Source: a virus
IMG/VR virus record: IMGVR_UViG_3300025413_000002
Coordinates: 1-64,000 of that record
Direction: 5' to 3' (one strand)
DNA length: 64,000 nt
The translations under genes were made by a program, and so were the position numbers. Every line of letters begins with the position of its first letter. Position 1 is the first letter of the stretch. This document shows positions 1-64,000 of this stretch, in pieces. Below the pieces are notes generated by a model, which was not told the origin of the DNA, made no database searches, and saw only the letters and a program-made list of their open reading frames with translations.

Positions 1-5
1 AGGCT

Positions 6-284
6 ATGCTGCATGCGATGCGTCTGGAGCTAGACTGCGAGATGCGAGCTGCTGCGAAGATTGATACTTTCTATTTGCCGATAAATACAAAAGAATACAT
101 CCAGAAGGCCAACGCCTACGTGTACCTATACCACGTCATACCCCATACTAGATGCTGGTACCCTAAGGGTAAAGCCCCATTCACACTCCCACAAGTCTGG
201 ACTAAGATGCCAACAGACTTTGATAGGGACTACGACCATATCCCGACAAAGATTAAAAACTTGATAATCGAGAACTGTTACTAA
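6..284 (+). CDS. Hypothetical protein, possibly cut at the left edge
   Basis: Product of about 92 residues with no family I recognise. The frame is open to the first base of the window, so the true start may lie outside; ATG codons at 6 and 15 are the first inside. It is rich in Tyr, Lys and Asp, with no membrane segment or Cys cluster. It ends one base before the HNH gene and shares direction with the terminase genes, so it probably belongs to the same late transcript. Confidence 0.55.
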   Translation: MLHAMRLELDCEMRAAAKIDTFYLPINTKEYIQKANAYVYLYHVIPHTRCWYPKGKAPFTLPQVWTKMPTDFDRDYDHIPTKIKNLIIENCY

Positions 285-285
285 A

Positions 286-627
286 ATGCCCTACAAGGAC
301 CCGGCAGTAAAGAAACAGAAGCACAAAGAATATAGCCGCGCCCACTACGTGGGGAACTACGCAGCAAGACGAGAAGCGCTAAATGCCAGGCGTAGGGAGT
401 TAAAGAAAGAGTGGGATGAGTACAAGAAAACGCTAGCTTGTACAAAATGTGGGTTTGACCATCACGCAGCACTAGACTTTCACCACGAAGACCCAAGCCA
501 GAAAGAGTACAACGTCAACCGCCTAGTTAGTGATGGCCGGTTCAAGAAAGCCTACGAAGAGATTGAGAAGTGCATCGTGTTATGCGCTAATTGCCATCGG
601 ATACACCACTATGAGGAAAAACTGTAG
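286..627 (+). CDS. HNH endonuclease
   Basis: A 113-aa protein of the HNH (beta-beta-alpha metal) nuclease superfamily. It has a CTKCG zinc knuckle around residues 52-55, an ALDFHH motif near 62-67 and a C-terminal CANCHRIHH block around 100-108, the usual Cys-flanked HNH arrangement. The N-terminal 50 residues are basic and probably helical, suited to DNA binding. HNH genes beside terminase genes are common in phages and some assist packaging-linked cleavage; a free-standing homing endonuclease is the alternative. ATG start directly after the preceding stop. Confidence 0.85.
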   Translation: MPYKDPAVKKQKHKEYSRAHYVGNYAARREALNARRRELKKEWDEYKKTLACTKCGFDHHAALDFHHEDPSQKEYNVNRLVSDGRFKKAYEEIEKCIVLCANCHRIHHYEEKL

Positions 628-686
628 TAGAATCCAAACATCGCCACACGTAGCGCAGCAAGCTGCTCTATAAAAAAGGTTGCCCG

Positions 687-1325
687 TTGATTAAAGTAGA
701 ACCCACAAAGGACCATCCAGTCCCATATGTAGCGCAGGATGACGAGACCAAGACGTTTACGGACGAGCTTGCCGTAACTGCTAACACCCTAAGTCTTCTA
801 GAAGAGTTGGGTGGCGGACCAGACATTGACCCCGAGACTGCCAGAGCTGAGAAGAGCTTGGTAGAAAATGCACTCAAGAAACAAAACAAAAAAGCTATGC
901 AGAGCGTTACTACAGCTGCATACGCTGCTAGAGAATTTATAACCCAGTATGCCAACCAGGTAGCAGCAGATGTTACTGAGGTAAGAAGTGCGATAACTAC
1001 AAAGTTGTTAGCACTCGCTAACTGCGGCGACCCTAAGTTCGAGTTAAAGGCCATCGAGTTGTTAGGTAAGCATAGTGATATAGCACTGTTCACAGAGCGT
1101 TCCGAGATAACCATAAACCACAAATCGTCAGCCGACCTAGAAGAAGCCATCAAAGAAAGAGTCAAGCGCTTACTTAACGCTGATGTTGTAGATGTGACTC
1201 CACTGATGGACGACTTAGATGCGGAGCTTGCCGCTACTGAAGAGGCGACATTTGAAGAAGCACAGCAAGAAGTATTAGCCGATGAGGACGTCGATAGTGA
1301 AGCCGGCACAAGAGATACTAGATAA
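687..1325 (+). CDS. terS: Terminase small subunit (probable)
   Basis: A 212-aa, mostly helical, acidic-tailed protein directly upstream of and overlapping the large terminase gene by 44 bases, the classic position of the DNA-recognition subunit of the packaging motor. A central segment with ELKAIELLGKHSDIALFTER resembles small terminase subunits of podoviruses. The start is a TTG at 687 preceded by AAGGT; no ATG is available in frame after the upstream stop at 651. The C-terminal 40 residues are Glu/Asp-rich and could contact the large subunit. The call rests on position plus weak similarity. Confidence 0.65.
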   Translation: MIKVEPTKDHPVPYVAQDDETKTFTDELAVTANTLSLLEELGGGPDIDPETARAEKSLVENALKKQNKKAMQSVTTAAYAAREFITQYANQVAADVTEVRSAITTKLLALANCGDPKFELKAIELLGKHSDIALFTERSEITINHKSSADLEEAIKERVKRLLNADVVDVTPLMDDLDAELAATEEATFEEAQQEVLADEDVDSEAGTRDTR

Positions 1326-2841
1326 GATATCTCTCAAAGATATACCCAAGATACTTCCACAGCTAACGGAAGCGGAGCAGCGCATGCTCCTGATGGAGCT
1401 AGAGAAGCTTGGTGAGTTAAAGAATAAAGAATTAGCACAGGAGAAGTTCATTGCGTTCGTTAATAAAGTGTGGCCGTCATTTATTGCAGGGCGTCACCAC
1501 GCTCGCATGGCTCAAGCGTTCGAAGAAGTGGCTAACGGTACATGTAAAAGACTTATTATTAACATGCCTCCACGTCACACGAAGTCCGAGTTCGCCTCTT
1601 ACTTACTCCCCGCTTGGTTCCTGGGTAAATTTCCGGGCAAAAAAGTTATTCAGACGTCTCATACGGCAGAGTTGGCTGTTGGCTTCGGACGTAAAGTTCG
1701 AAATTTGGTTGATTCAGAGGCGTATAAGTCGATATTTCCAGGCGTAGGACTCCAAGCTGACTCAAAAGCAGCGGGGCGTTGGGCGACTAACAGTGGTGGA
1801 GACTATTTTGCGATTGGTGTGGGCGGTGCGGTGACTGGTAAGGGCGCTGATTTGTTGATAATTGACGACCCACACTCAGAACAAGAGGCGACATTAGCCG
1901 AAACTAACAGTGATGTGTACGACAAAACGTACGAATGGTACACATCTGGACCACGTCAGCGTCTACAACCAGGCGGAGCCATCGTAATTGTGATGACACG
2001 GTGGTCTAAGAAGGACTTAACAGGCCAAGTTCTTAAATCTGCAGCTGGAAGAAGCGGTGAAGAGTGGAAAGTGATTGAATTTCCAGCGATTTTGCCCTCA
2101 GGTAACCCACTCTGGCCCGAATTTTGGCCAATTGAGCAGTTAGAAGCGCTAAGAAACGAGTTGCCGGTGTCAAAATGGCAAGCTCAGTACCAACAAGCGC
2201 CTACTTCATCTGTTTCGGCCATCATTAAACGCGAGTGGTGGCGTATTTGGGAGGAAGATAACCCTCCTTATTGCGACTTTATCATCCAATCTTGGGATAC
2301 TGCGTTCTTAAAAACCGAACGAAGCGACTATTCTGCGTGTACAACGTGGGGTGTTTTCTATAGAGACGACGATACAGGGCGCCCACAGGCCAACATTATC
2401 CTATTAAATGCAATCAAAAAGCGTATGGAGTTTCCAGAATTAAAGCAGCGTGCGTTCGATGAATGGCAAGAATGGCAACCAGATTCACTGATTGTTGAAG
2501 CAAAAGCATCAGGTAGTCCACTTTTATTTGAATTAAGAGCCATGGGTATACCCGTTCAGGAATATACTCCTGGTAAAGGAAGTGATAAAATCGCGAGATT
2601 AAATAGTGTCTCGGATATTTTTGCGTCTGGATTAGTTTGGGTGCCTGAGACAAGGTGGGGTGAAGAGTTAGTAGAAGAAGTAGCTAGCTTCCCATCAGGC
2701 GAACATGATGACTTAGTGGACTCGATGACCCAAGCCATCATGAGGTTTAGAAGAGGTGGTTTTATACGGTTGGAGTCAGACGAGCCTGACCCAGTGAAAT
2801 ATTTTAAATCCAAGAAGAATGCTGGATTTTACAGAGTTTAA
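1282..2841 (+). CDS. terL: Terminase large subunit, packaging ATPase-nuclease
   Basis: Motor that drives DNA into the procapsid and cuts the concatemer. The N-terminal ATPase shows a Walker A of the MPPRHTKS kind at about residues 95-102 (the usual GKS is TKS) and Walker B LLIIDD at 191-196. The C-terminal RNase H-like nuclease shows QSWDTAF near 337, VEAKASG near 409 and the acidic pair in GEHDDLVDS near 483. Length 519 aa is normal for the family. The ATG at 1282 lies within the end of terS, and this overlap suggests translational coupling. Confidence 0.95.
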   Translation: MRTSIVKPAQEILDKISLKDIPKILPQLTEAEQRMLLMELEKLGELKNKELAQEKFIAFVNKVWPSFIAGRHHARMAQAFEEVANGTCKRLIINMPPRHTKSEFASYLLPAWFLGKFPGKKVIQTSHTAELAVGFGRKVRNLVDSEAYKSIFPGVGLQADSKAAGRWATNSGGDYFAIGVGGAVTGKGADLLIIDDPHSEQEATLAETNSDVYDKTYEWYTSGPRQRLQPGGAIVIVMTRWSKKDLTGQVLKSAAGRSGEEWKVIEFPAILPSGNPLWPEFWPIEQLEALRNELPVSKWQAQYQQAPTSSVSAIIKREWWRIWEEDNPPYCDFIIQSWDTAFLKTERSDYSACTTWGVFYRDDDTGRPQANIILLNAIKKRMEFPELKQRAFDEWQEWQPDSLIVEAKASGSPLLFELRAMGIPVQEYTPGKGSDKIARLNSVSDIFASGLVWVPETRWGEELVEEVASFPSGEHDDLVDSMTQAIMRFRRGGFIRLESDEPDPVKYFKSKKNAGFYRV

Positions 2842-2854
2842 ATAGGAACTAATT

Positions 2855-5389
2855 ATGGCGATGGACAAAGGTTTATATCAGGCACCTCAGGGTATTGCAG
2901 GCTCACCAAATGAGCCACCACTGGAAATTGAGATTGTTGACCCAGAGGCAATACATATTGGTATTGATGGAGAACCAATTCTCGACATAGAAAAAGACCA
3001 AGAAGAAGATAGCAAGTTCGATGAGAACTTAGCTGAGCAGATTGATGAAGGTGTTCTTCAAACTATTGCTAGTGACTTGATTGGATTAATTGATGCGGAC
3101 GTTGCGGCTAGAAAAGACTGGGCGGATACGTATGTCGAAGGTCTTAAGTTATTGGGACTTAAATACGAAGAGACGACTGAACCCTGGGCAGGGGCATGTG
3201 GCGTTTACCACCCAATGCTTGCTGAAGCTGTCGTTAAATTTCAATCAGAAGCTATTATGGAAACCTTCCCAGCGATGGGTCCGGTCAAGACAAAGATTGT
3301 TGGTAAAGAAACTCAGGATAAAAAAGAAGCAGCGGTTCGTGTCTCGGAGGACATGAATTACAAACTTACGGAGCAGATGAGTGAATATCGTCCCGAGCAA
3401 GAGAAGTTGTTATGGAACCTCCCGTTAGCTGGTTCAGCATTTAAGAAAGTCTACTATGACCCAAGCCTTGGCCGACAAGTTGCAATCTTTATTCCGGCTG
3501 AAGATTTAATCGTCCCTTATGGCGCTTCTAACTTAGAGAACGCTGAGCGCATTACACACCAGATGCGTAAGACCAAGAATGACGTTAGAAAGTTACAAGC
3601 AGCAGGATTCTGGCGTGATATTGATTTGGGTGAACCAACCAATGTAATGGATGATATCGAAAAACGTAAGGCGGAGGAGCAAGGCTTCTCTGCAACTACG
3701 GACAACCGATTCAGAATTTTTGAAATTTGTGTGGACTATGACTTACCTGGGTACGAAGATGAGGCAGGAATTGCACTACCTTACATCATTACCATCGAAA
3801 AGAGCACCGCAAAGGTGCTAGCCATCCGCCGTAACTGGTATGAGGATGATATCTTGAAACTGAAGAGAAACCACTTTGTACATTATCAATATGTACCTGG
3901 GTTTGGTTTCTACGGTTATGGATTGATTCACCTTATCGGAGGCTATGCTCGCAGTGCTACTACTATTGTTCGCCAACTCGTCGACGCTGGTACTTTATCT
4001 AATCTTCCCGGTGGGTTAAAAGCCCGCGGCTTACGGGTTAAGGGGGATGACACTCCTATTAGCCCAGGAGAGTTTAGAGATGTTGATGTACCAAGCGGTA
4101 CTATTAAAGACAACATTATGTTGTTGCCATACAAAGAGCCTAGCCAGACTCTTATGTCTTTGTTCAACCAAATTGTTCAAGAAGGCCGTGCTTTCGTATC
4201 TGCTGGGGACCTCCAAGTGTCCGACATGGGTGGTAATGCGCCTGTTGGAACTACTCTGGCTATTCTCGAGCGCACTCTTAAGGTAATGTCCGCAATTCAA
4301 GCTCGTTTGCATTATTCGATGAAGCAAGAATTTAAACTACTTAAGACAATTATTGCCGACTACACACCAGAGGATTATGACTATGAACCTGAAGAAGGCA
4401 GTCGCGCAGCTAAGAAATCGGATTACGATGATGTTGAGGTTTTACCGGTTAGCGACCCTAATGCGTCTACGATGGCGCAGAAAATCGTACAGTATCAAGC
4501 TGTGCTCCAATTGGCTGCACAAGCACCACAACTCTACAACCTCCCGCTCTTACACCGCCAAATGATTGAAGTGTTGGGCGTTAAGAATGCTCAAAAACTT
4601 GTACCGATTGCAGATGACCAGAAGCCACAAGACCCAGTAACTGAGAATCAAAATGCGTTGATGTTAAAACCTATAAAGGCTTTCGCAACACAAGACCACC
4701 AGGCACACATTGCGGTTCACATGGCTGCTATGCAAGACCCACATATCAATCAGTTGTTACAAGGTAACCCACAAGCCCAACAAATTGCACAAGCTATGTA
4801 TGCGCATATTAATGAACATATTGGCTTTGAGTATCGGGTTCAAATCGGTCAACAAATGGGTATGCCAATGCCTCCACAAAGTATGGATGAGGCTGGTGAG
4901 GAAGAAGATACCAATATGACTCCAGAGATGGAAGCTCAGTTGGCTCCGCTAATGGCTCAAGCAGCACAAAAGCTATTAGCCCAAAACCAGACGCAAGCTA
5001 AGCAGGCACAAGCTCAACAACAAGCTCAAGACCCAATTATTCAGATGCAGATGCAAGAGTTGCAGATTAAGCAGCAAGAGCAACAACGCAAAGCACAGAA
5101 AGACCAACAGGACTTCCAGCTTAAGCAACAACAGTTGCAAATTGAACAGGCTCGTATCCAGACTCAAGCAGCCCTTTCTACACAACAGACTAAAGCCCAA
5201 GTGGTTATGAACCAGCAAAAGCTTAAGACCCAACGTGTAAGTAAGGGAGCTGACATTATGGCTAATGCTATGCATAAAGAGCACGATACACAGCACCAGA
5301 AAGAAACACAGGCAGCTAACCAGTTACATCAAATGATGACAGCTGGACAGCAAGCCACAAACCAACCCAAAAAGGAAACTAAAGAGTGA
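2855..5389 (+). CDS. Portal protein
   Basis: An 844-aa protein directly after the large terminase, where the portal (the dodecameric gate at the capsid vertex) normally lies. The central region, with segments such as KLLWNLPLAGSAFKKVYYDP and FVHYQYVPGFGFYGYG, is typical of P22-type podovirus portals. Residues about 690-830 are strongly Gln-rich and predicted helical coiled coil, like the barrel extension of long portals. The acidic N-terminal 70 residues are probably disordered. SD GGAAC precedes the ATG. Confidence 0.9.
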   Translation: MAMDKGLYQAPQGIAGSPNEPPLEIEIVDPEAIHIGIDGEPILDIEKDQEEDSKFDENLAEQIDEGVLQTIASDLIGLIDADVAARKDWADTYVEGLKLLGLKYEETTEPWAGACGVYHPMLAEAVVKFQSEAIMETFPAMGPVKTKIVGKETQDKKEAAVRVSEDMNYKLTEQMSEYRPEQEKLLWNLPLAGSAFKKVYYDPSLGRQVAIFIPAEDLIVPYGASNLENAERITHQMRKTKNDVRKLQAAGFWRDIDLGEPTNVMDDIEKRKAEEQGFSATTDNRFRIFEICVDYDLPGYEDEAGIALPYIITIEKSTAKVLAIRRNWYEDDILKLKRNHFVHYQYVPGFGFYGYGLIHLIGGYARSATTIVRQLVDAGTLSNLPGGLKARGLRVKGDDTPISPGEFRDVDVPSGTIKDNIMLLPYKEPSQTLMSLFNQIVQEGRAFVSAGDLQVSDMGGNAPVGTTLAILERTLKVMSAIQARLHYSMKQEFKLLKTIIADYTPEDYDYEPEEGSRAAKKSDYDDVEVLPVSDPNASTMAQKIVQYQAVLQLAAQAPQLYNLPLLHRQMIEVLGVKNAQKLVPIADDQKPQDPVTENQNALMLKPIKAFATQDHQAHIAVHMAAMQDPHINQLLQGNPQAQQIAQAMYAHINEHIGFEYRVQIGQQMGMPMPPQSMDEAGEEEDTNMTPEMEAQLAPLMAQAAQKLLAQNQTQAKQAQAQQQAQDPIIQMQMQELQIKQQEQQRKAQKDQQDFQLKQQQLQIEQARIQTQAALSTQQTKAQVVMNQQKLKTQRVSKGADIMANAMHKEHDTQHQKETQAANQLHQMMTAGQQATNQPKKETKE

Positions 5390-5574
5390 CCGAGTATGAC
5401 TACCTAGTCGGCGAGCTTGAAAAAGAAATCGAGGCTAGAGCACAATCCGTTGCCGCAGGCAATTGCAAAAGTATTGAAGAGTATCGAAACACAACAGGGA
5501 TTATCCGTGGTCTTGCCCTTGCTGTGGATTTAATCAAAGACCGCGTGCAAAAACTAGAGGACTCAGATGAGTGA
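5386..5574 (+). CDS. Small hypothetical protein
   Basis: A 62-aa acidic, helical protein starting at GTG that overlaps the portal stop as GTGA. It has two predicted helices and no Cys or membrane segment. The position between portal and co-chaperonin, with overlaps on both sides, shows it is part of the head operon. I do not recognise a family. Confidence 0.75.
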   Translation: MTEYDYLVGELEKEIEARAQSVAAGNCKSIEEYRNTTGIIRGLALAVDLIKDRVQKLEDSDE

Positions 5575-5971
5575 ACTTATCATCAGTGACGCATTAGGCA
5601 ATTTGTCTAAGCTACCTGAAAAACAAGAAGCAAAGGCAACACAACTTCCTAAACCCCAAAGCTACCATATTCTATGTATGGTTCCAAAGGCAGAAGAAGA
5701 GTATTCAGAAAGTGGCATTATCAAGTCAGCATTGACTCAGCAGCACGAGGAAGTGTTAACCCCTGTTTTATTTGTTATGGCTTTAGGTCCAGATGCTTAT
5801 GCTGATAAAGAGCGTTTCCCTAGTGGTCCTAGCTGTAAGGTAGGTGACTTTATTTTGATTCGTCCAAATTCAGGTTCACGAGTGAAAATTCATGGGCAAG
5901 AATTTAGAGTGATAAATGATGATTCTGTTGAATGTACAGTCGATGACCCGAGAGGGATTAGCCGTGCGTAA
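5567..5971 (+). CDS. groES: Phage co-chaperonin, GroES-like (Cpn10)
   Basis: A 134-aa GroES-like protein. After about 30 extra N-terminal residues come a beta strand (HILCMVPK), a mobile-loop-like stretch with ESGIIK (residues 48-53, matching the hydrophobic GIV/GII anchor that binds GroEL), and a C-terminal barrel with CKVGDFILIRPNSG and VKIHGQEFRVIND, the Cpn10 hallmarks. No GroEL gene is visible, so it most likely caps host GroEL during capsid protein folding, as T4 gp31 does. Position between portal and scaffold fits that role. The ATG overlaps the preceding stop. Confidence 0.85.
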   Translation: MSELIISDALGNLSKLPEKQEAKATQLPKPQSYHILCMVPKAEEEYSESGIIKSALTQQHEEVLTPVLFVMALGPDAYADKERFPSGPSCKVGDFILIRPNSGSRVKIHGQEFRVINDDSVECTVDDPRGISRA

Positions 5972-6380
5972 TGAAGCCCAAAAGTTAGCTAAACGAAAGT
6001 ATGAGCAAAGCGAAAAGGGCAAAGCGGCCAAAAAACGTCATGAAGCAACTTATGTTGCATCTGGTGGTAGGGCGGAAGCTGAAAAACGTAGAAGTGCTAA
6101 ACCACTTACCGAAGCAAAAAGAATTGCAAAACTTAAATACCAATTAGTTAGACGTGGGTCAGAAAAAACCTTATCCATTTTTGATGAGTTTGTATTAAAA
6201 GAAGCTATTTCTCTTGCTAGGTTAAGGGAACAAATGCTTGGAACTAAACGGCATGTTGACCATATTATTCCCGTCTCAAAAGGCGGTGCTAGTACATATG
6301 ACAATATTCAAGTGGTGCCAGCATTATGGAATAGACGAAAGTCTAACAAACACACCGGGTTGTTTTTTACCCGTGCATAA
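5964..6380 (+). CDS. HNH endonuclease, probable homing endonuclease
   Basis: 138 aa from a GTG at 5964 that is preceded by GAGGGA and overlaps the end of groES. A basic N-terminal half (KRKYEQSEKGKAAKKRHEA) precedes a canonical HNH core, HVDHIIPVSKGG then YDNIQVV and NRRKSNK, in the last 50 residues. An in-frame ATG at 5916 would overlap groES by 56 bases and has no ribosome site. It interrupts the head gene block between co-chaperonin and scaffold, as free-standing homing endonucleases do. Confidence 0.85.
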   Translation: MRNEAQKLAKRKYEQSEKGKAAKKRHEATYVASGGRAEAEKRRSAKPLTEAKRIAKLKYQLVRRGSEKTLSIFDEFVLKEAISLARLREQMLGTKRHVDHIIPVSKGGASTYDNIQVVPALWNRRKSNKHTGLFFTRA

Positions 6381-6390
6381 GGAGATTTAA

Positions 6391-7458
6391 ATGGCAACAG
6401 AAGAATTCGGCGCAGTGACATTTGGAGAGGGCGGTAAAGTAATTCCTTTAGGTGGGGAAAGCGATACCTATGAGTTTCCAGATGAGATTGAAGCTAAAGA
6501 AGAAAAACAGACTAAGGGTAAACCCGAAGTAAAGATTGAAGCAGATGCAAGTGATGTGGGTATTGAAATCGTTGACGATACCCCCGCTGAAGACAAAGGC
6601 CGTGAGCCAATGGAGACAGCACCGGAAGAAGTTGATGAGGATGAACTTAATGAGTACGATAAAAAAGTTCAGCGTAGGATAAAGAAGTTCAGCAAAGGCT
6701 ACCATGACGAGCGCCGTGCTAAGGAAGAAGCTATTAAGATGCGTGAAGAAGCGCTTCGAGTAGCCCAATTCATGGCTGAAGAGAACAAAAAACTGCAAGC
6801 TCAGTTACATGAGGGCAGCAAAGTTCTTATTCAACAAGGCCAAATTAGTGCGGAATCAGAGCTTCAAATGGCTAAAAAAGCCTATAAAGAAGCCTACGAT
6901 ATGGGTGATTCTGATGCGTTAGTAGAAGCACAGATGAAAATTGCCGAGGCCACTTTAAAGTTAGACAAGGTGCAAAACATGCGCCCTGTAGAAATTAAAG
7001 AAGACCAATATAAAGTACCACAGGCACAACCAGAAGCACCTGCTCAAGATTCAAAACTTACCAAATGGCTAGATGAAAACCCTTGGTATGGTGGCGAAAC
7101 TCCAGAAGAAGATGAAATGACGGGCCTTGCCATCACAGTACATAATCGACTCGCAAGAGAATTTGGTGAAAAATATGTTGGCACCGATGACTATTACGAA
7201 AAAATTAATGCTACAATGAAAAAAAGGTTCCCTGACCATTTTCAGGAGCAAGACGAGACACAAGAAGTAGAAGCAAAAACACCGGTTAAAACCCGTGCAA
7301 TAAAACCCGCTGCAGCAGTTGTAGCTCCTGCTACCCGCTCAGTTGCCCCTAAGAAAGTACAATTAACGCCTACTCAGGTACAAATTGCGAAGCGCCTTGG
7401 CGTTCCGCTAGAGTTGTATGCTAAGAAGGTTGCCGAACAAATGAATGGAGATAGATAA
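6391..7458 (+). CDS. Scaffolding protein (probable)
   Basis: A 355-aa protein with a very acidic, probably disordered N-terminus (about residues 30-90), a long charged coiled coil (about 95-210) and a basic, Pro/Ala-rich C-terminus. This composition and position, between portal and major capsid genes, is that of the internal scaffold that guides procapsid assembly and is then expelled. Strong SD AAGGAG upstream. No catalytic motif is visible, so there is no sign of a fused protease. Confidence 0.7.
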   Translation: MATEEFGAVTFGEGGKVIPLGGESDTYEFPDEIEAKEEKQTKGKPEVKIEADASDVGIEIVDDTPAEDKGREPMETAPEEVDEDELNEYDKKVQRRIKKFSKGYHDERRAKEEAIKMREEALRVAQFMAEENKKLQAQLHEGSKVLIQQGQISAESELQMAKKAYKEAYDMGDSDALVEAQMKIAEATLKLDKVQNMRPVEIKEDQYKVPQAQPEAPAQDSKLTKWLDENPWYGGETPEEDEMTGLAITVHNRLAREFGEKYVGTDDYYEKINATMKKRFPDHFQEQDETQEVEAKTPVKTRAIKPAAAVVAPATRSVAPKKVQLTPTQVQIAKRLGVPLELYAKKVAEQMNGDR

Positions 7459-7904
7459 TGAGTAAGATTACACGCGAACTTGAAACTCGTGAAACCGAGA
7501 TGAAGCCAGTAGCAACATGGGCACCCCCAGAGTTACTGCCTCAACCAAATGAGCGTCCAGGCTGGGTACACCGTTATGTACGGACATCCACACTTGGTAC
7601 AGTCGACCCAATGAATGTCTCTTCAAAGCGTAGGGAAGGGTTTGAACCTGTTAAGGCAGAAGACTATCCTGAGCTTATGGCCCACGCGTCCTTAGATGGA
7701 CAGTTTAAAGGCTCAATTGAAATTGGTGGTTTAGTTTTATGCCGTGCCCCAGCTGAATTTATGGAACAGCGCGCATCTCACTTTGAGAAGCTAGCTAACC
7801 AGCAGATGGAGTCGGTAGATAATACCTATATGCGTGAGAATGACCCACGTATGCCGTTGTTTAAAGAACGGTCTACTAAGGTTACTTTCGGTAAAGGTAG
7901 TTAA
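7458..7904 (+). CDS. Head-associated hypothetical protein
   Basis: 148 aa starting in the TAATG junction with the scaffold stop. It has a Pro/Trp-rich patch (ATWAPPELLPQP) and a compact C-terminal half. Conserved location between scaffold and capsid genes suggests a head-assembly or virion role, but I recognise no fold. Confidence 0.7.
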   Translation: MSKITRELETRETEMKPVATWAPPELLPQPNERPGWVHRYVRTSTLGTVDPMNVSSKRREGFEPVKAEDYPELMAHASLDGQFKGSIEIGGLVLCRAPAEFMEQRASHFEKLANQQMESVDNTYMRENDPRMPLFKERSTKVTFGKGS

Positions 7905-7928
7905 TTTAATTAATCTAGGAGATTTAAT

Positions 7929-8579
7929 ATGGCAACAGTAGCAGGTCCTTATGGACTAAAGCCAATTAACCTCATCGGTGGTCAGTCGTTTAATGGTGGT
8001 GTAATCCGTGAATTTGCGGTTACAACTAATAACACTGCTCCTATCGGTAATGGTGACTTGGTTCAAATCACAGCCGGTGTTCCAACCGTTGTGTCTTCTA
8101 CGCCAGCAGCTGGTACCCAAAAGGGTCTGGTTGGTGTTTGCGTAGGTGTTCGTTATCAATTGGCTGGTCAACAGCTTGGTTACCCTTTGTATGCTCAGTA
8201 TTTGCCAGCTAACGCTGTCACTGCTGGTTATACAAACATCTTTGTTCGTGTTATGGACGACCCAGATGCATTGTTCCAAGTTCAAGCAACTGGTTCAGTT
8301 ACTGCCGCTAATATCGGTTCTAACGCCCAATTGACTGGCTTCACAAATGGTACAGGTAGTACAACTGTTAACACTACTACTGGTAACTCAGTAATTAGCT
8401 TGTTGCAAAGCTCTATTTCTAATAACAATGCTACATACGCTGTACGTATCGTTGACTTAGTAAACGAGTCTTCAACATTCGGTGGTAACTTCCCTTCGAA
8501 CCCAGGCGACGCTTATACAGACTGTATCGTTAAGTTGAACTTTGGTGTTCATTCATACTATTCTGCACAATCTAACTAA
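7929..8579 (+). CDS. Probable capsid decoration or minor head protein
   Basis: 216 aa, Gly/Thr/Asn/Val-rich and predicted all-beta, beginning with MATVAGPYGLKPINLIGG. It has its own strong SD (AGGAG) and lies just upstream of the major capsid gene with matching optimised codon use. Head decoration (cement) proteins often sit here. The role is inferred from position and composition; a second capsid-like or tail component cannot be excluded. Confidence 0.55.
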   Translation: MATVAGPYGLKPINLIGGQSFNGGVIREFAVTTNNTAPIGNGDLVQITAGVPTVVSSTPAAGTQKGLVGVCVGVRYQLAGQQLGYPLYAQYLPANAVTAGYTNIFVRVMDDPDALFQVQATGSVTAANIGSNAQLTGFTNGTGSTTVNTTTGNSVISLLQSSISNNNATYAVRIVDLVNESSTFGGNFPSNPGDAYTDCIVKLNFGVHSYYSAQSN

Positions 8580-8590
8580 GGAGCTAAAAC

Positions 8591-9508
8591 ATGGCTATTT
8601 CACGTTCACAGCTCCTAAAAGAGCTATTACCAGGTCTTAATGCATTGTTCGGATTAGAATATGCACGTTACGGCGAAGAGCACAAAGAGCTTTATGAAAT
8701 TGAAGCCTCTGAGCGTTCATTCGAAGAAGAAACCAAACTTTCTGGTTTCTCTGCTGCCCCAGTTAAGTCTGAAGGCGCCGCAATTGCTTATGACAATGCG
8801 CAAGAAGCATGGACAACACGCTACTCACACGAAACTATTGCTTTAGGTTTCTCAATCACTGAAGAAGCGATTGAAGATAACTTGTACGACAGCTTGTCTG
8901 CTCGCTACACTAAAGCATTGGCTCGTGGTATGGCTTATACCAAGCAAGTTAAAGCTGCTTCTGTATTGAACAACGGTTTCAACACCGGCGGTTCTTACAA
9001 CGGCGGTGACGGTGTTTCTTTGTTTAACACTGCACACCCATTGGTAGCTGGCACAACTAACAGCAACACTTTCTCTACTCAAGCCGACTTGAACGAGACT
9101 TCTTTGGAAGCCGCCGTTATTCAAATCGCTGCTTGGACAGACGAGCGTAGCTTGTTGATTGCTGCTAAGCCTAAGAAGTTGGTTGTTCCTCCTTCATTGA
9201 TGTTCGTTGCTACTCGTTTATTGGAAACCAAACTCCGTGTTGGTACTAATAACAACGATATCAGCGCTATCAATAACAACGGTACAATCCCTGGAGGTTA
9301 CATAGTTAACCACTTCTTGACCGACACAAACGCATGGTTCTTGTTGACCGACGTTCCAAACGGCTTGAAGCACTTCGTTCGTACACCACTCCAGAATTCT
9401 ATGGACGGTGACTTCGATACAGGTAACGTACGTTACAAATCACGCGAGCGTTACAGCTTCGGCTGGTCTGACCCACTCGGTGCATTTGGCTCCTCTGGCT
9501 CGTTCTAA
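8591..9508 (+). CDS. Major capsid protein, HK97 fold (Mu gpT-like)
   Basis: 305-aa main shell protein. The segment from ALGFSITEEAIEDNLYD through the long helix with ARGMAYTKQVKAA, the AAKPKKLVVPP strand and a C-terminal VRTPLQNSMDGDFDTGNVRY resemble Mu gpT-type major heads. Codon use here is the most optimised in the window, as expected for the most abundant virion protein. Strong SD AAGGAG, and a strong terminator follows the gene. The absence of an extra N-terminal delta domain agrees with a separate scaffold gene. Confidence 0.82.
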   Translation: MAISRSQLLKELLPGLNALFGLEYARYGEEHKELYEIEASERSFEEETKLSGFSAAPVKSEGAAIAYDNAQEAWTTRYSHETIALGFSITEEAIEDNLYDSLSARYTKALARGMAYTKQVKAASVLNNGFNTGGSYNGGDGVSLFNTAHPLVAGTTNSNTFSTQADLNETSLEAAVIQIAAWTDERSLLIAAKPKKLVVPPSLMFVATRLLETKLRVGTNNNDISAINNNGTIPGGYIVNHFLTDTNAWFLLTDVPNGLKHFVRTPLQNSMDGDFDTGNVRYKSRERYSFGWSDPLGAFGSSGSF

Positions 9509-9526
9509 TCAGGACTGCCTAATAAG

Positions 9527-9554
9527 AACCCCGCTCAAAAGGCGGGGTTTTTTC
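9527..9554 (+). terminator. Rho-independent terminator after the capsid gene
   Basis: Stem AACCCCGC/GCGGGGTT with a short CAAAA-type loop, directly followed by a T-run. It begins 18 bases after the capsid stop and would end the head transcript. Confidence 0.9.
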
Positions 9555-9567
9555 TTTATAAAATATG

Positions 9568-9594
9568 TTGCTTTTTTCAAAAAAGATGTATACT
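9568..9594 (+). promoter_or_regulatory. Possible sigma70 promoter
   Basis: TTGCTT at 9568-9573 and TATACT at 9589-9594, separated by 15 bases. It follows a terminator and precedes an 88-base leader of the next virion gene. The short spacer makes the call tentative. Confidence 0.35.
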
Positions 9595-9595
9595 C

Positions 9596-9618
9596 ACGGT
9601 AACTGGGTGATTTACCGT
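9596..9618 (+). promoter_or_regulatory. Inverted repeat at the presumed transcript start
   Basis: Perfect 7-bp arms ACGGTAA and TTACCGT around a 9-base loop, immediately downstream of the candidate -10 box. It could be an operator over the start site or a 5' hairpin in the mRNA. A partly matching TACGGTTAA lies further down the leader. Confidence 0.4.
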
Positions 9619-9681
9619 ACTTGACTGCCCCAGCAGACGATGCAACGATTTGTACGGTTAACTTTTGCATAAGGAAATATT

Positions 9682-10359
9682 ATGTCTCGCGCAACATTTG
9701 AAGGCCCAATCCTATCGGGCAACAACCGTTTTGGCCCATTACGTAACGTAGGTTATGACCGTTTAACACAGTATGCTGGTTTAGATTTTTCTAATACCAC
9801 TGCTAATACAGCTAACTATAGTGGTGCTTCTACCCAGTTTGTTGTTTCTAACACAATCCCTAACGGAAACGGTGTTGTTTATAGCCCATCCGCTACTGTT
9901 TACCCACCTGTAGCAGCGACTCCAACAGCTGACTCAGCAACTGCTATTTATCGTGGTGTAGTGTTCTATTTACCAATTAATAGCCGTATTACTGCTATTG
10001 ACTTTGATATTGGTGTTTTCCCTACCCTAGCTTCCGGCACATTGACTTCTGTTCAATTATTGGTAGGTAATGCTTTTAACGGTGCACAATACGCACAGTC
10101 AGCTGCTCTTACTTCTGGTACTGGTCGTCAGACTGTTTCTTACAGCGGTACTCAATTGGCTAACTGCCAAGCAACTTCTGCTGATATTACTAACGGCCAA
10201 CAACCAAGCACATTGTCACAAGTTGTTTGCACTTTAGCTGTAGTTGGTACAACTATGACTACTTTGGCTACTGGCAAGTTCTATATTACTGTAAGCTATA
10301 CACAAGCTGACCCACAAATTGGTTCTGCAACTGCTTACCCATATGGTAACTTTGACTAA
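9682..10359 (+). CDS. Virion structural protein
   Basis: 225-aa beta-rich, Thr/Ser/Asn/Gly-rich protein with only scattered charges, typical of a structural component. A hydrophobic segment around YRGVVFYLPINSRITAIDFD and a repeated Thr/Ala pattern suggest a jelly-roll or Ig-like domain. It is set off by a terminator upstream and another downstream, so it may be a single-gene unit. The short leader and SD AAGGAA support the ATG. No family recognised. Confidence 0.65.
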   Translation: MSRATFEGPILSGNNRFGPLRNVGYDRLTQYAGLDFSNTTANTANYSGASTQFVVSNTIPNGNGVVYSPSATVYPPVAATPTADSATAIYRGVVFYLPINSRITAIDFDIGVFPTLASGTLTSVQLLVGNAFNGAQYAQSAALTSGTGRQTVSYSGTQLANCQATSADITNGQQPSTLSQVVCTLAVVGTTMTTLATGKFYITVSYTQADPQIGSATAYPYGNFD

Positions 10360-10368
10360 TTAATCCCG

Positions 10369-10389
10369 GGGGACTTCGGTCCCCTTTTT
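10369..10389 (+). terminator. Rho-independent terminator with TTCG loop
   Basis: GGGGAC-TTCG-GTCCCC followed by TTTTTA, ten bases after the stop of the preceding virion gene. The UUCG tetraloop makes the hairpin very stable. Confidence 0.9.
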
Positions 10390-10408
10390 AAAATTTAGGA
10401 GATTAATT

Positions 10409-10918
10409 ATGACAATGCAATATGACGTAAAATCGGCCCATTTTAGTGGTAATGGTTTTGCTGTAAATGGTCGTGTACGCCTTAAAAACTTAATTTACTT
10501 AGGTACTGGTACAGCCGGCGGTATTGACGTATTTGATACCAGCACAGCCCCAGTTAGTGCTACTTATGGGCGTTCAGGTTCTACAATTACAGTAACTTCA
10601 ACAGCCCACGGGTTAACAACAGGGCAGTATGTAGGTATTACTTATAACCCAGCTAGCGGCGTATCCTCAGTTGCAGGTAACTACCCAATTACTGTTGTAG
10701 ATGCTAATACTTTTACAATTACTGATATTAACTCTGGCACAATTGCTACTGGTACTGTTTGCGTATATTCTGGAACCGGTCGTTGGATGGCTGGATATAA
10801 TACAGGCACTGCAGTTCAGCCATTCCAAGTTATTTTTTCTGGCGAAGGCGTGTTAGCGCGAAACGGTCTTTACGTAGTTCAAACTAACATTAACTTCCAG
10901 ACTATTCAGTATGGCTAA
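10409..10918 (+). CDS. Virion protein with an FCCH-like beta domain
   Basis: 169 aa. Residues about 55-115 contain TITVTSTAHGLTTGQYVGI and, later, DANTFTITDINSG, the pattern of the small beta domain that databases often label E1-FCCH and that is common in phage tail proteins. The remainder is beta-rich. The same module recurs inside the nozzle-like protein at 26860-28845. It is probably a head-tail or tail-surface component. Confidence 0.65.
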   Translation: MTMQYDVKSAHFSGNGFAVNGRVRLKNLIYLGTGTAGGIDVFDTSTAPVSATYGRSGSTITVTSTAHGLTTGQYVGITYNPASGVSSVAGNYPITVVDANTFTITDINSGTIATGTVCVYSGTGRWMAGYNTGTAVQPFQVIFSGEGVLARNGLYVVQTNINFQTIQYG

Positions 10919-11168
10919 AAAGACTCCATCTCTCGCAGTGGGTCGTGGTGAGAAACTCCCAGTCTCGAAAGGGGCTGGTCTTACCGCTAAAGGGCGCGCT
11001 AAGTATAATGCTGCTACGGGTAGTAATTTAAAAGCCCCACAACCTGAAGGCGGGCCACGCAAGAAGTCTTTTTGCGCCCGTATGTCTGGTATGCCGGGTC
11101 CGATGAAAGATGAAAACGGCAAGCCTACAAGGAAGGCCGCTAGTTTAAAACGGTGGAAATGCTCATGA
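10911..11168 (+). CDS. Small basic phage protein (DUF6321-like)
   Basis: 85 aa, strongly basic, with KGAGLTAKGRAKYNAATGSN and a KKSFCARMSGMPGPMKD motif; this combination recurs in small proteins of environmental phages that I believe are grouped as DUF6321. Function unknown. It overlaps the preceding gene by 8 bases and is the first of a run of tiny basic genes. Confidence 0.7.
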   Translation: MAKKTPSLAVGRGEKLPVSKGAGLTAKGRAKYNAATGSNLKAPQPEGGPRKKSFCARMSGMPGPMKDENGKPTRKAASLKRWKCS

Positions 11169-11410
11169 ACGATATTGACCCAATTTCAACGGCTAGAGAA
11201 CTGGCTACCCATGCTAACGACATTTCACATTTGCAAGAAGACATGGATAAAATGGTTAAGGAAATGCAGGAAATTAAAACTGCAATTCAGTCAATTGAAA
11301 AGACCTTGGCTACTGCTCATGGTGGATGGAAAATGTTTTTAGGTATTGGCGGCGCATTTGCTATGATTGGTGCGGCATTGGGTTGGATTATTGAAAAGGC
11401 TTTAAAGTAA
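11165..11410 (+). CDS. XhlA-like coiled coil plus membrane helix protein
   Basis: 81 aa from the ATG at 11165, which has a GGTGG ribosome site at good spacing; the upstream in-frame GTG and ATG are less suitable. An N-terminal coiled coil of about 50 residues is followed by one transmembrane helix with GIGGAFAMIGAALGWII. This layout matches the haemolysin XhlA type of phage membrane proteins, so a role in lysis or at the membrane is possible. A better holin candidate lies at 25630. Confidence 0.65.
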   Translation: MNDIDPISTARELATHANDISHLQEDMDKMVKEMQEIKTAIQSIEKTLATAHGGWKMFLGIGGAFAMIGAALGWIIEKALK

Positions 11411-11913
11411 TGCCAAGTAAATCTCAAGCACAACACAACTTTATGGAAATGGTTGCGCATAACCCCAAGATGGCTAAAAAAGTTGGCGTTCCCCAGTCTG
11501 TAGGTAAAGACTTTGCTGCCGCAGATAAAGGTAAGAAGTTTGCAGAAGGTGGCATGCCACAAGATATTAACAAACAAAAGACTCACCATACTTCTGGTGG
11601 AGTTCCCAATTTTAGTATTAAGAAATATGCAGGATTAAAAGGAGGCGGTATGGCCAAAGATATAGAATCAAAAGCAGAAATGCGCAAAGAAATGGCAGAA
11701 GACAAAAAGCAAGACGTCGCCATGATTAAGAAAGCTTTTAAAGAGCATGATGCTCAAGAACACAAAGGTGGTAAGGGTACTAAGATTACCCTTAAAAAAG
11801 GCGGTTCTATTAAAGAAGCTGCTATTGGCTCTGCTAAAATGGGTTCAGTAAAAACCAGTTCCAACCGCGATGGGATTGCTCAGCGTGGCCGTACTAAAGG
11901 TAAAGTCTGTTAA
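11410..11913 (+). CDS. Basic hypothetical protein with FAEGG motif
   Basis: 167 aa, Lys/Gly/Met-rich, with an N-terminal MPSKSQAQHNFMEMVAHNP segment seen in many small phage proteins, then KKFAEGGM and LKGGGMAKDI. Probably disordered except for short helices. The FA-x-GG element also occurs several times in the large ejection-region proteins at 30037 and 32027. Start overlaps the previous stop (TAATG). Function unknown; virion association is inferred. Confidence 0.65.
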   Translation: MPSKSQAQHNFMEMVAHNPKMAKKVGVPQSVGKDFAAADKGKKFAEGGMPQDINKQKTHHTSGGVPNFSIKKYAGLKGGGMAKDIESKAEMRKEMAEDKKQDVAMIKKAFKEHDAQEHKGGKGTKITLKKGGSIKEAAIGSAKMGSVKTSSNRDGIAQRGRTKGKVC

Positions 11914-11929
11914 TTAAGGAGAAGTAAAA

Positions 11930-12148
11930 ATGACTATTAAAGAACAAGCAATGGGTCCAGCAGGTATGGATGCAGATGTAGAAAAGTTTCCACAATTTGA
12001 AGCACACGATGCTGCAATGAAAAAACATGCTGGCGCACATAAGCCACAGCATGAAATGATTGCTGAACACAAAGCTGGTCATATGGCTCACCACGAAGCA
12101 GTTGCTAAGATGTGCGGCGGCGGTATGGCTAAAGCTAAGAAGAAGTAA
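11930..12148 (+). CDS. Small His/Lys-rich protein
   Basis: 72 aa with a middle part rich in His and Met (AAMKKHAGAHKPQHEMIAEH) and a MAKAKKK tail. SD AAGGAG. The His density could bind metal, but nothing else supports a function. Confidence 0.65.
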   Translation: MTIKEQAMGPAGMDADVEKFPQFEAHDAAMKKHAGAHKPQHEMIAEHKAGHMAHHEAVAKMCGGGMAKAKKK

Positions 12149-12150
12149 TC

Positions 12151-12417
12151 ATGGGCGAATTCTCTAAAGAAGAGCTATCTAAGATTAAGGTTAAGGAAGC
12201 CGATTGGAAAGCTAAAGCCGATGCTAAAGCAGCTGTTAAAGATGCTGCTCTAGTAAATAAGGTTAGAAGCGCCATGGGTATGAACCAACCAGCTCCAGCT
12301 CCAGCTCCAGCACCTGTAGATACTATGGGTAATGTTGCGGGCGCAGCCACAGGCATGAAAAAGGGTGGTAAAGTCGCTGGCAAATTAGCTACTCGTGGAT
12401 ACGGTATTTCAAAATGA
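12151..12417 (+). CDS. Small basic Ala/Pro-rich protein
   Basis: 88 aa: a charged helical N-terminus, an Ala-Pro repeat linker of six AP units near residues 50-58, and a GMKKGGKVAGKL tail. The tail motif is shared in style with other tiny proteins of this run. Function unknown. Confidence 0.65.
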   Translation: MGEFSKEELSKIKVKEADWKAKADAKAAVKDAALVNKVRSAMGMNQPAPAPAPAPVDTMGNVAGAATGMKKGGKVAGKLATRGYGISK

Positions 12418-12641
12418 AGTCCTCTAGGGGTATGGGCGCAGTGCGCCCCAGTAAACTTCCAAAGGCTTCTGAGTCTGCTGTATTAGCCAAAGGTGGTAAA
12501 ATTGGGCTATATGAGAATATTCATAAAAAACAAGCACGTATTGCAGCTGGCTCTGGTGAAAAGATGCGTAAGCCTGGGTCTAAGGGTGCGCCTACTAAAG
12601 CGGACTTTGTTAAATCTGCTAAAACTGCAAGGAAAAAATAA
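12414..12641 (+). CDS. Small basic hypothetical protein
   Basis: 75 aa, overlapping the gene before it (ATGA) and the gene after it by one base. Contains KSSRGMGAVRPSKLP at the N-terminus and a Lys-rich C-terminus. Homologous-looking small proteins occur in other environmental phages; no known role. Confidence 0.65.
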   Translation: MKSSRGMGAVRPSKLPKASESAVLAKGGKIGLYENIHKKQARIAAGSGEKMRKPGSKGAPTKADFVKSAKTARKK

Positions 12642-12820
12642 TGGCTACTAAGAATTGGATTGCTGGCGCTATTAAGAAGCCAGGCGCACTACGTAAAGAA
12701 TTAGGTGCTAAAGAAGGTAAGACTATTCCAGCTAAGAAGTTAGCTGCAGCCGCTAAGAAGCCTGGTAAAATAGGCCAACGAGCACGTCTTGCTGAAACCC
12801 TAAAAGGAATGAAAAAGTGA
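12641..12820 (+). CDS. Very small basic protein (59 aa)
   Basis: ATG GCT ACT reads through 59 codons to TGA at 12818-12820, filling the gap between two overlapping genes. The product has the GAIKKPGALRKELGAKEGK and KKPGKIGQRARLAETL segments, two basic helices separated by Pro-Gly. The overlap on both sides and continuous coding strongly support it. Confidence 0.7.
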   Translation: MATKNWIAGAIKKPGALRKELGAKEGKTIPAKKLAAAAKKPGKIGQRARLAETLKGMKK

Positions 12821-13035
12821 TTAAAAAATTCTTAACATGGGTATTAGATTTATTTAAAAAGCCACAAGAGGAAATCAACCCTTGTACTGAAGTTTGGCCT
12901 TTTCCAGTACCAGCAGAAAAGAAGAAACCAGTATTAAAGAAAGCCACAACCCGTAAGGCTAAACCAGCAGCAAAAAAACCGGCAGTTGTTGCTAAAACTG
13001 CTGCTAAAAAGACCGCTAAAAAGAAAGTGAAGTAA
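12817..13035 (+). CDS. Amphipathic helix plus histone H1-like tail protein
   Basis: 72 aa from a GTG overlapping the previous stop. The first 14 residues (MIKKFLTWVLDLFK) form an amphipathic helix; after a short linker with NPCTEVWPFPVP, the last 40 residues are Lys/Ala/Pro repeats like the C-terminal tail of histone H1. The tail should bind DNA and the helix a membrane or partner protein. Function not known. Confidence 0.65.
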   Translation: MIKKFLTWVLDLFKKPQEEINPCTEVWPFPVPAEKKKPVLKKATTRKAKPAAKKPAVVAKTAAKKTAKKKVK

Positions 13036-13802
13036 TGACTACTTCTGGTACCTCGTCATTTAATCTAGATTTATCTGAGATAGTCGAAGAAGCTTTTGAG
13101 CGTTGTGGCTCAGAGCTTCGTACTGGTTATGACTTGCGTACTGCACGCCGTTCTTTAAACCTACTTACTATTGAGTGGGCAAACCGTGGCATTAACCTAT
13201 GGACCATTGAACAGGGTGTAATACCCATGATTCAGGGAGTAAACACATATGATTTACCCATTGACACAATTGACTTATTGGAACACCAAATCCGTACAAA
13301 CGCTGGTCAGCAAAATAATCAGACCGATATCACCATCAGTCGCATCAGTGTATCTACCTACTCTACAATTCCTAATAAGCTAGCCCAAGGGCGCCCTATT
13401 CAAGTTTGGATTAACCGCCAAAGCGGTGCACAATATCCATTACCAGGACCTAATGGCACAGACCCAGTTACAGGTATTGATGCCCCTAAAATTGTTGTTT
13501 GGCCAACACCAGACCAAGGCACTGCTCAAGTCCCTTATTATCAATTTGTTTATTGGCGTATGCGCCGTATTCAAGATGCAGGTGGTGGTGTGAATACCCA
13601 AGACATCCCTTTCCGCTTTGTTAATTGCATGGTAGCAGGCTTAGCTTGGTATTTGGCAGCTAAGATACCAACGGTTACTATGGACCGTGCACAAGCCCTA
13701 AAAGCTGAATATGAGCAACAGTTCCAATTGGCAGCAGAAGAGGATAGAGAAAAGGCGCCGATTAGGTTTATCCCTCGTCAGACTTATTTAGGTAACGGCT
13801 AA
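13035..13802 (+). CDS. Head-tail adaptor, P22 gp4-like
   Basis: 255-aa protein with an N-terminal helical part (EIVEEAFERCGSELRTGYDL followed by RRSLNLLTIEWANRG) characteristic of the gp4-type tail accessory factor that docks onto the portal. The middle carries beta structure (IQVWINRQ, KIVVWPTPD) and the C-terminus a helix that would insert between subunits. Length is longer than P22 gp4 (166 aa). Located ahead of other tail genes, as expected. Confidence 0.75.
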   Translation: MTTSGTSSFNLDLSEIVEEAFERCGSELRTGYDLRTARRSLNLLTIEWANRGINLWTIEQGVIPMIQGVNTYDLPIDTIDLLEHQIRTNAGQQNNQTDITISRISVSTYSTIPNKLAQGRPIQVWINRQSGAQYPLPGPNGTDPVTGIDAPKIVVWPTPDQGTAQVPYYQFVYWRMRRIQDAGGGVNTQDIPFRFVNCMVAGLAWYLAAKIPTVTMDRAQALKAEYEQQFQLAAEEDREKAPIRFIPRQTYLGNG

Positions 13803-14218
13803 TGACTACGATGTTCGCCTCCGGGCGTTTTGCCATTGCTGAATGCGATAGATGTGGCTTTAGATTTAAGCTTAAGCAGTTGAAAAAACTGACTATTAAG
13901 ACTAAGAATGTTAGTATAAAAGTATGCTCCGAGTGTTGGGAAATGGACCAGCCTCAGTTACAATTAGGGATGTACCCCGTGAACGACCCACAGGCTGTAC
14001 GGGAACCAAGACGAGATAATAGTTATTATCAATCTGGTAATACTGGTTTAGATGTATTTGTTAATGGTGGTATAGGTGTTTTAGCCAATGGTACGCCTAG
14101 CGGTGGTAGTAGGGTAATTCAATGGTCTTGGAATCCTGTTGGGCAATCTTATGACTATGGGGAAACCCCAAATAGCTTAGTAGCAGTAACTGCGGTAGGG
14201 CAGGTAACAATTAATTAA
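13802..14218 (+). CDS. Zinc-ribbon virion protein
   Basis: 138 aa. Residues 15-45 hold CDRCGF and CSECWE, a two-knuckle zinc ribbon; the C-terminal half is Gly/Asn-rich beta structure ending near SRVIQWSWNPVGQ. It is translationally coupled (TAATG) to the adaptor gene. Similar zinc-ribbon proteins follow the adaptor gene in related podoviruses. Precise role unknown. Confidence 0.65.
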   Translation: MTTMFASGRFAIAECDRCGFRFKLKQLKKLTIKTKNVSIKVCSECWEMDQPQLQLGMYPVNDPQAVREPRRDNSYYQSGNTGLDVFVNGGIGVLANGTPSGGSRVIQWSWNPVGQSYDYGETPNSLVAVTAVGQVTIN

Positions 14219-14231
14219 TTAGGAGTAGGAC

Positions 14232-14429
14232 ATGGCAAGAGGCGATGGTATTGCAAAAAAGGGACACACAGTAGGTAAAAACCTAGGTGATGATGGCCCA
14301 TCCGCAAAAATTATGAAAGCAAAGAAAAGTCTTGGCGTATCTAATGAAGAACGCAAAGCTGACGGTATGAACCGTGCTAAGCTAGTTAATCAGTTTGGTT
14401 CTACTGGCCTAAAAGGTAAAGGACGTTAA
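14232..14429 (+). CDS. Small basic hypothetical protein
   Basis: 65 aa with GDGIAKKGHTVGKNLGDDGP and a Lys/Gly-rich end. SD TAGGAG upstream. Resembles the other tiny basic proteins between 10.9 and 13.0 kb. Function unknown. Confidence 0.65.
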   Translation: MARGDGIAKKGHTVGKNLGDDGPSAKIMKAKKSLGVSNEERKADGMNRAKLVNQFGSTGLKGKGR

Positions 14430-14431
14430 TC

Positions 14432-14728
14432 ATGGTTGCTCAAGTTAAACCTACAAAAAAGAACAGCCCTGCTGTTAAAGTTGGTAGAAACCCTGATAAT
14501 TTGCCAGCAGATAGCTATGCTAAACCTCATACAATGAGCGGTAAAGCCGTTGGTAATCAGTTACCTGCTATATCTACAAAATCTGGTAAAGACTTTATGA
14601 ATGAGTCTAATATTTCTGTTGGTAATGTAAGCAAAGGTAATTACCCTGCTGAAAAAACTACAGGTGTTGAAACTCGCGGTAATGGCGCAGCTACTAAAGG
14701 CCGCAAAGCATATGGTCCTTTGGCCTAA
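14432..14728 (+). CDS. Small basic hypothetical protein
   Basis: 98 aa, Lys/Asn/Gly-rich and probably largely disordered, ending RGNGAATKGRKAYGPLA. Two bases separate it from the gene before it. No recognised family. Confidence 0.6.
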   Translation: MVAQVKPTKKNSPAVKVGRNPDNLPADSYAKPHTMSGKAVGNQLPAISTKSGKDFMNESNISVGNVSKGNYPAEKTTGVETRGNGAATKGRKAYGPLA

Positions 14729-14740
14729 GGGTAAACCCGA

Positions 14741-15688
14741 ATGAACTATGTCCAGCTGTATCAAGCTATACAAGACTATAGTGAGAATACTGAACCGCTA
14801 TTTGTAACAAATATCCCACGCTTTGTTCAAGAGGCAGAAGATAGGATTTACAACAGTGTTCAGATTCCATCGCTTCGTAAGAACGTTACAGGTAACTGCA
14901 GTGCGGGCAACCAATATTTGTCTTTACCAGCTGATTATCTATCTACCTATTCGATTGCCGTGGTTGATTCTGGTGGTAACTATAACTACCTACTTAACAA
15001 AGATGTTAACTTTCTACGAGAAGCCTATCCAGCTACAGTTTTAACTAACGGCTCTTATCAGGGTACTCCACAGTCTATTCCTAAGTATTATGCGCTATTT
15101 GGTAATCAATATGGCAATCTAGATGCCTTGTCTTTGATTATGGCTCCTACACCTGATTCAAGCTACCCAGTAGAGATGCATTATTTTTATTATCCAGTTT
15201 CTATAGTTCAAGGCGTAATTGCTACAGTTACGATAGCTAACGCAGGTTCTGGATATACTAACGGCAACTACCAAGATATTGCCTTGACTGGTGGAAATGG
15301 GGTTGATGCTACAGCTACAATTACTGTTTCTGGTGGTGTTGTTACTTCTGTAGTTCTGGGTAATGGCGGTAGCTTTTATATTGCTGGAGACACCCTAAGC
15401 GCAGCTACTAGCGACCTTGGAGGGACTGGTTCAGGTCTTTCTATTAATGTAGCCACTGTAAATAACCCCAATGGTGTTAGCTGGCTTGGCGATAATTATG
15501 ATGCCGTTCTGCTGTATGGTTCTCTACGTGAAGCTATTTTGTTCATGAAGGGTGAACAGGATATGGTTAGCTATTACGAGAAGATGTACGCAGAAGCTCT
15601 TGCGCAGCTTAAACGTCTTGGTGATTCGTTAGAAAGAAATGACGCATACCGTAAAGGCCAGACCAGTTTGCCTTATAATCAAGCATGA
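14741..15688 (+). CDS. Tail connector protein with an inserted beta domain
   Basis: 315 aa. The outer parts (residues 1-155 and 245-315) form one conserved connector-type protein: NYVQLYQAIQDYSENTEP at the start and YGSLREAILFMKGEQDM plus SYYEKMYAEAL near the end. Between them, residues about 158-241 are a Gly/Thr/Val-rich beta module (GSGYTNGNY, GGVVTSVVLGNGGSFYIAGD) that is common as an add-on in phage structural proteins. It is therefore likely a head-tail connector carrying a surface domain. Confidence 0.7.
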   Translation: MNYVQLYQAIQDYSENTEPLFVTNIPRFVQEAEDRIYNSVQIPSLRKNVTGNCSAGNQYLSLPADYLSTYSIAVVDSGGNYNYLLNKDVNFLREAYPATVLTNGSYQGTPQSIPKYYALFGNQYGNLDALSLIMAPTPDSSYPVEMHYFYYPVSIVQGVIATVTIANAGSGYTNGNYQDIALTGGNGVDATATITVSGGVVTSVVLGNGGSFYIAGDTLSAATSDLGGTGSGLSINVATVNNPNGVSWLGDNYDAVLLYGSLREAILFMKGEQDMVSYYEKMYAEALAQLKRLGDSLERNDAYRKGQTSLPYNQA

Positions 15689-16314
15689 TAAAAATTAATA
15701 GACAAGAAGCTAAAAAACAAGGGTTGCCTACTTGTTATGGTTCAGTGTGTCTTAAACATCCAGAATTAGAAGGGTTACGTAGGGTATCTGGTGCATGTAT
15801 AGAGTGTGCTCGTCTAGCATTAAAACAGCGTAGAGTAAATAAAAAAGATTTAATGCGGGTATATAGTAAAACTGCATACGAAAAACAAAAAGCTGACCCG
15901 GTATTGTGGGCAAAAAAACTAGCTGCTGATAAAGAGTACCGAAAGGCTAATAGGGAAAAAGTGTATGCTATGCAGGCAGAATGGAGCAAACGCAACCCTG
16001 AAAAAGTTAAAGCTACAGCAAAACGTAACCGCCAAAATAACAAAGCTATGCGGAACGCTAATACCGTTAAAAGAAGGCTTTCTAAGCTAAATAGAACCCC
16101 AGCATGGCTTACAGATATCGACTATGAGCGTATTCAAAACGAATACAAATTAGCCGTATTACTGACAAAAGTCGAGGGAGTACAATGGACGGTAGACCAT
16201 ATCATCCCACTACAAGGTGAATTAGTATCAGGGCTTCATGTGCCTAGTAATCTACAGGTTATGAGAGCTTCAGAAAATTACTCTAAACGTAATAAATTTG
16301 AGGTTACTCTATGA
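15685..16314 (+). CDS. HNH endonuclease, probable homing endonuclease
   Basis: 209 aa, overlapping the connector gene by 4 bases. The N-terminus has paired Cys (CYGSVC and CIEC), the middle is very basic and helical (KANREKVYAMQAEWSKRNPE) and the C-terminus carries the HNH core VDHIIPLQGELVSGLHVPSN then LQVM and NYSKRNKF. It splits two tail genes that would otherwise be adjacent. Confidence 0.85.
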   Translation: MIKINRQEAKKQGLPTCYGSVCLKHPELEGLRRVSGACIECARLALKQRRVNKKDLMRVYSKTAYEKQKADPVLWAKKLAADKEYRKANREKVYAMQAEWSKRNPEKVKATAKRNRQNNKAMRNANTVKRRLSKLNRTPAWLTDIDYERIQNEYKLAVLLTKVEGVQWTVDHIIPLQGELVSGLHVPSNLQVMRASENYSKRNKFEVTL

Positions 16315-16745
16315 TTTCTCAAGGCCAGTGCAATATATTTAAACAAAACTGCCTAAGCGGGTTGGAGAACTTTGCTGCTGGTACAAGCTATACCTATAAG
16401 ATTGCCCTTTATACATCCTTAGCTAATCTAACCCCAGATACCGTTGCTTATACTACTACAGGCGAGATTACTGGGTCTGGATACACTGCTGGCGGTAAAG
16501 TTTTGACTATTAGCCAAGTACCCACTTATGATGCTTCAAATGATACGGCTTATATTAATTTTTCTAACGTAATTTGGAACCCAGCTTCCTTTACTACTAG
16601 ATGCGCTTTAATATATAATTCAACTACTGGAGCGGCTGTAGCGGTGTTGGATTTTGGTTCAGATAAGACAAATACAGCAGCAGGTACTTTTACTGTGACT
16701 TTTCCAACAGCAACATCAACAACTTCTATTTTAAGGATATCTTAA
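16311..16745 (+). CDS. Tail structural protein
   Basis: 144 aa, beta-rich and Thr/Ala-rich, starting in the ATGA overlap with the HNH gene. It has segments such as YKIALYTSLANLTPDT and INFSNVIWNPASFT that I associate with small tail proteins preceding fibre genes. Role unproven. Confidence 0.65.
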   Translation: MISQGQCNIFKQNCLSGLENFAAGTSYTYKIALYTSLANLTPDTVAYTTTGEITGSGYTAGGKVLTISQVPTYDASNDTAYINFSNVIWNPASFTTRCALIYNSTTGAAVAVLDFGSDKTNTAAGTFTVTFPTATSTTSILRIS

Positions 16746-16746
16746 C

Positions 16747-17361
16747 ATGAGCATTGAACAATCAAACTTTGGTGACGCTTCTAGCGCATCAGTAACCCGT
16801 GGCACACAGCATGATGAGACTTTGGGAATCCAAGGTTGGTACGATGTTAAGTGCTACGATGCAGACGGCAATCTAAAATGGGAAGATAAAGCTCCTAACT
16901 TAGTTACCGCTGTAGGTAAGCAAGCATTATTTGACTACTACTTTGGTGCTACTGGCACTGCTGGTGGTACAGCTTCTGGCGCTAACTACTTAGGTCTTTG
17001 CGGTGGTACAGCTACTTACACAGCTGCTGACACTATGGCTTCCCATACTTGGACTGAAGTTGGTGGCACAAATGCTCCAGCGTACACAGGTAACCGTCAA
17101 TCAATTAACTGGACTGCAGCGACATCCTCTGGTACAACACCATCAAACGTGACTACCAAAACAGGCGGCGCTATTACTTTTGCTATGACTAGCTCTGGTA
17201 CAGTTAATGGCTGCTTTATTAACTCTGGCGCATCTGCTTCTGCTACTAAAGATACAACTACTGGCGTTTTGTATTCTGCTGGTAACTTTACTGGTGGCTC
17301 AAAAACTGTAGCAAACGGCGACTCTTTAGCAGTTACATACAGCACTACAGCTACTAGTTAA
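16747..17361 (+). CDS. Tail structural protein, fibre-associated
   Basis: 204 aa. A more charged N-terminus (QGWYDVKCYDADGNLKWEDK, NLVTAVGKQALFDYYFG) is followed by a Gly/Ser/Thr-rich beta region. Proteins with this N-terminal pattern are widespread among tail genes of environmental phages. It follows the previous gene after one base and leads into the fibre cassette. Confidence 0.65.
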   Translation: MSIEQSNFGDASSASVTRGTQHDETLGIQGWYDVKCYDADGNLKWEDKAPNLVTAVGKQALFDYYFGATGTAGGTASGANYLGLCGGTATYTAADTMASHTWTEVGGTNAPAYTGNRQSINWTAATSSGTTPSNVTTKTGGAITFAMTSSGTVNGCFINSGASASATKDTTTGVLYSAGNFTGGSKTVANGDSLAVTYSTTATS

Positions 17362-17374
17362 TTAGGAGCCTAAC

Positions 17375-17926
17375 ATGGCTCTGGCGCTATACGATAGAGT
17401 ACAGCAAACTGGAACAGCCAATACAACCGTAAGTTTTACTTTAAGCGGCTCTGTAACTGGCTTCCAGTCTTTTGCCGTTGTTGGAAATACAAATACTACA
17501 TACTACTCAGCGACTGACCAATCAGGTAATTGGGAAACTGGGCTAGGTACATACTCAACAACTGGCCCTACCTTAACCAGAACTACGGTATACCAGTCAA
17601 GCAATTCAAATGCCGCAGTTACTTTTAGCGGTACAGTTAACGTATTTGTAACTTACCCATCTGGGCGGAGTGTGAATCTTGACGCTAGTGGAAATTCTAC
17701 AGCTTTGGGTACTCCTGTTTCTGGTAACTTAACTAACTGTACATTCCCAACGCTTAATCAAAACACTACAGGTACATCTGGTGGTATTGCCGTATCAGGT
17801 GGTTGGTCGGTATCTCCATCTGGAACAAAATTAAATTTTATCTATAACGGCGTAACAGTAGCTTCTTTAGACTCGTCCGGTAACTTCATTGCTAAAGCAA
17901 ACGTAACGGCATATGGAACACCGTAA
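17375..17926 (+). CDS. Short tail fibre protein, paralogue of the 20377 fibre
   Basis: 183 aa. The first 100 residues, starting MALALYDRVQQTGTANTTVS, closely match the first 100 residues of the 702-aa protein at 20377 (MALVLLDRAQETATANTTVS), including NTNTTYY and GTYSTTGPTLTRTTV. This shared part is probably the virion-anchoring domain. The remainder is a short Gly/Ser/Asn-rich tip. SD TAGGAG. The next gene starts in the stop codon (TAATG). Confidence 0.75.
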   Translation: MALALYDRVQQTGTANTTVSFTLSGSVTGFQSFAVVGNTNTTYYSATDQSGNWETGLGTYSTTGPTLTRTTVYQSSNSNAAVTFSGTVNVFVTYPSGRSVNLDASGNSTALGTPVSGNLTNCTFPTLNQNTTGTSGGIAVSGGWSVSPSGTKLNFIYNGVTVASLDSSGNFIAKANVTAYGTP

Positions 17927-19035
17927 TGGCTACATATCTACCCGGGTCTGGTGCGCTTAGTTTAAACGACATAGATACATTGTTTAGTCTAGGCAAAAAT
18001 TTAAACAGTTACCGTGGAACAACATACTACACTTCGAGTTCTGGGCCATTTACTTTTCCAAGTACTTCATCAGCTATTTCTATAAGTTCATTTTACGGAA
18101 CGGGACCAACGGCAAATAGAGTAGCTATTAGTTATACTTTTGCTTCAAACACAGCAGACGCATCTTTAAACGTAACATCTATCAGTGGGTATTCTGCAGG
18201 TAATAGTGATATCACTATTTATGTTAATAGCGGCGTTTATCTTTGGGCAAGTTCAACCGGTAATGCTGGATTATCTTTATTGGGGGGTACTTCCGGGGAC
18301 ACGTTAACTTTAGTAAACAACGGTTACATTATAGGTTGCGGAGGAACAGGCGGAAACGCACTTCTTGTTTCACCGTCTGGGTCTGGTAATAATGGTGGAA
18401 ACGCACTTTCTATAAGTTTCCCAATTATTATTAATAATACATACGCTTCTGCTTATATTGCTGGCGGTGGAGGTGGCGGTGCTGCTGCTGGTCATAGTAG
18501 TGGTAAATTTGGAGATATTGCTGCCGGTGACGGTGGCGGCGGCGCTGGTGGCGGACAGGGGGGAGCTTATGCAAGCTCTGGCGTGACTGGCGGCGCTGGC
18601 GGCAGCGTAGGTTCAGTGGGTGGCGACGGTTCAGAAATAATTAGCGGTAATCTTACTGTAGGTAGCCCTAATTCAGGAAAAGGTGGTGGTGCTGGCGGGG
18701 GCGGCTCTGGTATTGGTGCAGCTTCTGGTGGTGGTGGTGGACGAGTGTTACCAGGTACAGGTGGGGAAGGTGGCCATAGCGGAGGTAATCCAATAGCTGC
18801 TGGTACTGGAGGTTCTGGAAATAGCGTTGGTGGAGACTATATTTCTAGTGGTGGCGGCGGTGGCGGAGGTTGGGGTGCTTCCGGAGGAAATGCTTCTAAC
18901 GGAAGAAACCAAAGTGGTTCACAAACTTATTACGCAGGAACTCCGGGTTTGGGTGGAAAAGCGGTTGCGTTAAATGGAAATTCAGTAACATGGGTATCCG
19001 GAGATACATCTAGAGTATATGGGGCAATATCATGA
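17926..19035 (+). CDS. Glycine-rich tail adhesin (probable receptor-binding protein)
   Basis: 369 aa. An N-terminal 115-residue part with LSLNDIDTLFSLGKNLNSYRG and a beta domain precedes about 210 residues dominated by Gly (runs such as AGGGGGGAAAG, GGGGAGGGQGG, SGGGGGGGW). Such runs with Gly about every third residue recall the polyglycine-II sandwich of Gp38-type adhesins of T-even-like phages such as S16, where variable loops bind host outer-membrane proteins. The similarity is in composition, not proven homology. Confidence 0.7.
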   Translation: MATYLPGSGALSLNDIDTLFSLGKNLNSYRGTTYYTSSSGPFTFPSTSSAISISSFYGTGPTANRVAISYTFASNTADASLNVTSISGYSAGNSDITIYVNSGVYLWASSTGNAGLSLLGGTSGDTLTLVNNGYIIGCGGTGGNALLVSPSGSGNNGGNALSISFPIIINNTYASAYIAGGGGGGAAAGHSSGKFGDIAAGDGGGGAGGGQGGAYASSGVTGGAGGSVGSVGGDGSEIISGNLTVGSPNSGKGGGAGGGGSGIGAASGGGGGRVLPGTGGEGGHSGGNPIAAGTGGSGNSVGGDYISSGGGGGGGWGASGGNASNGRNQSGSQTYYAGTPGLGGKAVALNGNSVTWVSGDTSRVYGAIS

Positions 19036-19649
19036 TAACTATTACAATACCTTTTTTACAAACTATGAATGCTTGCGAAGGTGGCATCGAATGGACTAAA
19101 AATTGGTTTATTTCTATTAATGTTACAGAGTGTACATATGAATACGGCAGAGAAAATTTAAACGCCTATTGTAAAAATAATCCTGATATTACAGTAGGTT
19201 GGATGACTTGGTATGATTCTTTACCAACGAACCCCAAAGCAATAATGTATTTTCCAGATTGGAAATATTTAAGTGAATTTAAATTATTAAATATTTTTAC
19301 TAACGTATACGACACTTTTACAAATTTATCTGATGCTCAAGCACAATTAGAAAAAAATAAAACGGAATATATTGATAGTCAAAAAAACAAGTTTTCAGTA
19401 AACCAAGACGTTGATAACCCAGACGGTTCTACAACATGGATTCCTGTTGACCCTTTTACTTTTGACAAAGAAGACGATTACCAAGTATTTGACATTTTTT
19501 CTGGACAATATACAATGTGTTCTAATCTAGCAGAAGCGAAAGCAACACAACGCGCAATAGAAGAAAAACTTTGTAACGCAGTAATGCCACCTATCCAGCA
19601 ACAAATAGCAAGTGCAGATGGCAACGAAACAGCTTGGATTGATATTTAA
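19032..19649 (+). CDS. Hypothetical protein coupled to the adhesin (fibre chaperone?)
   Basis: 205 aa, overlapping the adhesin gene as ATGA. It is acidic, with Trp/Tyr-rich segments (GGIEWTKNWFISINVTECTY, TVGWMTWYDSLP) and a helical C-terminus. Base composition is clearly more AT-rich than the flanking genes, suggesting recent acquisition with the adhesin. Position directly after an adhesin is typical of assembly chaperones, but there is no sequence proof. Confidence 0.55.
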   Translation: MITITIPFLQTMNACEGGIEWTKNWFISINVTECTYEYGRENLNAYCKNNPDITVGWMTWYDSLPTNPKAIMYFPDWKYLSEFKLLNIFTNVYDTFTNLSDAQAQLEKNKTEYIDSQKNKFSVNQDVDNPDGSTTWIPVDPFTFDKEDDYQVFDIFSGQYTMCSNLAEAKATQRAIEEKLCNAVMPPIQQQIASADGNETAWIDI

Positions 19650-19651
19650 AA

Positions 19652-20368
19652 ATGTTCGGATATGCCGCTTTTGCTCAGCCTGCTTTTGCGGCATTAGGTA
19701 GTTCTAATTACGTTTTAAGTATTACAGAAGCGTTTACTGTTGGTGACGTCCAAGTTGGGGGTATTTTATTTACTGTAACTATAACTGAGCCTCAAACTTT
19801 AGCAAATACGCAAACGGTAATACCTACATATGTGGGTTTGGTTTCAGAAATTTTAACTGCAGCAGATTCAAGCACAGCTACCGTTGCATTTATAAGCACA
19901 TTAACAGAGCCAATAACTAATTCAGATTCTAGTTTAGTTTTAGCTAGTTTTGTTTCTTCAGTTTCTGAAAATTTTGTATATGCGGATACGCCAACTGTAG
20001 TAAAAACCCAATACGTATCAATTACTGAACCACAAAGTATTGCGGACGCCGCTTTAGGATTAGCTAGATTTGTAGGGGCTGTTTCAGAGTCAATTTTATC
20101 AGATTATGATTCTGAAGCAATAGTAGCAACGTTTATTACATATATTACCGAGGCTTTAACCGTAGCAAACGCTCAAAGTGCTATTTTACAGTTTACTTCC
20201 ACGGCAACAGAAAACCTTAATTTAGCAGATATAAACAATGCTACAGCAGCCTATATTAAAACAACCACAGAAAACATCAATTTATTAGATTCCCCAATAG
20301 GCTTTGCTTGGGTTAAAATAGACAACACTGAGGGGACTACTTGGACCCTTATAGATAATAGACAGTAG
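19652..20368 (+). CDS. Tail protein made of 20-residue repeats (short paralogue)
   Basis: 238 aa. From about residue 23 the protein consists of ten consecutive units of about 20 residues with the pattern (S/T)-I-(T/S)-E-x-x-x-x-A-D-(S/A)-x-x-x-x-x-x-F-x-x, for example AVSESILSDYDSEAIVATF. The C-terminus is Trp-rich (AWVKIDNTEGTTWTLIDN). The same architecture appears in the 402-aa protein at 23188. The regular period suggests a beta solenoid or fibrous shaft. No known family comes to mind. Confidence 0.7.
   Translation: MFGYAAFAQPAFAALGSSNYVLSITEAFTVGDVQVGGILFTVTITEPQTLANTQTVIPTYVGLVSEILTAADSSTATVAFISTLTEPITNSDSSLVLASFVSSVSENFVYADTPTVVKTQYVSITEPQSIADAALGLARFVGAVSESILSDYDSEAIVATFITYITEALTVANAQSAILQFTSTATENLNLADINNATAAYIKTTTENINLLDSPIGFAWVKIDNTEGTTWTLIDNRQ
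19715..20300 (+). repeat. About ten 60-bp coding repeats
   Basis: Degenerate 20-codon units encoding the ITE...AD...F pattern, contiguous and without spacers. Divergence between units is higher than in the copy at 23.2 kb. Confidence 0.7.
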
Positions 20369-20376
20369 AGACCAAT

Positions 20377-22485
20377 ATGGCTTTAGTACTTTTAGACCGT
20401 GCGCAGGAAACCGCAACAGCAAATACGACTGTTAGCTTTACCTTGCTTGGCGCTACTACTGGCTATCAAACCCTAGCGGGCGTTGGCGATACAAACACGA
20501 CCTATTATGGCGCTACAGACGGTACAAACTGGGAAGCGGGTATTGGCACTTATTCCACGACAGGCCCAACCTTAACCCGTACTACAGTTTTATCTTCCTC
20601 TGCTGGTGGCACTACTCCTGCTACATTCTCTGGAACCGTTACAGTCTTTATTGACTACCCATCTAGCAAATCAGTTTATCAAGGCGGCGCATTTCAAGGC
20701 ACAATCGACAACACAGTCATTGGCGCAACAACCCCAGCCGCTGGTAAATTTACTACTTTAGAATCAACTGGTACAGCAACATTAGGCGATGCTTCAACTA
20801 CCTATATTCAAGTTATTGGTGATGCTTCTTATCCTGGCATTTACGCTACTGGCGGTACAAATACCCCATTAGTCTTACAACCTTTAGGTACAGGCGCATT
20901 ACAAGCACAAAAGACTACTTCATCAGCAACAGGCGGTAACGCTAGGGGTGCTAATGCGGTTGATTGGCAGACTGTTAGAACCAACGCTGGATATGTAGCA
21001 AGCGGAGCAAACTCTGTAATTGGTGGCGGGCAAAGTAACCAAACAGCAGGAAATTCTGCTGTAGTTGCTGGAGGATTTAACAACACTATTGGCGGGCAAA
21101 CTGCGGCTGTTATTGCTGGTGGTAGATTAAATTCTGTTAATGGTGTTTCGGATTATGGGGCTATTCTTGGCGGTTATCAAAATACATCAAGTGGATATTT
21201 TAATCTTATTGGTGGTGGCTATTTAAATTCAGGAACATCAGGTTCAACAGTAACAACTCAAACTACAACAATTGCTGTAAGTGCTGGAACAACACTTTAT
21301 TTATCTAGCGCCAATGCAAACATTAAAGTTGGTCAGATAATTATTGGTACTGGTATTACAAGTTTTTCCTACGCAACATCAACAGTAACTACTGGTACTG
21401 CCGCAGTAATGAACACTTCTACCATTAGCGGAACAACGCTTACTGTAGGCTCTTTAGCATCAGGCACAATCATTGCTGGTCAGGTCTTAACTGGTACTGG
21501 TGTAACTGCTGGTACTTATATCGTTAGTGGTGCTGGTTCTACTTGGACAGTTTCTACATCACAGTCAGTAAGTTCTACAACAATTACTGGCACAGCTTAT
21601 ACATTCACAATCAGTCAAAATGCTACAACTGCCGCTGGTGTTACTTTATCTTTCTACACACCTCATGGAGTAGTAGTCGGTGGTGGTAATAACCAAGCAA
21701 CAGGCGCATATAGCTTTATTGGTGGCGGTGGTGATGCTGGTACTGCATCTAAAAGAAATTTAGCTAGCGGTGACTGGAGTTTTATTGGGGGTGGGCAAGC
21801 TAATACTGCATCTGGTGGTGGGTCTAGTGTTTTGGGTGGCGGATATGATTCAACTTCAAATGTCACATACCCAAATACAGCTTCTGGTTCTATGTCAACA
21901 ATTGTTGGCGGTGGTCAAAACACTTCATCCGATTTTGCTTCTGCAACTATAGGGTCTTACGCTGGCACAGCAAATGCTAGGGTATCTGTAGTTGCTGGCG
22001 GATATTATGGAACATCAAGAAGTATTGTTGGTAACTTTGTTATGTCAGCAAGTAGGCAGCCAGTATCAGGTTCTTCTGGTGTATCACAAGCCGCATTATT
22101 AATTCTTGGCAGACAAACCACAGACGCAACTGCTACAGTTTTAACAAGCGATACATCAGCTGCATCAGGAACAAACCAAGTAATTCTACCTAACAACTCT
22201 GCTTATTACTTTAAAGCTAGAGTAATTGCTGGTGTAACTGGTGCAGGAAATACAAAGGCTTGGACACTAGAAGGTGCTATTAAGCGTGGTGCTGGTGTAG
22301 GTACAACTGCTATAGTTGGAACAGTAACGACTACAGTAGTGGCGGCAGACGCTGGCGCAAGTACTTGGACAGTCACAGCCACAGCCGACACAACCAATGG
22401 TGGATTAGCAATAACAGTAACAGGACAAGCGGCAACAACAATAAGATGGGTTGCCAAAGCTGAAACAGCAGAAATGACATTCTAA
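20377..22485 (+). CDS. Long tail fibre with beta-roll repeats
   Basis: 702 aa. Residues 1-105 are the anchor domain shared with the 17375 protein. Then come YadA-head-like beta-roll repeats (SVIGGGQSNQTAGNSAVVAG, AVIAGGRLNSVNG), an inserted 130-residue Ig-like segment with GTGVTAGTYIVSGAGSTWTV, more beta-roll repeats (HGVVVGGGNNQATG, FIGGGQANTASGG), and a compact C-terminal domain with VILPNNSAYYFKARVIAGV and KAWTLEGAIKRG that resembles tailspike ends. It is likely a trimeric receptor-binding fibre. Confidence 0.8.
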   Translation: MALVLLDRAQETATANTTVSFTLLGATTGYQTLAGVGDTNTTYYGATDGTNWEAGIGTYSTTGPTLTRTTVLSSSAGGTTPATFSGTVTVFIDYPSSKSVYQGGAFQGTIDNTVIGATTPAAGKFTTLESTGTATLGDASTTYIQVIGDASYPGIYATGGTNTPLVLQPLGTGALQAQKTTSSATGGNARGANAVDWQTVRTNAGYVASGANSVIGGGQSNQTAGNSAVVAGGFNNTIGGQTAAVIAGGRLNSVNGVSDYGAILGGYQNTSSGYFNLIGGGYLNSGTSGSTVTTQTTTIAVSAGTTLYLSSANANIKVGQIIIGTGITSFSYATSTVTTGTAAVMNTSTISGTTLTVGSLASGTIIAGQVLTGTGVTAGTYIVSGAGSTWTVSTSQSVSSTTITGTAYTFTISQNATTAAGVTLSFYTPHGVVVGGGNNQATGAYSFIGGGGDAGTASKRNLASGDWSFIGGGQANTASGGGSSVLGGGYDSTSNVTYPNTASGSMSTIVGGGQNTSSDFASATIGSYAGTANARVSVVAGGYYGTSRSIVGNFVMSASRQPVSGSSGVSQAALLILGRQTTDATATVLTSDTSAASGTNQVILPNNSAYYFKARVIAGVTGAGNTKAWTLEGAIKRGAGVGTTAIVGTVTTTVVAADAGASTWTVTATADTTNGGLAITVTGQAATTIRWVAKAETAEMTF

Positions 22486-22505
22486 TTTTTTAAGGAGCAA
22501 GAGAA

Positions 22506-22655
22506 ATGATTCCATACAAACAAGCACTACAAGAAATAGCCGATGAGATTAACAAGTCTTTGGCAGAAATGCCTGATGATGAAACAAGACAATTAGTTTT
22601 AGATTCTTTTAGCAAACAAATGTTTTGCGACACAAGAAAAACACAAGAGAAATGA
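22506..22655 (+). CDS. Very small hypothetical protein (49 aa)
   Basis: ATG at 22506 is preceded by AAGGAGCAAGAGAA, an excellent ribosome site, and reads 49 codons to TGA at 22653-22655. The product is acidic and helical (ALQEIADEINKSLAEMPDDE). The next gene starts in its stop codon. Function unknown. Confidence 0.7.
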   Translation: MIPYKQALQEIADEINKSLAEMPDDETRQLVLDSFSKQMFCDTRKTQEK

Positions 22656-22849
22656 ACGCAAATGAATTAGCCGATGCACTAGAAATACGGGCAAAAATCC
22701 GTAGGCAAGCAACCAGTCGTAAAAGCGTACAAGAAGGTGCTAACGATAGACTTGCTGACCAACTAGAACAGGCGGCTTTTGTAATACGGAAACAAGTAAA
22801 AGAAATAGAAATACTTAAAAGATGTATAGGCATTGAACCACAGAAGTAA
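22652..22849 (+). CDS. Small coiled-coil protein
   Basis: 65 aa from the ATG at 22652 that overlaps the preceding stop (ATGA); an ATG 27 bases upstream lies inside that gene. Charged, nearly all helical (NELADALEIRAKIRRQATSR, DRLADQLEQAAFVIRKQ) and likely a coiled coil. Function unknown; it lies between two fibre-region genes. Confidence 0.65.
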   Translation: MNANELADALEIRAKIRRQATSRKSVQEGANDRLADQLEQAAFVIRKQVKEIEILKRCIGIEPQK

Positions 22850-22912
22850 CTTATTGATTTATATAGCATTTACCAGTAAAACTTAATTTTCTAAAAATAC
22901 AGGGAAAAAACC

Positions 22913-23179
22913 ATGGCACTACGATTATCAGTTGCAACTCAATTTGGCGTACCAGCCCCACAAGCCTACGCTAGAATTACGAACTTCTACGGCACTAAGG
23001 ACAATCTCCAAGTGCAAGTGGCAATTCACTACGACCAAGCGGCTAGAGAAGCAAATATGGCAACGGTTCGTGAAGATGCTCATTACATTGCAATCGAGGA
23101 CTTAAAAGGCGACCTGATTCCAGCTATCTACGAAGTCCTCAAAACCTTTGAGCAGTACAAGGGCGCAGAAGACTGCTAA
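22913..23179 (+). CDS. Tail-region hypothetical protein
   Basis: 88 aa with a compact alpha/beta pattern (PQAYARITNFYGTKDNLQVQ, ALRLSVATQFGV). A 63-base gap with no clear signal precedes it; an AGGGAAAA ribosome site lies before the ATG. Proteins of this type are frequent near tail fibres of phages from water, function unknown. Confidence 0.65.
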   Translation: MALRLSVATQFGVPAPQAYARITNFYGTKDNLQVQVAIHYDQAAREANMATVREDAHYIAIEDLKGDLIPAIYEVLKTFEQYKGAEDC

Positions 23180-23187
23180 GGTTATAG

Positions 23188-24396
23188 GTGTTCGCTAAGC
23201 AGCCAATTGCTTCTGGCTCTTTTGTAGCTAGAGGCTTTATTAAGTCTAGGGTTTCGGTAACTGAACCCTATACGGTTGCGGACTCAGAATCTGGACTGCC
23301 TACTTATGTTCAGGCTATTACCGAGATTTTAACCGTTGCGGACTCTAATTCTGCGGCTGCGGCATTTTTAAGCTCTATTAGTGAGGCTTTTACTTCTGCT
23401 GATTCTGCATCGGTTGTTGCTAGTTTTTTAAGCAGTATTAGTGAAGACTTAAATGTTGCGGATGCTAGTTCTGTTCTAGCTAGTTTTTTAAGCAGTATTA
23501 GTGAAGACCTAAATTCCGCTGACTCCCAGTCAGTTGCTGCTACATTTATTTATTCTATTTCTGAAAGCCTAACCCTAGCCGATTCTAGTACTGTAGTTAC
23601 AGCTTTCCTAAGCGCTATTACAGAAAACCTAGATGCTGCCGATACCGCATCTGTATTAGCTAGTTTTTTAAGTTCAATTTCTGAGGATATCCTTTCTGAG
23701 GCTGATGCCGAGTCGGTTATTGCTACGTTCTCAGTAGCCGTCGTTGAGTCAATCCTAGCGGAAGCCGATAGCGAATCGGTAATTGCAACATTTACTGCGG
23801 CTATTTCTGAAGCATTAAACATTGCGGATTCAGAGTCGGTTGTCCTAGCTTTTAACGCAGCAATCACAGAATCTACAACCCTAGATAATGCCCAAGCGGT
23901 ACAGGCCGCCTTTGCTGCTGCAGTTCAAGAAGCCACAACCCTAGCAGAAACCGAGACTGCCGTAGCTAGCTTTACAGCCTTTGTTAGTGAGAATTCTACC
24001 TTTGCCGATGCCCCTGCAGCTATTGTTTCTTTTGTATCTAGTATTGCCGAGGCGCTAGGCATAGCCGAATCTGAAGTAGTAGTTAAAATCTACAACTCTG
24101 CCATCACAGAAGCCTTGAGCGCAGCTGATGCAGCTACAGCCATACGTATTCAAAATGCCTTAATAGCAGAAAACATTAACCCCGCTGATGCTATAACCGT
24201 AATTGCCTCATTTAGTAGCCAGATAACCGAGAATTTGGTATTATTGGATAGCCCATTCCCGCGTGGATGGTATGCTATTAACGATGGGCAGGCGGGTAAT
24301 TGGGCTGCAGTAAATAACACAGAATCAAATACTTGGACAAGCATTAACGACGGACAAACAGTAACTTGGGTACCAATTAATAATAACTACCCATAA
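23188..24396 (+). CDS. Tail protein made of 20-residue repeats (long paralogue)
   Basis: 402 aa from a GTG preceded by AAGG. After about 20 residues come 17 tandem units, nearly all exactly 20 residues, such as SISEDLNVADASSVLASFLS; two units have 21. The C-terminus has four short Trp repeats (GWYAINDGQ, WAAVNN, WTSINDGQ, WVPINNN). Architecture and ends match the 238-aa protein at 19652. The acidic, hydrophobic-alternating units suggest a beta solenoid shaft with a Trp-rich tip or docking end. It is probably part of the fibre apparatus. Confidence 0.72.
   Translation: MFAKQPIASGSFVARGFIKSRVSVTEPYTVADSESGLPTYVQAITEILTVADSNSAAAAFLSSISEAFTSADSASVVASFLSSISEDLNVADASSVLASFLSSISEDLNSADSQSVAATFIYSISESLTLADSSTVVTAFLSAITENLDAADTASVLASFLSSISEDILSEADAESVIATFSVAVVESILAEADSESVIATFTAAISEALNIADSESVVLAFNAAITESTTLDNAQAVQAAFAAAVQEATTLAETETAVASFTAFVSENSTFADAPAAIVSFVSSIAEALGIAESEVVVKIYNSAITEALSAADAATAIRIQNALIAENINPADAITVIASFSSQITENLVLLDSPFPRGWYAINDGQAGNWAAVNNTESNTWTSINDGQTVTWVPINNNYP
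23251..24250 (+). repeat. Seventeen contiguous 60-bp coding repeats
   Basis: Units are in phase with the reading frame. The stretch GCTAGTTTTTTAAGCAGTAT (from 23419) recurs exactly 60 bases later, showing recent expansion of at least some units. Confidence 0.8.
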
Positions 24397-24406
24397 AGGA
24401 TAAAAC

Positions 24407-25630
24407 ATGTCAAGCACTTACTCACCCATATTACGGACCGAACTAATCGGTTCTGGAGACCAAGCCGGTGCTTGGGGCGCAACTACAAACTCAAACTTCC
24501 AATATATCTTTGAATCAGCAATTGCTGGCTATGTAGCAGTTACTGTTAGCCCAAGCTCAAATAATCAGGTTCTTACCTACGTAAATGGCCCATCTGCTTC
24601 CGCTGCATTAGACCAGTCTATCTATGCAATTATTAAATTAAATGCAGGTACTTTGGGTGCTAATTTTAATATTTATGCACCACCAGTAAGTAAAACTTTT
24701 ATTATTTGGAACAATACTAGCTATGCTGCTACGTTTTATAACTCTAGTGTTATCGGCAATACAACTGCAGCAGGTTCAGGCGTAACAGTCCCAGCAGGTT
24801 CTAAAGTATGGATTTGGTCAGACGGTACTAACTTCTGGGGTAACGATACTATTGCTAATAACTTAACTGTTACAGGAAACTTAAGTATTGGTGGTAATGA
24901 AACTATTACAGGTACTTTAGGGGTTACTGGTATAGCAACATTTACCGCCCAGCCTATCATGTCTAGCCTAACTGCTTCTCAAGCGGTATTTACAGATGGG
25001 TCTAAAGGATTAATAAGTGTAGCTAATACTGGTACAGGTTCAAATGTTCTTGCAGTATCCCCAGCTTTAACTGGTACGCCAACAGCCCCAACACCATCTG
25101 GTAGCGATAACTCAACTACTATTGCTACAACAGCATTTGTCCAGTCTAAAGTTGGTACCCTTGGTACTATGGCTACTCAAAATGCTAATGCTGTAGCTAT
25201 TACTGGTGGAACACTTAATGGTGTTACTGGTACATCATCTGGATTAACTGTAGGAACTGCTGGTACTTGTACAGGTAATGCTGCAACTGCAACAGCCCCT
25301 GCTGGTGGTGGAACATTTTTAACTTCTAGTACTAAACTTGGTTTGGGCATTACAGGTGAGACTTGGCACAATTTAACTGGCACAAACGTAGCTAACCAAA
25401 CCTATACAAATAGCCGTTCATACCCAATCATGGTAAATATTCAATTGCACTCTGGTTCATCTGGAACTAACCCATCTTATCTATATGTTAACGGTAATGC
25501 AGTAGCAAACGTTAACGGGGGTGGTTGGACTGGCGGTATGGATGCAGTATGTTCAGCAATTGTACCTCCTGGTGCTACATATTCTACAAATTCATCCTCC
25601 GCTGGAAGTAGTTGGTGGGAATTGTATTAA
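24407..25630 (+). CDS. Tail fibre protein
   Basis: 407 aa. The N-terminus (STYSPILRTELIGSGDQAGAWG) is the conserved start of many podovirus and myovirus fibre proteins. The middle has the Stf-like repeat PALTGTPTAPTPSGSDNSTT followed by IATTAFVQS. The C-terminus is a Gly/Ser-rich domain ending in SSWWELY. SD AAAGGA. It is the last gene before the lysis cassette. Confidence 0.8.
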   Translation: MSSTYSPILRTELIGSGDQAGAWGATTNSNFQYIFESAIAGYVAVTVSPSSNNQVLTYVNGPSASAALDQSIYAIIKLNAGTLGANFNIYAPPVSKTFIIWNNTSYAATFYNSSVIGNTTAAGSGVTVPAGSKVWIWSDGTNFWGNDTIANNLTVTGNLSIGGNETITGTLGVTGIATFTAQPIMSSLTASQAVFTDGSKGLISVANTGTGSNVLAVSPALTGTPTAPTPSGSDNSTTIATTAFVQSKVGTLGTMATQNANAVAITGGTLNGVTGTSSGLTVGTAGTCTGNAATATAPAGGGTFLTSSTKLGLGITGETWHNLTGTNVANQTYTNSRSYPIMVNIQLHSGSSGTNPSYLYVNGNAVANVNGGGWTGGMDAVCSAIVPPGATYSTNSSSAGSSWWELY

Positions 25631-25851
25631 TGAAAGAGTTTTTAAACCAACTTCTTACTGGTAAAGATAACCACACGCAGGATATTGCGCGGTGGAGTTG
25701 GATGATTTGCTTGCTTGCTATTATTGCCTTGGCTGGGTATGAAGTAATGCACGGTACAGTTAGCCTAAGAGAAGTTGCTGAAGCATTTGGTATTGTCGCT
25801 GGCGCTCATGGCGCCGCTGTTATGCTTAAAAAAGATACGGAACCAGAATAA
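25630..25851 (+). CDS. Holin candidate
   Basis: 73 aa from the ATG overlapping the fibre stop (TAATG). A hydrophobic helix (WSWMICLLAIIALAGYEVM) and a second weaker one (FGIVAGAHGAAVML) are followed by a charged tail KKDTEPE. Size, topology and position just before the spanins and endolysin fit a small holin that permeabilises the inner membrane. Proteins starting with KEFLNQLLTGKDN-type sequence are common in phages of Gram-negative bacteria. Confidence 0.65.
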   Translation: MKEFLNQLLTGKDNHTQDIARWSWMICLLAIIALAGYEVMHGTVSLREVAEAFGIVAGAHGAAVMLKKDTEPE

Positions 25852-26270
25852 TGTGGGGACTATTAAGTGGGTACATTAATTACATCAAAGTTGGACTGGC
25901 TGTGGGTATTTGCGTTGGCCTTTTCACTTGGGGCTATAGCATTGGTCATAGCGGACTCGTGGAATACAAGGCAAGAGTCGAAGCCACCGCCAAAACACAA
26001 GAAGAAAAAATCCAATCAATCCAAGCACAACACGAATTAATCAATAAAGGAATATCAGATGAGTATGAAGGCAAGCTTGCTGCTTTGCGTAATTATTATG
26101 GCAGGATGCAGCTCAACCCCAGTAGCAGTCCAATGTCCGGCATTTCCCCAACCCCCAAAGGAACTGATGCAGCAACCGCCTACCCAGTACTTGTTGAACA
26201 ATGCGCTGAAACAACCCTCCAAGTAAATTTATGGCAACAATGGGCTACAGAGCACGGATTAATTAAATGA
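25851..26270 (+). CDS. Rz: Inner-membrane spanin (Rz-like)
   Basis: 139 aa with one N-terminal membrane anchor (VGLAVGICVGLFTWGYSIG), then a periplasmic coiled coil (KTQEEKIQSIQAQHELINKG) and a C-terminal segment. Start overlaps the holin stop. A lipoprotein gene is embedded in the +1 frame, the classical Rz/Rz1 arrangement. Together they would fuse the inner and outer membranes after wall degradation. Confidence 0.85.
   Translation: MWGLLSGYINYIKVGLAVGICVGLFTWGYSIGHSGLVEYKARVEATAKTQEEKIQSIQAQHELINKGISDEYEGKLAALRNYYGRMQLNPSSSPMSGISPTPKGTDAATAYPVLVEQCAETTLQVNLWQQWATEHGLIK
26059..26226 (+). CDS. Rz1: Outer-membrane spanin lipoprotein (Rz1-like), embedded in Rz
   Basis: A 55-aa protein read in the +1 frame wholly inside Rz. 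The ATG at 26059 has an AAAGGA ribosome site 7 bases upstream. The signal peptide MSMKASLLLCVIIMAGC ends in a lipobox MAG-C with Cys17 as the lipidated residue. The mature 39 residues are Pro/Gln-rich (CPAFPQPPKELMQQPPTQYL), as in lambda Rz1. Both features together make this a confident call. Confidence 0.88.
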   Translation: MSMKASLLLCVIIMAGCSSTPVAVQCPAFPQPPKELMQQPPTQYLLNNALKQPSK

Positions 26271-26860
26271 GTCCTGAACAGTTAAAATCTCTTGGTATTG
26301 ATGAAAAATGGTATGAACCATTAGTTGCTACTTTTGTAAAGTATGGCATCTCTACTACTAAGCGACAAGCTGCTTTTTTGGGTCAGTGCATGCATGAATC
26401 TAATAATTTTAGAACCCTAGAAGAAGACTTAGACTATTCAGCTAATGCGCTTATGCGTGTTTGGCCTAGTCGTTTCCCTGACCACGATGTTGCTGATAAG
26501 TATGCACATAATCCTGAAAAGATAGCTAATAAAGTATATGCAGGTCGTATGGGTAATACCGAAGACGGCGAGGGGTTTAAGTACAGGGGAAGAGGGGTCA
26601 TCCAGCTAACTGGTAAGGATGAATATTTATTTTGTGGTTCTAGCCTTGGGATTGATACAATTAGTAATCCAGATATTATTCTTGAGCCTAAATGGGCTTG
26701 TATGTCTGCTGGTTGGTTCTGGAACAAAAAAGATTTAAATTCCTGTGCAGATTCTGGGGATTACAAAGAGATGACCCGTAGAATTAACGGGGGTATGAAT
26801 GGATATGACGAGCGCGTAGTAAAAATTGCTGCCGCACAAAAAACACTGGATACCTACTAA
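26267..26860 (+). CDS. Endolysin, glycoside hydrolase 19-like
   Basis: 197-aa cell-wall hydrolase of the GH19 chitinase-like class. FLGQCMHESNNF carries the first catalytic Glu (about E44) and LEEDLDYSANAL the second acidic site (about E52/53), followed by the diagnostic YRGRGVIQLTGKDEY block and INGGMNG near the end. No signal peptide, so release depends on a holin. It overlaps the Rz stop as ATGA. The order holin, Rz/Rz1, endolysin differs from lambda. Confidence 0.92.
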   Translation: MSPEQLKSLGIDEKWYEPLVATFVKYGISTTKRQAAFLGQCMHESNNFRTLEEDLDYSANALMRVWPSRFPDHDVADKYAHNPEKIANKVYAGRMGNTEDGEGFKYRGRGVIQLTGKDEYLFCGSSLGIDTISNPDIILEPKWACMSAGWFWNKKDLNSCADSGDYKEMTRRINGGMNGYDERVVKIAAAQKTLDTY

Positions 26861-28845
26861 TGCCATTACAAAAACTACAATTTAGACCTGGTATCAACCG
26901 AGAAGGCACAACACTTTCCAATGAAGGTGGCTGGTATGCGGGCGATAAGATTCGTTTTCGTTCGGGTCAGGTAGAAAAGATTGGTGGCTGGGTACTCGAT
27001 GGTGGCACGGTATCTACAGGTGGAAACATGGTTGGGGTTATCCGTTCTTTGTGGAACTGGATTGGTCTTAACGGCTATAACTACATGGGTATTGGTACAA
27101 ACCAAAAGTTCTATATTCAAAACGGTACAGGCGGCTATGAATACGACGTTACACCTATTCGCTATGTGGCACCTTCTGGCAACACTACTTTTACTGCTAC
27201 TAATGGCTCGTCTATAATTACTGTAACAGATGCAGGCCATGGTGCGCAGACTGGTGACTGGGTTACTTTTAGCGGTGCAGTTAGTCTTGGTGGTAACGTA
27301 ACAGCTGCTGTTTTAAATGCAATTACTGGCTATCAAATTACTTATGTCTCCTCTTCACAATTTACAATTACTGTACCTGTAACAGCTAACTCAAGCGATT
27401 CAGGTAATGGTGGTGGCTCTGTTGTAGCTACATACCAGATTACTACTGGTAGCGATATCTATACTACCAACGTAGGTTGGGGTGCAGGTGGTTGGAGCGG
27501 TGTAACTACTGGGTATACATCTACAGGCTGGGGTGCAGCAGCACCTGCTGGTCTTGGTATTGGCGTGCAGTTGCGTTTATGGAGTCAGTCTAACTTTGGC
27601 CAAAACTTGCTATTTAACCCACGTGGTGGTCCTATCTATTACTGGGTTGTAGATGGTGCAAACTCCAACGTATACAACGTAGCTCAAGTTATATCTGCTT
27701 CAAATACTAATACCCAAAATGGTACAGCTTGGTGGTATGGAGATACTAATACTCCTCAAATGGCTAACTATATATTGGTGTCTGATGCTAGCCGCTTTAC
27801 TATTGCATTTGGTACTAATGACTATGGCTCATCTACACAAAATCCAATGCTTATTCGTTGGTCTGACCAAGAAAGCGTATTAACTTGGACCCCCTCAATT
27901 ACTAACCAAGCTGGTAGTTATCTTCTTAGCCATGGTTCAACTATTGTTAGTGCACTCCAATCTCGCCAAGAGATTCTAGTATTTACTGACGCTGCTATCT
28001 ACTCTATGCAATATTTAGGTGCCCCTTATGTTTGGGGTTTCCAATTACTTGCTGATAATATCTCTATTATTGCCCCTAATGCTGCATCTACAGTAAATAA
28101 CGTTACTTACTGGATGGGTCAAGATAAGTTCTATATGTATTCAGGTCGTGTAGAAACATTACCTTGTACCTTGCGTGAGTATGTATATCAGAACATTAAT
28201 ATGGTTCAGTCTCAACAGTTCTTCTCTGGAACTAACGAGGGCTTTAATGAAGTATGGTGGTACTATTGTTCTGCCAATTCAAACTACATTGACCGTTATG
28301 TAATCTATAACCACTTAGAGCGTATTTGGTACTACGGTAATTTACAACGTACTGCTTGGCTAGATAGTGCATTGCGCTCAACACCTACTGCAGCTAATTA
28401 TGTTGTAGGAAGCACAACCTATTCTACTTTGCTGTACCATGAAAATGGAGTTAATAATGGTGAAACAAACCCTCCATCGGCTATTGACTCTTATATACAA
28501 TCTTCTGATTTTGATATTGGTGATGGGCATAATTTTGGGTTTGTGTGGCGTATCATTCCAGACGTTTCTTTTAATGGTTCAACAAACAATAATCCGTCGT
28601 TAAACTTCACTGTATTACCACGGCAAAACCCTGGCGCTCCTTATGGGCAGGATGATAACCCTGCAGTAGTTAGTACACAAAACTACCAGAACCAACGTAC
28701 CTATGAAGTACAACAGTTTAGCGAATATGCTTATGTGCGGATGCGTGGTCGTCAGATGGCATTTAAAATTGAGTCAAACCAACTTGGAACCCAATGGCAG
28801 CTAGGTGTACCCCGTATTGATATTAGGCCTGATGGAAGAAGATAA
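26860..28845 (+). CDS. Tail nozzle or DNA-stabilisation protein (P22 gp10-like)
   Basis: 661 aa. It begins MPLQKLQFRPGINREGTTLS and EGGWYAGDKIRFRSGQVEKI, the signature start of the gp10-type tail hub or packaged-DNA stabilisation proteins. The body is beta-propeller-like, with many aromatic and Asn/Gly turns (FTDAAIYSMQYLGAPYVWGF). Residues about 105-200 look like an inserted FCCH-type beta module (ITVTDAGHGAQTGDWVTFSG). Start is in the TAATG overlap with the endolysin. Confidence 0.72.
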   Translation: MPLQKLQFRPGINREGTTLSNEGGWYAGDKIRFRSGQVEKIGGWVLDGGTVSTGGNMVGVIRSLWNWIGLNGYNYMGIGTNQKFYIQNGTGGYEYDVTPIRYVAPSGNTTFTATNGSSIITVTDAGHGAQTGDWVTFSGAVSLGGNVTAAVLNAITGYQITYVSSSQFTITVPVTANSSDSGNGGGSVVATYQITTGSDIYTTNVGWGAGGWSGVTTGYTSTGWGAAAPAGLGIGVQLRLWSQSNFGQNLLFNPRGGPIYYWVVDGANSNVYNVAQVISASNTNTQNGTAWWYGDTNTPQMANYILVSDASRFTIAFGTNDYGSSTQNPMLIRWSDQESVLTWTPSITNQAGSYLLSHGSTIVSALQSRQEILVFTDAAIYSMQYLGAPYVWGFQLLADNISIIAPNAASTVNNVTYWMGQDKFYMYSGRVETLPCTLREYVYQNINMVQSQQFFSGTNEGFNEVWWYYCSANSNYIDRYVIYNHLERIWYYGNLQRTAWLDSALRSTPTAANYVVGSTTYSTLLYHENGVNNGETNPPSAIDSYIQSSDFDIGDGHNFGFVWRIIPDVSFNGSTNNNPSLNFTVLPRQNPGAPYGQDDNPAVVSTQNYQNQRTYEVQQFSEYAYVRMRGRQMAFKIESNQLGTQWQLGVPRIDIRPDGRR

Positions 28846-29123
28846 TGTCTACCCCAAATACCATAGCCCCCCGATTACCCGTTGCGCCCATTGAATATGA
28901 CCAGCGCTTCATGGAAGAGTTTCTTCGTATATTACGTCTTTATTTTGCTCAGCTAGATAATAATGGCCCAATTCAAGGAACTACGTTAAATTTAAGCACA
29001 ATTAATCAAACGACTGGGGTACCCGCAGTATCCATACCAACCCAAACTAGCCTAGCAACCTTACGTACTGGTGATGTGTACTACGATACAACGGCTGGGA
29101 ATGTGCTAAAGATTAAGACATAA
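28845..29123 (+). CDS. Tail-associated hypothetical protein
   Basis: 92 aa, coupled to the nozzle-like gene by a TAATG overlap. A helix (YDQRFMEEFLRILRLYFAQL) is followed by a short beta segment ending RTGDVYYDTTAGNVLKIKT. Similar small proteins follow the gp10-like gene in related phages. Function unknown. Confidence 0.65.
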   Translation: MSTPNTIAPRLPVAPIEYDQRFMEEFLRILRLYFAQLDNNGPIQGTTLNLSTINQTTGVPAVSIPTQTSLATLRTGDVYYDTTAGNVLKIKT

Positions 29124-29169
29124 CAACGACATATTAATGATAAAATTGGACAAATTCAAGGAATAGGCC

Positions 29170-29637
29170 ATGGCAGGAATATTAGGAAACGATAGCAGTT
29201 TGACTAGCAAAGCAGCTCAGCTTGCTGCTGCTATTACTGGTGACGCACCCCAACAAGGTAACCCTGAAGAAGGTAAACAAGTTGTAGCTATTCTATTACA
29301 TGATTTTAAACTTCGTGGTTTAAACCCTAAACTAGGTATTGCTGGACTTTTAAAAGGGGTCCAACAAGGGGTTGTTAAGCTTATAAAAAAAGATAACACG
29401 GTTATGGCAGTTCAGAAACTAAACCCTATTACTGCTAAAGTGCACTTTTTTACCCTAGACCCAGAAGCCCAATTTCAGCAAATAGTCAAAGGCTTTATAG
29501 ACACCCTTAGGCAAAATGGCTGTAAAGTAATTTATGATGTTGTAGCAGACCCACATAATGTTCGTGCGATAGCTGCAGCAGGGGGGCATTTACAACCACC
29601 AGATATACCTGGTATGAAATTTAAGGCTTTACTATGA
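29170..29637 (+). CDS. Hypothetical protein of the ejection-protein region
   Basis: 155 aa, mixed alpha/beta, with VAILLHDFKLRGLNPKLGI and KVHFFTLDPEAQFQQIVKGF. The layout with beta strands before a conserved helix could be a degenerate acyltransferase-like fold, and a clearer GNAT-like gene lies nearby at 31620, but motif evidence is thin. Preceded by a 46-base gap with an AAGGAA site. Confidence 0.6.
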   Translation: MAGILGNDSSLTSKAAQLAAAITGDAPQQGNPEEGKQVVAILLHDFKLRGLNPKLGIAGLLKGVQQGVVKLIKKDNTVMAVQKLNPITAKVHFFTLDPEAQFQQIVKGFIDTLRQNGCKVIYDVVADPHNVRAIAAAGGHLQPPDIPGMKFKALL

Positions 29638-30035
29638 GTCAAGTAGTATTAAATACTACCCAAAAAGTTGAGGCTTTGCTACCTGAACTTCGAACTTTAC
29701 CGCAAGTAGATTGTGATACCCAGCATTATTTTGGTCCTAATATGTACATTAGGCAAGTGACTATGCCAGCAGGCTCTGTTATTATTGGTAAATCTCATAA
29801 AGCAGAGCATATGTGCATTATGTTACAAGGGCATATGCTGATTGTAAATGAAGATGGCTCAAAAACTGAGCTAGTAGCCCCTAAAACTTTTGTTGGAACC
29901 CCAGGACGCAAAGTTGCGTACATACTGGAGACGACCGTTTTTCAAAACATTTTTGTAACTGATGAGACAGACATAGAGAAACTAGAGAATATGCTCGTCG
30001 GTAATACCCAGCCATTGCTGGAACAGGGAGATTGA
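29634..30035 (+). CDS. Cupin-fold protein
   Basis: 133 aa. A single cupin barrel is indicated by YIRQVTMPAGSVIIGKSHKA then HMCIMLQGHMLIV and the second motif PKTFVGTPGRKVAYIL. The His/Glu ligands (H-x3-H spacing in KSHKAEH, and an H in GHM) could bind metal. Such proteins are found beside virion genes of several environmental phages; whether it is in the particle or modifies a metabolite is not clear. Overlaps the previous gene by 4 bases. Confidence 0.65.
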   Translation: MSQVVLNTTQKVEALLPELRTLPQVDCDTQHYFGPNMYIRQVTMPAGSVIIGKSHKAEHMCIMLQGHMLIVNEDGSKTELVAPKTFVGTPGRKVAYILETTVFQNIFVTDETDIEKLENMLVGNTQPLLEQGD

Positions 30036-30036
30036 T

Positions 30037-31623
30037 ATGGCTGTAATTGACTGCGCAGTTGCAGTAGGTTCATTCGTTGGGGCAGATGCTCTTGGTGCTG
30101 GTGCTGCGGCTGTAGCTGGCGGTGCGATTATGGGTGCTGGTGCTGGTGCTCTTTATAGTGGCATTACTGGTGATGGTAATATTTTAAATAGTGCTCTTAA
30201 TGGTGCTCTTATTGGCGGCGGTATTGGCGGTATCGGTGGTGCTGTTGGACTTACTGGTGCATCTGGTAGTTTATTTGGCGCCCCACAAGCTGGTGCGTTA
30301 AGCGGTGTAGGTAGTTCTCTTTTCCCAGCGGCTACTGGTGCCGTTACTCCAACAGTTGCTGCCCCTATTGCTGCCAGTAGCATTGGTAGTTCCGCTGCTC
30401 CTGCTATTGTAGATACTACTATACCTTCTGTAGGTGCAACAAATGCTGTAACACCTTCTATGGTGGCTGCGGCTAATGCAACTACAGACCCTATAGGTGC
30501 CATGGGGTATATGACTAGTGCAACACCTTCAGAACTTGCTGCTGCTACTGGCCCAGGCGCACAACTTGCTGCTCCTAGCTTTTGGGACTCTGGTATGGGT
30601 ACCGCAGCTAAATGGGGCGCTGGCTTAATGGCTGCTAATGCAATTATGAATAACGATGGTAAAAAATATGGCACATTATCTCAAAGCCAAGTTCAATCTT
30701 TACCACTACAGTACCAATCTAACTTCGGTACATACAAACCTTTAGATACTTCTGTTATGCGCCCTATGGGTCCTGCAATTGGATATACTGGAACTCCTTA
30801 TGGCGCTCCTGGTTATGTTGGTAGTCGTATTGGTTATGCAGCTGGTGGCGCTATTGATGGTGGTCTCTCTGATGCTAACCCTACACAAAATCCAAGTGTT
30901 GGTCCTGTAGAACAAATGTCTCGTGATAATGCACTTGGCCAAAACCAAATGTTCCCACAAGCCAATATTAATAGCCCAGCTTTTTCAAGTGCAACTAATA
31001 CCCCAATGGGTACAAATATGATTGCCGCCGCTGGCGATACTAATGTCGACCCTTATACTGGCGCTGAACGATTTGCTGATGGTGGTTTGCTAGAAAACAT
31101 AGCTACTATGCCAATTCGTCAGTTAGAAGCAGCTGCTAATAATCCTGAGCAAGCATTGCTTGGAGCCAATACTCCATTTGAAACTTCTATGTGGAATGGC
31201 TTGCTTGGTACAAATTACACACCAACAACTAATATGTGGGGCACTCCTACTGATGCAGCAGTTGCAGGGGATGTTTCTCATCGTCCACAATATGCAGCCC
31301 AAGGCGGTATTATGCAAGGGTATGCTCAAGGTGGAGTTCCTAATTTAGGTGGCTATGCAGCTGGTGGAAACCCAAGATTATTAAAAGGACCAGGCGATGG
31401 TATGTCAGATAATATTCCAGCGGTTATTGGACAAAAACAACCTGCAAGGTTGGCTGATGGTGAGTTTGTTGTACCTGCTGATGTTGTCTCGCATCTCGGT
31501 AACGGCTCTACTGATGCTGGTGCAAAGAAATTACATAGCATGATGGACAATGTTCGTAAGGCTAGAACTGGACGTAAGGCACAAGGCAAACAGATTAAAG
31601 CAGATAAATTTATTCCAAAATGA
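30037..31623 (+). CDS. Internal virion (ejection) protein, Gly/Ala-rich
   Basis: 528 aa. The first 130 residues are Gly/Ala-rich and hydrophobic, with GxxxG-like spacing (AVAGGAIMGAGAGALYSG, GGGIGGIGGAVG), suited to membrane insertion during DNA ejection. Several copies of a (Y/F)A-x-GG element follow (GYAAGGAID, RFADGGLLEN, GYAQGGVPN, GYAAGGN). The C-terminus has the conserved DGMSDNIPAVIGQKQPARLA and DGEFVVPADVVSHLGNGSTD. Channel or core role inferred. Confidence 0.65.
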   Translation: MAVIDCAVAVGSFVGADALGAGAAAVAGGAIMGAGAGALYSGITGDGNILNSALNGALIGGGIGGIGGAVGLTGASGSLFGAPQAGALSGVGSSLFPAATGAVTPTVAAPIAASSIGSSAAPAIVDTTIPSVGATNAVTPSMVAAANATTDPIGAMGYMTSATPSELAAATGPGAQLAAPSFWDSGMGTAAKWGAGLMAANAIMNNDGKKYGTLSQSQVQSLPLQYQSNFGTYKPLDTSVMRPMGPAIGYTGTPYGAPGYVGSRIGYAAGGAIDGGLSDANPTQNPSVGPVEQMSRDNALGQNQMFPQANINSPAFSSATNTPMGTNMIAAAGDTNVDPYTGAERFADGGLLENIATMPIRQLEAAANNPEQALLGANTPFETSMWNGLLGTNYTPTTNMWGTPTDAAVAGDVSHRPQYAAQGGIMQGYAQGGVPNLGGYAAGGNPRLLKGPGDGMSDNIPAVIGQKQPARLADGEFVVPADVVSHLGNGSTDAGAKKLHSMMDNVRKARTGRKAQGKQIKADKFIPK

Positions 31624-32039
31624 CCCTAACTGTCCGCCAAATTGGTCCTAAATGCATGCCCAGGGCTTTCCCTGAGTTTAGGTCTTTTATTGCGGAAGGG
31701 CTAAAAGATACGGATGACTGCACTGCAGATGATGCAAAAGAGTATTTAGAAAGAGGAGATTGGTTATTATTTTCTGTTTATGATGACCAAAACGTAGTTA
31801 AAGGTGCTTATGTTGTTACCTATAACCATGCTCCTGCTGGTAAAATTGCGATAATTATATCTGCTGCAGGTAAGGGGTTGGCTAGCACTGAAGTGTTTGG
31901 TCAGCTATGTGAAATTGTTAAAGCATCAGGCGCTACAAAATTCCAGGCATTAGCCAAAGAATCAGCAGCTAGATTATATAAACGTGTTGGCTTTGAGAAT
32001 AAAGCTATATTAGTGGAGAAGACATTATGGGTGGCATAG
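31620..32039 (+). CDS. GNAT-like acetyltransferase domain protein
   Basis: 139 aa. The helix-strand pattern ends with the GNAT-type segment ESAARLYKRVGFENKAILVE, and a central strand region (GAYVVTYNHAPAGKIAIIIS) precedes it. The usual acetyl-CoA loop (R/Q-x-x-G-x-G/A) is not obvious, so activity is uncertain. It lies between two ejection proteins and overlaps both (4 and 13 bases). Small GNAT-like proteins are frequent at this position in podoviruses. Confidence 0.6.
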   Translation: MTLTVRQIGPKCMPRAFPEFRSFIAEGLKDTDDCTADDAKEYLERGDWLLFSVYDDQNVVKGAYVVTYNHAPAGKIAIIISAAGKGLASTEVFGQLCEIVKASGATKFQALAKESAARLYKRVGFENKAILVEKTLWVA

Positions 32040-34810
32040 TAAGTTCAATTTTTGGTGGCGGCGGTGGCGGTGGAAGTTCTCCAGCCCCTTCTCCTACTTC
32101 TCAAAATATTACTACATCTAATATTGCTCCATGGGCACAATCGGGTGTATCTGACCTTATTAATGCTGGTATGGGTCAAGTATTTCAAACTAATCCAGAT
32201 GGTTCAATTAATACAAATGCAATTAAAGGCTATACACCGTTTAATGCTAATACTCCTGCAGGGCAAGAATGGGTACAGGGTGCGGCGGGTAGCGTAGCTG
32301 GGTTCTCTCCACTTCAGCAACAAGCTCAACAAAACATTGCTAACATGCAAGTGCCTGGTCAGTATGGTCAAGCTATGGATATGTCCACTATGTCTGGTCT
32401 TGGTTCTTTAGGCACTACTGGACAAGCTGCTGGCTATGGTGGTCTTGGTGCTATTGCTGGTCGTCAAGGGGAAATGGCTGGTATGTCTTATGGACAAAAC
32501 GCTACAGACCCTAATGCCGTTGCTGCATATATGAACCCATACTTGCAAGCTACTTTAAACCCAGCGTTGCAGTTACAAGCACAACAGTTTGGCCAGATTA
32601 ATGCGCAGAATCAAGGTCAAGCCACGCAACAGGGCGCATTTGGTGGTGGCCGCCAAGCCATTATGCAAGGATTAAACCAACAGAATCAAATGCTTGCACA
32701 GAATCAATTAGTTGGTAATGCTTATAACCAAGCGTACAACACAGCCAATCAAAATATGCAAAATGCAGCCAGTCTCGGTATGCAAGGTGCTGGTCTTGGT
32801 ATTTCTGGTGCTCAAGCTGGTCTTGCTGGTGTTGGTGCACAACAAGCTGGTTATGGTCAATTAGGTGCTCAAGGTACTAACCTTGCAAATATTGCTGGTG
32901 CTCAGACTCAACAAGGTCTTAATATCAATGCGGCTCAACAAGCTGCTGGTGCAACACAACAACAAAACCAACAGAATATTCTCAATCAAGCAATGGCCAA
33001 CTACAATACGGCTCAGACTTACCCAATGACACAGTTGGCACAGTTAGAGTCTATGTACACTGGTGCTCCACAAAACATTACTTCATCTACATACTCTGCT
33101 GCTCCTAGCACTACATCTCAGTTAGCTGGTCTTGGTACCGCTGCTATTGGTGCATCTAAACTTATGTCCGCTGCTAAAAAAGGCGGATTACCAAAAGAGT
33201 TTGAGGTTAAGAAGTTTAAAGAAGGTAAAGAAGTTAAAGATGACAATACGCAGGAATGGCTTGACATGCTTAATTTTTCTGCTAACGCCCCATCAGCTAA
33301 ATATGTAGAAGGTTTAGGAATGCAAAACCCACCTCCTATGGTTAATGGCCGTGTAGGTGCAAACGTCGATGCTTTAGGTGGAAATATTCGTGCTGGTTTA
33401 TCTGGCACAGCAATGATGACCCCCGATAAACGAATTGTAACTAAACCAGGGGCAGTAGATGTTGGGTATAGAACTGCACAAAATTCTGAATATGACCCAT
33501 ATCTAGACATGAATGCGTATAGGTCTATTAATGCAATTCCAGGAAAAGGATATGCTCAAGGTGTAAACGCTAAATATACAATACCCTTTGTTTCTGGTGG
33601 GATTGCAAGCGGTGTACCTGCAGCAAAATTAGATTATATGCTTGGTAGCTTAGATGACCAGCAGTTAGCTATGAAAGCCGACCCAAAACAAAATGACCCA
33701 CAGACTTCACAGGCTGCACAAAGTGAACAAGCTTTCCGTGCACAAATGCGCCCAGCAGGAATTGGTCAAAACTATAACTTTAATGCCGCTGGTGGTGGCA
33801 TAGTTGCGTTTGCTGAAGGTGACCAAGTAAAAGGTGATAGTTCCGACATTAAGTCTTTGTTGCTACAAGAGTACAAAACTCCAATCGAAGAACAAATTGC
33901 TAAGAACAAAGCACTACTACCTAACACAGACTTTGCTACTAAATATGGCGACATGTTAAGTAAAGTAGGTTATGACTTTGATGCTGATAAAAAGCAAGCT
34001 CAGGGTTTACGCTTACTCCAAGCTGGCTTAGGCATTATGGGTGGTACATCTCCATTTGCTGCAGCTAATATTGGACAAGGTTCACAAGCTGCATTACAAG
34101 GCTACGGTGAAGATATCAAGGGTATGAAGCAACAACAGATGGACTTGGCCAAACAACAATTTGAACTTGGTAAGTTCGGTTACAATTCTGCTGCTGACCT
34201 TGTTAAAGCTGCTCAGACAGATAGAAAAGGCGTTCTTGCTGACCTTACTAAAATTTACGGCGACGAGAAATCAGCTGAGGCTCACCTTAAAGCAGCTGAA
34301 ATTTCTGCAGGTGCTACCGTACAGGCTGCAACAATTGGTGCCGAGAAAGCTAATGCTAAAGAGAAAGCCGGTATTCAGACTGAGTTTGATGCATTGGTTG
34401 CACAAGGCTACGACAAAGATAGCCCAATTACTAAGCAAATTGCACAACAGAATTACTTTGCTGCAACCCGTCCTTATGGTGCCTCATCTATGGTTAGCGC
34501 TATTGGTCAACGTATTGCACAAGATGGACAAATTAAATCACTTAATACTCAGCTCCAAATTGCACAAATGAGTAACGATGCTGATAAAATTAAAACTATA
34601 CAAGCACAGATTGCTGCTAGAACCCAGGCTATTCAACAGGAAGTTCAAAGTAATGCTGGAGCGGTTAAAGCGGGTAGTCCTACACCAGTAGTTACCCCTA
34701 CTCCAATTCCTCCACCAGCCCCAGCTAAACCTGCTATACCTCCAGGTACTTTAAAACGAAACCCAGATGGTTCATTTAATTACGAACTAACTCCGCAAAA
34801 TCCCCAATAG
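32027..34810 (+). CDS. Large internal virion (ejection) protein, Gln/Ala-rich
   Basis: 927 aa. A glycine-rich leader (GGIVSSIFGGGGGGGSS) precedes about 300 residues of Gln/Asn/Ala/Gly-rich helix (QAYNTANQNMQNAASLGMQG). The middle carries FVSGGIASGVPAAKLDYMLG and NAAGGGIVAFAEGDQVKG, related to motifs in the 528-aa protein. The C-terminal 250 residues are helical and charged with a Pro-rich end. Size, composition and position fit an ejection protein such as P22 gp16/gp20 or T7 gp15 functional analogues. Confidence 0.65.
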   Translation: MGGIVSSIFGGGGGGGSSPAPSPTSQNITTSNIAPWAQSGVSDLINAGMGQVFQTNPDGSINTNAIKGYTPFNANTPAGQEWVQGAAGSVAGFSPLQQQAQQNIANMQVPGQYGQAMDMSTMSGLGSLGTTGQAAGYGGLGAIAGRQGEMAGMSYGQNATDPNAVAAYMNPYLQATLNPALQLQAQQFGQINAQNQGQATQQGAFGGGRQAIMQGLNQQNQMLAQNQLVGNAYNQAYNTANQNMQNAASLGMQGAGLGISGAQAGLAGVGAQQAGYGQLGAQGTNLANIAGAQTQQGLNINAAQQAAGATQQQNQQNILNQAMANYNTAQTYPMTQLAQLESMYTGAPQNITSSTYSAAPSTTSQLAGLGTAAIGASKLMSAAKKGGLPKEFEVKKFKEGKEVKDDNTQEWLDMLNFSANAPSAKYVEGLGMQNPPPMVNGRVGANVDALGGNIRAGLSGTAMMTPDKRIVTKPGAVDVGYRTAQNSEYDPYLDMNAYRSINAIPGKGYAQGVNAKYTIPFVSGGIASGVPAAKLDYMLGSLDDQQLAMKADPKQNDPQTSQAAQSEQAFRAQMRPAGIGQNYNFNAAGGGIVAFAEGDQVKGDSSDIKSLLLQEYKTPIEEQIAKNKALLPNTDFATKYGDMLSKVGYDFDADKKQAQGLRLLQAGLGIMGGTSPFAAANIGQGSQAALQGYGEDIKGMKQQQMDLAKQQFELGKFGYNSAADLVKAAQTDRKGVLADLTKIYGDEKSAEAHLKAAEISAGATVQAATIGAEKANAKEKAGIQTEFDALVAQGYDKDSPITKQIAQQNYFAATRPYGASSMVSAIGQRIAQDGQIKSLNTQLQIAQMSNDADKIKTIQAQIAARTQAIQQEVQSNAGAVKAGSPTPVVTPTPIPPPAPAKPAIPPGTLKRNPDGSFNYELTPQNPQ

Positions 34811-34827
34811 TTAGGTAAAATACAACG

Positions 34828-37800
34828 ATGCCAGTCGTAAATATACCTAATGTTGGGGCGGTAAACTTTCCTGATTCCATGTCCCAGGCGGATATTCTTT
34901 CCGCTATTCAAAATGACATACTGCCTAATTACGTTAATAAGCAAGCGCAGGAAGAACAACAGACTCAAGCACCTGCACAGCAAGCACCTACTGAAGGATA
35001 TGGCTTAGCAAGCGCATTTAAAGATGTAATTAGCGCCCCTGGCGATGTGCTCTCCCCAAGCCAAGCAACTTTGGGCGCTGGTGAAAAAGGTATAGTTAAT
35101 GCAAAACAAGCGGTATCTAACGCACAGCTTGCACAACTCATAAACAACCAAGCTGCCGATAAAGAACAATACGGCGAATATTATGAGCGTGCTCCTAAAA
35201 GTGAACTAGAAAAAATTAGTGCCCGCGATAAAACTATAGAAGATAAAATTCAAAACCTTGCTGAGTTTGGTTTAGAACGTAAAGCTATTGAAGAAAAACG
35301 TGGAGTAAACCCTTTAACTAAAACGTTAGGTAATCTACGAGGTAGTGAAGAATATAAAGCCGCAGATAGCTTTGACCAATTAAAAATGATTGGTAACGCA
35401 ATGTGGGATAAAAGAGGCGACTTACCTGGATATGTGGGTGGGGTTGCTTTAGAATCTTTACCTGCTACAGTACCAACAATAGTAGCTGCTATGGCCGCAA
35501 GATTTGGTGGTTTTGGTCCTAAGGGCGCCGCAATTATGGGTGGTAGTGGTTCAGCGTTAACTGAATTTGGTAATCAATATGCTGAACTACGTGCAGAAGG
35601 TATGGACCATAAAGAAGCTTGGGAAAAAGCTGGAGTTAAATCTGCTGTTATCGGTTTGTTTGATGCGGCTTCTTTTAAATCCGCTGGTAATTCAGCAGGT
35701 GAGCTACTTAAAAATGTTGAAAAAGGTTTTATAAAAGAAGCGGCTAAAGAAACAGGTAAAGAAGTTGGCGTACAAGCACTATATGGTATGGCTGGTGAAG
35801 CTTTAGGTTCTGTAGCTATTAATCAAAAAATAGACCCGCTTGATGTTCTTGAAGAAGGTATTGGTGAGATTGCTGGTGCTCCGCTTGAGGCTACTAGTAC
35901 ATTTAAATTTAAACAACAAGAAGCTGTTGAAGCTGCTAATAAACCAACGCCACCTCCAGTAGTTAACCCCCCTGCACCACCAGCCGGCCCACAAATTACT
36001 ACTGCAGTAGGTACGCCTATTGTTGCAGCACCGTTAGATACTGCGGAAAAACAAATAGCTGCTAAAGCAGCTGCACCTATTACACCAACAACTACACCAG
36101 ATGTTGAAGAACAAGCTAAAGCAAAATCAGTTGAACTTGGAATACCTTTAGAAGATGCACGTAAATTAGTTGGCGCACCAGCAGTTGCGGCTCCAGTATC
36201 TACAGTTAACGCAATCAACACCGGCAACCCAGAATTAGATACAATAGCTAATAAGCTCAAGGCAAAATATAACTTGTCTAACGAAAGAGCAATTAAGCAG
36301 GCTACGGAAGTAGTACGCCAACAGAATATAGTAAATCAAGGAGTCCAAAATGGACGAACACAGCCGAGTACTGGAGTTGACGCCGGAATTAATCAGCCAA
36401 GCGTTTCTGTGCCTCAAGCTGGACTTCAGCCCACCGGAGGAGTTACGACATCTCAACCTGCAGGATTGGCAAGCACTATCGGAACTACTGGAGTCCCTGG
36501 AGTACGAGCAGAAGCTGTGCAAGCGGCTGAACCAAGTGCATTAAGTACCGTACCCCAAAACATAATTGATTTACATGCTAAATCAGTTGCAGCAGATGAA
36601 GCAAATAAAGTATCTTCTACTCCAGCTAATAAACGAAATGCTACTATGGCGGCTAGGCGTCTTGGTGAAGCTAAAGCAGCCCAGTTAGGATTAACTTATG
36701 AAGATTATTTAAAAGAATCAAACCCACAAGCAATCCGTGCTTTAGATGATGCAGTAGCCAGCCAATATAATCAGTTACAAGAAACTCCAGCTGCTGTAGC
36801 CCCAGAAGTAATACCTGCACCAACCGCAACTAAAGGTAAACGTACTGGCCGACCACGTGTAGAGTTAACTTATGAACAACAAGCTGAAAAGAAACAAGCT
36901 AAAGCCGCTCAGACTAAAGATTGGAAAGCAGCTACTAAAACTGTACAAGCAGCTATAGAAACTCTTGATACACCTGAGCCTATTAGAGATAACTTTGCAA
37001 CTCAAGATGCTTATTTAGATGCAGGTGTTCAGCATAGAGCAAGACGCAACCAGGCCCTAGATACTTTGCATGAGATTTCTAAAGGTCAACAACGAGATAG
37101 CAAACCAGGTAAGGCTGCTAAAGAAGCTTTGTCTCATCCGTCTGTTACTACTCAAGAACAAGCTAACCTTCAACAGCGTATAGAAATTAAAAAGAAAGCT
37201 GCAGCCACAGCGGGTAAACCATCTAAGTCTGAAACTTCTGGTACACCAGATTCTAAATATTATTCATTTGATAATGCTAGCCAAGCTATTAACTACATAG
37301 CTAATAATGGTACTTTATTTGAACGATTCTTGGCTAAGCGTTTAAGACCTTTCCTTAAGGGTGTAAACCTTATAGTAGTAAATGCAGCCAATGAAGTGCC
37401 TGAGAGTCTTCGCACTAACTTTAAAGGTGCTAACGGTCTTTATGCAGCAACAGAATTAAATGGTAAGTCGTATAGAACTATTTACCTACGTGGCGAATCC
37501 TTTGGCAACTCTACAGATTTTCAAGGCGTAAACAACACAGTATTCCTACACGAAGCTCTGCATGCTGCAGTCAATGCTCGTATTGACGAGTGGAGAAGCC
37601 TGTTAGAAGAAGGCAAAGAAATACCACAAAAGCTTGGCGATGCTATCAATGGTTTGATGGATGTAATGCGTAATGCAAGTCGTGAGTATGCTTACCAAAC
37701 CTTAACAGGCACAATTAATGTTGACCCACGTGTTGCACAGCTATTTACCAGCGAAGCTGAAGGTGGTATTCAGATTTATGACGACCTTAAAGAGTTTGTA

Positions 37801-40800
37801 GCGTATGGTCTAACTGAAGACTCTATGCAGCAGTTCTTGTTCCAAATCAAAGGCGAGATTGTTCCTAATCAGCCTGGTAGATTTAGGTCTTTATTTAATC
37901 GCTTTGTACGTTCAATCCGTGATTTGTTTGACATGGATGACTCACACCAGTCTGCGTTGCAGGATTTAATTGTACTTACAGAAGGTTTGCTTAAATACGA
38001 TACCGAACTGCAAGAAGCACCGCAAGTAAGTGCTGCACGACAAAAGAAAGCTAAGGCTCAAAAGCTAGACCAAGATACTAAAAAGGTTATGCGTAGTCAA
38101 AATATTCACGATATTGCTGAAGGCTTTGGCGGTTGGGTAAAAGATGGTCATGACTTTGGTGATTTAGTTGATTTATTAAAAGCTAGATTTAAAGGCATGA
38201 CTGAGGATGCTATTAAAACTACGCTTATGACTTTACGTACATCTGACATTATTCGTTGGATGGGGGATAAAATTGCTGGCCTAAAAGAAATTGATGAGTT
38301 TACTCAAAAAATGGCTGCGATGAGAACTAATATGCTTGAAGCATATGCAGCTAAAGCTGACCAGCTAGCTAAGTTTATTGTAAGTAACAAAGGTAGTGAC
38401 AAGATTCTTGGTAACGCTATGCACCTTGCACGCCTTAAAGGTGTTACACCAGATGCGCATGCTACCGCTATCGAAGCCGCTAACAATGACCCCAAAGTTA
38501 TTGAATTAACAAAGTTAATAGAAGACCCAGCTACTCCTGCAGAAAAGATATCTAATCTAACAGGGCAAAGAACCCGTCGTAAAAATGATATTCAAATTGT
38601 TTATGACGCTTGGACACAGCTAGGTAAGATTGAAGGCGGCCACGAGATGTATAAAATGGTACGTCAGTTCTACAAAGATAACTTTAACTTGCAACGCCAC
38701 TACTTAGACGAGCGCATTGAACGCCTACAAGAGTTGCCTGGTGATGTTAAAGATGAAAAGACTCCTAAAGGCCAGCTCATGGCTGAGATTCGCAAGATGC
38801 AGGAGAAGGATGCTATACAAGAATACTTCCCATTAATGCGTCATGGTCCAGCTTGGTTCCGTGAATCTGGTACAGATGGTGGTTTTATTTTATTTGATGA
38901 ACCATGGCAGCGTGAGTTGTATGCAATCAAACGTGCTAAAGAATTAGGTAAGCCTGTTGAAGAGTTGTTTAAAGACTTAACCTTTACTTCTGGTAATGAT
39001 ATAGCTTCTCTAAGAAATACTAATCAAAGAGAAAGCACCATGTTGAAAAACATGTTTGAAATCATTGATAAGGCTAACTTAGATGAAATTTCTTCTGAAG
39101 ATTTAAAAGACTCGTTATATCAAACTTGGTTAACAACTCTGCCAGAAGCAAGTATTCGCAAGCAGTTTATGCATGCAGAAAATGTATCTGGTTTTAGTGC
39201 CGATATCTTCCGCAACTTTACTGAATCTGCTAACCGTATGGCTAGCCAGACCCCACGCCTCAAGTATGCAGACCAAATGCAAACTGAGATTACTCGTGCT
39301 AGAGATAGTCTTGCAGGTGACCCGGACCAAGCCAAGTTAGGTTTGTTTATTGATACTGTTGGTGGCCGTGCAATGGAGCAGCTAAACCCACCAAGCCCTA
39401 ATCAACTAGCTTCTATAGCTACAAGATACGCATACTATATGTTATTGACTGGTGCTGGTTCTGCTGCTGTACAGTTAGTTGCTGTTCCAGTTATGATTTA
39501 CCCAGTATTGGGTGCACGTTATGGCTATGCTAGAGCCTCACTTAAGTTTGCTGCTTATTCAAACATTCTAGGTAGCATGGGTGTCAACATTAAAGAGACA
39601 CCAGAAACAATTCGTGGGTACCACATACCTAGCGTAACTGTATCTGTAGCTGATTCTTCACGTATTAAAAACAGCAAGACTTTATCTGCAGCATATCAAG
39701 CACTTAAAGAGCGTGGCTTGTTTGCCTTTACTGAAAACAATCTTCTTTCCCAGCGGGGTCGTACCCCATTAAATGCAACTCTTAGCGGGCCTAAGAAAGC
39801 ATTACGTATGACTGCCAATATTATGTCTGGTTTGTTTAGTGGTGCAGAACGTGTTAGTCGTGAGATTGCTGCGATGATGGCGTTTGAAATGCACTACGAT
39901 AAGACTAAGAACTTTGAAGAGTCTGTTGAAAAAGCTATTGCTGCTGTGCAAGATAACATGGGTCGCTACGATGCTATGGAAAGACCAGAGTTATTTAAGA
40001 AGTTACCAGTTATTTCCCAGTTCAAAATGTACGCAGCAAACATGACTTCTTTCTTTGTTCGCCATGCGTATAACTCAACTAAAGTAATTAGTGACCCTAA
40101 GTTAGCCTTTGAAAGCATGAAGATTTTAACCGGCGTTTTGATGATGGGCGCTATGTTCCATGGATTAAAAGGTATGCCACTCTATAGCGTTGTAGGTGCA
40201 GTTGTTGAAGCGCTTAGCGACTTGGGTGATGACGACGAAGAGAAGCGTAGAAAACGTGCTAGAAATCCGCTAGTTGCACAGAATGCTGACTTGCGTTTCC
40301 GTGAGTTTTTAAATGATAACTTTGGTCCTGTTATGGGAGACGTACTTTACAGCGGCCCTATATCTTCTCTTACCGATATTAATATTGGTGCTAAGACTTC
40401 GTTTGATAACTTGTGGTTCCGTGGCGGCAAACCAGCTAAGACTAACCAGGAAGCATTTAATAACTTTGTATTAGCCAATATTGGCCCAGCAGTATCAGGT
40501 ATTCTTGGTCAGACTGGTGCATTAGACGACTTTGAAAATGGGCATATTGAACGTGGCCTAGAGAAGATGTTACCTGCGTTCTTCAAAAACCCACTAGTAG
40601 CTGGACGTCTTGCAACTGAAGGCGCTAAGACTAAGGGTGGCGATACCATTATTAAGAAAGAAGATGTAACTGCGGCTAACGTAATCGCACAAGCTGCGGG
40701 CTTTGCTCCTACTAAGTTGGCTCGTCAACAAGAAGTTGGCTTTGAGTTAAAAGGTGAATATGTCAAAGCTGAGCAAGAAAGAACTCAGATTCTGCAGCGC

Positions 40801-41046
40801 CTAACCGACTCTGTCTTAAACAAAGATTTTGGTGGTGGTCAGAAAGATGTACAGCCTGTTATCAATCAAATCCGTCAGTTTAACAAACGCTACCCAATGG
40901 ATAAGGTAATGATTGACGGCGATGCTATCCAAAATACTTTGGATTCAGCATTAGAAGCTAGGGCACGCACATATAAGGGCGTACGTATTCCAACCGAAGC
41001 TATGATTCCTTACTTTGTTCCTGTCTTAAATCAGGGCAAGAAATAA
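34828..41046 (+). CDS. Giant internal virion protein with metallopeptidase-like domain
   Basis: 2072 aa, the largest gene here. It begins with a short module VNIPNVGAVNFPDSMSQADI common at the N-terminus of giant phage proteins. A Pro/Ala-rich region (about 360-700) links to a zincin-like domain with HEALH at 908-912 and a possible third ligand in KEFVAYG at about 989. A long helical region follows, and near 1650-1800 a part with AMMAFEMHYDKTKNFEESV and KMYAANMTSFFVRHAYNSTK resembles domains of phage polyvalent proteins. Probably ejected with the DNA; protease activity is inferred. Confidence 0.7.
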   Translation: MPVVNIPNVGAVNFPDSMSQADILSAIQNDILPNYVNKQAQEEQQTQAPAQQAPTEGYGLASAFKDVISAPGDVLSPSQATLGAGEKGIVNAKQAVSNAQLAQLINNQAADKEQYGEYYERAPKSELEKISARDKTIEDKIQNLAEFGLERKAIEEKRGVNPLTKTLGNLRGSEEYKAADSFDQLKMIGNAMWDKRGDLPGYVGGVALESLPATVPTIVAAMAARFGGFGPKGAAIMGGSGSALTEFGNQYAELRAEGMDHKEAWEKAGVKSAVIGLFDAASFKSAGNSAGELLKNVEKGFIKEAAKETGKEVGVQALYGMAGEALGSVAINQKIDPLDVLEEGIGEIAGAPLEATSTFKFKQQEAVEAANKPTPPPVVNPPAPPAGPQITTAVGTPIVAAPLDTAEKQIAAKAAAPITPTTTPDVEEQAKAKSVELGIPLEDARKLVGAPAVAAPVSTVNAINTGNPELDTIANKLKAKYNLSNERAIKQATEVVRQQNIVNQGVQNGRTQPSTGVDAGINQPSVSVPQAGLQPTGGVTTSQPAGLASTIGTTGVPGVRAEAVQAAEPSALSTVPQNIIDLHAKSVAADEANKVSSTPANKRNATMAARRLGEAKAAQLGLTYEDYLKESNPQAIRALDDAVASQYNQLQETPAAVAPEVIPAPTATKGKRTGRPRVELTYEQQAEKKQAKAAQTKDWKAATKTVQAAIETLDTPEPIRDNFATQDAYLDAGVQHRARRNQALDTLHEISKGQQRDSKPGKAAKEALSHPSVTTQEQANLQQRIEIKKKAAATAGKPSKSETSGTPDSKYYSFDNASQAINYIANNGTLFERFLAKRLRPFLKGVNLIVVNAANEVPESLRTNFKGANGLYAATELNGKSYRTIYLRGESFGNSTDFQGVNNTVFLHEALHAAVNARIDEWRSLLEEGKEIPQKLGDAINGLMDVMRNASREYAYQTLTGTINVDPRVAQLFTSEAEGGIQIYDDLKEFVAYGLTEDSMQQFLFQIKGEIVPNQPGRFRSLFNRFVRSIRDLFDMDDSHQSALQDLIVLTEGLLKYDTELQEAPQVSAARQKKAKAQKLDQDTKKVMRSQNIHDIAEGFGGWVKDGHDFGDLVDLLKARFKGMTEDAIKTTLMTLRTSDIIRWMGDKIAGLKEIDEFTQKMAAMRTNMLEAYAAKADQLAKFIVSNKGSDKILGNAMHLARLKGVTPDAHATAIEAANNDPKVIELTKLIEDPATPAEKISNLTGQRTRRKNDIQIVYDAWTQLGKIEGGHEMYKMVRQFYKDNFNLQRHYLDERIERLQELPGDVKDEKTPKGQLMAEIRKMQEKDAIQEYFPLMRHGPAWFRESGTDGGFILFDEPWQRELYAIKRAKELGKPVEELFKDLTFTSGNDIASLRNTNQRESTMLKNMFEIIDKANLDEISSEDLKDSLYQTWLTTLPEASIRKQFMHAENVSGFSADIFRNFTESANRMASQTPRLKYADQMQTEITRARDSLAGDPDQAKLGLFIDTVGGRAMEQLNPPSPNQLASIATRYAYYMLLTGAGSAAVQLVAVPVMIYPVLGARYGYARASLKFAAYSNILGSMGVNIKETPETIRGYHIPSVTVSVADSSRIKNSKTLSAAYQALKERGLFAFTENNLLSQRGRTPLNATLSGPKKALRMTANIMSGLFSGAERVSREIAAMMAFEMHYDKTKNFEESVEKAIAAVQDNMGRYDAMERPELFKKLPVISQFKMYAANMTSFFVRHAYNSTKVISDPKLAFESMKILTGVLMMGAMFHGLKGMPLYSVVGAVVEALSDLGDDDEEKRRKRARNPLVAQNADLRFREFLNDNFGPVMGDVLYSGPISSLTDINIGAKTSFDNLWFRGGKPAKTNQEAFNNFVLANIGPAVSGILGQTGALDDFENGHIERGLEKMLPAFFKNPLVAGRLATEGAKTKGGDTIIKKEDVTAANVIAQAAGFAPTKLARQQEVGFELKGEYVKAEQERTQILQRLTDSVLNKDFGGGQKDVQPVINQIRQFNKRYPMDKVMIDGDAIQNTLDSALEARARTYKGVRIPTEAMIPYFVPVLNQGKK

Positions 41047-41050
41047 AAAA

Positions 41051-41069
41051 TCCCCGCACTAGGCGGGGA
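41051..41069 (-). terminator. Rho-independent terminator for leftward transcripts
   Basis: TCCCCGC/GCGGGGA hairpin whose T-run (ATTTTTT) lies on the - strand side only. It ends the early operon from the right at the junction with the late operon; + strand transcripts would form the hairpin without a T-run. Confidence 0.8.
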
Positions 41070-41105
41070 CAAAGAGGGGAGGAAGGAGCTTTCTTCCAAG
41101 GAAAA

Positions 41106-41120
41106 GCAGACGTGGTCTGC
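41106..41120 (-). terminator. Second, weaker leftward terminator hairpin
   Basis: GCAGAC-GTG-GTCTGC hairpin followed on the - strand by TTTTCC. It lies 15 bases after the stop of the last leftward gene. Confidence 0.5.
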
Positions 41121-41134
41121 CCTTGCAGTATAAC

Positions 41135-41329
41135 TCAAATCCTCCAGACACGAATACCTCTGATGCTATCTTCGATGCTAACCTTCATCAAAACTGGCAT
41201 CTGCAATCTTTTTGCGGTGCGAGCTATATCCTGCTTAGCTTGCATGCAATTCAAGCAAGGAACAAAGAAAGACGTCCCCGGCTTGAAGTTTTTCCAATTA
41301 ATGTTGTAGCTCAGTTTCCCTACTAGCAT
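41135..41329 (-). CDS. Small Cys-containing phage protein
   Basis: 64 aa from the ATG at 41329 inside the end of the primase gene. It has GTSFFVPCLNCMQAKQDIAR and a C-terminal SIEDSIRGIRVWRI; I recall proteins with the GTSFF...RGxRVWR pattern as a small conserved phage family of unknown function. It is the last gene of the leftward operon before the terminators. An opposite-strand frame over the same bases has no ribosome site. Confidence 0.6.
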   Translation of the reverse strand: MLVGKLSYNINWKNFKPGTSFFVPCLNCMQAKQDIARTAKRLQMPVLMKVSIEDSIRGIRVWRI

Positions 41330-44144
41330 GCTCAATCTCCGGTGCAATTAATCCATCTATATCTAGTAACCCAGTAGAGCAATCAAATATCAATGCTGTT
41401 ACTCCAGGGGAGGTAATTTTCATACCTTTAGACATACGCTTATTCATGTAGCCTTTGTAGAATCCTTTAAGTTCTAATTCTCTTAGGGTGTCCTTGTAGT
41501 TAGTCTGGCGTTCTACACAGTCGTGCTTAAACTCACGAGTTACAAAGAACATCAACTTAGTATCAGGCTCATAGCGGATAAGCAATTCGCCCTTAGGTTC
41601 TAAAGTAGGCAAAGAATGGGCTGCAGTACGTTTATCTACGTCAGCTTTTACTACCAAGATGTTTTGCATGTGGCGGTTAATATAGTCACCCACTACGGCT
41701 ACGGCGCTTTCTGTAGGAGGTTTAATCTCTTCACGCATGCCTTGGATAGTCTTGCAAGTCCATTTATAAATCTCGGCCATGTCATAGTCATGCAAACCAA
41801 TACGCTTAGCAATAAGGCCACCAGCTATGTTACAAGCCGCCACAGCTGACCAAAAGCGTTCAGGAGGGGTTAGCCTTAACTCGGTATCAATACGGCGTTG
41901 TACATCCAAAATAGCCTGTACTGCTTCTTCTAAGTTATCTACCAGCCACTTGATGTATATATCCCCAGCATGCCCGTAATTCTCCTTTAGCTGGCGGTCA
42001 AATAGGCGCTTACCATCTTCGGTAGAAATAACATTGTTAGGTGGGATTGTGTACTCAAAAAGACGTAGCATCTCAGCATTAGCCCCAGCCTTAGCAGAAC
42101 CTAACTTTTCATAGAAAGACGCATTGGCGCTAGCCAAAGACATAGTCTGCCAAGTAGTGTTGTTTTCACGCAACTCATTGGTAGCCCCTTTCATGCGGTC
42201 CTTAGCCCTACCTTGAGACATTCCATAAGCCAAATCTGAGAAGTCTGCAGGGGTTATATTGGTTATTTCGTCAATGGTATAGGGTAAGTTATTCATTACC
42301 CCCAAACGCTGCATCTTGGCGTTGTTTGTGTCCTTCCAGACCGATGACAAAGACTCGGGGTGACCATACACACTGTTGCACATAAACAACGTTGTTGACT
42401 TACCAGTACCGCCAAACTTATAGATGACGTTAATGATTGCACCCTTAAGTCCAGTGAACTTAAATAGTGGTGCGCCAAAGGCAGTCAGGGCAGCAAACGC
42501 ATGTGGTTCTAGGCCCGGTAGGGAATACATATTAAATACTTCTCGCCAGTCTTCATACGTACCACATGGCACCATGTACTGTGCAATGGCTCGGGTCTCG
42601 GTTGATGCTGGACTTCCATAAGTACCATCCTTGCTAATCTCCCTATCCCCAATAATGAACTTGCTGTCTTTATCAGCCCATCCAAATTGTGTTCTCATAA
42701 TTTCTGATTTCCTTTTGTATTGCAGATTTTTTACAAATGACATAACAAAGTTAGATAAGTATTTCATTTGCGTTGGTGTGCAAGCTACACCCTTTGTTGC
42801 CAGCTCTTTTTTTAATTCGTCTGGTGATGCTATGATTGACAAAGGCACTACAAATTCCTTTATGCCATCATGAGGCAGATGCAGTTTCATTAATGCAACG
42901 GCTCCCGCAGTTGGGTCGGTCATTAACTTAACTACATATAAATCATGCTCATATACGCAGATTGGTTCGGCTTCCTCTGTTGTTGGGGGCATAAAGATTC
43001 CACCCGCAGCACCACGTAAAAACGGCTTAGGATACTCAGGGATAACTTCTACCACACCCTCTTTCACTTCTACCTTGTTATCTTCTAACTTCGCTTCATT
43101 AATCTCAGAACTAAGTGCGACTGGTCCTGTAATTTTGCCTTTCCATTTGCAGCCATCGCAACCACCAGGATTGTGTTTCTCAAATGTTGCACAGGTATGA
43201 GGGCCGCCTTTACCTTCTTTTTGTTGGGTAGCTTTAGCCTCGGTAGCAATCGCATCATAGTCAGGGTGCTGACTAGACATCATATGAATAGCAACCTCTC
43301 TATCCACGCATACATTAGCTACGGTTAGTGCCGACCACCATAATGGCTCGCTGATTGAGTCTTGATTTTCATAAGCATAATTAAGCTGTTGGCAACCGTT
43401 ATCACCACGAATCATGATGTTCTTAAAGCGTTGAATCTTGTTGCCTAACAAAGACTTAGTAAATTCGTTAAGCTCACCTTTACTAGGTGCAAACTCTATG
43501 GGTGCTACCTCAGTAACACCTAGTATTTCCTTGAACTTCCCAAACTCTATAGGCGCACCTTCTACTATGATTGATACTGGTAGGGCTGGTATTTCTTTAA
43601 AGTTAAATGTTCCAGGTATCCGCAAGACTCTAGCGGTTTCAAACACGGATGGGTCTACATAAAAGTTTTGTTTAATGCAAAGGTCTCTAAAGCGTTTAGC
43701 TACTGGTTCCCAAGCGTTCCGTGAAACAGATTCTGTTAAGGGCCAATACACATGTAAGCCTCTGCCTGAGTCAACAATAATTGGTGTTGGTAAGCCAATT
43801 AAATCGCAGAACTTTTTGAGTTCTTGCATACCTGTTGCTTGGTCAATATAACCATCAGGTCTTCCAGTTTTTGGGTTTACTTCTGCTTTAGCTTCGCCGC
43901 AATCTATATCCAGCCAGAATGCTTTAAGCGCTTTCACGTTATCTTGTTCTCTGCTCTCGCCAGTTTCAAACTTAGCAAGCCCAAAGAATACGTTGCGTTC
44001 TTCTGCAACAAACTTTTCTGTTATTTTATTTACTTCTTCTCGTGTCTGTACTAGCTTTTGTCTTACAGATTTCCCTTTAATTCCAAGTACAGCAAACCAT
44101 CCCTCTTGGGGAAGTACTGTATCTAAAAGGTCAATTGTTGTCAT
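41298..44144 (-). CDS. Primase-polymerase (AEP) fused to a DUF927-like helicase
   Basis: 948 aa from the ATG at 44144 with GGAAG upstream. The N-terminal part shows archaeo-eukaryotic primase motifs: FWLDIDCG (D79-x-D81) and SGRGLHVYW (126-134). A Cys cluster (HTC, GGCDGCKWKG near 330) may bind zinc. The C-terminal ATPase has Walker A GGTGKS at 578-583 and YTIDEITN as a Walker B-like segment. Such fusions prime and unwind DNA at the phage fork. It fits with the family A polymerase encoded upstream in the operon. Confidence 0.8.
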   Translation of the reverse strand: MTTIDLLDTVLPQEGWFAVLGIKGKSVRQKLVQTREEVNKITEKFVAEERNVFFGLAKFETGESREQDNVKALKAFWLDIDCGEAKAEVNPKTGRPDGYIDQATGMQELKKFCDLIGLPTPIIVDSGRGLHVYWPLTESVSRNAWEPVAKRFRDLCIKQNFYVDPSVFETARVLRIPGTFNFKEIPALPVSIIVEGAPIEFGKFKEILGVTEVAPIEFAPSKGELNEFTKSLLGNKIQRFKNIMIRGDNGCQQLNYAYENQDSISEPLWWSALTVANVCVDREVAIHMMSSQHPDYDAIATEAKATQQKEGKGGPHTCATFEKHNPGGCDGCKWKGKITGPVALSSEINEAKLEDNKVEVKEGVVEVIPEYPKPFLRGAAGGIFMPPTTEEAEPICVYEHDLYVVKLMTDPTAGAVALMKLHLPHDGIKEFVVPLSIIASPDELKKELATKGVACTPTQMKYLSNFVMSFVKNLQYKRKSEIMRTQFGWADKDSKFIIGDREISKDGTYGSPASTETRAIAQYMVPCGTYEDWREVFNMYSLPGLEPHAFAALTAFGAPLFKFTGLKGAIINVIYKFGGTGKSTTLFMCNSVYGHPESLSSVWKDTNNAKMQRLGVMNNLPYTIDEITNITPADFSDLAYGMSQGRAKDRMKGATNELRENNTTWQTMSLASANASFYEKLGSAKAGANAEMLRLFEYTIPPNNVISTEDGKRLFDRQLKENYGHAGDIYIKWLVDNLEEAVQAILDVQRRIDTELRLTPPERFWSAVAACNIAGGLIAKRIGLHDYDMAEIYKWTCKTIQGMREEIKPPTESAVAVVGDYINRHMQNILVVKADVDKRTAAHSLPTLEPKGELLIRYEPDTKLMFFVTREFKHDCVERQTNYKDTLRELELKGFYKGYMNKRMSKGMKITSPGVTALIFDCSTGLLDIDGLIAPEIEHASRETELQH
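42028..42040. repeat. Outlying one-mismatch copy of the CTAACA-W-TGTTAG dyad
   Basis: ATAACATTGTTAG inside the primase gene, 12 kb from the main cluster. It may be a chance match. Confidence 0.3.
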
Positions 44145-44168
44145 ATATCTTCCAAAGAAACACAATCG

Positions 44169-44189
44169 GAGAGGGTTTGGCGTCCTCTC
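44169..44189 (-). promoter_or_regulatory. Hairpin in the primase leader
   Basis: Inverted repeat GAGAGG/CCTCTC with a 9-base loop in the 69-base gap upstream of the primase gene. No T-run follows, so a translational or processing role is more likely than termination. Confidence 0.35.
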
Positions 44190-44213
44190 GTCCTGTGTAT
44201 AAAAAACAATTAA

Positions 44214-44441
44214 TTAAAGCTGGTCTAATAAACCTTGTATGGCAGGCTCGTATACTTCTTGTGGGTCGTGCAGACCCGTAAACCAATTATATACAGTCAT
44301 CCGGCTAACTCCGATAATCCCAGCAACTTGTGCTACGGAAATGCTACACCGTATGCACTCCTTGCCGAGCATTACCCCAAGCTTTTTCTTATCGGCTTGT
44401 TTGTTTAACTGGACCAGCTTTACGCTGTAGCCGTGGCTCAT
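44214..44441 (-). CDS. Helix-turn-helix DNA-binding protein
   Basis: 75 aa from the ATG in the TAATG overlap with the preceding gene. Residues 34-56 (SISVAQVAGIIGVSRMTVYN, then WF) form a clear HTH with the usual A-x3-G-V-S-x-x-T-V pattern of small phage regulators. No other domain. It lies between the putative ssDNA-binding protein and the primase and could be a transcription regulator or an origin-binding factor. Confidence 0.75.
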   Translation of the reverse strand: MSHGYSVKLVQLNKQADKKKLGVMLGKECIRCSISVAQVAGIIGVSRMTVYNWFTGLHDPQEVYEPAIQGLLDQL

Positions 44442-45331
44442 TAGTCTACCGCACTCCACGCATTGATTACGTCGCCTAAACTCTTCTTACTAGCTGGCGC
44501 AACCTCAACTTTTTTAGTAGCACGTTTTACTGGTTCAGATACTTCTTCGTCCGGTTCCATTTGTGTTACAGGTTTCTTAACTGCAGGTGCAGCCAATGTA
44601 GGCTTTTTAACACCATCAGTTTGAGCTACGGTTAAAGTAATGGCATTCTTAGCTTCGATAGAATCACCAGCTTCTGCAGCTAAATGCCATTCATCTTCAG
44701 TGATGTGACGTGCTGGAGAGAACAACAACTTAGGTGTATCACTATCTGTATCCAAACTAATTTGGGTTACGATTTGGTTAATGTTACGACCATTACCAGC
44801 TACGTATTTGATATAGCTTTCGAATGGATGCACATTACCTTCACCCTTACCAAAGATAGAAGTAGATGGAAGTTGTAGCTGATACACATCACCGCTTGTG
44901 TCGCCTTCCAAAAGGACTGCAATCTTACGGGTGTAACGACATGCACGAGAGTTGCCATTGCCTGAACCAGCTACGTTTTGTGGACAAGTAGCGCATGAAT
45001 CGCTTTGACGTCCTTCATCTTTAGTGTCCGCATGAACACCATCATTAGATACACAAGTAGGGGGAACGATTGCATTTGGGTCGTACTTACCAGCATAGTA
45101 AATACGAGATACGCCCTTAGCTGCATTAACAATGATTACGTTTAATTCACGGCTAGTAATCTTACCAACTTCTTCGCCGCCTACAATCTTACGGAATACA
45201 CCACCACGGATTGAAATGCGTTTACCACCGCCGCTAATCTTACCAGCAAGAGATTTAGTTAAATCATTAAGGCCGTTAGCGCCTTGTAAGAATGCTGGTA
45301 CTTCTTGATTAAAAATAGTTACGTTACTCAT
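44441..45331 (-). CDS. Putative single-strand DNA-binding protein with Cys cluster
   Basis: 296 aa. The beta-rich first 235 residues contain four Cys (93, 113, 116, 131; DSCATCPQ and ACRYTRKIAVLLEGD) that could hold zinc. The C-terminal 60 residues are Lys/Pro/Glu-rich and end with an acidic-hydrophobic DVINAWSAVD, as in phage ssDNA-binding proteins that recruit partners by an acidic tail. Position next to primase supports a fork role, but the identification is indirect. Confidence 0.55.
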   Translation of the reverse strand: MSNVTIFNQEVPAFLQGANGLNDLTKSLAGKISGGGKRISIRGGVFRKIVGGEEVGKITSRELNVIIVNAAKGVSRIYYAGKYDPNAIVPPTCVSNDGVHADTKDEGRQSDSCATCPQNVAGSGNGNSRACRYTRKIAVLLEGDTSGDVYQLQLPSTSIFGKGEGNVHPFESYIKYVAGNGRNINQIVTQISLDTDSDTPKLLFSPARHITEDEWHLAAEAGDSIEAKNAITLTVAQTDGVKKPTLAAPAVKKPVTQMEPDEEVSEPVKRATKKVEVAPASKKSLGDVINAWSAVD

Positions 45332-45333
45332 TA

Positions 45334-45585
45334 TTACTCCTTGTGCACGGCTTCGCCGGTTTTTAAAAATTTTAAAAATACTTCTGCAGACTCAGTAATT
45401 GCTACTGCACCGAATCCTTCCTTCTTCGCTTTTACTGCTTCAGACAACGCAATACTACGCATCTGTATTTCAATCTGTGCATTCTGTTGTACATCTTGCA
45501 TAGCTCGTTGTTGTGCTTCTTGGATTGCGACTTCCATTTCCATACGGGCTTGTTGCTCTGGTGTCGCTTGTTGTGCTTCTGACAT
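45334..45585 (-). CDS. Small helical protein
   Basis: 83 aa, Gln/Glu/Ala-rich coiled coil (MEMEVAIQEAQQRAMQDVQQ) with a short C-terminal hydrophobic segment (AEVFLKFLKTG). SD AAGGAG. Two bases separate it from the next gene. Function unknown. Confidence 0.65.
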   Translation of the reverse strand: MSEAQQATPEQQARMEMEVAIQEAQQRAMQDVQQNAQIEIQMRSIALSEAVKAKKEGFGAVAITESAEVFLKFLKTGEAVHKE

Positions 45586-45586
45586 A

Positions 45587-45979
45587 TTAGCTCCTTCTAA
45601 CTACCACGGTATATTTTCTATCGACCTGAACTCCCGGTGGCATCAGCTCAGGATTTTCTTCTAAAAACTGCTTCATGTTTGCTTGATGAATACGTTGCTC
45701 TAACAAACCTAAAGCATCATGCTCTTTAATAAATTGATGCATAGACTCCCAATCGGTAGACCAATAGCGGGTAGATATTTTACGGATGATTGTGCCTGAC
45801 TCGGTCTTAATGCTTGTGGCATTTTGGTCCTTACATAGCTCCAACAACTGCTCCGATATCATATCTAGTTGCTCTTGAAATTCTGCCAACTTAGACTTCA
45901 TCTTTTCCTCTTCGGCGTGCTTAGCATCTCTTATTTTTATATAGATGTTTGCAAGCTTTTCTGCTGACATTTGCTCCAT
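45587..45979 (-). CDS. Conserved phage protein, promoter-proximal
   Basis: 130 aa from the ATG at 45979, which has AAAGGAG upstream; the longer frame would begin inside the promoter. An N-terminal coiled coil (KMKSKLAEFQEQLDMISEQL) precedes a compact domain with TESGTIIRKISTRYWSTDWE and a KYTVVVRRS end. Similar proteins sit near helicase genes in other podoviruses and have loosely been compared with nuclease inhibitors; I cannot confirm that. First gene after a consensus promoter. Confidence 0.65.
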   Translation of the reverse strand: MEQMSAEKLANIYIKIRDAKHAEEEKMKSKLAEFQEQLDMISEQLLELCKDQNATSIKTESGTIIRKISTRYWSTDWESMHQFIKEHDALGLLEQRIHQANMKQFLEENPELMPPGVQVDRKYTVVVRRS

Positions 45980-46003
45980 TACATGCTCCTTTTTAGAGCT
46001 GTT

Positions 46004-46031
46004 AGTATACCACATTTCTTTACTGTGTCAA
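46004..46031 (-). promoter_or_regulatory. Consensus sigma70 promoter, leftward
   Basis: On the - strand TTGACA (46031-46026), 16-base spacer CAGTAAAGAAATGTGG, then TATACT (46009-46004). The start would fall near 45997, leaving a short leader with an AAAGGAG site. The spacer nearly matches that of the promoter at 54583-54610. Confidence 0.8.
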
Positions 46032-46035
46032 ACTA

Positions 46036-47412
46036 TTATTCTATTTCTTGGCGGTACAAATCAATCAACCTTGTGTGGTTATCAATGTTGTTATTTAGCA
46101 TCTTGTACAACTTGCTTTCCACTTCGCTACCCTTGATATGCACGATAGTCATAGGGTTCTTTTGGCCGGGCCTATTAATACGGGCGTTGGCTTGTAGATA
46201 TGTTTCTACACTCATTACAGGAGCGTACCAAATGATGACATTAGCCGCAGTTAGGGTTAACCCGTGCGATGCAGCTTGGGGTTGAATAATTAGAACTTGA
46301 ATGTTATCAGTATCTTGGAAGTCTTGAATAATTGTATTACGTCTTGCTACTGGAACCTGCCCATTAATTGTGTCATTACTAATACCATTCTTAGTTAAGT
46401 AAGCCCGCAGTAACTCTATGGTATGCGTGAAAGGTACAAACACTAGCACCTTGTGGGATGCCTCATCAATAACTTCCTTAACAACTTGTAGCCTGTTGGA
46501 TACATCAAACTCCACAACTTCTTTAGTATCGGTATAGACCGCACCACCTGAAATTTGTAACAGCTTATTAATACTTGTTGCCGCATTTGCTGAACTGATT
46601 TCTTCTCCAGCCGCTTGAATAATCATGTCTTGTTTAAGCTTTTGGTAATACTTCTTTTGCTGAGGAGTAAGGGGTGCTTCACGTTCTACAAAAGTTACAT
46701 CGGGTAAGTCTAAGCATTGACTCTTTTCAAAACGAATCGCTGGTTGTAAGGCTTGATGTACTACATCTTGTGCGTTGGATTTAGGAACCCAACGATACAT
46801 ACCAACTTTGTACATGACTTGGTCACGGAAAGAACCAAAGAATTTAGGAACTCCATCTGGGTTAATTAGCTTGGCTAAACCATAGGCATCAATTGGTGAC
46901 TGTGCGGCGGGTGTTCCTGTGAGCATCCACAGACCCTTAATATCTTTGCACAGGTCACGCAATATCTTCCAGCGCTCTGTAGTTACATTCTTATAAGCAC
47001 TTGCTTCATCCACTACGATTAAGTCAAACCCGCCAGCCGCTATTACATCTTGCACAATAGCTAATCCATCAAAGTTAATGATGACAAACTCTGCACCACC
47101 TTCGATAATTTTAGCGCGCTTCTTTTTATCACCGTAAGCTATGTCACAAGAACGGTGGCATGCAAATTTAAACAAGTCGTTCTGCCATGCGGATTTCATA
47201 ATAGATAGTGGGCATACGATTAATACACGCTTGACTAGTCCTAGATTCATTAGGTAGTCTGCTGCCCAAATAACAGATGCAGTCTTTCCCGTACCTTGCT
47301 CGTTAAAACAAAATGCTCTTGGGCGTTCTGTAAGAAATGCTGCTGTTACTTTTTGATGATTAAACGGTTTGTATTGTCCTGGCCAATCGTAGTCAGTTTC
47401 AATTTGCGCCAT
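46036..47412 (-). CDS. SNF2-like superfamily 2 helicase/ATPase
   Basis: 458 aa from the ATG at 47412. RecA-like domain 1 has NEQGTGKTA (Walker A, about 38-45), IVCPLS (Ia), VVDEAS (Walker B, 133-138) and LTGTPA (III). Domain 2 has VLVFVPFTHTIELL, the motif V region QAASHGLTLTAA and motif VI QANARINRPGQ. This is the SNF2-type core used by many phages in replication or recombination. A longer in-frame start at 47553 would lie inside the upstream HNH gene. Confidence 0.88.
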   Translation of the reverse strand: MAQIETDYDWPGQYKPFNHQKVTAAFLTERPRAFCFNEQGTGKTASVIWAADYLMNLGLVKRVLIVCPLSIMKSAWQNDLFKFACHRSCDIAYGDKKKRAKIIEGGAEFVIINFDGLAIVQDVIAAGGFDLIVVDEASAYKNVTTERWKILRDLCKDIKGLWMLTGTPAAQSPIDAYGLAKLINPDGVPKFFGSFRDQVMYKVGMYRWVPKSNAQDVVHQALQPAIRFEKSQCLDLPDVTFVEREAPLTPQQKKYYQKLKQDMIIQAAGEEISSANAATSINKLLQISGGAVYTDTKEVVEFDVSNRLQVVKEVIDEASHKVLVFVPFTHTIELLRAYLTKNGISNDTINGQVPVARRNTIIQDFQDTDNIQVLIIQPQAASHGLTLTAANVIIWYAPVMSVETYLQANARINRPGQKNPMTIVHIKGSEVESKLYKMLNNNIDNHTRLIDLYRQEIE

Positions 47413-47692
47413 TTTTTGGTTTGTTTTTCTTGATTGTGTGGTCTGAGTTTCTACTGAATGAGCGGTTTGCACTTGCGGATTTAACCCGCAAATTGCCTTC
47501 AGTATTTGCGCCCCCTTTGCTAAGGGGCTTAATGTGGTCAACATCTTTTCCATCGCCTTTAGTTACTTTCCCTTTTTTAGCTAGCTCTGCACGTGCCTTG
47601 TTACGAGCTTCCCTGTTTTTAACTTGCTCAGGAGAATCCTCGTATTTAGCGGCATTCTTATATTTGCGGTCTGCTTTGTTCTTGTATGGCAT
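47399..47692 (-). CDS. HNH endonuclease
   Basis: 97 aa. Basic N-terminus (KNKADRKYKNAAKYEDSPEQ) and HNH core VDHIKPLSKGGANTEGNLRV with a SxNRSFSR end. It overlaps the start of the helicase gene by 14 bases and the end of the upstream gene by 35, suggesting a late insertion between them. Confidence 0.8.
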   Translation of the reverse strand: MPYKNKADRKYKNAAKYEDSPEQVKNREARNKARAELAKKGKVTKGDGKDVDHIKPLSKGGANTEGNLRVKSASANRSFSRNSDHTIKKNKPKNGAN

Positions 47693-47999
47693 TTTCCATT
47701 CCTACTATTTCAATTGGTTCACCCTCACCATTTACTGGTATAAAATCGGGTATATTGGTAGCAAAAGGGTTAGTTTCCCATAAAGGCACCCGACCATCTT
47801 TCTCTATAGATTGTAAAGCTTTTCCTATAGAAAGTGTAATTTCCGTCATCATAGCTTGTTTTTCACGTTCTATGGCAGCATGAATTTCTCTACCAATTAC
47901 ATTGACCACTACCGATTGCAGAACTGCTTTTACTCGTTCCTTTAGCTTCTCTTCTAAAATTAATGCAGCATCTAATGATTGATTATCTAGCTCTTCCAC
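47658..47999 (-). CDS. Hypothetical protein, helical
   Basis: 113 aa from a GTG with AAGGAAAAA upstream, overlapping the Cas4-like gene by 13 bases. A helical N-terminal 75 residues (ALILEEKLKERVKAVLQSVV) and a Pro/Glu-rich C-terminus (WETNPFATNIPDFIPVNGEG). No recognised family. Confidence 0.6.
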   Translation of the reverse strand: MEELDNQSLDAALILEEKLKERVKAVLQSVVVNVIGREIHAAIEREKQAMMTEITLSIGKALQSIEKDGRVPLWETNPFATNIPDFIPVNGEGEPIEIVGMENAIQEQSRPQI

Positions 48000-48679
48000 G
48001 ATTGTTTTTCCTTGTTATGTACGCATGTTTTGACTGGGCACCAGCCACAAAGTGGGCCTGTAACTGGGTTCCAAATGCCACTATCCATAGCCATTTCTAG
48101 CCTCTTTAAGTCGGGTTCAACTGACGTAAGGTAGGCATACTTGTGCATGGAATTGTGTTCCTTCTTTACAAACTCCTTACTTACTACAAATATCAGGGCA
48201 GACTTAATGGTCAGCACCTCAGGAAAACGTAGGAAAACTGCGGATGCCATGTAATCTAGCTGTTTAGTATCGGCATACTTTGCATTTTTACTAGTCTTGT
48301 AGTCAACCAAATAGGCTTCATCCCCGTTAACAATAAGTAGGTCGGCGATACCATGCCACCAATACTTAGGGTCATCAAATTCGCATGCAACATATTTGTT
48401 GTCTGAAGTCTTTTTAATCCCTAGTTCAATCTCGCAATACTTTTCTCCCGGGATTTTATTTAAAGCATCTAAAGTGTCTAGTACATACGAATACTTCTCA
48501 GGTACGGGTTTACCCTCCTTGATGTAATCTTCTGCCGCTTTGTGAACTTCCTTGCCGTAGATGGTATGCACCGTATCTTCTTGCTTAATATCCTTAGCAA
48601 TCTTTAGGTGGTAATACTTCTTTGGGCATTGTTGAAAGGTCTTTAAGCTACTGTAAGACCAAGTTACTTTACTGGGCAT
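47987..48679 (-). CDS. Cas4/RecB-like PD-(D/E)XK nuclease
   Basis: 230 aa. TWSYSSLKTFQQCPKKYYH with Cys18 opens the domain; GKEVHKAAE (His46), HGIADLL (Asp113) and LVDYKTSK (Asp126, Lys128) are the catalytic motifs; the C-terminal CGWCPVKTC (211-219) would complete a four-Cys iron-sulphur site. This is the Cas4/AddB-type exonuclease arrangement seen in many phages, where it probably processes DNA ends for recombination. No CRISPR array or other cas gene is present. Confidence 0.88.
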   Translation of the reverse strand: MPSKVTWSYSSLKTFQQCPKKYYHLKIAKDIKQEDTVHTIYGKEVHKAAEDYIKEGKPVPEKYSYVLDTLDALNKIPGEKYCEIELGIKKTSDNKYVACEFDDPKYWWHGIADLLIVNGDEAYLVDYKTSKNAKYADTKQLDYMASAVFLRFPEVLTIKSALIFVVSKEFVKKEHNSMHKYAYLTSVEPDLKRLEMAMDSGIWNPVTGPLCGWCPVKTCVHNKEKQSWKS

Positions 48680-48851
48680 TTGGACTCCAGATTGGTGGGT
48701 TTGGTTGGGTAGGTGACATAGTTACGGCTTGCCCTACATATTGTCCATTAGCGCCTGTATAAATAGTTACTTGCTGAGCAAATGCTTTTGGTGGAAAAGC
48801 CATAAATACCATACTACCTATTACTATCGCTGCTATTACTATCCATTTCAT
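48669..48851 (-). CDS. Tiny exported protein
   Basis: 60 aa with a typical signal peptide (MKWIVIAAIVIGSMVFMAFP, cleavage after AFA near residue 25) and a 35-residue mature part rich in Gln, Pro, Gly and Tyr. Strong GAGGAG site. It would be secreted to the periplasm from the early region; a role in superinfection exclusion or envelope modification is conceivable but unproven. Confidence 0.6.
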   Translation of the reverse strand: MKWIVIAAIVIGSMVFMAFPPKAFAQQVTIYTGANGQYVGQAVTMSPTQPNPPIWSPNAQ

Positions 48852-48987
48852 TTTGCTTCTCCTCTTTCATTTGGGGTTGGGGCAACTTAGTTTTTTTACC
48901 AAATATTGCTTCAAAGTTTGTATCAAACTTATCCATAGGTACACTTAATGGGCGTGGTGCAATCCCTTTACCACCATCTCTAGGCAT
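48814..48987 (-). CDS. Small hypothetical protein
   Basis: 57 aa from the ATG at 48987 with GTGGAG upstream; an ATG at 49005 is an alternative. Pro/Lys-rich, probably disordered, with DKFDTNFEAIFGKKTKLPQP in the middle. Its end overlaps the exported-protein gene by 38 bases. Confidence 0.5.
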   Translation of the reverse strand: MPRDGGKGIAPRPLSVPMDKFDTNFEAIFGKKTKLPQPQMKEEKQNEMDSNSSDSNR

Positions 48988-49156
48988 GTCTAAGTTTCTC
49001 CACATATTGTTTTAACTCCTCTGTCGGCATGTAATGAAATAAAACAGAGCCATCAGGTAGTATTTCATAGTCGGGGGCATTACCGCCCATAAGCTTAAAT
49101 GCTTGTAGTCCTTGCTCAAGAATCTCTATGAGTTCTTGGTGTTCTGTTGTGCTCAT
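48980..49156 (-). CDS. Small hypothetical protein (58 aa)
   Basis: ATG at 49156 preceded by ATGGAGGCAAG (strong SD), 58 codons to TAG at 48980. The product starts STTEHQELIEILEQGLQAFK and has a short beta part with APDYEILPDGSVLFHY. It overlaps neighbours on both sides (ATGA upstream). Function unknown. Confidence 0.7.
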   Translation of the reverse strand: MSTTEHQELIEILEQGLQAFKLMGGNAPDYEILPDGSVLFHYMPTEELKQYVEKLRHA

Positions 49157-49296
49157 CTTGCCTCCATATATAAACCTACATTACCCAAAGCGTAGCCTAA
49201 AAATGCAATAGATAAGCCCACTTGACCTTTACGAAATAAATCAACTGCCACAACTAAATACACTACGCCTATAACTGCAATTAACCAGCTACTCAT
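49153..49296 (-). CDS. Tiny two-helix membrane protein (47 aa)
   Basis: ATG at 49296, 47 codons, ATGA overlaps at both ends. Two hydrophobic segments (WLIAVIGVVYLVVAVDLF and GLSIAFLGYALGNVGLY) joined by RKGQ suggest a hairpin membrane protein. Encoded in the replication region, so not an obvious lysis gene; superinfection exclusion or membrane tethering are options. Confidence 0.7.
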   Translation of the reverse strand: MSSWLIAVIGVVYLVVAVDLFRKGQVGLSIAFLGYALGNVGLYMEAR

Positions 49297-49430
49297 TTTG
49301 CTTTCACTTTCCTTTTAGCTTTAAATATTGTTGGTTTAAGTCCAAAGTTTGTTATCTTTTTAAATTCAGGTACTTCGGGAGGTAGCATACGCAACACATC
49401 TAAAACAACATCTTCTAATACTTTACGCAT
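49293..49430 (-). CDS. Tiny basic protein (45 aa)
   Basis: ATG at 49430, 45 codons to TGA at 49293, overlapping the gene on either side. An amphipathic helix (RKVLEDVVLDVLRMLPPEVP) is followed by a basic tail (KAKRKVKAK). Function unknown. Confidence 0.6.
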   Translation of the reverse strand: MRKVLEDVVLDVLRMLPPEVPEFKKITNFGLKPTIFKAKRKVKAK

Positions 49431-49635
49431 CCCCTTCTTCATTCTTTTTTCTTCCACGTTTAACTGCAACAATCCCTGTTTCTTCTTTTGGTTTGCGTGC
49501 TTCGAGCATGTGGTCTGCTAGTTTATAGGCGTTTGTGGCGACTAAGCTCAAATCAGTTTGGTCAGTTAAACCTCGAGTCACAATTCCATTTATCACAAAC
49601 ATAGCAAAACAATCTCTTAAATCGTTGTCATTCAT
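49423..49635 (-). CDS. Small hypothetical protein
   Basis: 70 aa from the ATG at 49635, overlapping the previous gene's end; the longer frame would lie inside that gene. Helical with a hydrophobic centre (LRDCFAMFVINGIVTRGL) and a basic tail (AVKRGRKKNEEG). Function unknown. Confidence 0.6.
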   Translation of the reverse strand: MNDNDLRDCFAMFVINGIVTRGLTDQTDLSLVATNAYKLADHMLEARKPKEETGIVAVKRGRKKNEEGDA

Positions 49636-49804
49636 GGTAAACCCCACCTTCTGCAGTTCGTATTGCATTAGCCATTAGCTTAATCTCTACATGCAAGTTA
49701 TAAAGAGCCATAAACGCTTCTTCTGTACGTCTGTCGTTCATTAGTATTTCAATATCGTGTATCAATCGCTTGGCACGCAATAAGTATTCTGTGTAGTCCA
49801 CCAT
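49628..49804 (-). CDS. Small helical hypothetical protein
   Basis: 58 aa from the ATG at 49804 with GGAGAAG upstream. Entirely helical (YLLRAKRLIHDIEILMNDRR, EEAFMALYNLHVEIKLMANA). It starts 9 bases after the sigma-like gene and is probably coupled to it. Function unknown. Confidence 0.6.
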   Translation of the reverse strand: MVDYTEYLLRAKRLIHDIEILMNDRRTEEAFMALYNLHVEIKLMANAIRTAEGGVYHE

Positions 49805-49812
49805 TTCTTCTC

Positions 49813-50235
49813 CTATATATCTAAATAATCTATTAACTGACAAGTTCTACTGTAATGCCGCATTTTACGTAAAGCTCTAGCTTCTAGCTGACGTATGCGT
49901 TCTCTTGATAAATCCATAATCTTGCCAACTTCTTCTAACGAATGGTCATGATTCATATTGATACCAAAACGCAACCGTAATACTTTTCTTTCCCTGCGTG
50001 TTAATGAATCCAAAACATCTTTCATTACTTCTTTAAACTCAGCTACTTCATACGCATTCTCGGCTGTACTGCGTTCAATCAGCAATTCAATTGTTTCGGG
50101 ATTAACTGTTTCATATGTAACATCATCTTCAATATAGTGCTTCGGAATCAAATGCCCAGTTATAGGCGCTCTATCCAAAGCACTAAGAATGTTCTGCTCC
50201 GTATAGTCGTTGTAGTGTTTATAAAGCTTACCCAC
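49813..50235 (-). CDS. Sigma factor-like protein with region 4 only
   Basis: 140 aa from a GTG that shares a base with the polymerase stop (TAGTG), GGAG upstream. Residues 74-130 are a near-complete sigma70 region 4: LDSLTRRERKVLRLRFGINM (4.1) and HSLEEVGKIMDLSRERIRQL (4.2), matching bacterial RpoD including the -35-reading R-E-R-x-R-Q set. No region 2 (-10 binding and melting) is visible. The N-terminal 60 residues are unrelated. It could compete with or modify host sigma at the beta flap. Confidence 0.88.
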   Translation of the reverse strand: MGKLYKHYNDYTEQNILSALDRAPITGHLIPKHYIEDDVTYETVNPETIELLIERSTAENAYEVAEFKEVMKDVLDSLTRRERKVLRLRFGINMNHDHSLEEVGKIMDLSRERIRQLEARALRKMRHYSRTCQLIDYLDI

Positions 50236-52058
50236 TAACAATCTCCATAAGTTTTACCAATACCGCTTTCACAATTTAATGGCAAATCTAATGCCCATTT
50301 AGGTCGCATCCTCATGCACATCTCAACAAACTCTTGTCCAGCTTGGGCTTCGCTATCGGGTACGATACAAGCAACCGCATCATGCACAGTCATTACAACC
50401 TTGTACTTCCTAGAAATCATAAGCATTTGCTCACCCACAATGATTCGGGCTAAGGCTTGACACACATTCTCAACAACTTTCCCGCCGTATATTCTATTAG
50501 GGATAGTGGTTTTGCCACGCTTGGTGTCGTACACATATTCATCTTTCCCGTCGTCATTGGTCTGTTTGCGTAGATTAGGATACTTAATATACAGACCATT
50601 AGGAAGCCTAATACCTTTCCTACCTTCAACATACAACACTCCTTCTCTACCAAAACTACAAGTACCATCCTCAACGATTGCATCTAATACCTTACCCGCT
50701 TCTTTCCAAAGTGCAGGTATGCAAGGATATGTTTGTCGATAGACCGAGATAATACGACTGGCTTCCTCCTCTTCCACCTCCACGCCAAAAGTCTTGAGTT
50801 GCACCCCGAATTTCTTGCTCCCCATGCCGTAGCCAGCCCCGAGGATGGTGGTTTTCCCCACGAAGCGTTCATCTTTCGTAATGTCTTTCTCTTCCTTGAC
50901 GTAGATAGCCGACGCCATGATTTTATAAACATCCTCGCCGTTTTCAAATGCCTCAATTAAATCCTCCTGTCCAGCTAACCAAGCTAGGGTTCGTGCTTCA
51001 ATTTGTGATGAGTCGCAGTCAATAATTTGATAGCCTTTAGGGGCACGGATTGCATGCTTTAAACGAGAGCCACGACCCAAGTTCTGCATATTGATTTTGT
51101 CATCGCCACCCCAGCGCCCTGTATGAGCCGCATAGTAACGTAGTGGAATAGGCATAACACCACGCTCTGCGATACCAATAAATCGTTCTGTCCTTGTCTC
51201 CTCAAGGGTAGATTTAACACCCAGCCGAGCAGATGCTAATGCTTGTACCCCGGGTAACGGATGCTCAAGTAGCGCTTTAAACCCTTCATCTGTCTTAGCA
51301 AATGCCCATGTTTCCTTACCTGTTGTTGGGCTAATCTTACGTGGAGGTTCAACCTTACATAGCTCTAGTAATGCGGCAAACTTATCATTACTCATTATTT
51401 GGTCACGGTCTACCTCAACCAACTTCATTAAGTCTTCTTTTGTTTTTTGAATATCGCTTAAGTGTGCTAGCAACACATTAACATCCAACTCCAGCACAGG
51501 TTCGCTAAACATCTTAATGGTCAAGTCAATCAGCTTTAACTCAAATGTCGGGAACTCTTGCATCAATTCCTGAAAGAGTGCATAAGTAAGTTCTACGTCG
51601 TTCTTGCAGTATTCACCATATTTCGAAAGTTCATCTGGGGTGAAATCTAATCGGTGTTTACCCTTAGCGTCTAAGACTTCTGTGCCTTTAACTCCAAGCC
51701 CATAATATTTAGTTAAGGCATCCAAGCTACCACCGACTTCGATAGTATGTATTGCACGAGCCATTGAAAGAGTGTCCAACCAAGCAGTAGGCTTAATACC
51801 AAAAGTCCAAGTAAGTATGCTAGCGTCAAACATTGCATTGTGAGCAAGCGCCAAAGAATTTCCCCAATCAAATCCTTCAAGAAATTGGCGTGTCTTTTCT
51901 TTTGTTCCTGAGAACCATTGTGTTTCTTCATCATTTACCTTTACGGCTACGCCGATAACTTCAAACTCATCACCACGCACATACTCCTCTATAGTTTTTT
52001 TACTTAAACTGTATGTTTGTGAGTAAAATGATTCAAAATCGACTGTAATAATATTCAT
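50235..52058 (-). CDS. DNA polymerase, family A with 3'-5' exonuclease
   Basis: 607 aa from the ATG in the TAATG overlap, with AAGGAAA upstream. Exonuclease motifs: VDFES (D7, E9), AHNAMFD (D78) and YCKNDVELT (Y150, D154). Polymerase motifs: A IIDCDSSQIEAR (D349), B KTTILGAGYGMG (K402, Y410) and C TVHDAVACI (D560). No 5'-3' exonuclease. This is the replicative polymerase, working with the primase-helicase and SNF2 protein in the same operon. Confidence 0.95.
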   Translation of the reverse strand: MNIITVDFESFYSQTYSLSKKTIEEYVRGDEFEVIGVAVKVNDEETQWFSGTKEKTRQFLEGFDWGNSLALAHNAMFDASILTWTFGIKPTAWLDTLSMARAIHTIEVGGSLDALTKYYGLGVKGTEVLDAKGKHRLDFTPDELSKYGEYCKNDVELTYALFQELMQEFPTFELKLIDLTIKMFSEPVLELDVNVLLAHLSDIQKTKEDLMKLVEVDRDQIMSNDKFAALLELCKVEPPRKISPTTGKETWAFAKTDEGFKALLEHPLPGVQALASARLGVKSTLEETRTERFIGIAERGVMPIPLRYYAAHTGRWGGDDKINMQNLGRGSRLKHAIRAPKGYQIIDCDSSQIEARTLAWLAGQEDLIEAFENGEDVYKIMASAIYVKEEKDITKDERFVGKTTILGAGYGMGSKKFGVQLKTFGVEVEEEEASRIISVYRQTYPCIPALWKEAGKVLDAIVEDGTCSFGREGVLYVEGRKGIRLPNGLYIKYPNLRKQTNDDGKDEYVYDTKRGKTTIPNRIYGGKVVENVCQALARIIVGEQMLMISRKYKVVMTVHDAVACIVPDSEAQAGQEFVEMCMRMRPKWALDLPLNCESGIGKTYGDC

Positions 52059-52657
52059 TACTTTCCTTGTAAAACCCAATTAGCAAATTCAATTAGCTCT
52101 GCTTTACTAGCATCTCTTTTCATACAGTTAGCAAACATACTTATTACTTGGATGTTGCCCCTCACATAGCCTTTTTTAGGGTCAATTTTATCTATACTGG
52201 GCGACCACTTACTAAATCCAACCCCCCTATCAGCAAACTTTTTATTAAAAACAGGACATCTAGAAGGGGCTATTTCTTTTACATATGTTGCTAATTCTGC
52301 TACGTTTTTGAAGCCTAAAGGTATGCCTTTCTTTTTCGCCGAATAAAAAACTCCTGAAGCTCGTTTGTACCAAATACTATTAGAGGGCACATGCACGCCG
52401 TTATTTACTTTAATACTCTGCTTTGCTCTAGGGTTTTTAGCACCTGTAAAATCTCTTTTGCTTGCTAGTGTCGGTCTAATTTCTTCTCGTAAACAACCAC
52501 ATGAAGCGGAATGTCCTGAAGTTAAATTAGAACCCGCCACAGTACGAACCCTTCCGCAATCACAAACACACTTCCACATTGTTTGATATGTTCTAGGTGC
52601 AGTATCAACTACACGCCATCTACCAAACCGTTTACCTTCTAAATCAAGTCTTTTCAT
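52058..52657 (-). CDS. Homing-type endonuclease with zinc ribbon
   Basis: 199 aa. The N-terminus (LEGKRFGRWRVV, WKCVCDCG, SASCGCL) is the zinc-bearing DNA-binding module often found with AP2/HNH phage endonucleases. The C-terminus has CPVFNKKF and SPSIDKIDPKKGYVRGNIQV, a divergent HNH core. It overlaps the polymerase start by one base, a favoured site for homing endonucleases. Confidence 0.8.
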   Translation of the reverse strand: MKRLDLEGKRFGRWRVVDTAPRTYQTMWKCVCDCGRVRTVAGSNLTSGHSASCGCLREEIRPTLASKRDFTGAKNPRAKQSIKVNNGVHVPSNSIWYKRASGVFYSAKKKGIPLGFKNVAELATYVKEIAPSRCPVFNKKFADRGVGFSKWSPSIDKIDPKKGYVRGNIQVISMFANCMKRDASKAELIEFANWVLQGK

Positions 52658-52689
52658 GTATTCCTCCGTAGCTTACTACGTATTATACA

Positions 52690-52962
52690 TTACTTCTCTA
52701 AGCCCTTCATGGTCAGAATGATTCCAACTGCTTCGCTTAGCTTTTGGTCAGGGTCTACTGCATAGAACTCATATGTCCAATCGGGGCCTCGTTGATTTGG
52801 CACATAAGTCCCAATCTCCAAGATGTAACGACTGTTCATAGTCTTAATAAGACCGATACGATGGTTTACAGTCATACCACGCTCATCATCAGGGATTACT
52901 GTTCTAATATCCCCAAACATATTTGTTTCCAACCCTAACCACTTTAAAATTAACTTTCTCAT
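52690..52962 (-). CDS. Hypothetical protein
   Basis: 90 aa from the ATG at 52962 with AAGGGGG upstream, just after the stop of the previous gene. Mixed alpha/beta with IPDDERGMTVNHRIGLIKTM and RGPDWTYEFYAVDPDQKL. No recognised family. Longer in-frame starts would lie inside the nuclease gene. Confidence 0.6.
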   Translation of the reverse strand: MRKLILKWLGLETNMFGDIRTVIPDDERGMTVNHRIGLIKTMNSRYILEIGTYVPNQRGPDWTYEFYAVDPDQKLSEAVGIILTMKGLEK

Positions 52963-52963
52963 G

Positions 52964-53344
52964 CTATAACCCCCTTGCTTTCTTTTCTGCGTGTTCATAC
53001 CAAAAACGGATGAAGTTTTTAAGTGCTTCTTTACTTGTGCCGATGTGAATAAGCGTGCCATCTTTTTGTATTGCCTCAATGTTTGTAACCTCCATGCCAT
53101 CGTCGGTATCCCCTTCAATCAGCAATACAACAATGTCTTCTTTAGTGGCTAGGCGTTTAAGGAGAATCTCTTGCCCCATGCTAATCTTTTCACTTGGTCG
53201 CTTCCACTCACCAATAAGAAAATGCCCAAAACGCTCAATCACCATATCCAAGTTGGATGGCAACAACTTTGGATTACTAGGGATAACCCCAATAAGGTCG
53301 GTGAAGTCCGTATGCTTTGCATCAGGGTTACGCATGGCGGTCAT
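52964..53344 (-). CDS. Probable PD-(D/E)XK nuclease
   Basis: 126 aa. PSNLDMVIERFGHFLIGEWK gives D33 and E46-x-K48 in the PD-(D/E)XK spacing, followed by a Gln-containing helix MGQEILLKRLA and a strand IVVLLIEGD. This resembles small phage nucleases or resolvases. Coupled to the previous gene by ATGA. Assignment rests on the motif alone. Confidence 0.6.
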   Translation of the reverse strand: MTAMRNPDAKHTDFTDLIGVIPSNPKLLPSNLDMVIERFGHFLIGEWKRPSEKISMGQEILLKRLATKEDIVVLLIEGDTDDGMEVTNIEAIQKDGTLIHIGTSKEALKNFIRFWYEHAEKKARGL

Positions 53345-53796
53345 TTACTTTGACCCCCTAATAAGTTTCCCAAACTGCTCAAGCCCCCTAATGATGCTTG
53401 TTGATATGGGTTCTGTGCTTGTTGAGCCTTTATTCGTTGCTGAGCCTGATGCGCCTCGTAAGCCATTTGCATTGATTGCATTTGTAGTGCTTGTTGATGG
53501 AGAGCCATGTGTTGAGCGTGGGTCTGACCACCCGAAAGCATAGCGCTCTTTAGCTCTATATCGGATGGTGTCTGTGACTTTGGGTCGAGGAGTTCCTCCA
53601 TTACTCGTGCATGGAATCTGTTTAAACTTATTTTCTTTTTACCTTCTTGGTAAGCCGTTTTATCTTCTTCACTTAAATGGTGTTCAAAATCCTCATAGAT
53701 TGCATCCCATTTACTACGTCCTAAATTAAGGCTGTAGTTAAACTCATCAGGGTTGCTTTCCATGCGCTTTAATAGAATCTCTATGGTTGGGTTCAT
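53341..53796 (-). CDS. RMxSNPxEF-family protein, paralogue 1
   Basis: 151 aa. N-terminus IEILLKRMESNPDEFNYSLN and a helical core (FHARVMEELLDPK) are followed by a Gln/Ala/Met-rich tail. Two relatives lie at 53793 and 57175, sharing the L-L-x-R-M-x-S-N-P-x-E-F start and an R-x-x-V-M-x-x-L-L element. Function unknown. Confidence 0.65.
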   Translation of the reverse strand: MNPTIEILLKRMESNPDEFNYSLNLGRSKWDAIYEDFEHHLSEEDKTAYQEGKKKISLNRFHARVMEELLDPKSQTPSDIELKSAMLSGGQTHAQHMALHQQALQMQSMQMAYEAHQAQQRIKAQQAQNPYQQASLGGLSSLGNLLGGQSK

Positions 53797-54284
53797 AGCA
53801 CTCTCCTCTTAATCGTTTCTAGTTCTTCTTCGCTGATGCTTGTGTTTCCTATGTTTAAAGTGACTGCATAAGACGTGTTTGGAAAAGAAGCCCATGTCGT
53901 TCCTGTTCCAGCACCACTACTAACTAATGCAGACCCCCCCAAGCCCGAATTCCCCAAAACCACGTTTGGGGCTGACGTCATAGGAGATGATAGTTCCCTT
54001 GCCTCAGCAAGAATTTCTCGCATTACATAGTCATCAAAGCGTTTGCGTAGGAATTTGCAATAGCCGTCATAGATTGCATTTTGTTCGGCAGCCGTAAGTC
54101 CACTTAAATGATTTGGGAAAGGTAATTTATCGCTGCCAGCTTCTTTTGCAATAACTAATTGCTCGAGTATGCGCCCCCACTTGCCGTAGTTACCACTACT
54201 GACATTGAACTCCTCAGGGTTACTTTCCATGCGTTTGAGAATAATCTGCACGCCTGTGCAGAACTCAGGGTTTTGTTCTTTCAT
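53793..54284 (-). CDS. RMxSNPxEF-family protein, paralogue 2
   Basis: 163 aa. VQIILKRMESNPEEFNVSSG at the N-terminus, KWGRILEQL, then RFDDYVMREILAEA, and a Gly/Ser/Ala/Thr-rich tail. Adjacent to and overlapping paralogue 1 (ATGA), so probably a tandem duplicate whose tails have diverged. Overlaps the VRR nuclease gene by 20 bases. Confidence 0.65.
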   Translation of the reverse strand: MKEQNPEFCTGVQIILKRMESNPEEFNVSSGNYGKWGRILEQLVIAKEAGSDKLPFPNHLSGLTAAEQNAIYDGYCKFLRKRFDDYVMREILAEARELSSPMTSAPNVVLGNSGLGGSALVSSGAGTGTTWASFPNTSYAVTLNIGNTSISEEELETIKRRVL

Positions 54285-54576
54285 GCGTTAATCCTTTTAG
54301 TATCTCATCTAACATTGTTAGGTTCGTTTCATTGATAACCAATGTAACGCCTCCAGCCTCATTTATTTTTTGTAGTTCTCGTTCTTGTAGAGCCGTTGGC
54401 TTGTTGTCGCCAGCTTTGCACTCTATGGCTAGGAATTTACCGCGCACGCAACATATGATGTCGGGGATTCCTGAACGCCCAAACCCAGTCATAACTGGGT
54501 AGAAATAATATGCGCCGTATTGCTTGAGCAACTTAACGCAATTCTCTTTTACTTTCTTTTCGGGTGTGCTTGCCAT
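54265..54576 (-). CDS. VRR-NUC nuclease
   Basis: 103 aa. The fold is indicated by GFGRSGIPDIICCVRGKFLA and IECKAGDNKPTALQERELQK: D39, E52-x-K54 and the following Gln are the PD-(D/E)XK set of VRR-NUC phage proteins. It may act as junction or branch endonuclease during replication. A perfect promoter stands so close that the predicted transcript begins at about the A of the ATG, so the mRNA may be leaderless. It contains one copy of the 13-bp dyad. Confidence 0.85.
   Translation of the reverse strand: MASTPEKKVKENCVKLLKQYGAYYFYPVMTGFGRSGIPDIICCVRGKFLAIECKAGDNKPTALQERELQKINEAGGVTLVINETNLTMLDEILKGLTHERTKP
54309..54321. repeat. Dyad CTAACATTGTTAG, copy 1 (perfect arms)
   Basis: Inside the VRR-NUC gene, read as L-T-M-L on the - strand. 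Leftmost member of the cluster. Confidence 0.85.
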
Positions 54577-54582
54577 GCCACG

Positions 54583-54610
54583 ATTATAACATGGTTCTTT
54601 ACTCTGTCAA
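54583..54610 (-). promoter_or_regulatory. Perfect-consensus sigma70 promoter, leftward
   Basis: On the - strand TTGACA (54610-54605), 16-base spacer GAGTAAAGAACCATGT, TATAAT (54588-54583), with TGT before the -10 giving an extended -10. Initiation is expected at about 54576, the first base of the VRR-NUC start codon. Confidence 0.9.
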
Positions 54611-54619
54611 AGAGTTTAT

Positions 54620-54820
54620 TATATTTATTTTATGGGGGTTAATACTAGGTGGGAATGAGGGGTTAGTATATTAGCACGCCCCTCGTCGTGTTCGTGAAAG
54701 GTGGGTAGTGAGGAATCAACCTTTGTGCCTAGACCCCAGCTACCACGACAACTCGCTTACCGCATATACAAGACATCATAAGCTATTGTCTTTTACGAAA
54801 TGCTCTAGGCACTTAGTTCT
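54620..54820. other. Structured non-coding region upstream of the replication genes
   Basis: No supported gene in 54577-54820, the largest gap in the window. Arms GTGCCTAGA (54725-54733) and TCTAGGCAC (54804-54812) pair perfectly and enclose a further AAGACA/TGTCTT hairpin; AAAGGT/ACCTTT arms lie at about 54699-54720, and 54611-54640 is AT-rich. Candidate structured RNA, leader or origin. Confidence 0.5.
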
Positions 54821-55213
54821 TTACTTCCTACGCTCAAGTATAGGTAGGTTTGCTTCTGTCGGAATGTAGATAACTTGGTTTTGAGTATGTTCCAAATTGT
54901 TTACAAACAGATAACGCAAATAATCTTCGTTGTTCTTTAAGCTATCGCCAATAATCTGATTCGCTTTGGCTACGCCCTTAGCACGCTCTACTTCAGCATT
55001 AGCTAGCATTGTAGCGGAATCCATCTTAGCTTGCGCTTCTTGCACCATCACTTGCTTACTGAAATTGGCTTTCGCCAACTCAGCTTCGCCCTCCATCTTT
55101 TGGTGGTAAACATTATACATAGGCATACCATACATACAACTACCTACACCCGATGCAATAACAAACACAACCAATGCACCTAACTTGATAAGTGATTTTA
55201 AATCATCATTCAT
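54821..55213 (-). CDS. Membrane-anchored SPFH/prohibitin-like fragment
   Basis: 130 aa. One N-terminal membrane helix (LGALVVFVIASGVGSCMYGM), then a charged helix (AEVERAKGVAKANQIIGDSL) and DYLRYLFVNNLEH with VIYIPTEANLPILE, which match the end of SPFH/band-7 proteins and similar small phage proteins. The SPFH core domain itself is absent. Likely a periplasm-facing membrane scaffold; purpose unknown. Confidence 0.6.
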   Translation of the reverse strand: MNDDLKSLIKLGALVVFVIASGVGSCMYGMPMYNVYHQKMEGEAELAKANFSKQVMVQEAQAKMDSATMLANAEVERAKGVAKANQIIGDSLKNNEDYLRYLFVNNLEHTQNQVIYIPTEANLPILERRK

Positions 55214-55680
55214 TTTACTTTCTCCATGTTAGCAATCTCACGCTTTAGATACCACTCGGCTTTCTTTAAGTCCTCAATCTTCATGCCTTTGTAGTGCGCA
55301 CGAGATACATACTTCACAACATTACCCAAGTTATAACCCAACTGCTTAGCTTCGATAAAATCAATCGTTTCAATACCACCAGTTTTGTAGTGGCTTGGGC
55401 TATTCACATTGTCCACGCTAAAGTCCATGACTTTATATTGATTACCGCTAACGCCTTGGAATACTCCAGCACCCACCGCCTTAACTGTTTCACTACCAAT
55501 TCTAGCTTTCGGTTTCTTTTTAACTGCAACATCACCAGCCTTAAACAATTTGTGCTTGACTACATACACATAGTTCACATCTACACCTGTTGCCTTGGCA
55601 ATCTCGGTAGGCTTTGCACCTTGGTTACGCTTTAAGAAAGCCTCGACCTTTTGTGCTTTTGTATACGCTTTACGACCCAT
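55210..55680 (-). CDS. HTH plus DUF3310 protein
   Basis: 156 aa. The first 60 residues (KVEAFLKRNQGAKPTEIAKA, VDVNYVYVVKHKLF) form a helix-turn-helix. The last 65 have VNSPSHYKTGGIETIDFIEA and VKYVSRAHYKGMKIEDLKKA, the DUF3310 signature, a domain sometimes annotated as a nucleotide kinase in phages without strong proof. AGGAG upstream; overlaps the next gene by 4 bases. The fusion suggests a DNA-bound role. Confidence 0.8.
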   Translation of the reverse strand: MGRKAYTKAQKVEAFLKRNQGAKPTEIAKATGVDVNYVYVVKHKLFKAGDVAVKKKPKARIGSETVKAVGAGVFQGVSGNQYKVMDFSVDNVNSPSHYKTGGIETIDFIEAKQLGYNLGNVVKYVSRAHYKGMKIEDLKKAEWYLKREIANMEKVK

Positions 55681-55681
55681 C

Positions 55682-55852
55682 TCACTTCTCCTTGTTGATA
55701 AAATTAACTAACACTTTTCGCATCTCGGCTTGCCATTTATGCGAATACTTCCCCTTAAAAAACTCTACTATCTCTGTGGATAGTCTGATACTGGTGCTGA
55801 TAAGTGGGGGGTTCTTTCCTTTCCCCCTCGTTCTCTTTTTAACTTCTTCCAT
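55682..55852 (-). CDS. BrnA-like ribbon-helix-helix protein
   Basis: 56 aa from the ATG at 55852 (AAAGGA upstream). After a basic arm, LISTSIRLSTEIVEFFKGKY and WQAEMRKVLVNFI match the C-terminal part of BrnA-type antitoxins, which bind operator palindromes as ribbon-helix-helix dimers. No BrnT toxin gene is nearby, so it is an orphan, probably a regulator. It lies one gene away from a start codon embedded in the 13-bp dyad. Confidence 0.7.
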   Translation of the reverse strand: MEEVKKRTRGKGKNPPLISTSIRLSTEIVEFFKGKYSHKWQAEMRKVLVNFINKEK

Positions 55853-55853
55853 A

Positions 55854-56042
55854 TCAATCCTTCTTTCCAAACTCGTAATCGGTTCGGTATTCAGATGGTG
55901 GAATCCAACCATACTTACGCCAAACCTTTTGCACATCTGCACCGCCCTGATATACAAACTTTGAATTTGTATCAATAGCCAATGGTAGTTCTGCTTTTGG
56001 CTTTTCTAGTTCCTGTTTGAATATATTTTTTAAACCTAACAT
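55854..56042 (-). CDS. Small conserved phage protein
   Basis: 62 aa. The C-terminal half has FVYQGGADVQKVWRKYGWIP and PSEYRTDY, a pattern I have seen in small proteins of other phages; function unknown. The start codon ATG lies in the centre of a perfect CTAACA-A-TGTTAG dyad, so a protein bound there would cover the initiation region. Confidence 0.75.
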   Translation of the reverse strand: MLGLKNIFKQELEKPKAELPLAIDTNSKFVYQGGADVQKVWRKYGWIPPSEYRTDYEFGKKD

Positions 56043-56048
56043 TGTTAG
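56036..56048. repeat. Dyad, copy 2 (perfect arms), over a start codon
   Basis: CTAACATTGTTAG; the ATG of the 62-aa gene (56042-56040) forms its centre. Confidence 0.9.
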
Positions 56049-56058
56049 TTCTCCCTAG

Positions 56059-56922
56059 TTAAACAACCACATATGAATCTTCGGTAGCACGATAACCCAT
56101 ACCCTCAACTACTGTATTTACTGCAACCAACTTCAACATACCTAACTTCAACTTCAACTCTTGAGGCAACTGCTCAGTAGGGCACATAGTAGTCCCGCCC
56201 TTGTTTCTAATGATGTATTCAGTATCCCTAATTAGAATGGTAGATGCCTCGCCAGCATGAAATGCCTTCTTGAGGGCTTCATTTATTTGTAGCTTCTCAT
56301 GGGCTTCCATATACTTAGCGCAACAATCTTTACCCTCTTGGTTTAGAGTAGCTACAAAGTTATCCCAATTATCCCTAACATACTGAGCCATCGTAGATTG
56401 CAAACCGTTGTAATAACCCCTTGTATCTTGGTTAGCCTTACCCACTAAGCGATTCAGATTATCACTTACCTCGCTTAGGGCTTTCTCAAAATACTCATCA
56501 GTAGTCTTAGGACTGAAATGCTTTTTAACCAAACGCAAAGCCACATCTAACTTAGTAGTCTTGGTGCATGACTGTCTGTCTTTCGTTGCTGAGATTCGGT
56601 CATTACCCACTACCCATTGGTCGCCCCGACTATAACTTCGGTCATAGGCAATATAGCCAAGCATCTCACGCTTTTCATAAACGCCAAATGTTGTGGCTAA
56701 ACGAACTCGAGTCCCATCAGCCAATCTTTCATGATAGTTTCCTCTTGTTGCAACAAAAGTCCAATGGGGATTGCGATTGATTAGTTCGGTCAGCAAGGTA
56801 GCCAAGTGGGGAATAACACCGCCCAACTGTTCACCCCTGTTGTTCTCCGCATACTTATCAAAGTCTACGCTAGGAAATTTATCCTTCGGGATACACTTCA
56901 TCTCATCACTCATTTTCTGCAT
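56059..56922 (-). CDS. Hypothetical protein
   Basis: 287 aa. Start at 56922 or at the in-frame ATG nine bases later. Soluble, mixed alpha/beta, with HWTFVATRGNYHERLADGTR and EMLGYIAYDRSYSRGDQWVV in a beta part and a helical C-terminal half with two adjacent Cys (GKDCCAKYME). I do not recognise it. Overlaps the next upstream gene by 17 bases. Confidence 0.7.
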   Translation of the reverse strand: MQKMSDEMKCIPKDKFPSVDFDKYAENNRGEQLGGVIPHLATLLTELINRNPHWTFVATRGNYHERLADGTRVRLATTFGVYEKREMLGYIAYDRSYSRGDQWVVGNDRISATKDRQSCTKTTKLDVALRLVKKHFSPKTTDEYFEKALSEVSDNLNRLVGKANQDTRGYYNGLQSTMAQYVRDNWDNFVATLNQEGKDCCAKYMEAHEKLQINEALKKAFHAGEASTILIRDTEYIIRNKGGTTMCPTEQLPQELKLKLGMLKLVAVNTVVEGMGYRATEDSYVVV

Positions 56923-57175
56923 TACCTTTCAATAGTTTAATTAACGCCAACGCTTCTTTCCTGTGTTTAATCCTATCTGCTACTAAGTCCATACCTTGCC
57001 ATACTTGATACCGCCCTCGTCTTGGCATTATTAGTCTTGGTGCATTAAATATGTTTTGGTATGTGTTTTCAAACAAGCTATTGATTAGTTGCATCTTAGT
57101 AGTGCCCATAGATTGTGCCAATGCTTGCGTATAGGATTTACCCATCTGCACAAACACCTCATCGCTTACGCCCAT
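56906..57175 (-). CDS. Hypothetical protein
   Basis: 89 aa with a helical first half and PRRGRYQVWQGMDLVADRIK plus HRKEALALIKLLK at the end; this strand-then-helix ending resembles the small protein at 57696 (LTAKEARGYAKLLQEN). Start overlaps the stop of the upstream gene. Function unknown. Confidence 0.65.
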   Translation of the reverse strand: MGVSDEVFVQMGKSYTQALAQSMGTTKMQLINSLFENTYQNIFNAPRLIMPRRGRYQVWQGMDLVADRIKHRKEALALIKLLKGNAENE

Positions 57176-57501
57176 TATCTTTTCCTCACTTTCGGCTTAG
57201 GCGCACCCAACAACTTACGCATTACCGCTTGCTCATACTCTTGTCGATACAAACTATGTAACTTTTCTTGCAACAATTTTTTCTCATACTCAGTTAGATA
57301 AAACTCGGGTATGGCTAAACTTAATTCTTCACCATCTTCTACTAACTGGCTCATTGGTCTAGTAGGTAGAAAGTGATACCACTTGCTGTCGCTAATTGAA
57401 TCTCCGTAGTTCTCTATATCACCAAACACAAACTCAAGCGGGTTAGAATCCATACGCTGAAGCAACAACTCAACACCCTTACTTACTGTATCTTCTTTCA
57501 T
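57175..57501 (-). CDS. RMxSNPxEF-family protein, paralogue 3
   Basis: 108 aa from the ATG at 57501 (GGTGGGAG upstream). VELLLQRMDSNPLEFVFGDI at the N-terminus and YEQAVMRKLLGAPKPKVRK at the end align with the proteins at 53341 and 53793; the tail is basic instead of Gln- or Gly-rich. Function unknown. Confidence 0.65.
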   Translation of the reverse strand: MKEDTVSKGVELLLQRMDSNPLEFVFGDIENYGDSISDSKWYHFLPTRPMSQLVEDGEELSLAIPEFYLTEYEKKLLQEKLHSLYRQEYEQAVMRKLLGAPKPKVRKR

Positions 57502-57695
57502 TTCTCTCCCACCTTTCTGATACATACTTGGTCGCCATCGTGATACAACTCCGCTTTACCTTCATGCAACGCTTCAAATACTTTCATGGTTATCAGCTTA
57601 TGAAAGCGCAACTCTAATACTGCTTTAACCCACAAACCTAACAATGTTAGGATTACCGCAAATAAAAACATATCTGAATAAGTTAGTTCAATCAT
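57498..57695 (-). CDS. Small single-pass membrane protein
   Basis: 65 aa. One N-terminal transmembrane helix (MFLFAVILTLLGLWVKAVLE) and a cytoplasmic charged tail. The helix codons contain a perfect copy of the 13-bp dyad read as L-T-L-L. Overlaps the next gene by 4 bases. Function unknown. Confidence 0.7.
   Translation of the reverse strand: MIELTYSDMFLFAVILTLLGLWVKAVLELRFHKLITMKVFEALHEGKAELYHDGDQVCIRKVGEK
57638..57650. repeat. Dyad, copy 3 (perfect arms)
   Basis: CTAACAATGTTAG (centre A on +), inside the codons of a membrane helix. Confidence 0.85.
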
Positions 57696-57890
57696 TTAAT
57701 TCTCCTGTAATAACTTCGCATACCCTCTAGCTTCCTTAGCCGTTAGGTATTGTTTAATAATCGCAACTGGATAAGTGTTTCTATAAGTTCCCACATAAGT
57801 TTGAGCCTTGACCACCGCCCAGTTCCCCTTCTTAATCATATGCGCCATGTATACATAGTTTGGTCTAGGTTCATCTGTGTTATCCCACAT
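57696..57890 (-). CDS. Small hypothetical protein
   Basis: 64 aa from the ATG at 57890 overlapping the preceding stop (TGATG), GAGGAGAGGA upstream. NWAVVKAQTYVGTYRNTYPV then YLTAKEARGYAKLLQEN: a beta hairpin followed by a helix, a recurring layout among the small genes here. Function unknown. Confidence 0.7.
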   Translation of the reverse strand: MWDNTDEPRPNYVYMAHMIKKGNWAVVKAQTYVGTYRNTYPVAIIKQYLTAKEARGYAKLLQEN

Positions 57891-58129
57891 CACTTCCTCT
57901 CCTCAGGTTTACCAGCTAGCTTGCCAATGCGATAGATAGAGTCAGGCAATATGGTTATGGTGAATTTGCCCGCATCGTCTTGCTCCCACACATGGAATGT
58001 ATTAGGTGCATTAGAGTTATATTTCTCATCAAACATCTCAGCTTTAGTTAGCATCTCACCTAGCCTTAGGGCATCCTCAGTATCTACAATGTAGCTTTTG
58101 TAGCCGAGGTTAATCACACACTTACTCAT
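57890..58129 (-). CDS. Small hypothetical protein
   Basis: 79 aa from the ATG at 58129 (CAGGAGA upstream), which overlaps the end of the 51-aa gene. Small alpha/beta protein (CVINLGYKSYIVDTEDALRL, KFTITILPDSIYRIGKLAG). The longer frame to 58282 would overlap the 51-aa gene entirely and is not used. Function unknown. Confidence 0.7.
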   Translation of the reverse strand: MSKCVINLGYKSYIVDTEDALRLGEMLTKAEMFDEKYNSNAPNTFHVWEQDDAGKFTITILPDSIYRIGKLAGKPEERK

Positions 58130-58277
58130 AGTCGAAATCTCCTGTGTCGATTTTGTCTTGCAATAGGACAATCGCTTGCATCCAACCCGCCCTAAAATAC
58201 TGACGAGCCATGTTTCCAAACGAGCCAGCTTCCACCTCAGGGAATAAATCATCAAACTCTTCCTCCCATCTTTCCAT
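58122..58277 (-). CDS. Small acidic protein (51 aa)
   Basis: ATG at 58277 after AGGAGGATATGAA, 51 codons to TAA at 58122. Acidic N-terminus (ERWEEEFDDLFPEVEAGSFG), then ARQYFRAGWMQAIVLLQDKI. The (F)-x-A-G-(W/F/Y) helix recalls three other small proteins at 62450, 62755 and 63627. Function unknown. Confidence 0.72.
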   Translation of the reverse strand: MERWEEEFDDLFPEVEAGSFGNMARQYFRAGWMQAIVLLQDKIDTGDFDYE

Positions 58278-58288
58278 TTCATATCCTC

Positions 58289-59494
58289 CTAGTTCACATA
58301 GATAGTCTTACCAACGGGAGCAACCGCATTACCCCCACCAACAATCGCCCACAACATCGGCACATCTTGCCACTCCTCAGGTGTTCCCCAATCACCGATA
58401 TATCCATCAGTTAGATTGATGATGCACTCAGGCTTGATACTTTGTTCCTTCAAGTGGTGCGCCATACATCTTGGGTCTGTGCCACCACCGCCCATTACTT
58501 TAGTCTCACTAACAATGTTAGATACTGCTGAACCCTCATACTGCTCATGGTTTGCTACTGACGCATCCCAATACACTAGGTCAATCTTCTGTGGCGATAC
58601 CTCATTCACAATGCCTTGCACTTCACTCAAACAATCAGCAATCTCCCTAGCACCTTGACTACCGCTAGTGTCAATGCCAATCGCAATATGTCCAATCTTC
58701 TCACTCACCATGCTAGGCATATAACAATCCATCGCTAAGTATCTGCGATTAGGTCTGCGCCATGATGATGAATCACGACCAGCGCATACAGTCTTAACAA
58801 ACTCACGCAACTGTTCACGCCAATCCACCTTAGGGTTTAACAATTCATCTAGCTCACGATTCATACCCATACCGCCCTTGCCTTGCATTTTGGTTTGAGC
58901 TATCTGTCCTGAGCGCAACGCTTGGTCAATGTCCTTCTCGAGTTCCTTCTTGACTGCATCGGTTAGGTCTTGCGCCCCTTCCCAATCATGGTCATCGAAC
59001 CCATCGCCACCGCTAAACCCTTCCTCTTTGAGAATGTCATACACTTGCTTAGTATTCATACCCTCGAACCGCTTATCAACCAAGCCTATTACCTTGCCAT
59101 CCTTCATTGGCATAGCAATCACATCTTGGTTAGGGTCTAGCTTTACTAACTGCAAATTGATTACATAATCACAAGCGGCATTAGTTAATTCCTTGTCTTG
59201 CTCTGCTAGCTTGCGCCATGTAAACAAATGACGATACGCTTTGTGCAACGCCTCATGCAATACAACGAACGCTAACTCCTTATCGTCTAACATCTTGACG
59301 AACTCACGCCCATATATCTCATCACGACCATTGGTGCAAGCACTAGGAATATCATCACGCACATAAGTCTTACCGACCATGAGGATACCTGACCACAATG
59401 CAAACCTAGCATTACGCATCAAGGCAATCTTCACCTTCTTGAGTCTGCGTTCTTCCTTGCCATCGCTTACAACTTCGTTTGTCTTATCTAACAT
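58289..59494 (-). CDS. VWA-domain metallopeptidase-like protein (DUF2201 type), MoxR partner
   Basis: 401 aa. The N-terminal part has a zincin-like VVLHEALHKAYRH (HEALH 80-84). The C-terminal 130 residues form a von Willebrand A domain with the metal site DTSGS (275-279), GGGGTDP and LTDGYIGDW. This is the DUF2201 layout. The upstream gene two steps away encodes a MoxR-like AAA ATPase, and such pairs act together in remodelling or chelatase-like machines. The start codon lies in a perfect dyad at 59488. Confidence 0.85.
   Translation of the reverse strand: MLDKTNEVVSDGKEERRLKKVKIALMRNARFALWSGILMVGKTYVRDDIPSACTNGRDEIYGREFVKMLDDKELAFVVLHEALHKAYRHLFTWRKLAEQDKELTNAACDYVINLQLVKLDPNQDVIAMPMKDGKVIGLVDKRFEGMNTKQVYDILKEEGFSGGDGFDDHDWEGAQDLTDAVKKELEKDIDQALRSGQIAQTKMQGKGGMGMNRELDELLNPKVDWREQLREFVKTVCAGRDSSSWRRPNRRYLAMDCYMPSMVSEKIGHIAIGIDTSGSQGAREIADCLSEVQGIVNEVSPQKIDLVYWDASVANHEQYEGSAVSNIVSETKVMGGGGTDPRCMAHHLKEQSIKPECIINLTDGYIGDWGTPEEWQDVPMLWAIVGGGNAVAPVGKTIYVN
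58509..58521. repeat. Dyad, copy 4 (perfect arms)
   Basis: CTAACAATGTTAG inside the VWA gene, read as S-N-I-V on the - strand. Confidence 0.85.
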
Positions 59495-59500
59495 TGTTAG
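59488..59500. repeat. Dyad, copy 5 (perfect arms), over a start codon
   Basis: CTAACATTGTTAG; the ATG of the VWA gene (59494-59492) is at its centre. Confidence 0.9.
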
Positions 59501-59504
59501 TTCC

Positions 59505-59657
59505 CTATATCAAATCACTCATCTTAGAAATACCTCGTTCATAAAGTAGCTTACGCAACTTACCCATAGCATGGTATTGAATCTGCCTGACTCGCTCTCT
59601 GCTTATGGTGTCCCGCTTAACTACCTTACGCTTTTTGGGCTTGGCTTCTTCGCTCAT
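59505..59657 (-). CDS. Mini-protein with a sigma70 region 4.2 helix-turn-helix
   Basis: 50 aa from the ATG overlapping the AAA gene stop (ATGA) to TAG at 59505. After a basic arm (KPKKRKVVKR), residues 17-38 read TISRERVRQIQYHAMGKLRK, which matches the recognition helix of sigma70 region 4.2 (E. coli TRERIRQIEAKALRKLR) in every -35-contacting position. Regions 2, 3 and 4.1 are missing. It sits between the MoxR and VWA genes. It may bind -35-like DNA or the host beta flap; function is inferred. Confidence 0.78.
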   Translation of the reverse strand: MSEEAKPKKRKVVKRDTISRERVRQIQYHAMGKLRKLLYERGISKMSDLI

Positions 59658-60721
59658 AGCAAATCTTCATTCTTGGCAACCCACTCAGTAAACTTCTTAG
59701 AGCTAAATGCAATCGCTTGCTTAGTCGGGGCTTTAGCTACATTGATTGCAAAGCACGCTTGCCACTCGCTTTCAAATCTCTCCATGTATTGCATGAAGGT
59801 ATCAATAGAGTTCTTATCAATCTTAGCAATCGCACCGAATACAGTAATCGCACAAGCACCAGCACTCTCAGGCACATGAGACTTTTTAGGGTCATTGAGG
59901 GTGTCCTCCCATGTAGGCAACTGGTCTGCATACTCGATATACGCTTGCATATCACGACTTGCTGACTCACCGACTGCGCCTGTCATCGCTGAAATCATAG
60001 TGTCTTGGTTCAACTTATCACGCTTTCTAACAATGTTAGATACAGTCTCAAGTGAACGAGGCGATACAAATGCCGTTTGCACTTTCTTAGGGTTATAGAT
60101 ATACGGGTTATCATTCTGCCCTTCTTCGGTATAGCTAGCCATAGAGTGAGGGAATTGGCGAACCCATGCACATACCTCAGGTGCAATATCATTATTGATA
60201 GCCCATGCCAACCATTCCTCAGCGTTAGGTTTGCGAACTGTAACTGGCACGATACGATTGCGAGTATGCGCTTTAAGACTATCGCCTACACCATCACTAC
60301 CTAGATTGCCCGTCATGAAGATGATTGAATCAGGGTTTACTTCCACATCACCCAATCGTGGGTTTGCTTTCTCGAGTAATGGATGGAGCATATTCTTAAC
60401 TGGCTCAGCACCCTTAGTGAACTCATCTAACATTGTTATAACTGGCTTACCTGTGTGCATCTTGAATCTGCGATTAGGGTAATAAGCCGTTGTGCGAGTT
60501 TCATGGTCTACTACTGGCATAGCAATATCGCCCAAGTCCATGTTCGGCACATCAATGTAGGCAATCTCATGAGATGGTAGCTTTGCGCCCAAAGCCTTAA
60601 GCAAAGATGATTTACCAATTCCTGGCTCGCCTTGTAATAGATAGCGATTCTCAGGGGTGGCGAGTAATAACTCAGATGCCTCAGCCAATGTAATTGTCTT
60701 ACCAAAATGTAATTCAGCCAT
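59654..60721 (-). CDS. MoxR/CobS-like AAA+ ATPase
   Basis: 355 aa. Walker A GEPGIGKSS (31-39), Walker B VITMLDEF (94-101), sensor 1 IIFMTGN and a downstream arginine-containing RNRIVPVTV strand are those of the MoxR class of AAA+ proteins. With the VWA protein it would form an ATPase/metal-binding pair of the CobS/CobT type. AAAAGGAAAAG precedes the ATG. It holds two dyad copies and its leader holds another. Confidence 0.87.
   Translation of the reverse strand: MAELHFGKTITLAEASELLLATPENRYLLQGEPGIGKSSLLKALGAKLPSHEIAYIDVPNMDLGDIAMPVVDHETRTTAYYPNRRFKMHTGKPVITMLDEFTKGAEPVKNMLHPLLEKANPRLGDVEVNPDSIIFMTGNLGSDGVGDSLKAHTRNRIVPVTVRKPNAEEWLAWAINNDIAPEVCAWVRQFPHSMASYTEEGQNDNPYIYNPKKVQTAFVSPRSLETVSNIVRKRDKLNQDTMISAMTGAVGESASRDMQAYIEYADQLPTWEDTLNDPKKSHVPESAGACAITVFGAIAKIDKNSIDTFMQYMERFESEWQACFAINVAKAPTKQAIAFSSKKFTEWVAKNEDLL
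60027..60039. repeat. Dyad, copy 6 (perfect arms)
   Basis: CTAACAATGTTAG within the AAA gene, read as S-N-I-V. Confidence 0.85.
60427..60439. repeat. Dyad, copy 7 (one mismatch)
   Basis: CTAACATTGTTAT within the AAA gene; its codons form the T-M-L of the Walker B segment. Confidence 0.7.
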
Positions 60722-60752
60722 TTCTACTTTTCCTTTTGTGTTTATCTAACAT
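60714..60752 (-). CDS. Possible 12-aa leader peptide before the AAA gene
   Basis: ATG in the centre of dyad copy 8 opens a frame MLDKHKRKSRNG that ends in a TGA overlapping the AAA start. The first four residues equal the start of the VWA protein. It has only a weak ribosome site, so it may instead be a by-product of the repeat. Confidence 0.3.
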   Translation of the reverse strand: MLDKHKRKSRNG

Positions 60753-60758
60753 TGTTAT
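60746..60758. repeat. Dyad, copy 8 (one mismatch), in the AAA leader
   Basis: CTAACATTGTTAT, about 50 bases downstream of the predicted transcript start; the only copy outside a known gene. Confidence 0.8.
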
Positions 60759-60812
60759 ATTTACTGCGCTCTTTACTACAACTACTTACTACTTTATTAT
60801 TTTTATACATCT

Positions 60813-60841
60813 ATTATATCAAACCGCACCACGAAATACAA
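60813..60841 (-). promoter_or_regulatory. Probable sigma70 promoter for the AAA/VWA genes
   Basis: On the - strand TTGTAT (60841-60836), 17-base spacer, TATAAT (60818-60813). It lies in a 129-base gap of AT-rich sequence upstream of the AAA gene. Confidence 0.65.
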
Positions 60842-60845
60842 GTTA

Positions 60846-60866
60846 TCTAGTCAGTCTTGGACTAGA
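60846..60866 (-). terminator. Hairpin at the end of the upstream gene
   Basis: TCTAGTC/GACTAGA arms with a 7-base loop spanning the stop codon of the 73-aa gene, just before the promoter. There is no T-run, so termination is uncertain. Confidence 0.35.
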
Positions 60867-61072
60867 GATAAATATGCTCTCGCTCTTTTTAAACTCATAA
60901 ATCTTTTAACCTTTATCGCTTCCTTTATTGGATTACCACTAGAGTATGTTGTTATCCTATTGCTTCGAACCAATACCAAGTCAAATAACAAATAGGGGAA
61001 TCTCGGGAAGCTAGGTAGCACCCAATAAGACTCACGCCAACTACTTTCCCATTGAACTCCGCTTGCACCCAT
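60851..61072 (-). CDS. Small hypothetical protein
   Basis: 73 aa from the ATG at 61072 with AAGGGGAGAGG upstream. Beta strands (YLLFDLVLVRSNRITTYSSG) followed by a final helix (MSKLKRARAYLSLVQD-like; actual MSLKRARAYLSLVQD), the same layout as the protein at 57696. Longer frames overlap the upstream gene and lack a site. Function unknown. Confidence 0.65.
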   Translation of the reverse strand: MGASGVQWESSWRESYWVLPSFPRFPYLLFDLVLVRSNRITTYSSGNPIKEAIKVKRFMSLKRARAYLSLVQD

Positions 61073-61082
61073 GCCTCTCCCC

Positions 61083-61970
61083 TTAAAATAAATGCGCCCA
61101 AGAATCTTTTTTGATAGTTCCCAACGGCAACTCGACCACATCAAAGACTGTATCTTTATGGCGAGCAAAGATTAGATTGTTCATCGCATACTTCACACTT
61201 TCAGGTGTTATCGAGTAGCCCATGTTCTTCCAATAGTGGCGTTTGCCAAACTGTTTAATAATAAGTAGGCACGCCTTGTATCGCATCTCGTGGTCATCTG
61301 ACCCAATCATGGCAAACATACTCTCAACCTGTTCTTTGTTGCGTAGTGCAATATCGTTTGGTAGCTTGGGTCTAACCTCATTACCATATCTATCGCCCTC
61401 ACCAAACACACGAACGAACTCAGCATCACTTATTGGTTCACTATCGGTCAGCTTAACCATACCCATAAAGAACTTAGTAAACTCTGCATAGTGCTTTCTA
61501 ACATTGTTAGCTTCTTTGCGATTCACACGATATACATGGTCAGGCTCTACATTTAAAGGCAACAAGCGACCATTGACCCAGCCAAGCATCAGCCCACTTC
61601 CTTGAAAGCGATACTCGCCACCATTGACACCGACTACTAAGTTTGACTGATTGACCCTACATCTAACTGGCAACACATCTTCAATAAACTGTGCCGTAGT
61701 TGAACTGCTCCAACCGCCTGACTTGAGTTCAATATTTCCATCTGGATGAAAAGTAACAACTGGCGTGCGATAGCATATGCACTCAATCGCTCCGCTTGTT
61801 AAGTTCTTAGCCATATAAAACTCGCTAGCCCGATGCCGATGTCCCAAGGCAATACGCCCACCATTTGCACCACCTCCACGAATAGGCTTAGTGCTTTCGA
61901 ACTTGGCTAGTGCCTCGTTGTAATTGCGTAGGAATGGTATCCCTGTGTTTCTTGCGCTTCCGTATCCCAT
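61083..61970 (-). CDS. Hypothetical protein
   Basis: 295 aa. Central beta-rich part (FHPDGNIELKSGGWSSSTTA, LVVGVNGGEYRFQGSGLML) and a helical C-terminal half (EMRYKACLLIIKQFGKRHYW). Similar proteins occur in other phages near early genes; no known function. GGAGAAACGAG-type site upstream. Carries dyad copy 9. Confidence 0.7.
   Translation of the reverse strand: MGYGSARNTGIPFLRNYNEALAKFESTKPIRGGGANGGRIALGHRHRASEFYMAKNLTSGAIECICYRTPVVTFHPDGNIELKSGGWSSSTTAQFIEDVLPVRCRVNQSNLVVGVNGGEYRFQGSGLMLGWVNGRLLPLNVEPDHVYRVNRKEANNVRKHYAEFTKFFMGMVKLTDSEPISDAEFVRVFGEGDRYGNEVRPKLPNDIALRNKEQVESMFAMIGSDDHEMRYKACLLIIKQFGKRHYWKNMGYSITPESVKYAMNNLIFARHKDTVFDVVELPLGTIKKDSWAHLF
61498..61510. repeat. Dyad, copy 9 (perfect arms)
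   Basis: CTAACATTGTTAG, read as A-N-N-V in the 295-aa protein, a different frame from copies 1 and 4. Confidence 0.85.
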
Positions 61971-61985
61971 CTCGTTTCTCCTTAG

Positions 61986-62450
61986 TTATCTAACAATGTT
62001 AGTTTCGTCTGTCTTAACTTCTATCTCTGTGTTGCGTCTACCCAATAACCCGCTTGCCTCAAAGCACAATAGCGAACGGCAATAAAACATATCAAAGTCC
62101 ACATCCTCACCAAAGTTATCCTCCTCGATATCGTCTGTTTCCTCACCGACTCGATTAAATAACCCTGATATACCCTCGACCCCTTGCATCTGCTCCCATA
62201 GCTCGTTCCACGCCATGACCGCATCATAGTCGGGATACCATTTCCATTGTTGTGCATGGAATACAAACCGCCCACAATCCCACCCAATGCACTTTTGGTC
62301 TTGTTCGTTTGACATCATCAACTCATAGAACTTGGATAGCTTGATAAGCCCAATCATTTCCTTGAACTTGGCAACACCCTCCTCCCGAGTAGATGGGTAA
62401 TTAAACGCATCCACGCTAAACCCTCCAGCCACATCACTTCGATAGCCCAT
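61986..62450 (-). CDS. MGYRSDV-type hypothetical protein
   Basis: 154 aa beginning MGYRSDVAGGFSVDAF, a start shared by a family of phage proteins without known function. Middle part WDCGRFVFHAQQWKWYPDYD, then an acidic stretch (VGEETDDIEEDNFGEDVDFD). Start overlaps the upstream stop (TAATG). Its last codons contain dyad copy 10. Confidence 0.72.
   Translation of the reverse strand: MGYRSDVAGGFSVDAFNYPSTREEGVAKFKEMIGLIKLSKFYELMMSNEQDQKCIGWDCGRFVFHAQQWKWYPDYDAVMAWNELWEQMQGVEGISGLFNRVGEETDDIEEDNFGEDVDFDMFYCRSLLCFEASGLLGRRNTEIEVKTDETNIVR
61990..62002. repeat. Dyad, copy 10 (perfect arms), at a gene end
   Basis: CTAACAATGTTAG, read as T-N-I-V just before the stop codon of the 154-aa gene. Confidence 0.85.
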
Positions 62451-62722
62451 TACTGACCCCCTAACTTAGTCGTAAACCCAGCATAAAACGCATCCACATA
62501 AGCAATCTCAATAGTCATAAACCCATCCATCTTAAAAGGATTCCATTCCTTGCCTTCTGCATATCTGACCCATGACTTGAGTGCCTTTTCGTGGATTGTT
62601 AATTGTTCATTGGTTAGTTCGCCTTCTTCATAGCTAAGCGTTACACCCCAACTACCCCTACTGTTTGCTTTTATATGTTGTTCTTTCGGTATCTTTCTTA
62701 GCTCCCAACCCCATAACTTCAT
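62450..62722 (-). CDS. Small hypothetical protein with DAFYAGF end
   Basis: 90 aa. Helical centre (NEQLTIHEKALKSWVRYAEG) and a C-terminal EIAYVDAFYAGFTTK. The ending A-F-x-A-G-(F/Y)-x-x-K recurs in proteins at 62755 and 63627. AGGGAGAG upstream. Function unknown. Confidence 0.7.
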   Translation of the reverse strand: MKLWGWELRKIPKEQHIKANSRGSWGVTLSYEEGELTNEQLTIHEKALKSWVRYAEGKEWNPFKMDGFMTIEIAYVDAFYAGFTTKLGGQ

Positions 62723-62754
62723 ATCACTCTCCCTTCGTATTCTCGTAAACTCGC

Positions 62755-63024
62755 CTACTCACCCGTAATTAGCTTCTCTTTGCCTTTGAAATACCCCGCA
62801 AGAAATGCACCTTGCACAAGATAGCGCCATTGGTGGTAGTCCTCGCTTATTACTTTCGGGTTATCTGCTGGTGCTTTCATCCACAAGTTCTTATACATAT
62901 CAGCATTGTTCTGCTCTAGCTGGTTTATAAACTCACGCCACTTTTGCCCAGCATCATCTTTGATTGTCATTCTCATCTTCCTTTCCCATTTAGCTTCTAG
63001 TCGTTTTGTTTTAGTTAGTCCCAT
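62755..63024 (-). CDS. Small hypothetical protein with GAFLAGY end
   Basis: 89 aa. Basic N-terminus (TKTKRLEAKWERKMRMTIKD), helical middle and YLVQGAFLAGYFKGKEKLIT end, related to its neighbours. GGGGGAG upstream. Function unknown. Confidence 0.7.
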   Translation of the reverse strand: MGLTKTKRLEAKWERKMRMTIKDDAGQKWREFINQLEQNNADMYKNLWMKAPADNPKVISEDYHQWRYLVQGAFLAGYFKGKEKLITGE

Positions 63025-63221
63025 TACTCCCCCGCTTTTTCTAACATTGTTAGGTTATGTTGTGCGAGCAACTGCCACGCATCTTTACTGACTAGGGAAT
63101 TACCCCAGTCGCTATCGTCTTGTATCACTTGTAGTGAGTAAGATTGAATAGCCGTAATCAGGAACGCTTCTCCCAACGGGTCTAACTTGGCACTCTTTAC
63201 TATTTTGTCTATCGTTTTCAT
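63024..63221 (-). CDS. Small hypothetical protein
   Basis: 65 aa from the ATG at 63221 (AAGGGAG upstream). Helical: KTIDKIVKSAKLDPLGEAFL and DAWQLLAQHNLTMLEKAGE; the latter contains dyad copy 11. Stop and next start overlap (TAATG). Function unknown. Confidence 0.65.
   Translation of the reverse strand: MKTIDKIVKSAKLDPLGEAFLITAIQSYSLQVIQDDSDWGNSLVSKDAWQLLAQHNLTMLEKAGE
63041..63053. repeat. Dyad, copy 11 (perfect arms)
   Basis: CTAACATTGTTAG, read as L-T-M-L near the end of the 65-aa gene. Confidence 0.85.
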
Positions 63222-63394
63222 GCAAACTCCCTTATCCAATCTATGTAAACTTCATTCAAACTAAGCCACCTAGCACTACGCTTCCTATCAGGCTTATCTA
63301 ATGGGTAATTCAATAGCATCTCATCACCCTTGCACCGCACCAATACAAAAAACTCAGGCTTATCAGGTTTTCTATATAGTTTTACTACCCTCAT
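63218..63394 (-). CDS. Small basic protein (58 aa)
   Basis: ATG at 63394, 58 codons to TGA at 63218 with an ATGA overlap to the next gene. A beta part (VVKLYRKPDKPEFFVLVRCK) and a helix (RWLSLNEVYIDWIREFA). Function unknown. Confidence 0.7.
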   Translation of the reverse strand: MRVVKLYRKPDKPEFFVLVRCKGDEMLLNYPLDKPDRKRSARWLSLNEVYIDWIREFA

Positions 63395-63413
63395 GTTGTC
63401 CTCTGTTCCTAGC

Positions 63414-63614
63414 TTAGCTAGTCCGTTTCGGGTTTAACTGCTTTAACTGGGATAAGTCTGTAATCATCATGTAGTTCGATTTGTTTATGGGTGCAATAGT
63501 GAACTTGCGCTTCTTAGCTTCCACATCACCGCACCGCAAACAAGTCTGATAGCCTAGCACTACACGCCTTGCATCTACTTCCTCACCACACTCACACTCA
63601 AAGCCATATAACAT
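63414..63614 (-). CDS. Zinc-ribbon protein
   Basis: 66 aa. C7-x-C9 (ECECG) and C25-x2-C28 (TCLRCGD) form a small zinc ribbon, followed by a 35-residue tail. The ATG lies in the centre of dyad copy 12. Small zinc-ribbon proteins from phages can bind RNA polymerase or DNA, but nothing here decides. Confidence 0.72.
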   Translation of the reverse strand: MLYGFECECGEEVDARRVVLGYQTCLRCGDVEAKKRKFTIAPINKSNYMMITDLSQLKQLNPKRTS

Positions 63615-63620
63615 TGTTAG
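63608..63620. repeat. Dyad, copy 12 (one mismatch), over a start codon
   Basis: ATAACATTGTTAG; the zinc-ribbon ATG (63614-63612) is at its centre. Confidence 0.8.
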
Positions 63621-63626
63621 TTCCTT

Positions 63627-63803
63627 TCACTCGTCTGCCTTCGTAAATTTCAAATAAAACCCAGCCATAAATGCTTCTTGGTAGGCTTTGTTTATGGCTA
63701 TTTCTACATGACCAGTAAAGCCTTTACCCCACACATTTTCTTTTTTCCATATGTCCCACTCTCTAGCCATAACCCTACTCATTACTAAATAGTCGTCTGC
63801 CAT
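63627..63803 (-). CDS. Small hypothetical protein with EAFMAGF end (58 aa)
   Basis: ATG at 63803, 58 codons to TGA at 63627. AREWDIWKKENVWGKGFTGH and a C-terminal AYQEAFMAGFYLKFTK, which belongs with the DAFYAGF and GAFLAGY proteins nearby. Function unknown. Confidence 0.7.
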   Translation of the reverse strand: MADDYLVMSRVMAREWDIWKKENVWGKGFTGHVEIAINKAYQEAFMAGFYLKFTKADE

Positions 63804-63805
63804 AG

Positions 63806-63991
63806 TTAATCTCCATAGTTAGTCATAGCTAACTTAAATGCTTCTAACTCATCATCTGCATAGAGCATCATGTAGTCCCTCATGGTCATACCGCCAAACT
63901 TGGCTTGCCACTCGACCCTGTATCTACCCTCACCCTGTTGCATAGCTTTGACCTCTAGCACTTTGAAATTGGTATGTAATCTAGGTGTCAA
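63806..63991 (-). CDS. Small hypothetical protein, probably cut at the right edge
   Basis: 61 aa from a TTG at 63991, but the frame stays open to the window edge, so the true start may lie beyond. Beta-rich middle (GRYRVEWQAKFGG) and a helical end (DDELEAFKLAMTNYGD). Function unknown. Confidence 0.6.
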   Translation of the reverse strand: MTPRLHTNFKVLEVKAMQQGEGRYRVEWQAKFGGMTMRDYMMLYADDELEAFKLAMTNYGD

Positions 63992-64000
63992 GTTAAGGTC

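Follow-up and report, generated by a model that had tools for sequence, protein, structure and literature searches.

A giant predicted ejection protein of an uncultured phage carries a conserved, probably active zincin-type metallopeptidase domain

The window analysed here comprises 64,000 of the 67,043 bases of virus record IMGVR_UViG_3300025413_000002. Within it, a single open reading frame with an ATG start encodes a protein of 2072 residues, and homologues of comparable size are present in viral contigs. The gene closes an operon in which terminase, portal and major head protein genes are followed by those for a 661-residue virion protein, a 528-residue protein, a GNAT-like protein and a 927-residue protein (Table 1). 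The 927-residue gene also lies upstream of the giant gene in close relatives, and a tblastn search of phages with its product gave no match. A place at the operon end, after smaller ejection genes, is that of podophage ejection proteins: the ejection-protein review PMC8954989 describes, in the part available, a gp14-like gene, a gp15-like gene and then a larger gp16-like gene, and the same part does not mention protease, metallo, zinc or polyvalent. The gene of the virion RNA polymerase (vRNAP) occupies the same place, ahead of convergent replication genes, in LUZ7, KpCHEMY26, EcP1 and CB1, and the CB1 vRNAP, which bears the zincin module described below, is annotated as a structural protein confirmed by MS-MS. 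Among bacterial and archaeal genomes, 19 stretches were matched, but no relative was among them.

Table 1. Features of the giant gene and its neighbours (positions in the window; residues refer to the 2072-residue protein).
Feature	Position	Strand	Basis
528-aa protein, same operon	30037..31623	+	Matched mainly via C-terminal part in 43 loci of those searched
GNAT-like acetyltransferase, 139 aa, inside virion operon	31620..32039	+	Pfam GNAT E 0.005, below cut-off; 14 loci
Upstream gene, 927 aa, for a probable ejection partner	32027..34810	+	PHROG 4287 'DNA ejection protein', E 1.1e-7
Giant ejection/polyvalent protein (predicted), 2072 aa	34828..41046	+	Open reading frame; similar-sized homologues in viral contigs
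Conserved N-terminal stretch MP-VNIPNVG-VNFPDSMSQ, residues 1-34	34828..34929	+	Kept in only some relatives
Region rich in Ala/Gly, residues 198-360, including a hydrophobic stretch (best window 206-224)	35419..35907	+	Hydropathy
Low-complexity linker, variable, residues ~361-800	35908..37227	+	Sequence and length differ among relatives
Zincin metallopeptidase domain, residues 803-1065	37234..38022	+	AlphaFold2 model; superposition on N4 vRNAP and PhiM1 tetrameric ejection protein; HMM matches
HEALH, predicted zinc-binding/catalytic motif, residues 908-912	37549..37563	+	Motif position; conservation
EFVAYG, residues 989-994; E989 predicted third zinc ligand	37792..37809	+	E invariant, 62/62
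Probable LPD39 domain, residues 1117-1311	38176..38760	+	Pfam PF18858, E 3.6e-5, below gathering
PLxRFG/DarB-type helical C-terminal module, residues 1332-2055	38821..40992	+	NCBIfam NF032893; PHROG 10089
Convergent primase/helicase-like gene, marks virion-operon end	41298..44165	-	DUF927 E 1.9e-28; found in 78 loci of those searched

At the N-terminus, the conserved first stretch might, as a guess, be a packaging signal, and the Ala/Gly-rich region may resemble the membrane-associated N-terminal domain of the N4 vRNAP. Towards the C-terminus, LPD39 scored 24 bits against a gathering threshold of 27; it was matched at E 0.01 in 11 of 19 family members, and lies above gathering, directly after the zincin position, in five of the eight relatives scanned. 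The PLxRFG profile NF032893 scored 309 bits (cut-off 100; E 7e-92), and the DarB-like PHROG 10089 matched residues 1400–2059 (E 4.8e-45); together these confirm the likeness of the C-terminal region to polyvalent proteins that the first-pass annotation had noticed. Neither an RNA polymerase domain nor a DarB-type methylase-helicase dyad was found in the protein by Pfam, PHROGs and NCBIfam scans. No Pfam metallopeptidase family was among the matches listed at E 0.01 for the 19 full-length members, and the 19 zincin stretches gave only DUF6782 (E 0.15) and Tox-MPTase4 (E 0.14), in one member each; the Pfam metallopeptidase families, MPTase-PolyVal included, thus gave no match above a curated cut-off.

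The same annotation had pointed to the HEALH motif with a downstream EFVAY element, and both are present, the latter as EFVAYG. HEALH is the sole HExxH of the protein, and any HExxH appeared in 1.0% of 5000 composition-preserving shuffles of it. Homologues were collected by an initial search, which yielded seven loci, and an alignment search, which yielded 23. H908, E909, H912, E989, F990, Y993 and G994 show no change across the 19 family members, a set biased for H908, since the search pattern NNTVFLH contains it; one alignment used 18 of these members, L024 being omitted for its cut reading frame. To counter the bias, the search was redone with the C-terminal half only, and 80 of 191 confirmed loci were kept, corresponding to 77 unique proteins, of which seven are too short upstream to be judged and 70 are informative. 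The zincin domain is found (E 1e-5 or better) in 63 of the 70, and is missing in the other seven (L064, L066, L070, L084, L085, L093 and L106). H908, E909, H912 and E989 are kept in all 62 proteins with residues at these positions, one row being gapped. An alignment of 58 unique stretches has 243 well-occupied columns, of which only seven are invariant; these four residues account for four of the seven. E989 is also kept in 38 of 38 rows of a cross-class alignment with named phage proteins, which is informative for E989 only, since the named rows were chosen for HE..H (altidsur, RHEph02, BD1, SWcel and CRP-4, which are without it, were dropped beforehand). Judged from these alignments, conservation of the motif is far above chance, and the possibility that it might not be conserved in homologues, raised at the outset, did not materialize in either set. 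H908, H912 and E989 are predicted to be zinc ligands, and E909 the general base.

A structural model of the zincin domain was generated with AlphaFold2 from the 19-member alignment (local numbering is the residue number minus 802), with a pLDDT of 79.9 and a pTM of 0.81. Strands are predicted at 44–49, 68–75 and 78–86, HEALH lies in a helix at 101–125, and the glutamate in a helix at 185–194 (local numbering), so that the model shows the class fold of a three-stranded sheet, an HEXXH helix and a Glu in the next conserved helix. The same three-stranded core, HEXXH helix and downstream Glu helix are described for the zincin-like MPTases of PMC5512222, in the part of it available. Foldseek gave no PDB match to the model at E 0.001 or better, so the structural support comes from a second aligner and from sequence. 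With this aligner, the top superposition is on residues 2124–2391 of the N4 vRNAP (9pnt, Z 10.3, 207 residues aligned, RMSD 12.2 Å; second structure 9pnr, Z 9.9, RMSD 10.8 Å), followed by residues 289–506 of the PhiM1 tetrameric ejection protein, or TEP (8vb2_A, Z 9.9, 148 aligned, RMSD 3.6 Å). The RMSD of the two N4 vRNAP alignments is high compared with that for PhiM1. M34-type zincin catalytic domains rank after PhiM1 at Z 5.0–5.8. In BFVD, the model matches a phiKMV-like core protein best, at E 1.1e-8. Absence of a zincin fold around residue 908, which had been named as an outcome that would count against the reading, is thus not what the model indicates: a zincin-like fold is predicted there, and it superposes on the N4 vRNAP and the PhiM1 TEP. 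Presence of a zincin domain in the protein is close to certain.

A single-sequence phmmer search of PDB found no match, and a profile was required. The zincin profile matches a single PDB chain at E 0.001 or better, 9sfn_G, an 'Internal virion protein' (E 1.1e-14), with its motifs HEAVHAAT and KELVAWGLT paired with those of the zincin. A tblastn search with a divergent zincin member matched 148 phage records, and phiKMV-type core proteins and N4-like vRNAPs make up most of the best 60; the phiKMV gp37 domain as query matched 164. The zincin profile recovered all 15 of the named proteins it was run against (E 1e-19 to 2e-4, the N4 vRNAP being the weakest), all but N4 having been preselected from zincin matches. 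Its HMM matches include phiKMV gp37, vRNAPs and the DarB-like protein of Parlo. HExxH is present in 19 of the 24 named phage proteins examined and lacking in five, which, together with the seven relatives without the domain, indicates that the zincin is not essential to the class. In the cultured phages HTVC027P and DSL-LC04, which have a near terminase, no zincin match was found in the first 50 kb of each.

The presence of the same module in phiKMV/PhiM1-type ejection cores, where it is annotated as endolysin or transglycosylase, is the less expected part of these results. Lelidair gp49, near identical to the PhiM1 TEP of 8vb2, has HEAAH at residue 385, within the stretch termed endolysin/exotransglycosidase-like in PhiM1 (PMC11440229, as partly available), and the same portion of that paper mentions neither protease, peptidase nor HEXXH. 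For N4, the preprint PMC12633501 remarks, in the part available, on the HExxH in subdomain C1 (2124–2375). The available main text of PMC5512222 does not mention KMV or internal virion, and among titles and abstract openings no report of the phiKMV gp37-type domain as a zincin was found, although one may have been published.

The module and the class are already known, and the uncultured phages of this family add a new member. According to the available part of PMC5512222 (Iyer and others 2017), the class of polyvalent/ejection proteins with a metallopeptidase was named in that year, the N4 vRNAP domain is the founding case of the polyvalent-protein zincin-like MPTases, and these are divided into 12 clades. 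Three groups can be compared with the window protein. PLxRFG/DarB-like polyvalent proteins (NF032893, PHROG 10089) have the same C-terminal module, and one of them, Serratia phage Parlo gp81, carries this zincin as well, at 1195, along with another HExxH at 2557; Parlo gp81 has 3764 residues, whereas the window protein has 2072, in which methylase and helicase were not found. N4-like vRNAPs (Schitoviridae, N4 gp50) have the same zincin (HELVH at 2228 in N4), and their genes likewise close the virion operon, next to convergent replication genes, but no RNA polymerase domain was found in the window protein, and the C-terminal regions are not demonstrably related. Finally, phiKMV gp37 and the PhiM1 TEP (T7 gp16-type core) have the same zincin ahead of a large C-terminal part, and their genes are the last internal virion protein genes of the operon, but these proteins are shorter (∼1260–1340 residues) and have no LPD39 or PLxRFG sequence match, the relation of the C-terminal parts being only suggestive.

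The earlier reading as a phage polyvalent/ejection protein with a metallopeptidase holds, given the predicted zincin fold, the conserved motif, a probable LPD39 and PLxRFG. I consider the best explanation, at a probability of about 0.7, to be that the gene encodes a giant ejection protein in a phage of the short-tailed type, with a zincin that acts after ejection, and I infer its packaging, ejection, catalysis, timing and substrate as follows. An N-terminal region with a possible membrane segment would be followed by the linker, the zincin, LPD39 and the helical PLxRFG module. A few copies would be stored in the head alongside the neighbouring 927-residue protein, and the giant protein would exit via the tail ahead of the DNA, its C-terminal module taking part in building or threading the channel, like the ejection cores of other podophages. 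The zincin would then act in the envelope or the cytoplasm, cutting either the ejected polypeptide itself, which would free its parts, or a host protein, the two being about equally probable. From homology and gene order, the protein is very probably carried in the virion and ejected; delivery is indirectly supported, since the gene ends a structural operon and the zincin matches solved and MS-confirmed virion proteins. Its conserved residues and predicted fold make it likely that the zincin is an active peptidase.

The timing is less firm, and action after ejection, rather than in head assembly, is favoured to a moderate degree by analogy with other phages. The PhiM1 TEP is a subunit of the ejectosome in the virion; its 8vb2 chain covers both 289–506 and 535–1195 in mature virions; since it is continuous across both parts, the PhiM1 protein is uncleaved just after the zincin before release. 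The N4 vRNAP is packaged unprocessed, according to the part of PMC5512222 available, and action after ejection is favoured because of these two observations. Both also count against a rather unlikely alternative, although neither bears on a cut in the N-terminal linker. In this alternative the zincin is a maturation protease that cuts its own chain or a partner in the assembling head and has no host role, as proposed for P1 DdrB. In its favour, DdrB is processed before packaging, with autoproteolysis proposed (PMC5512222, same part), and the zincin of the window protein is preceded by a long variable linker. The available part of that paper offers three roles for such zincins, namely processing of their own chain, either in the head or in the host, and the cutting of host proteins. 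A narrower and unlikely version of the best explanation, whose probability overlaps with it as a special case, is that the zincin is there specifically to destroy a defence protein, be it of a restriction, CRISPR or other system. The C-terminal half is indeed common to DarB-like antirestriction proteins, but this common part is the C-terminal module, while the DarB methylase and helicase were not found in scans of the window protein. No result favours the counter-defence role proposed in the first-pass annotation over self-processing or some other host target, which fit just as well.

It is also conceivable, though improbable, that the zincin is degenerate, the fold being kept, without catalysis, as a structural block in the ejectosome or a handle for packaging. 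N4 encapsidation requires a region that includes the zincin domain (PMC5512222, in the part available), and some relatives lack the domain entirely; however, four of the seven invariant columns are the predicted ligands and general base, and a structural block would not need a general-base glutamate. Far less probable still is a peptidoglycan hydrolase, that is, a PhiM1-type endolysin/exotransglycosidase acting on the cell wall. That fold was assigned to residues 268–528 of the PhiM1 TEP by BLASTP and DALI (PMC11440229, as available), and relatives of phiKMV gp37 are annotated as endolysin or transglycosylase, but the 268–528 stretch holds HEAAH and aligns with the zincin. In addition, no lysozyme or transglycosylase family was found by Pfam at E 1 in phiKMV gp37, phiNV3 p38 or Lelidair gp49, a weak negative since phiKMV gp36, annotated with a lysozyme motif, was equally unmatched. 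The shared module suggests re-examining the 'endolysin' label given to phiKMV gp37-type proteins and to TEP 268–528.

Podophage ejection proteins are known chiefly as channel builders. A conserved and, judging by its residues, probably active metallopeptidase in the protein that would enter first raises the testable question of what it cuts, which can be asked in laboratory phages, since the same module is found in phiKMV- and N4-type phages. A broader reading, tentative and somewhat doubtful, is that one zinc-peptidase module is the enzymatic part common to three classes of giant ejected phage proteins normally considered separately (PLxRFG polyvalent proteins, N4-type vRNAPs and phiKMV/PhiM1-type ejection cores), with the PLxRFG/LPD39 half being the ejectosome hub itself. 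If true, polyvalent proteins would be ejection machines with exchangeable cargo, and not passive passengers.

The evidence for such a hub in the C-terminal half is only suggestive. When this half was compared with phiKMV-type C-terminal regions by HHalign, the best match was collinear, with scores of 40–45 in three of four runs (reversed-alignment controls 17–25) and 29 in the fourth (controls 20–22), with probabilities of only 1.5–29% across these comparisons. A PDB superposition of this half gave Z 5.7, below the noise level of the tool, and no relation to the N4 vRNAP C2 region was found, HHalign included. Its BFVD matches include 'internal virion protein D' of Roseobacter phage CRP-4 (E 1.3e-5), but with the C-terminal HMM CRP-4 gp39 reached only E 0.045. 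In the cultured Pseudomonas phage Rollin, LPD39 and the C-terminal module occur with a different motif, HEMGH at 1068. In two relatives a HATPase domain is found upstream, and one of these also has a WLM match below its cut-off. Together with Rollin, these relatives point to exchangeable cargo before a common C-terminus, as expected of polyvalent proteins.

The domain annotated as endolysin/exotransglycosylase in two phiKMV-type core proteins, phiKMV gp37 and Lelidair gp49 (near identical to the tetrameric ejection protein of the PhiM1 ejectosome), aligns with the zincins, and possesses an HExxH motif with a downstream Glu.

A short exact peptide was found to be repeated within residues 1–100 in 20 of the 48 unique complete relatives of the giant protein, against a shuffle expectation of 0.15. 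Examples include NPFAQ, FVPLE, SFEEA and FGGVP, and such repeats are seen for instance in relatives L046, L049, L052, L057 and L092; these peptides are perhaps a binding or packaging tag. Two relatives, L045 and L054, possess a second HExxH upstream, of another type. Two that lack the giant-protein zincin, L066 and L070, show a HATPase_c_3 domain upstream of LPD39, and one of the two also has a match to the WLM metallopeptidase that falls short of the cut-off.

Within the window, HEALH occurs a second time, inside a protein assigned by Pfam as a DUF2201 metallopeptidase-VWA protein (E 6e-27 and 2e-13) and labeled HNH endonuclease in PHROGs. An AAA ATPase gene adjoins it, and the two make up a MoxR/VWA-like pair. 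The virion operon includes a GNAT-like acetyltransferase gene; in Serratia phage Parlo, and in Roseobacter phage CRP-4 as well, acetyltransferase genes are likewise found among those for the virion.

Location of the features described
Feature	Location	Strand	Motif or source
phiKMV gp37	L030 (phiKMV locus) 3259-7272		HExxH, downstream Glu
Lelidair gp49	L130 (Lelidair locus) 1521-5312		HExxH, downstream Glu
Second HExxH, L045	aa 580		VTGHEGRHRAM
Second HExxH, L054	aa 1617		MEHELGHFM
GNAT-like acetyltransferase	window 31620-32039	+	
DUF2201-VWA and AAA ATPase	window 58289-59494 and 59654-60721	both -	DUF2201-VWA: HEALH; Pfam, PHROGs
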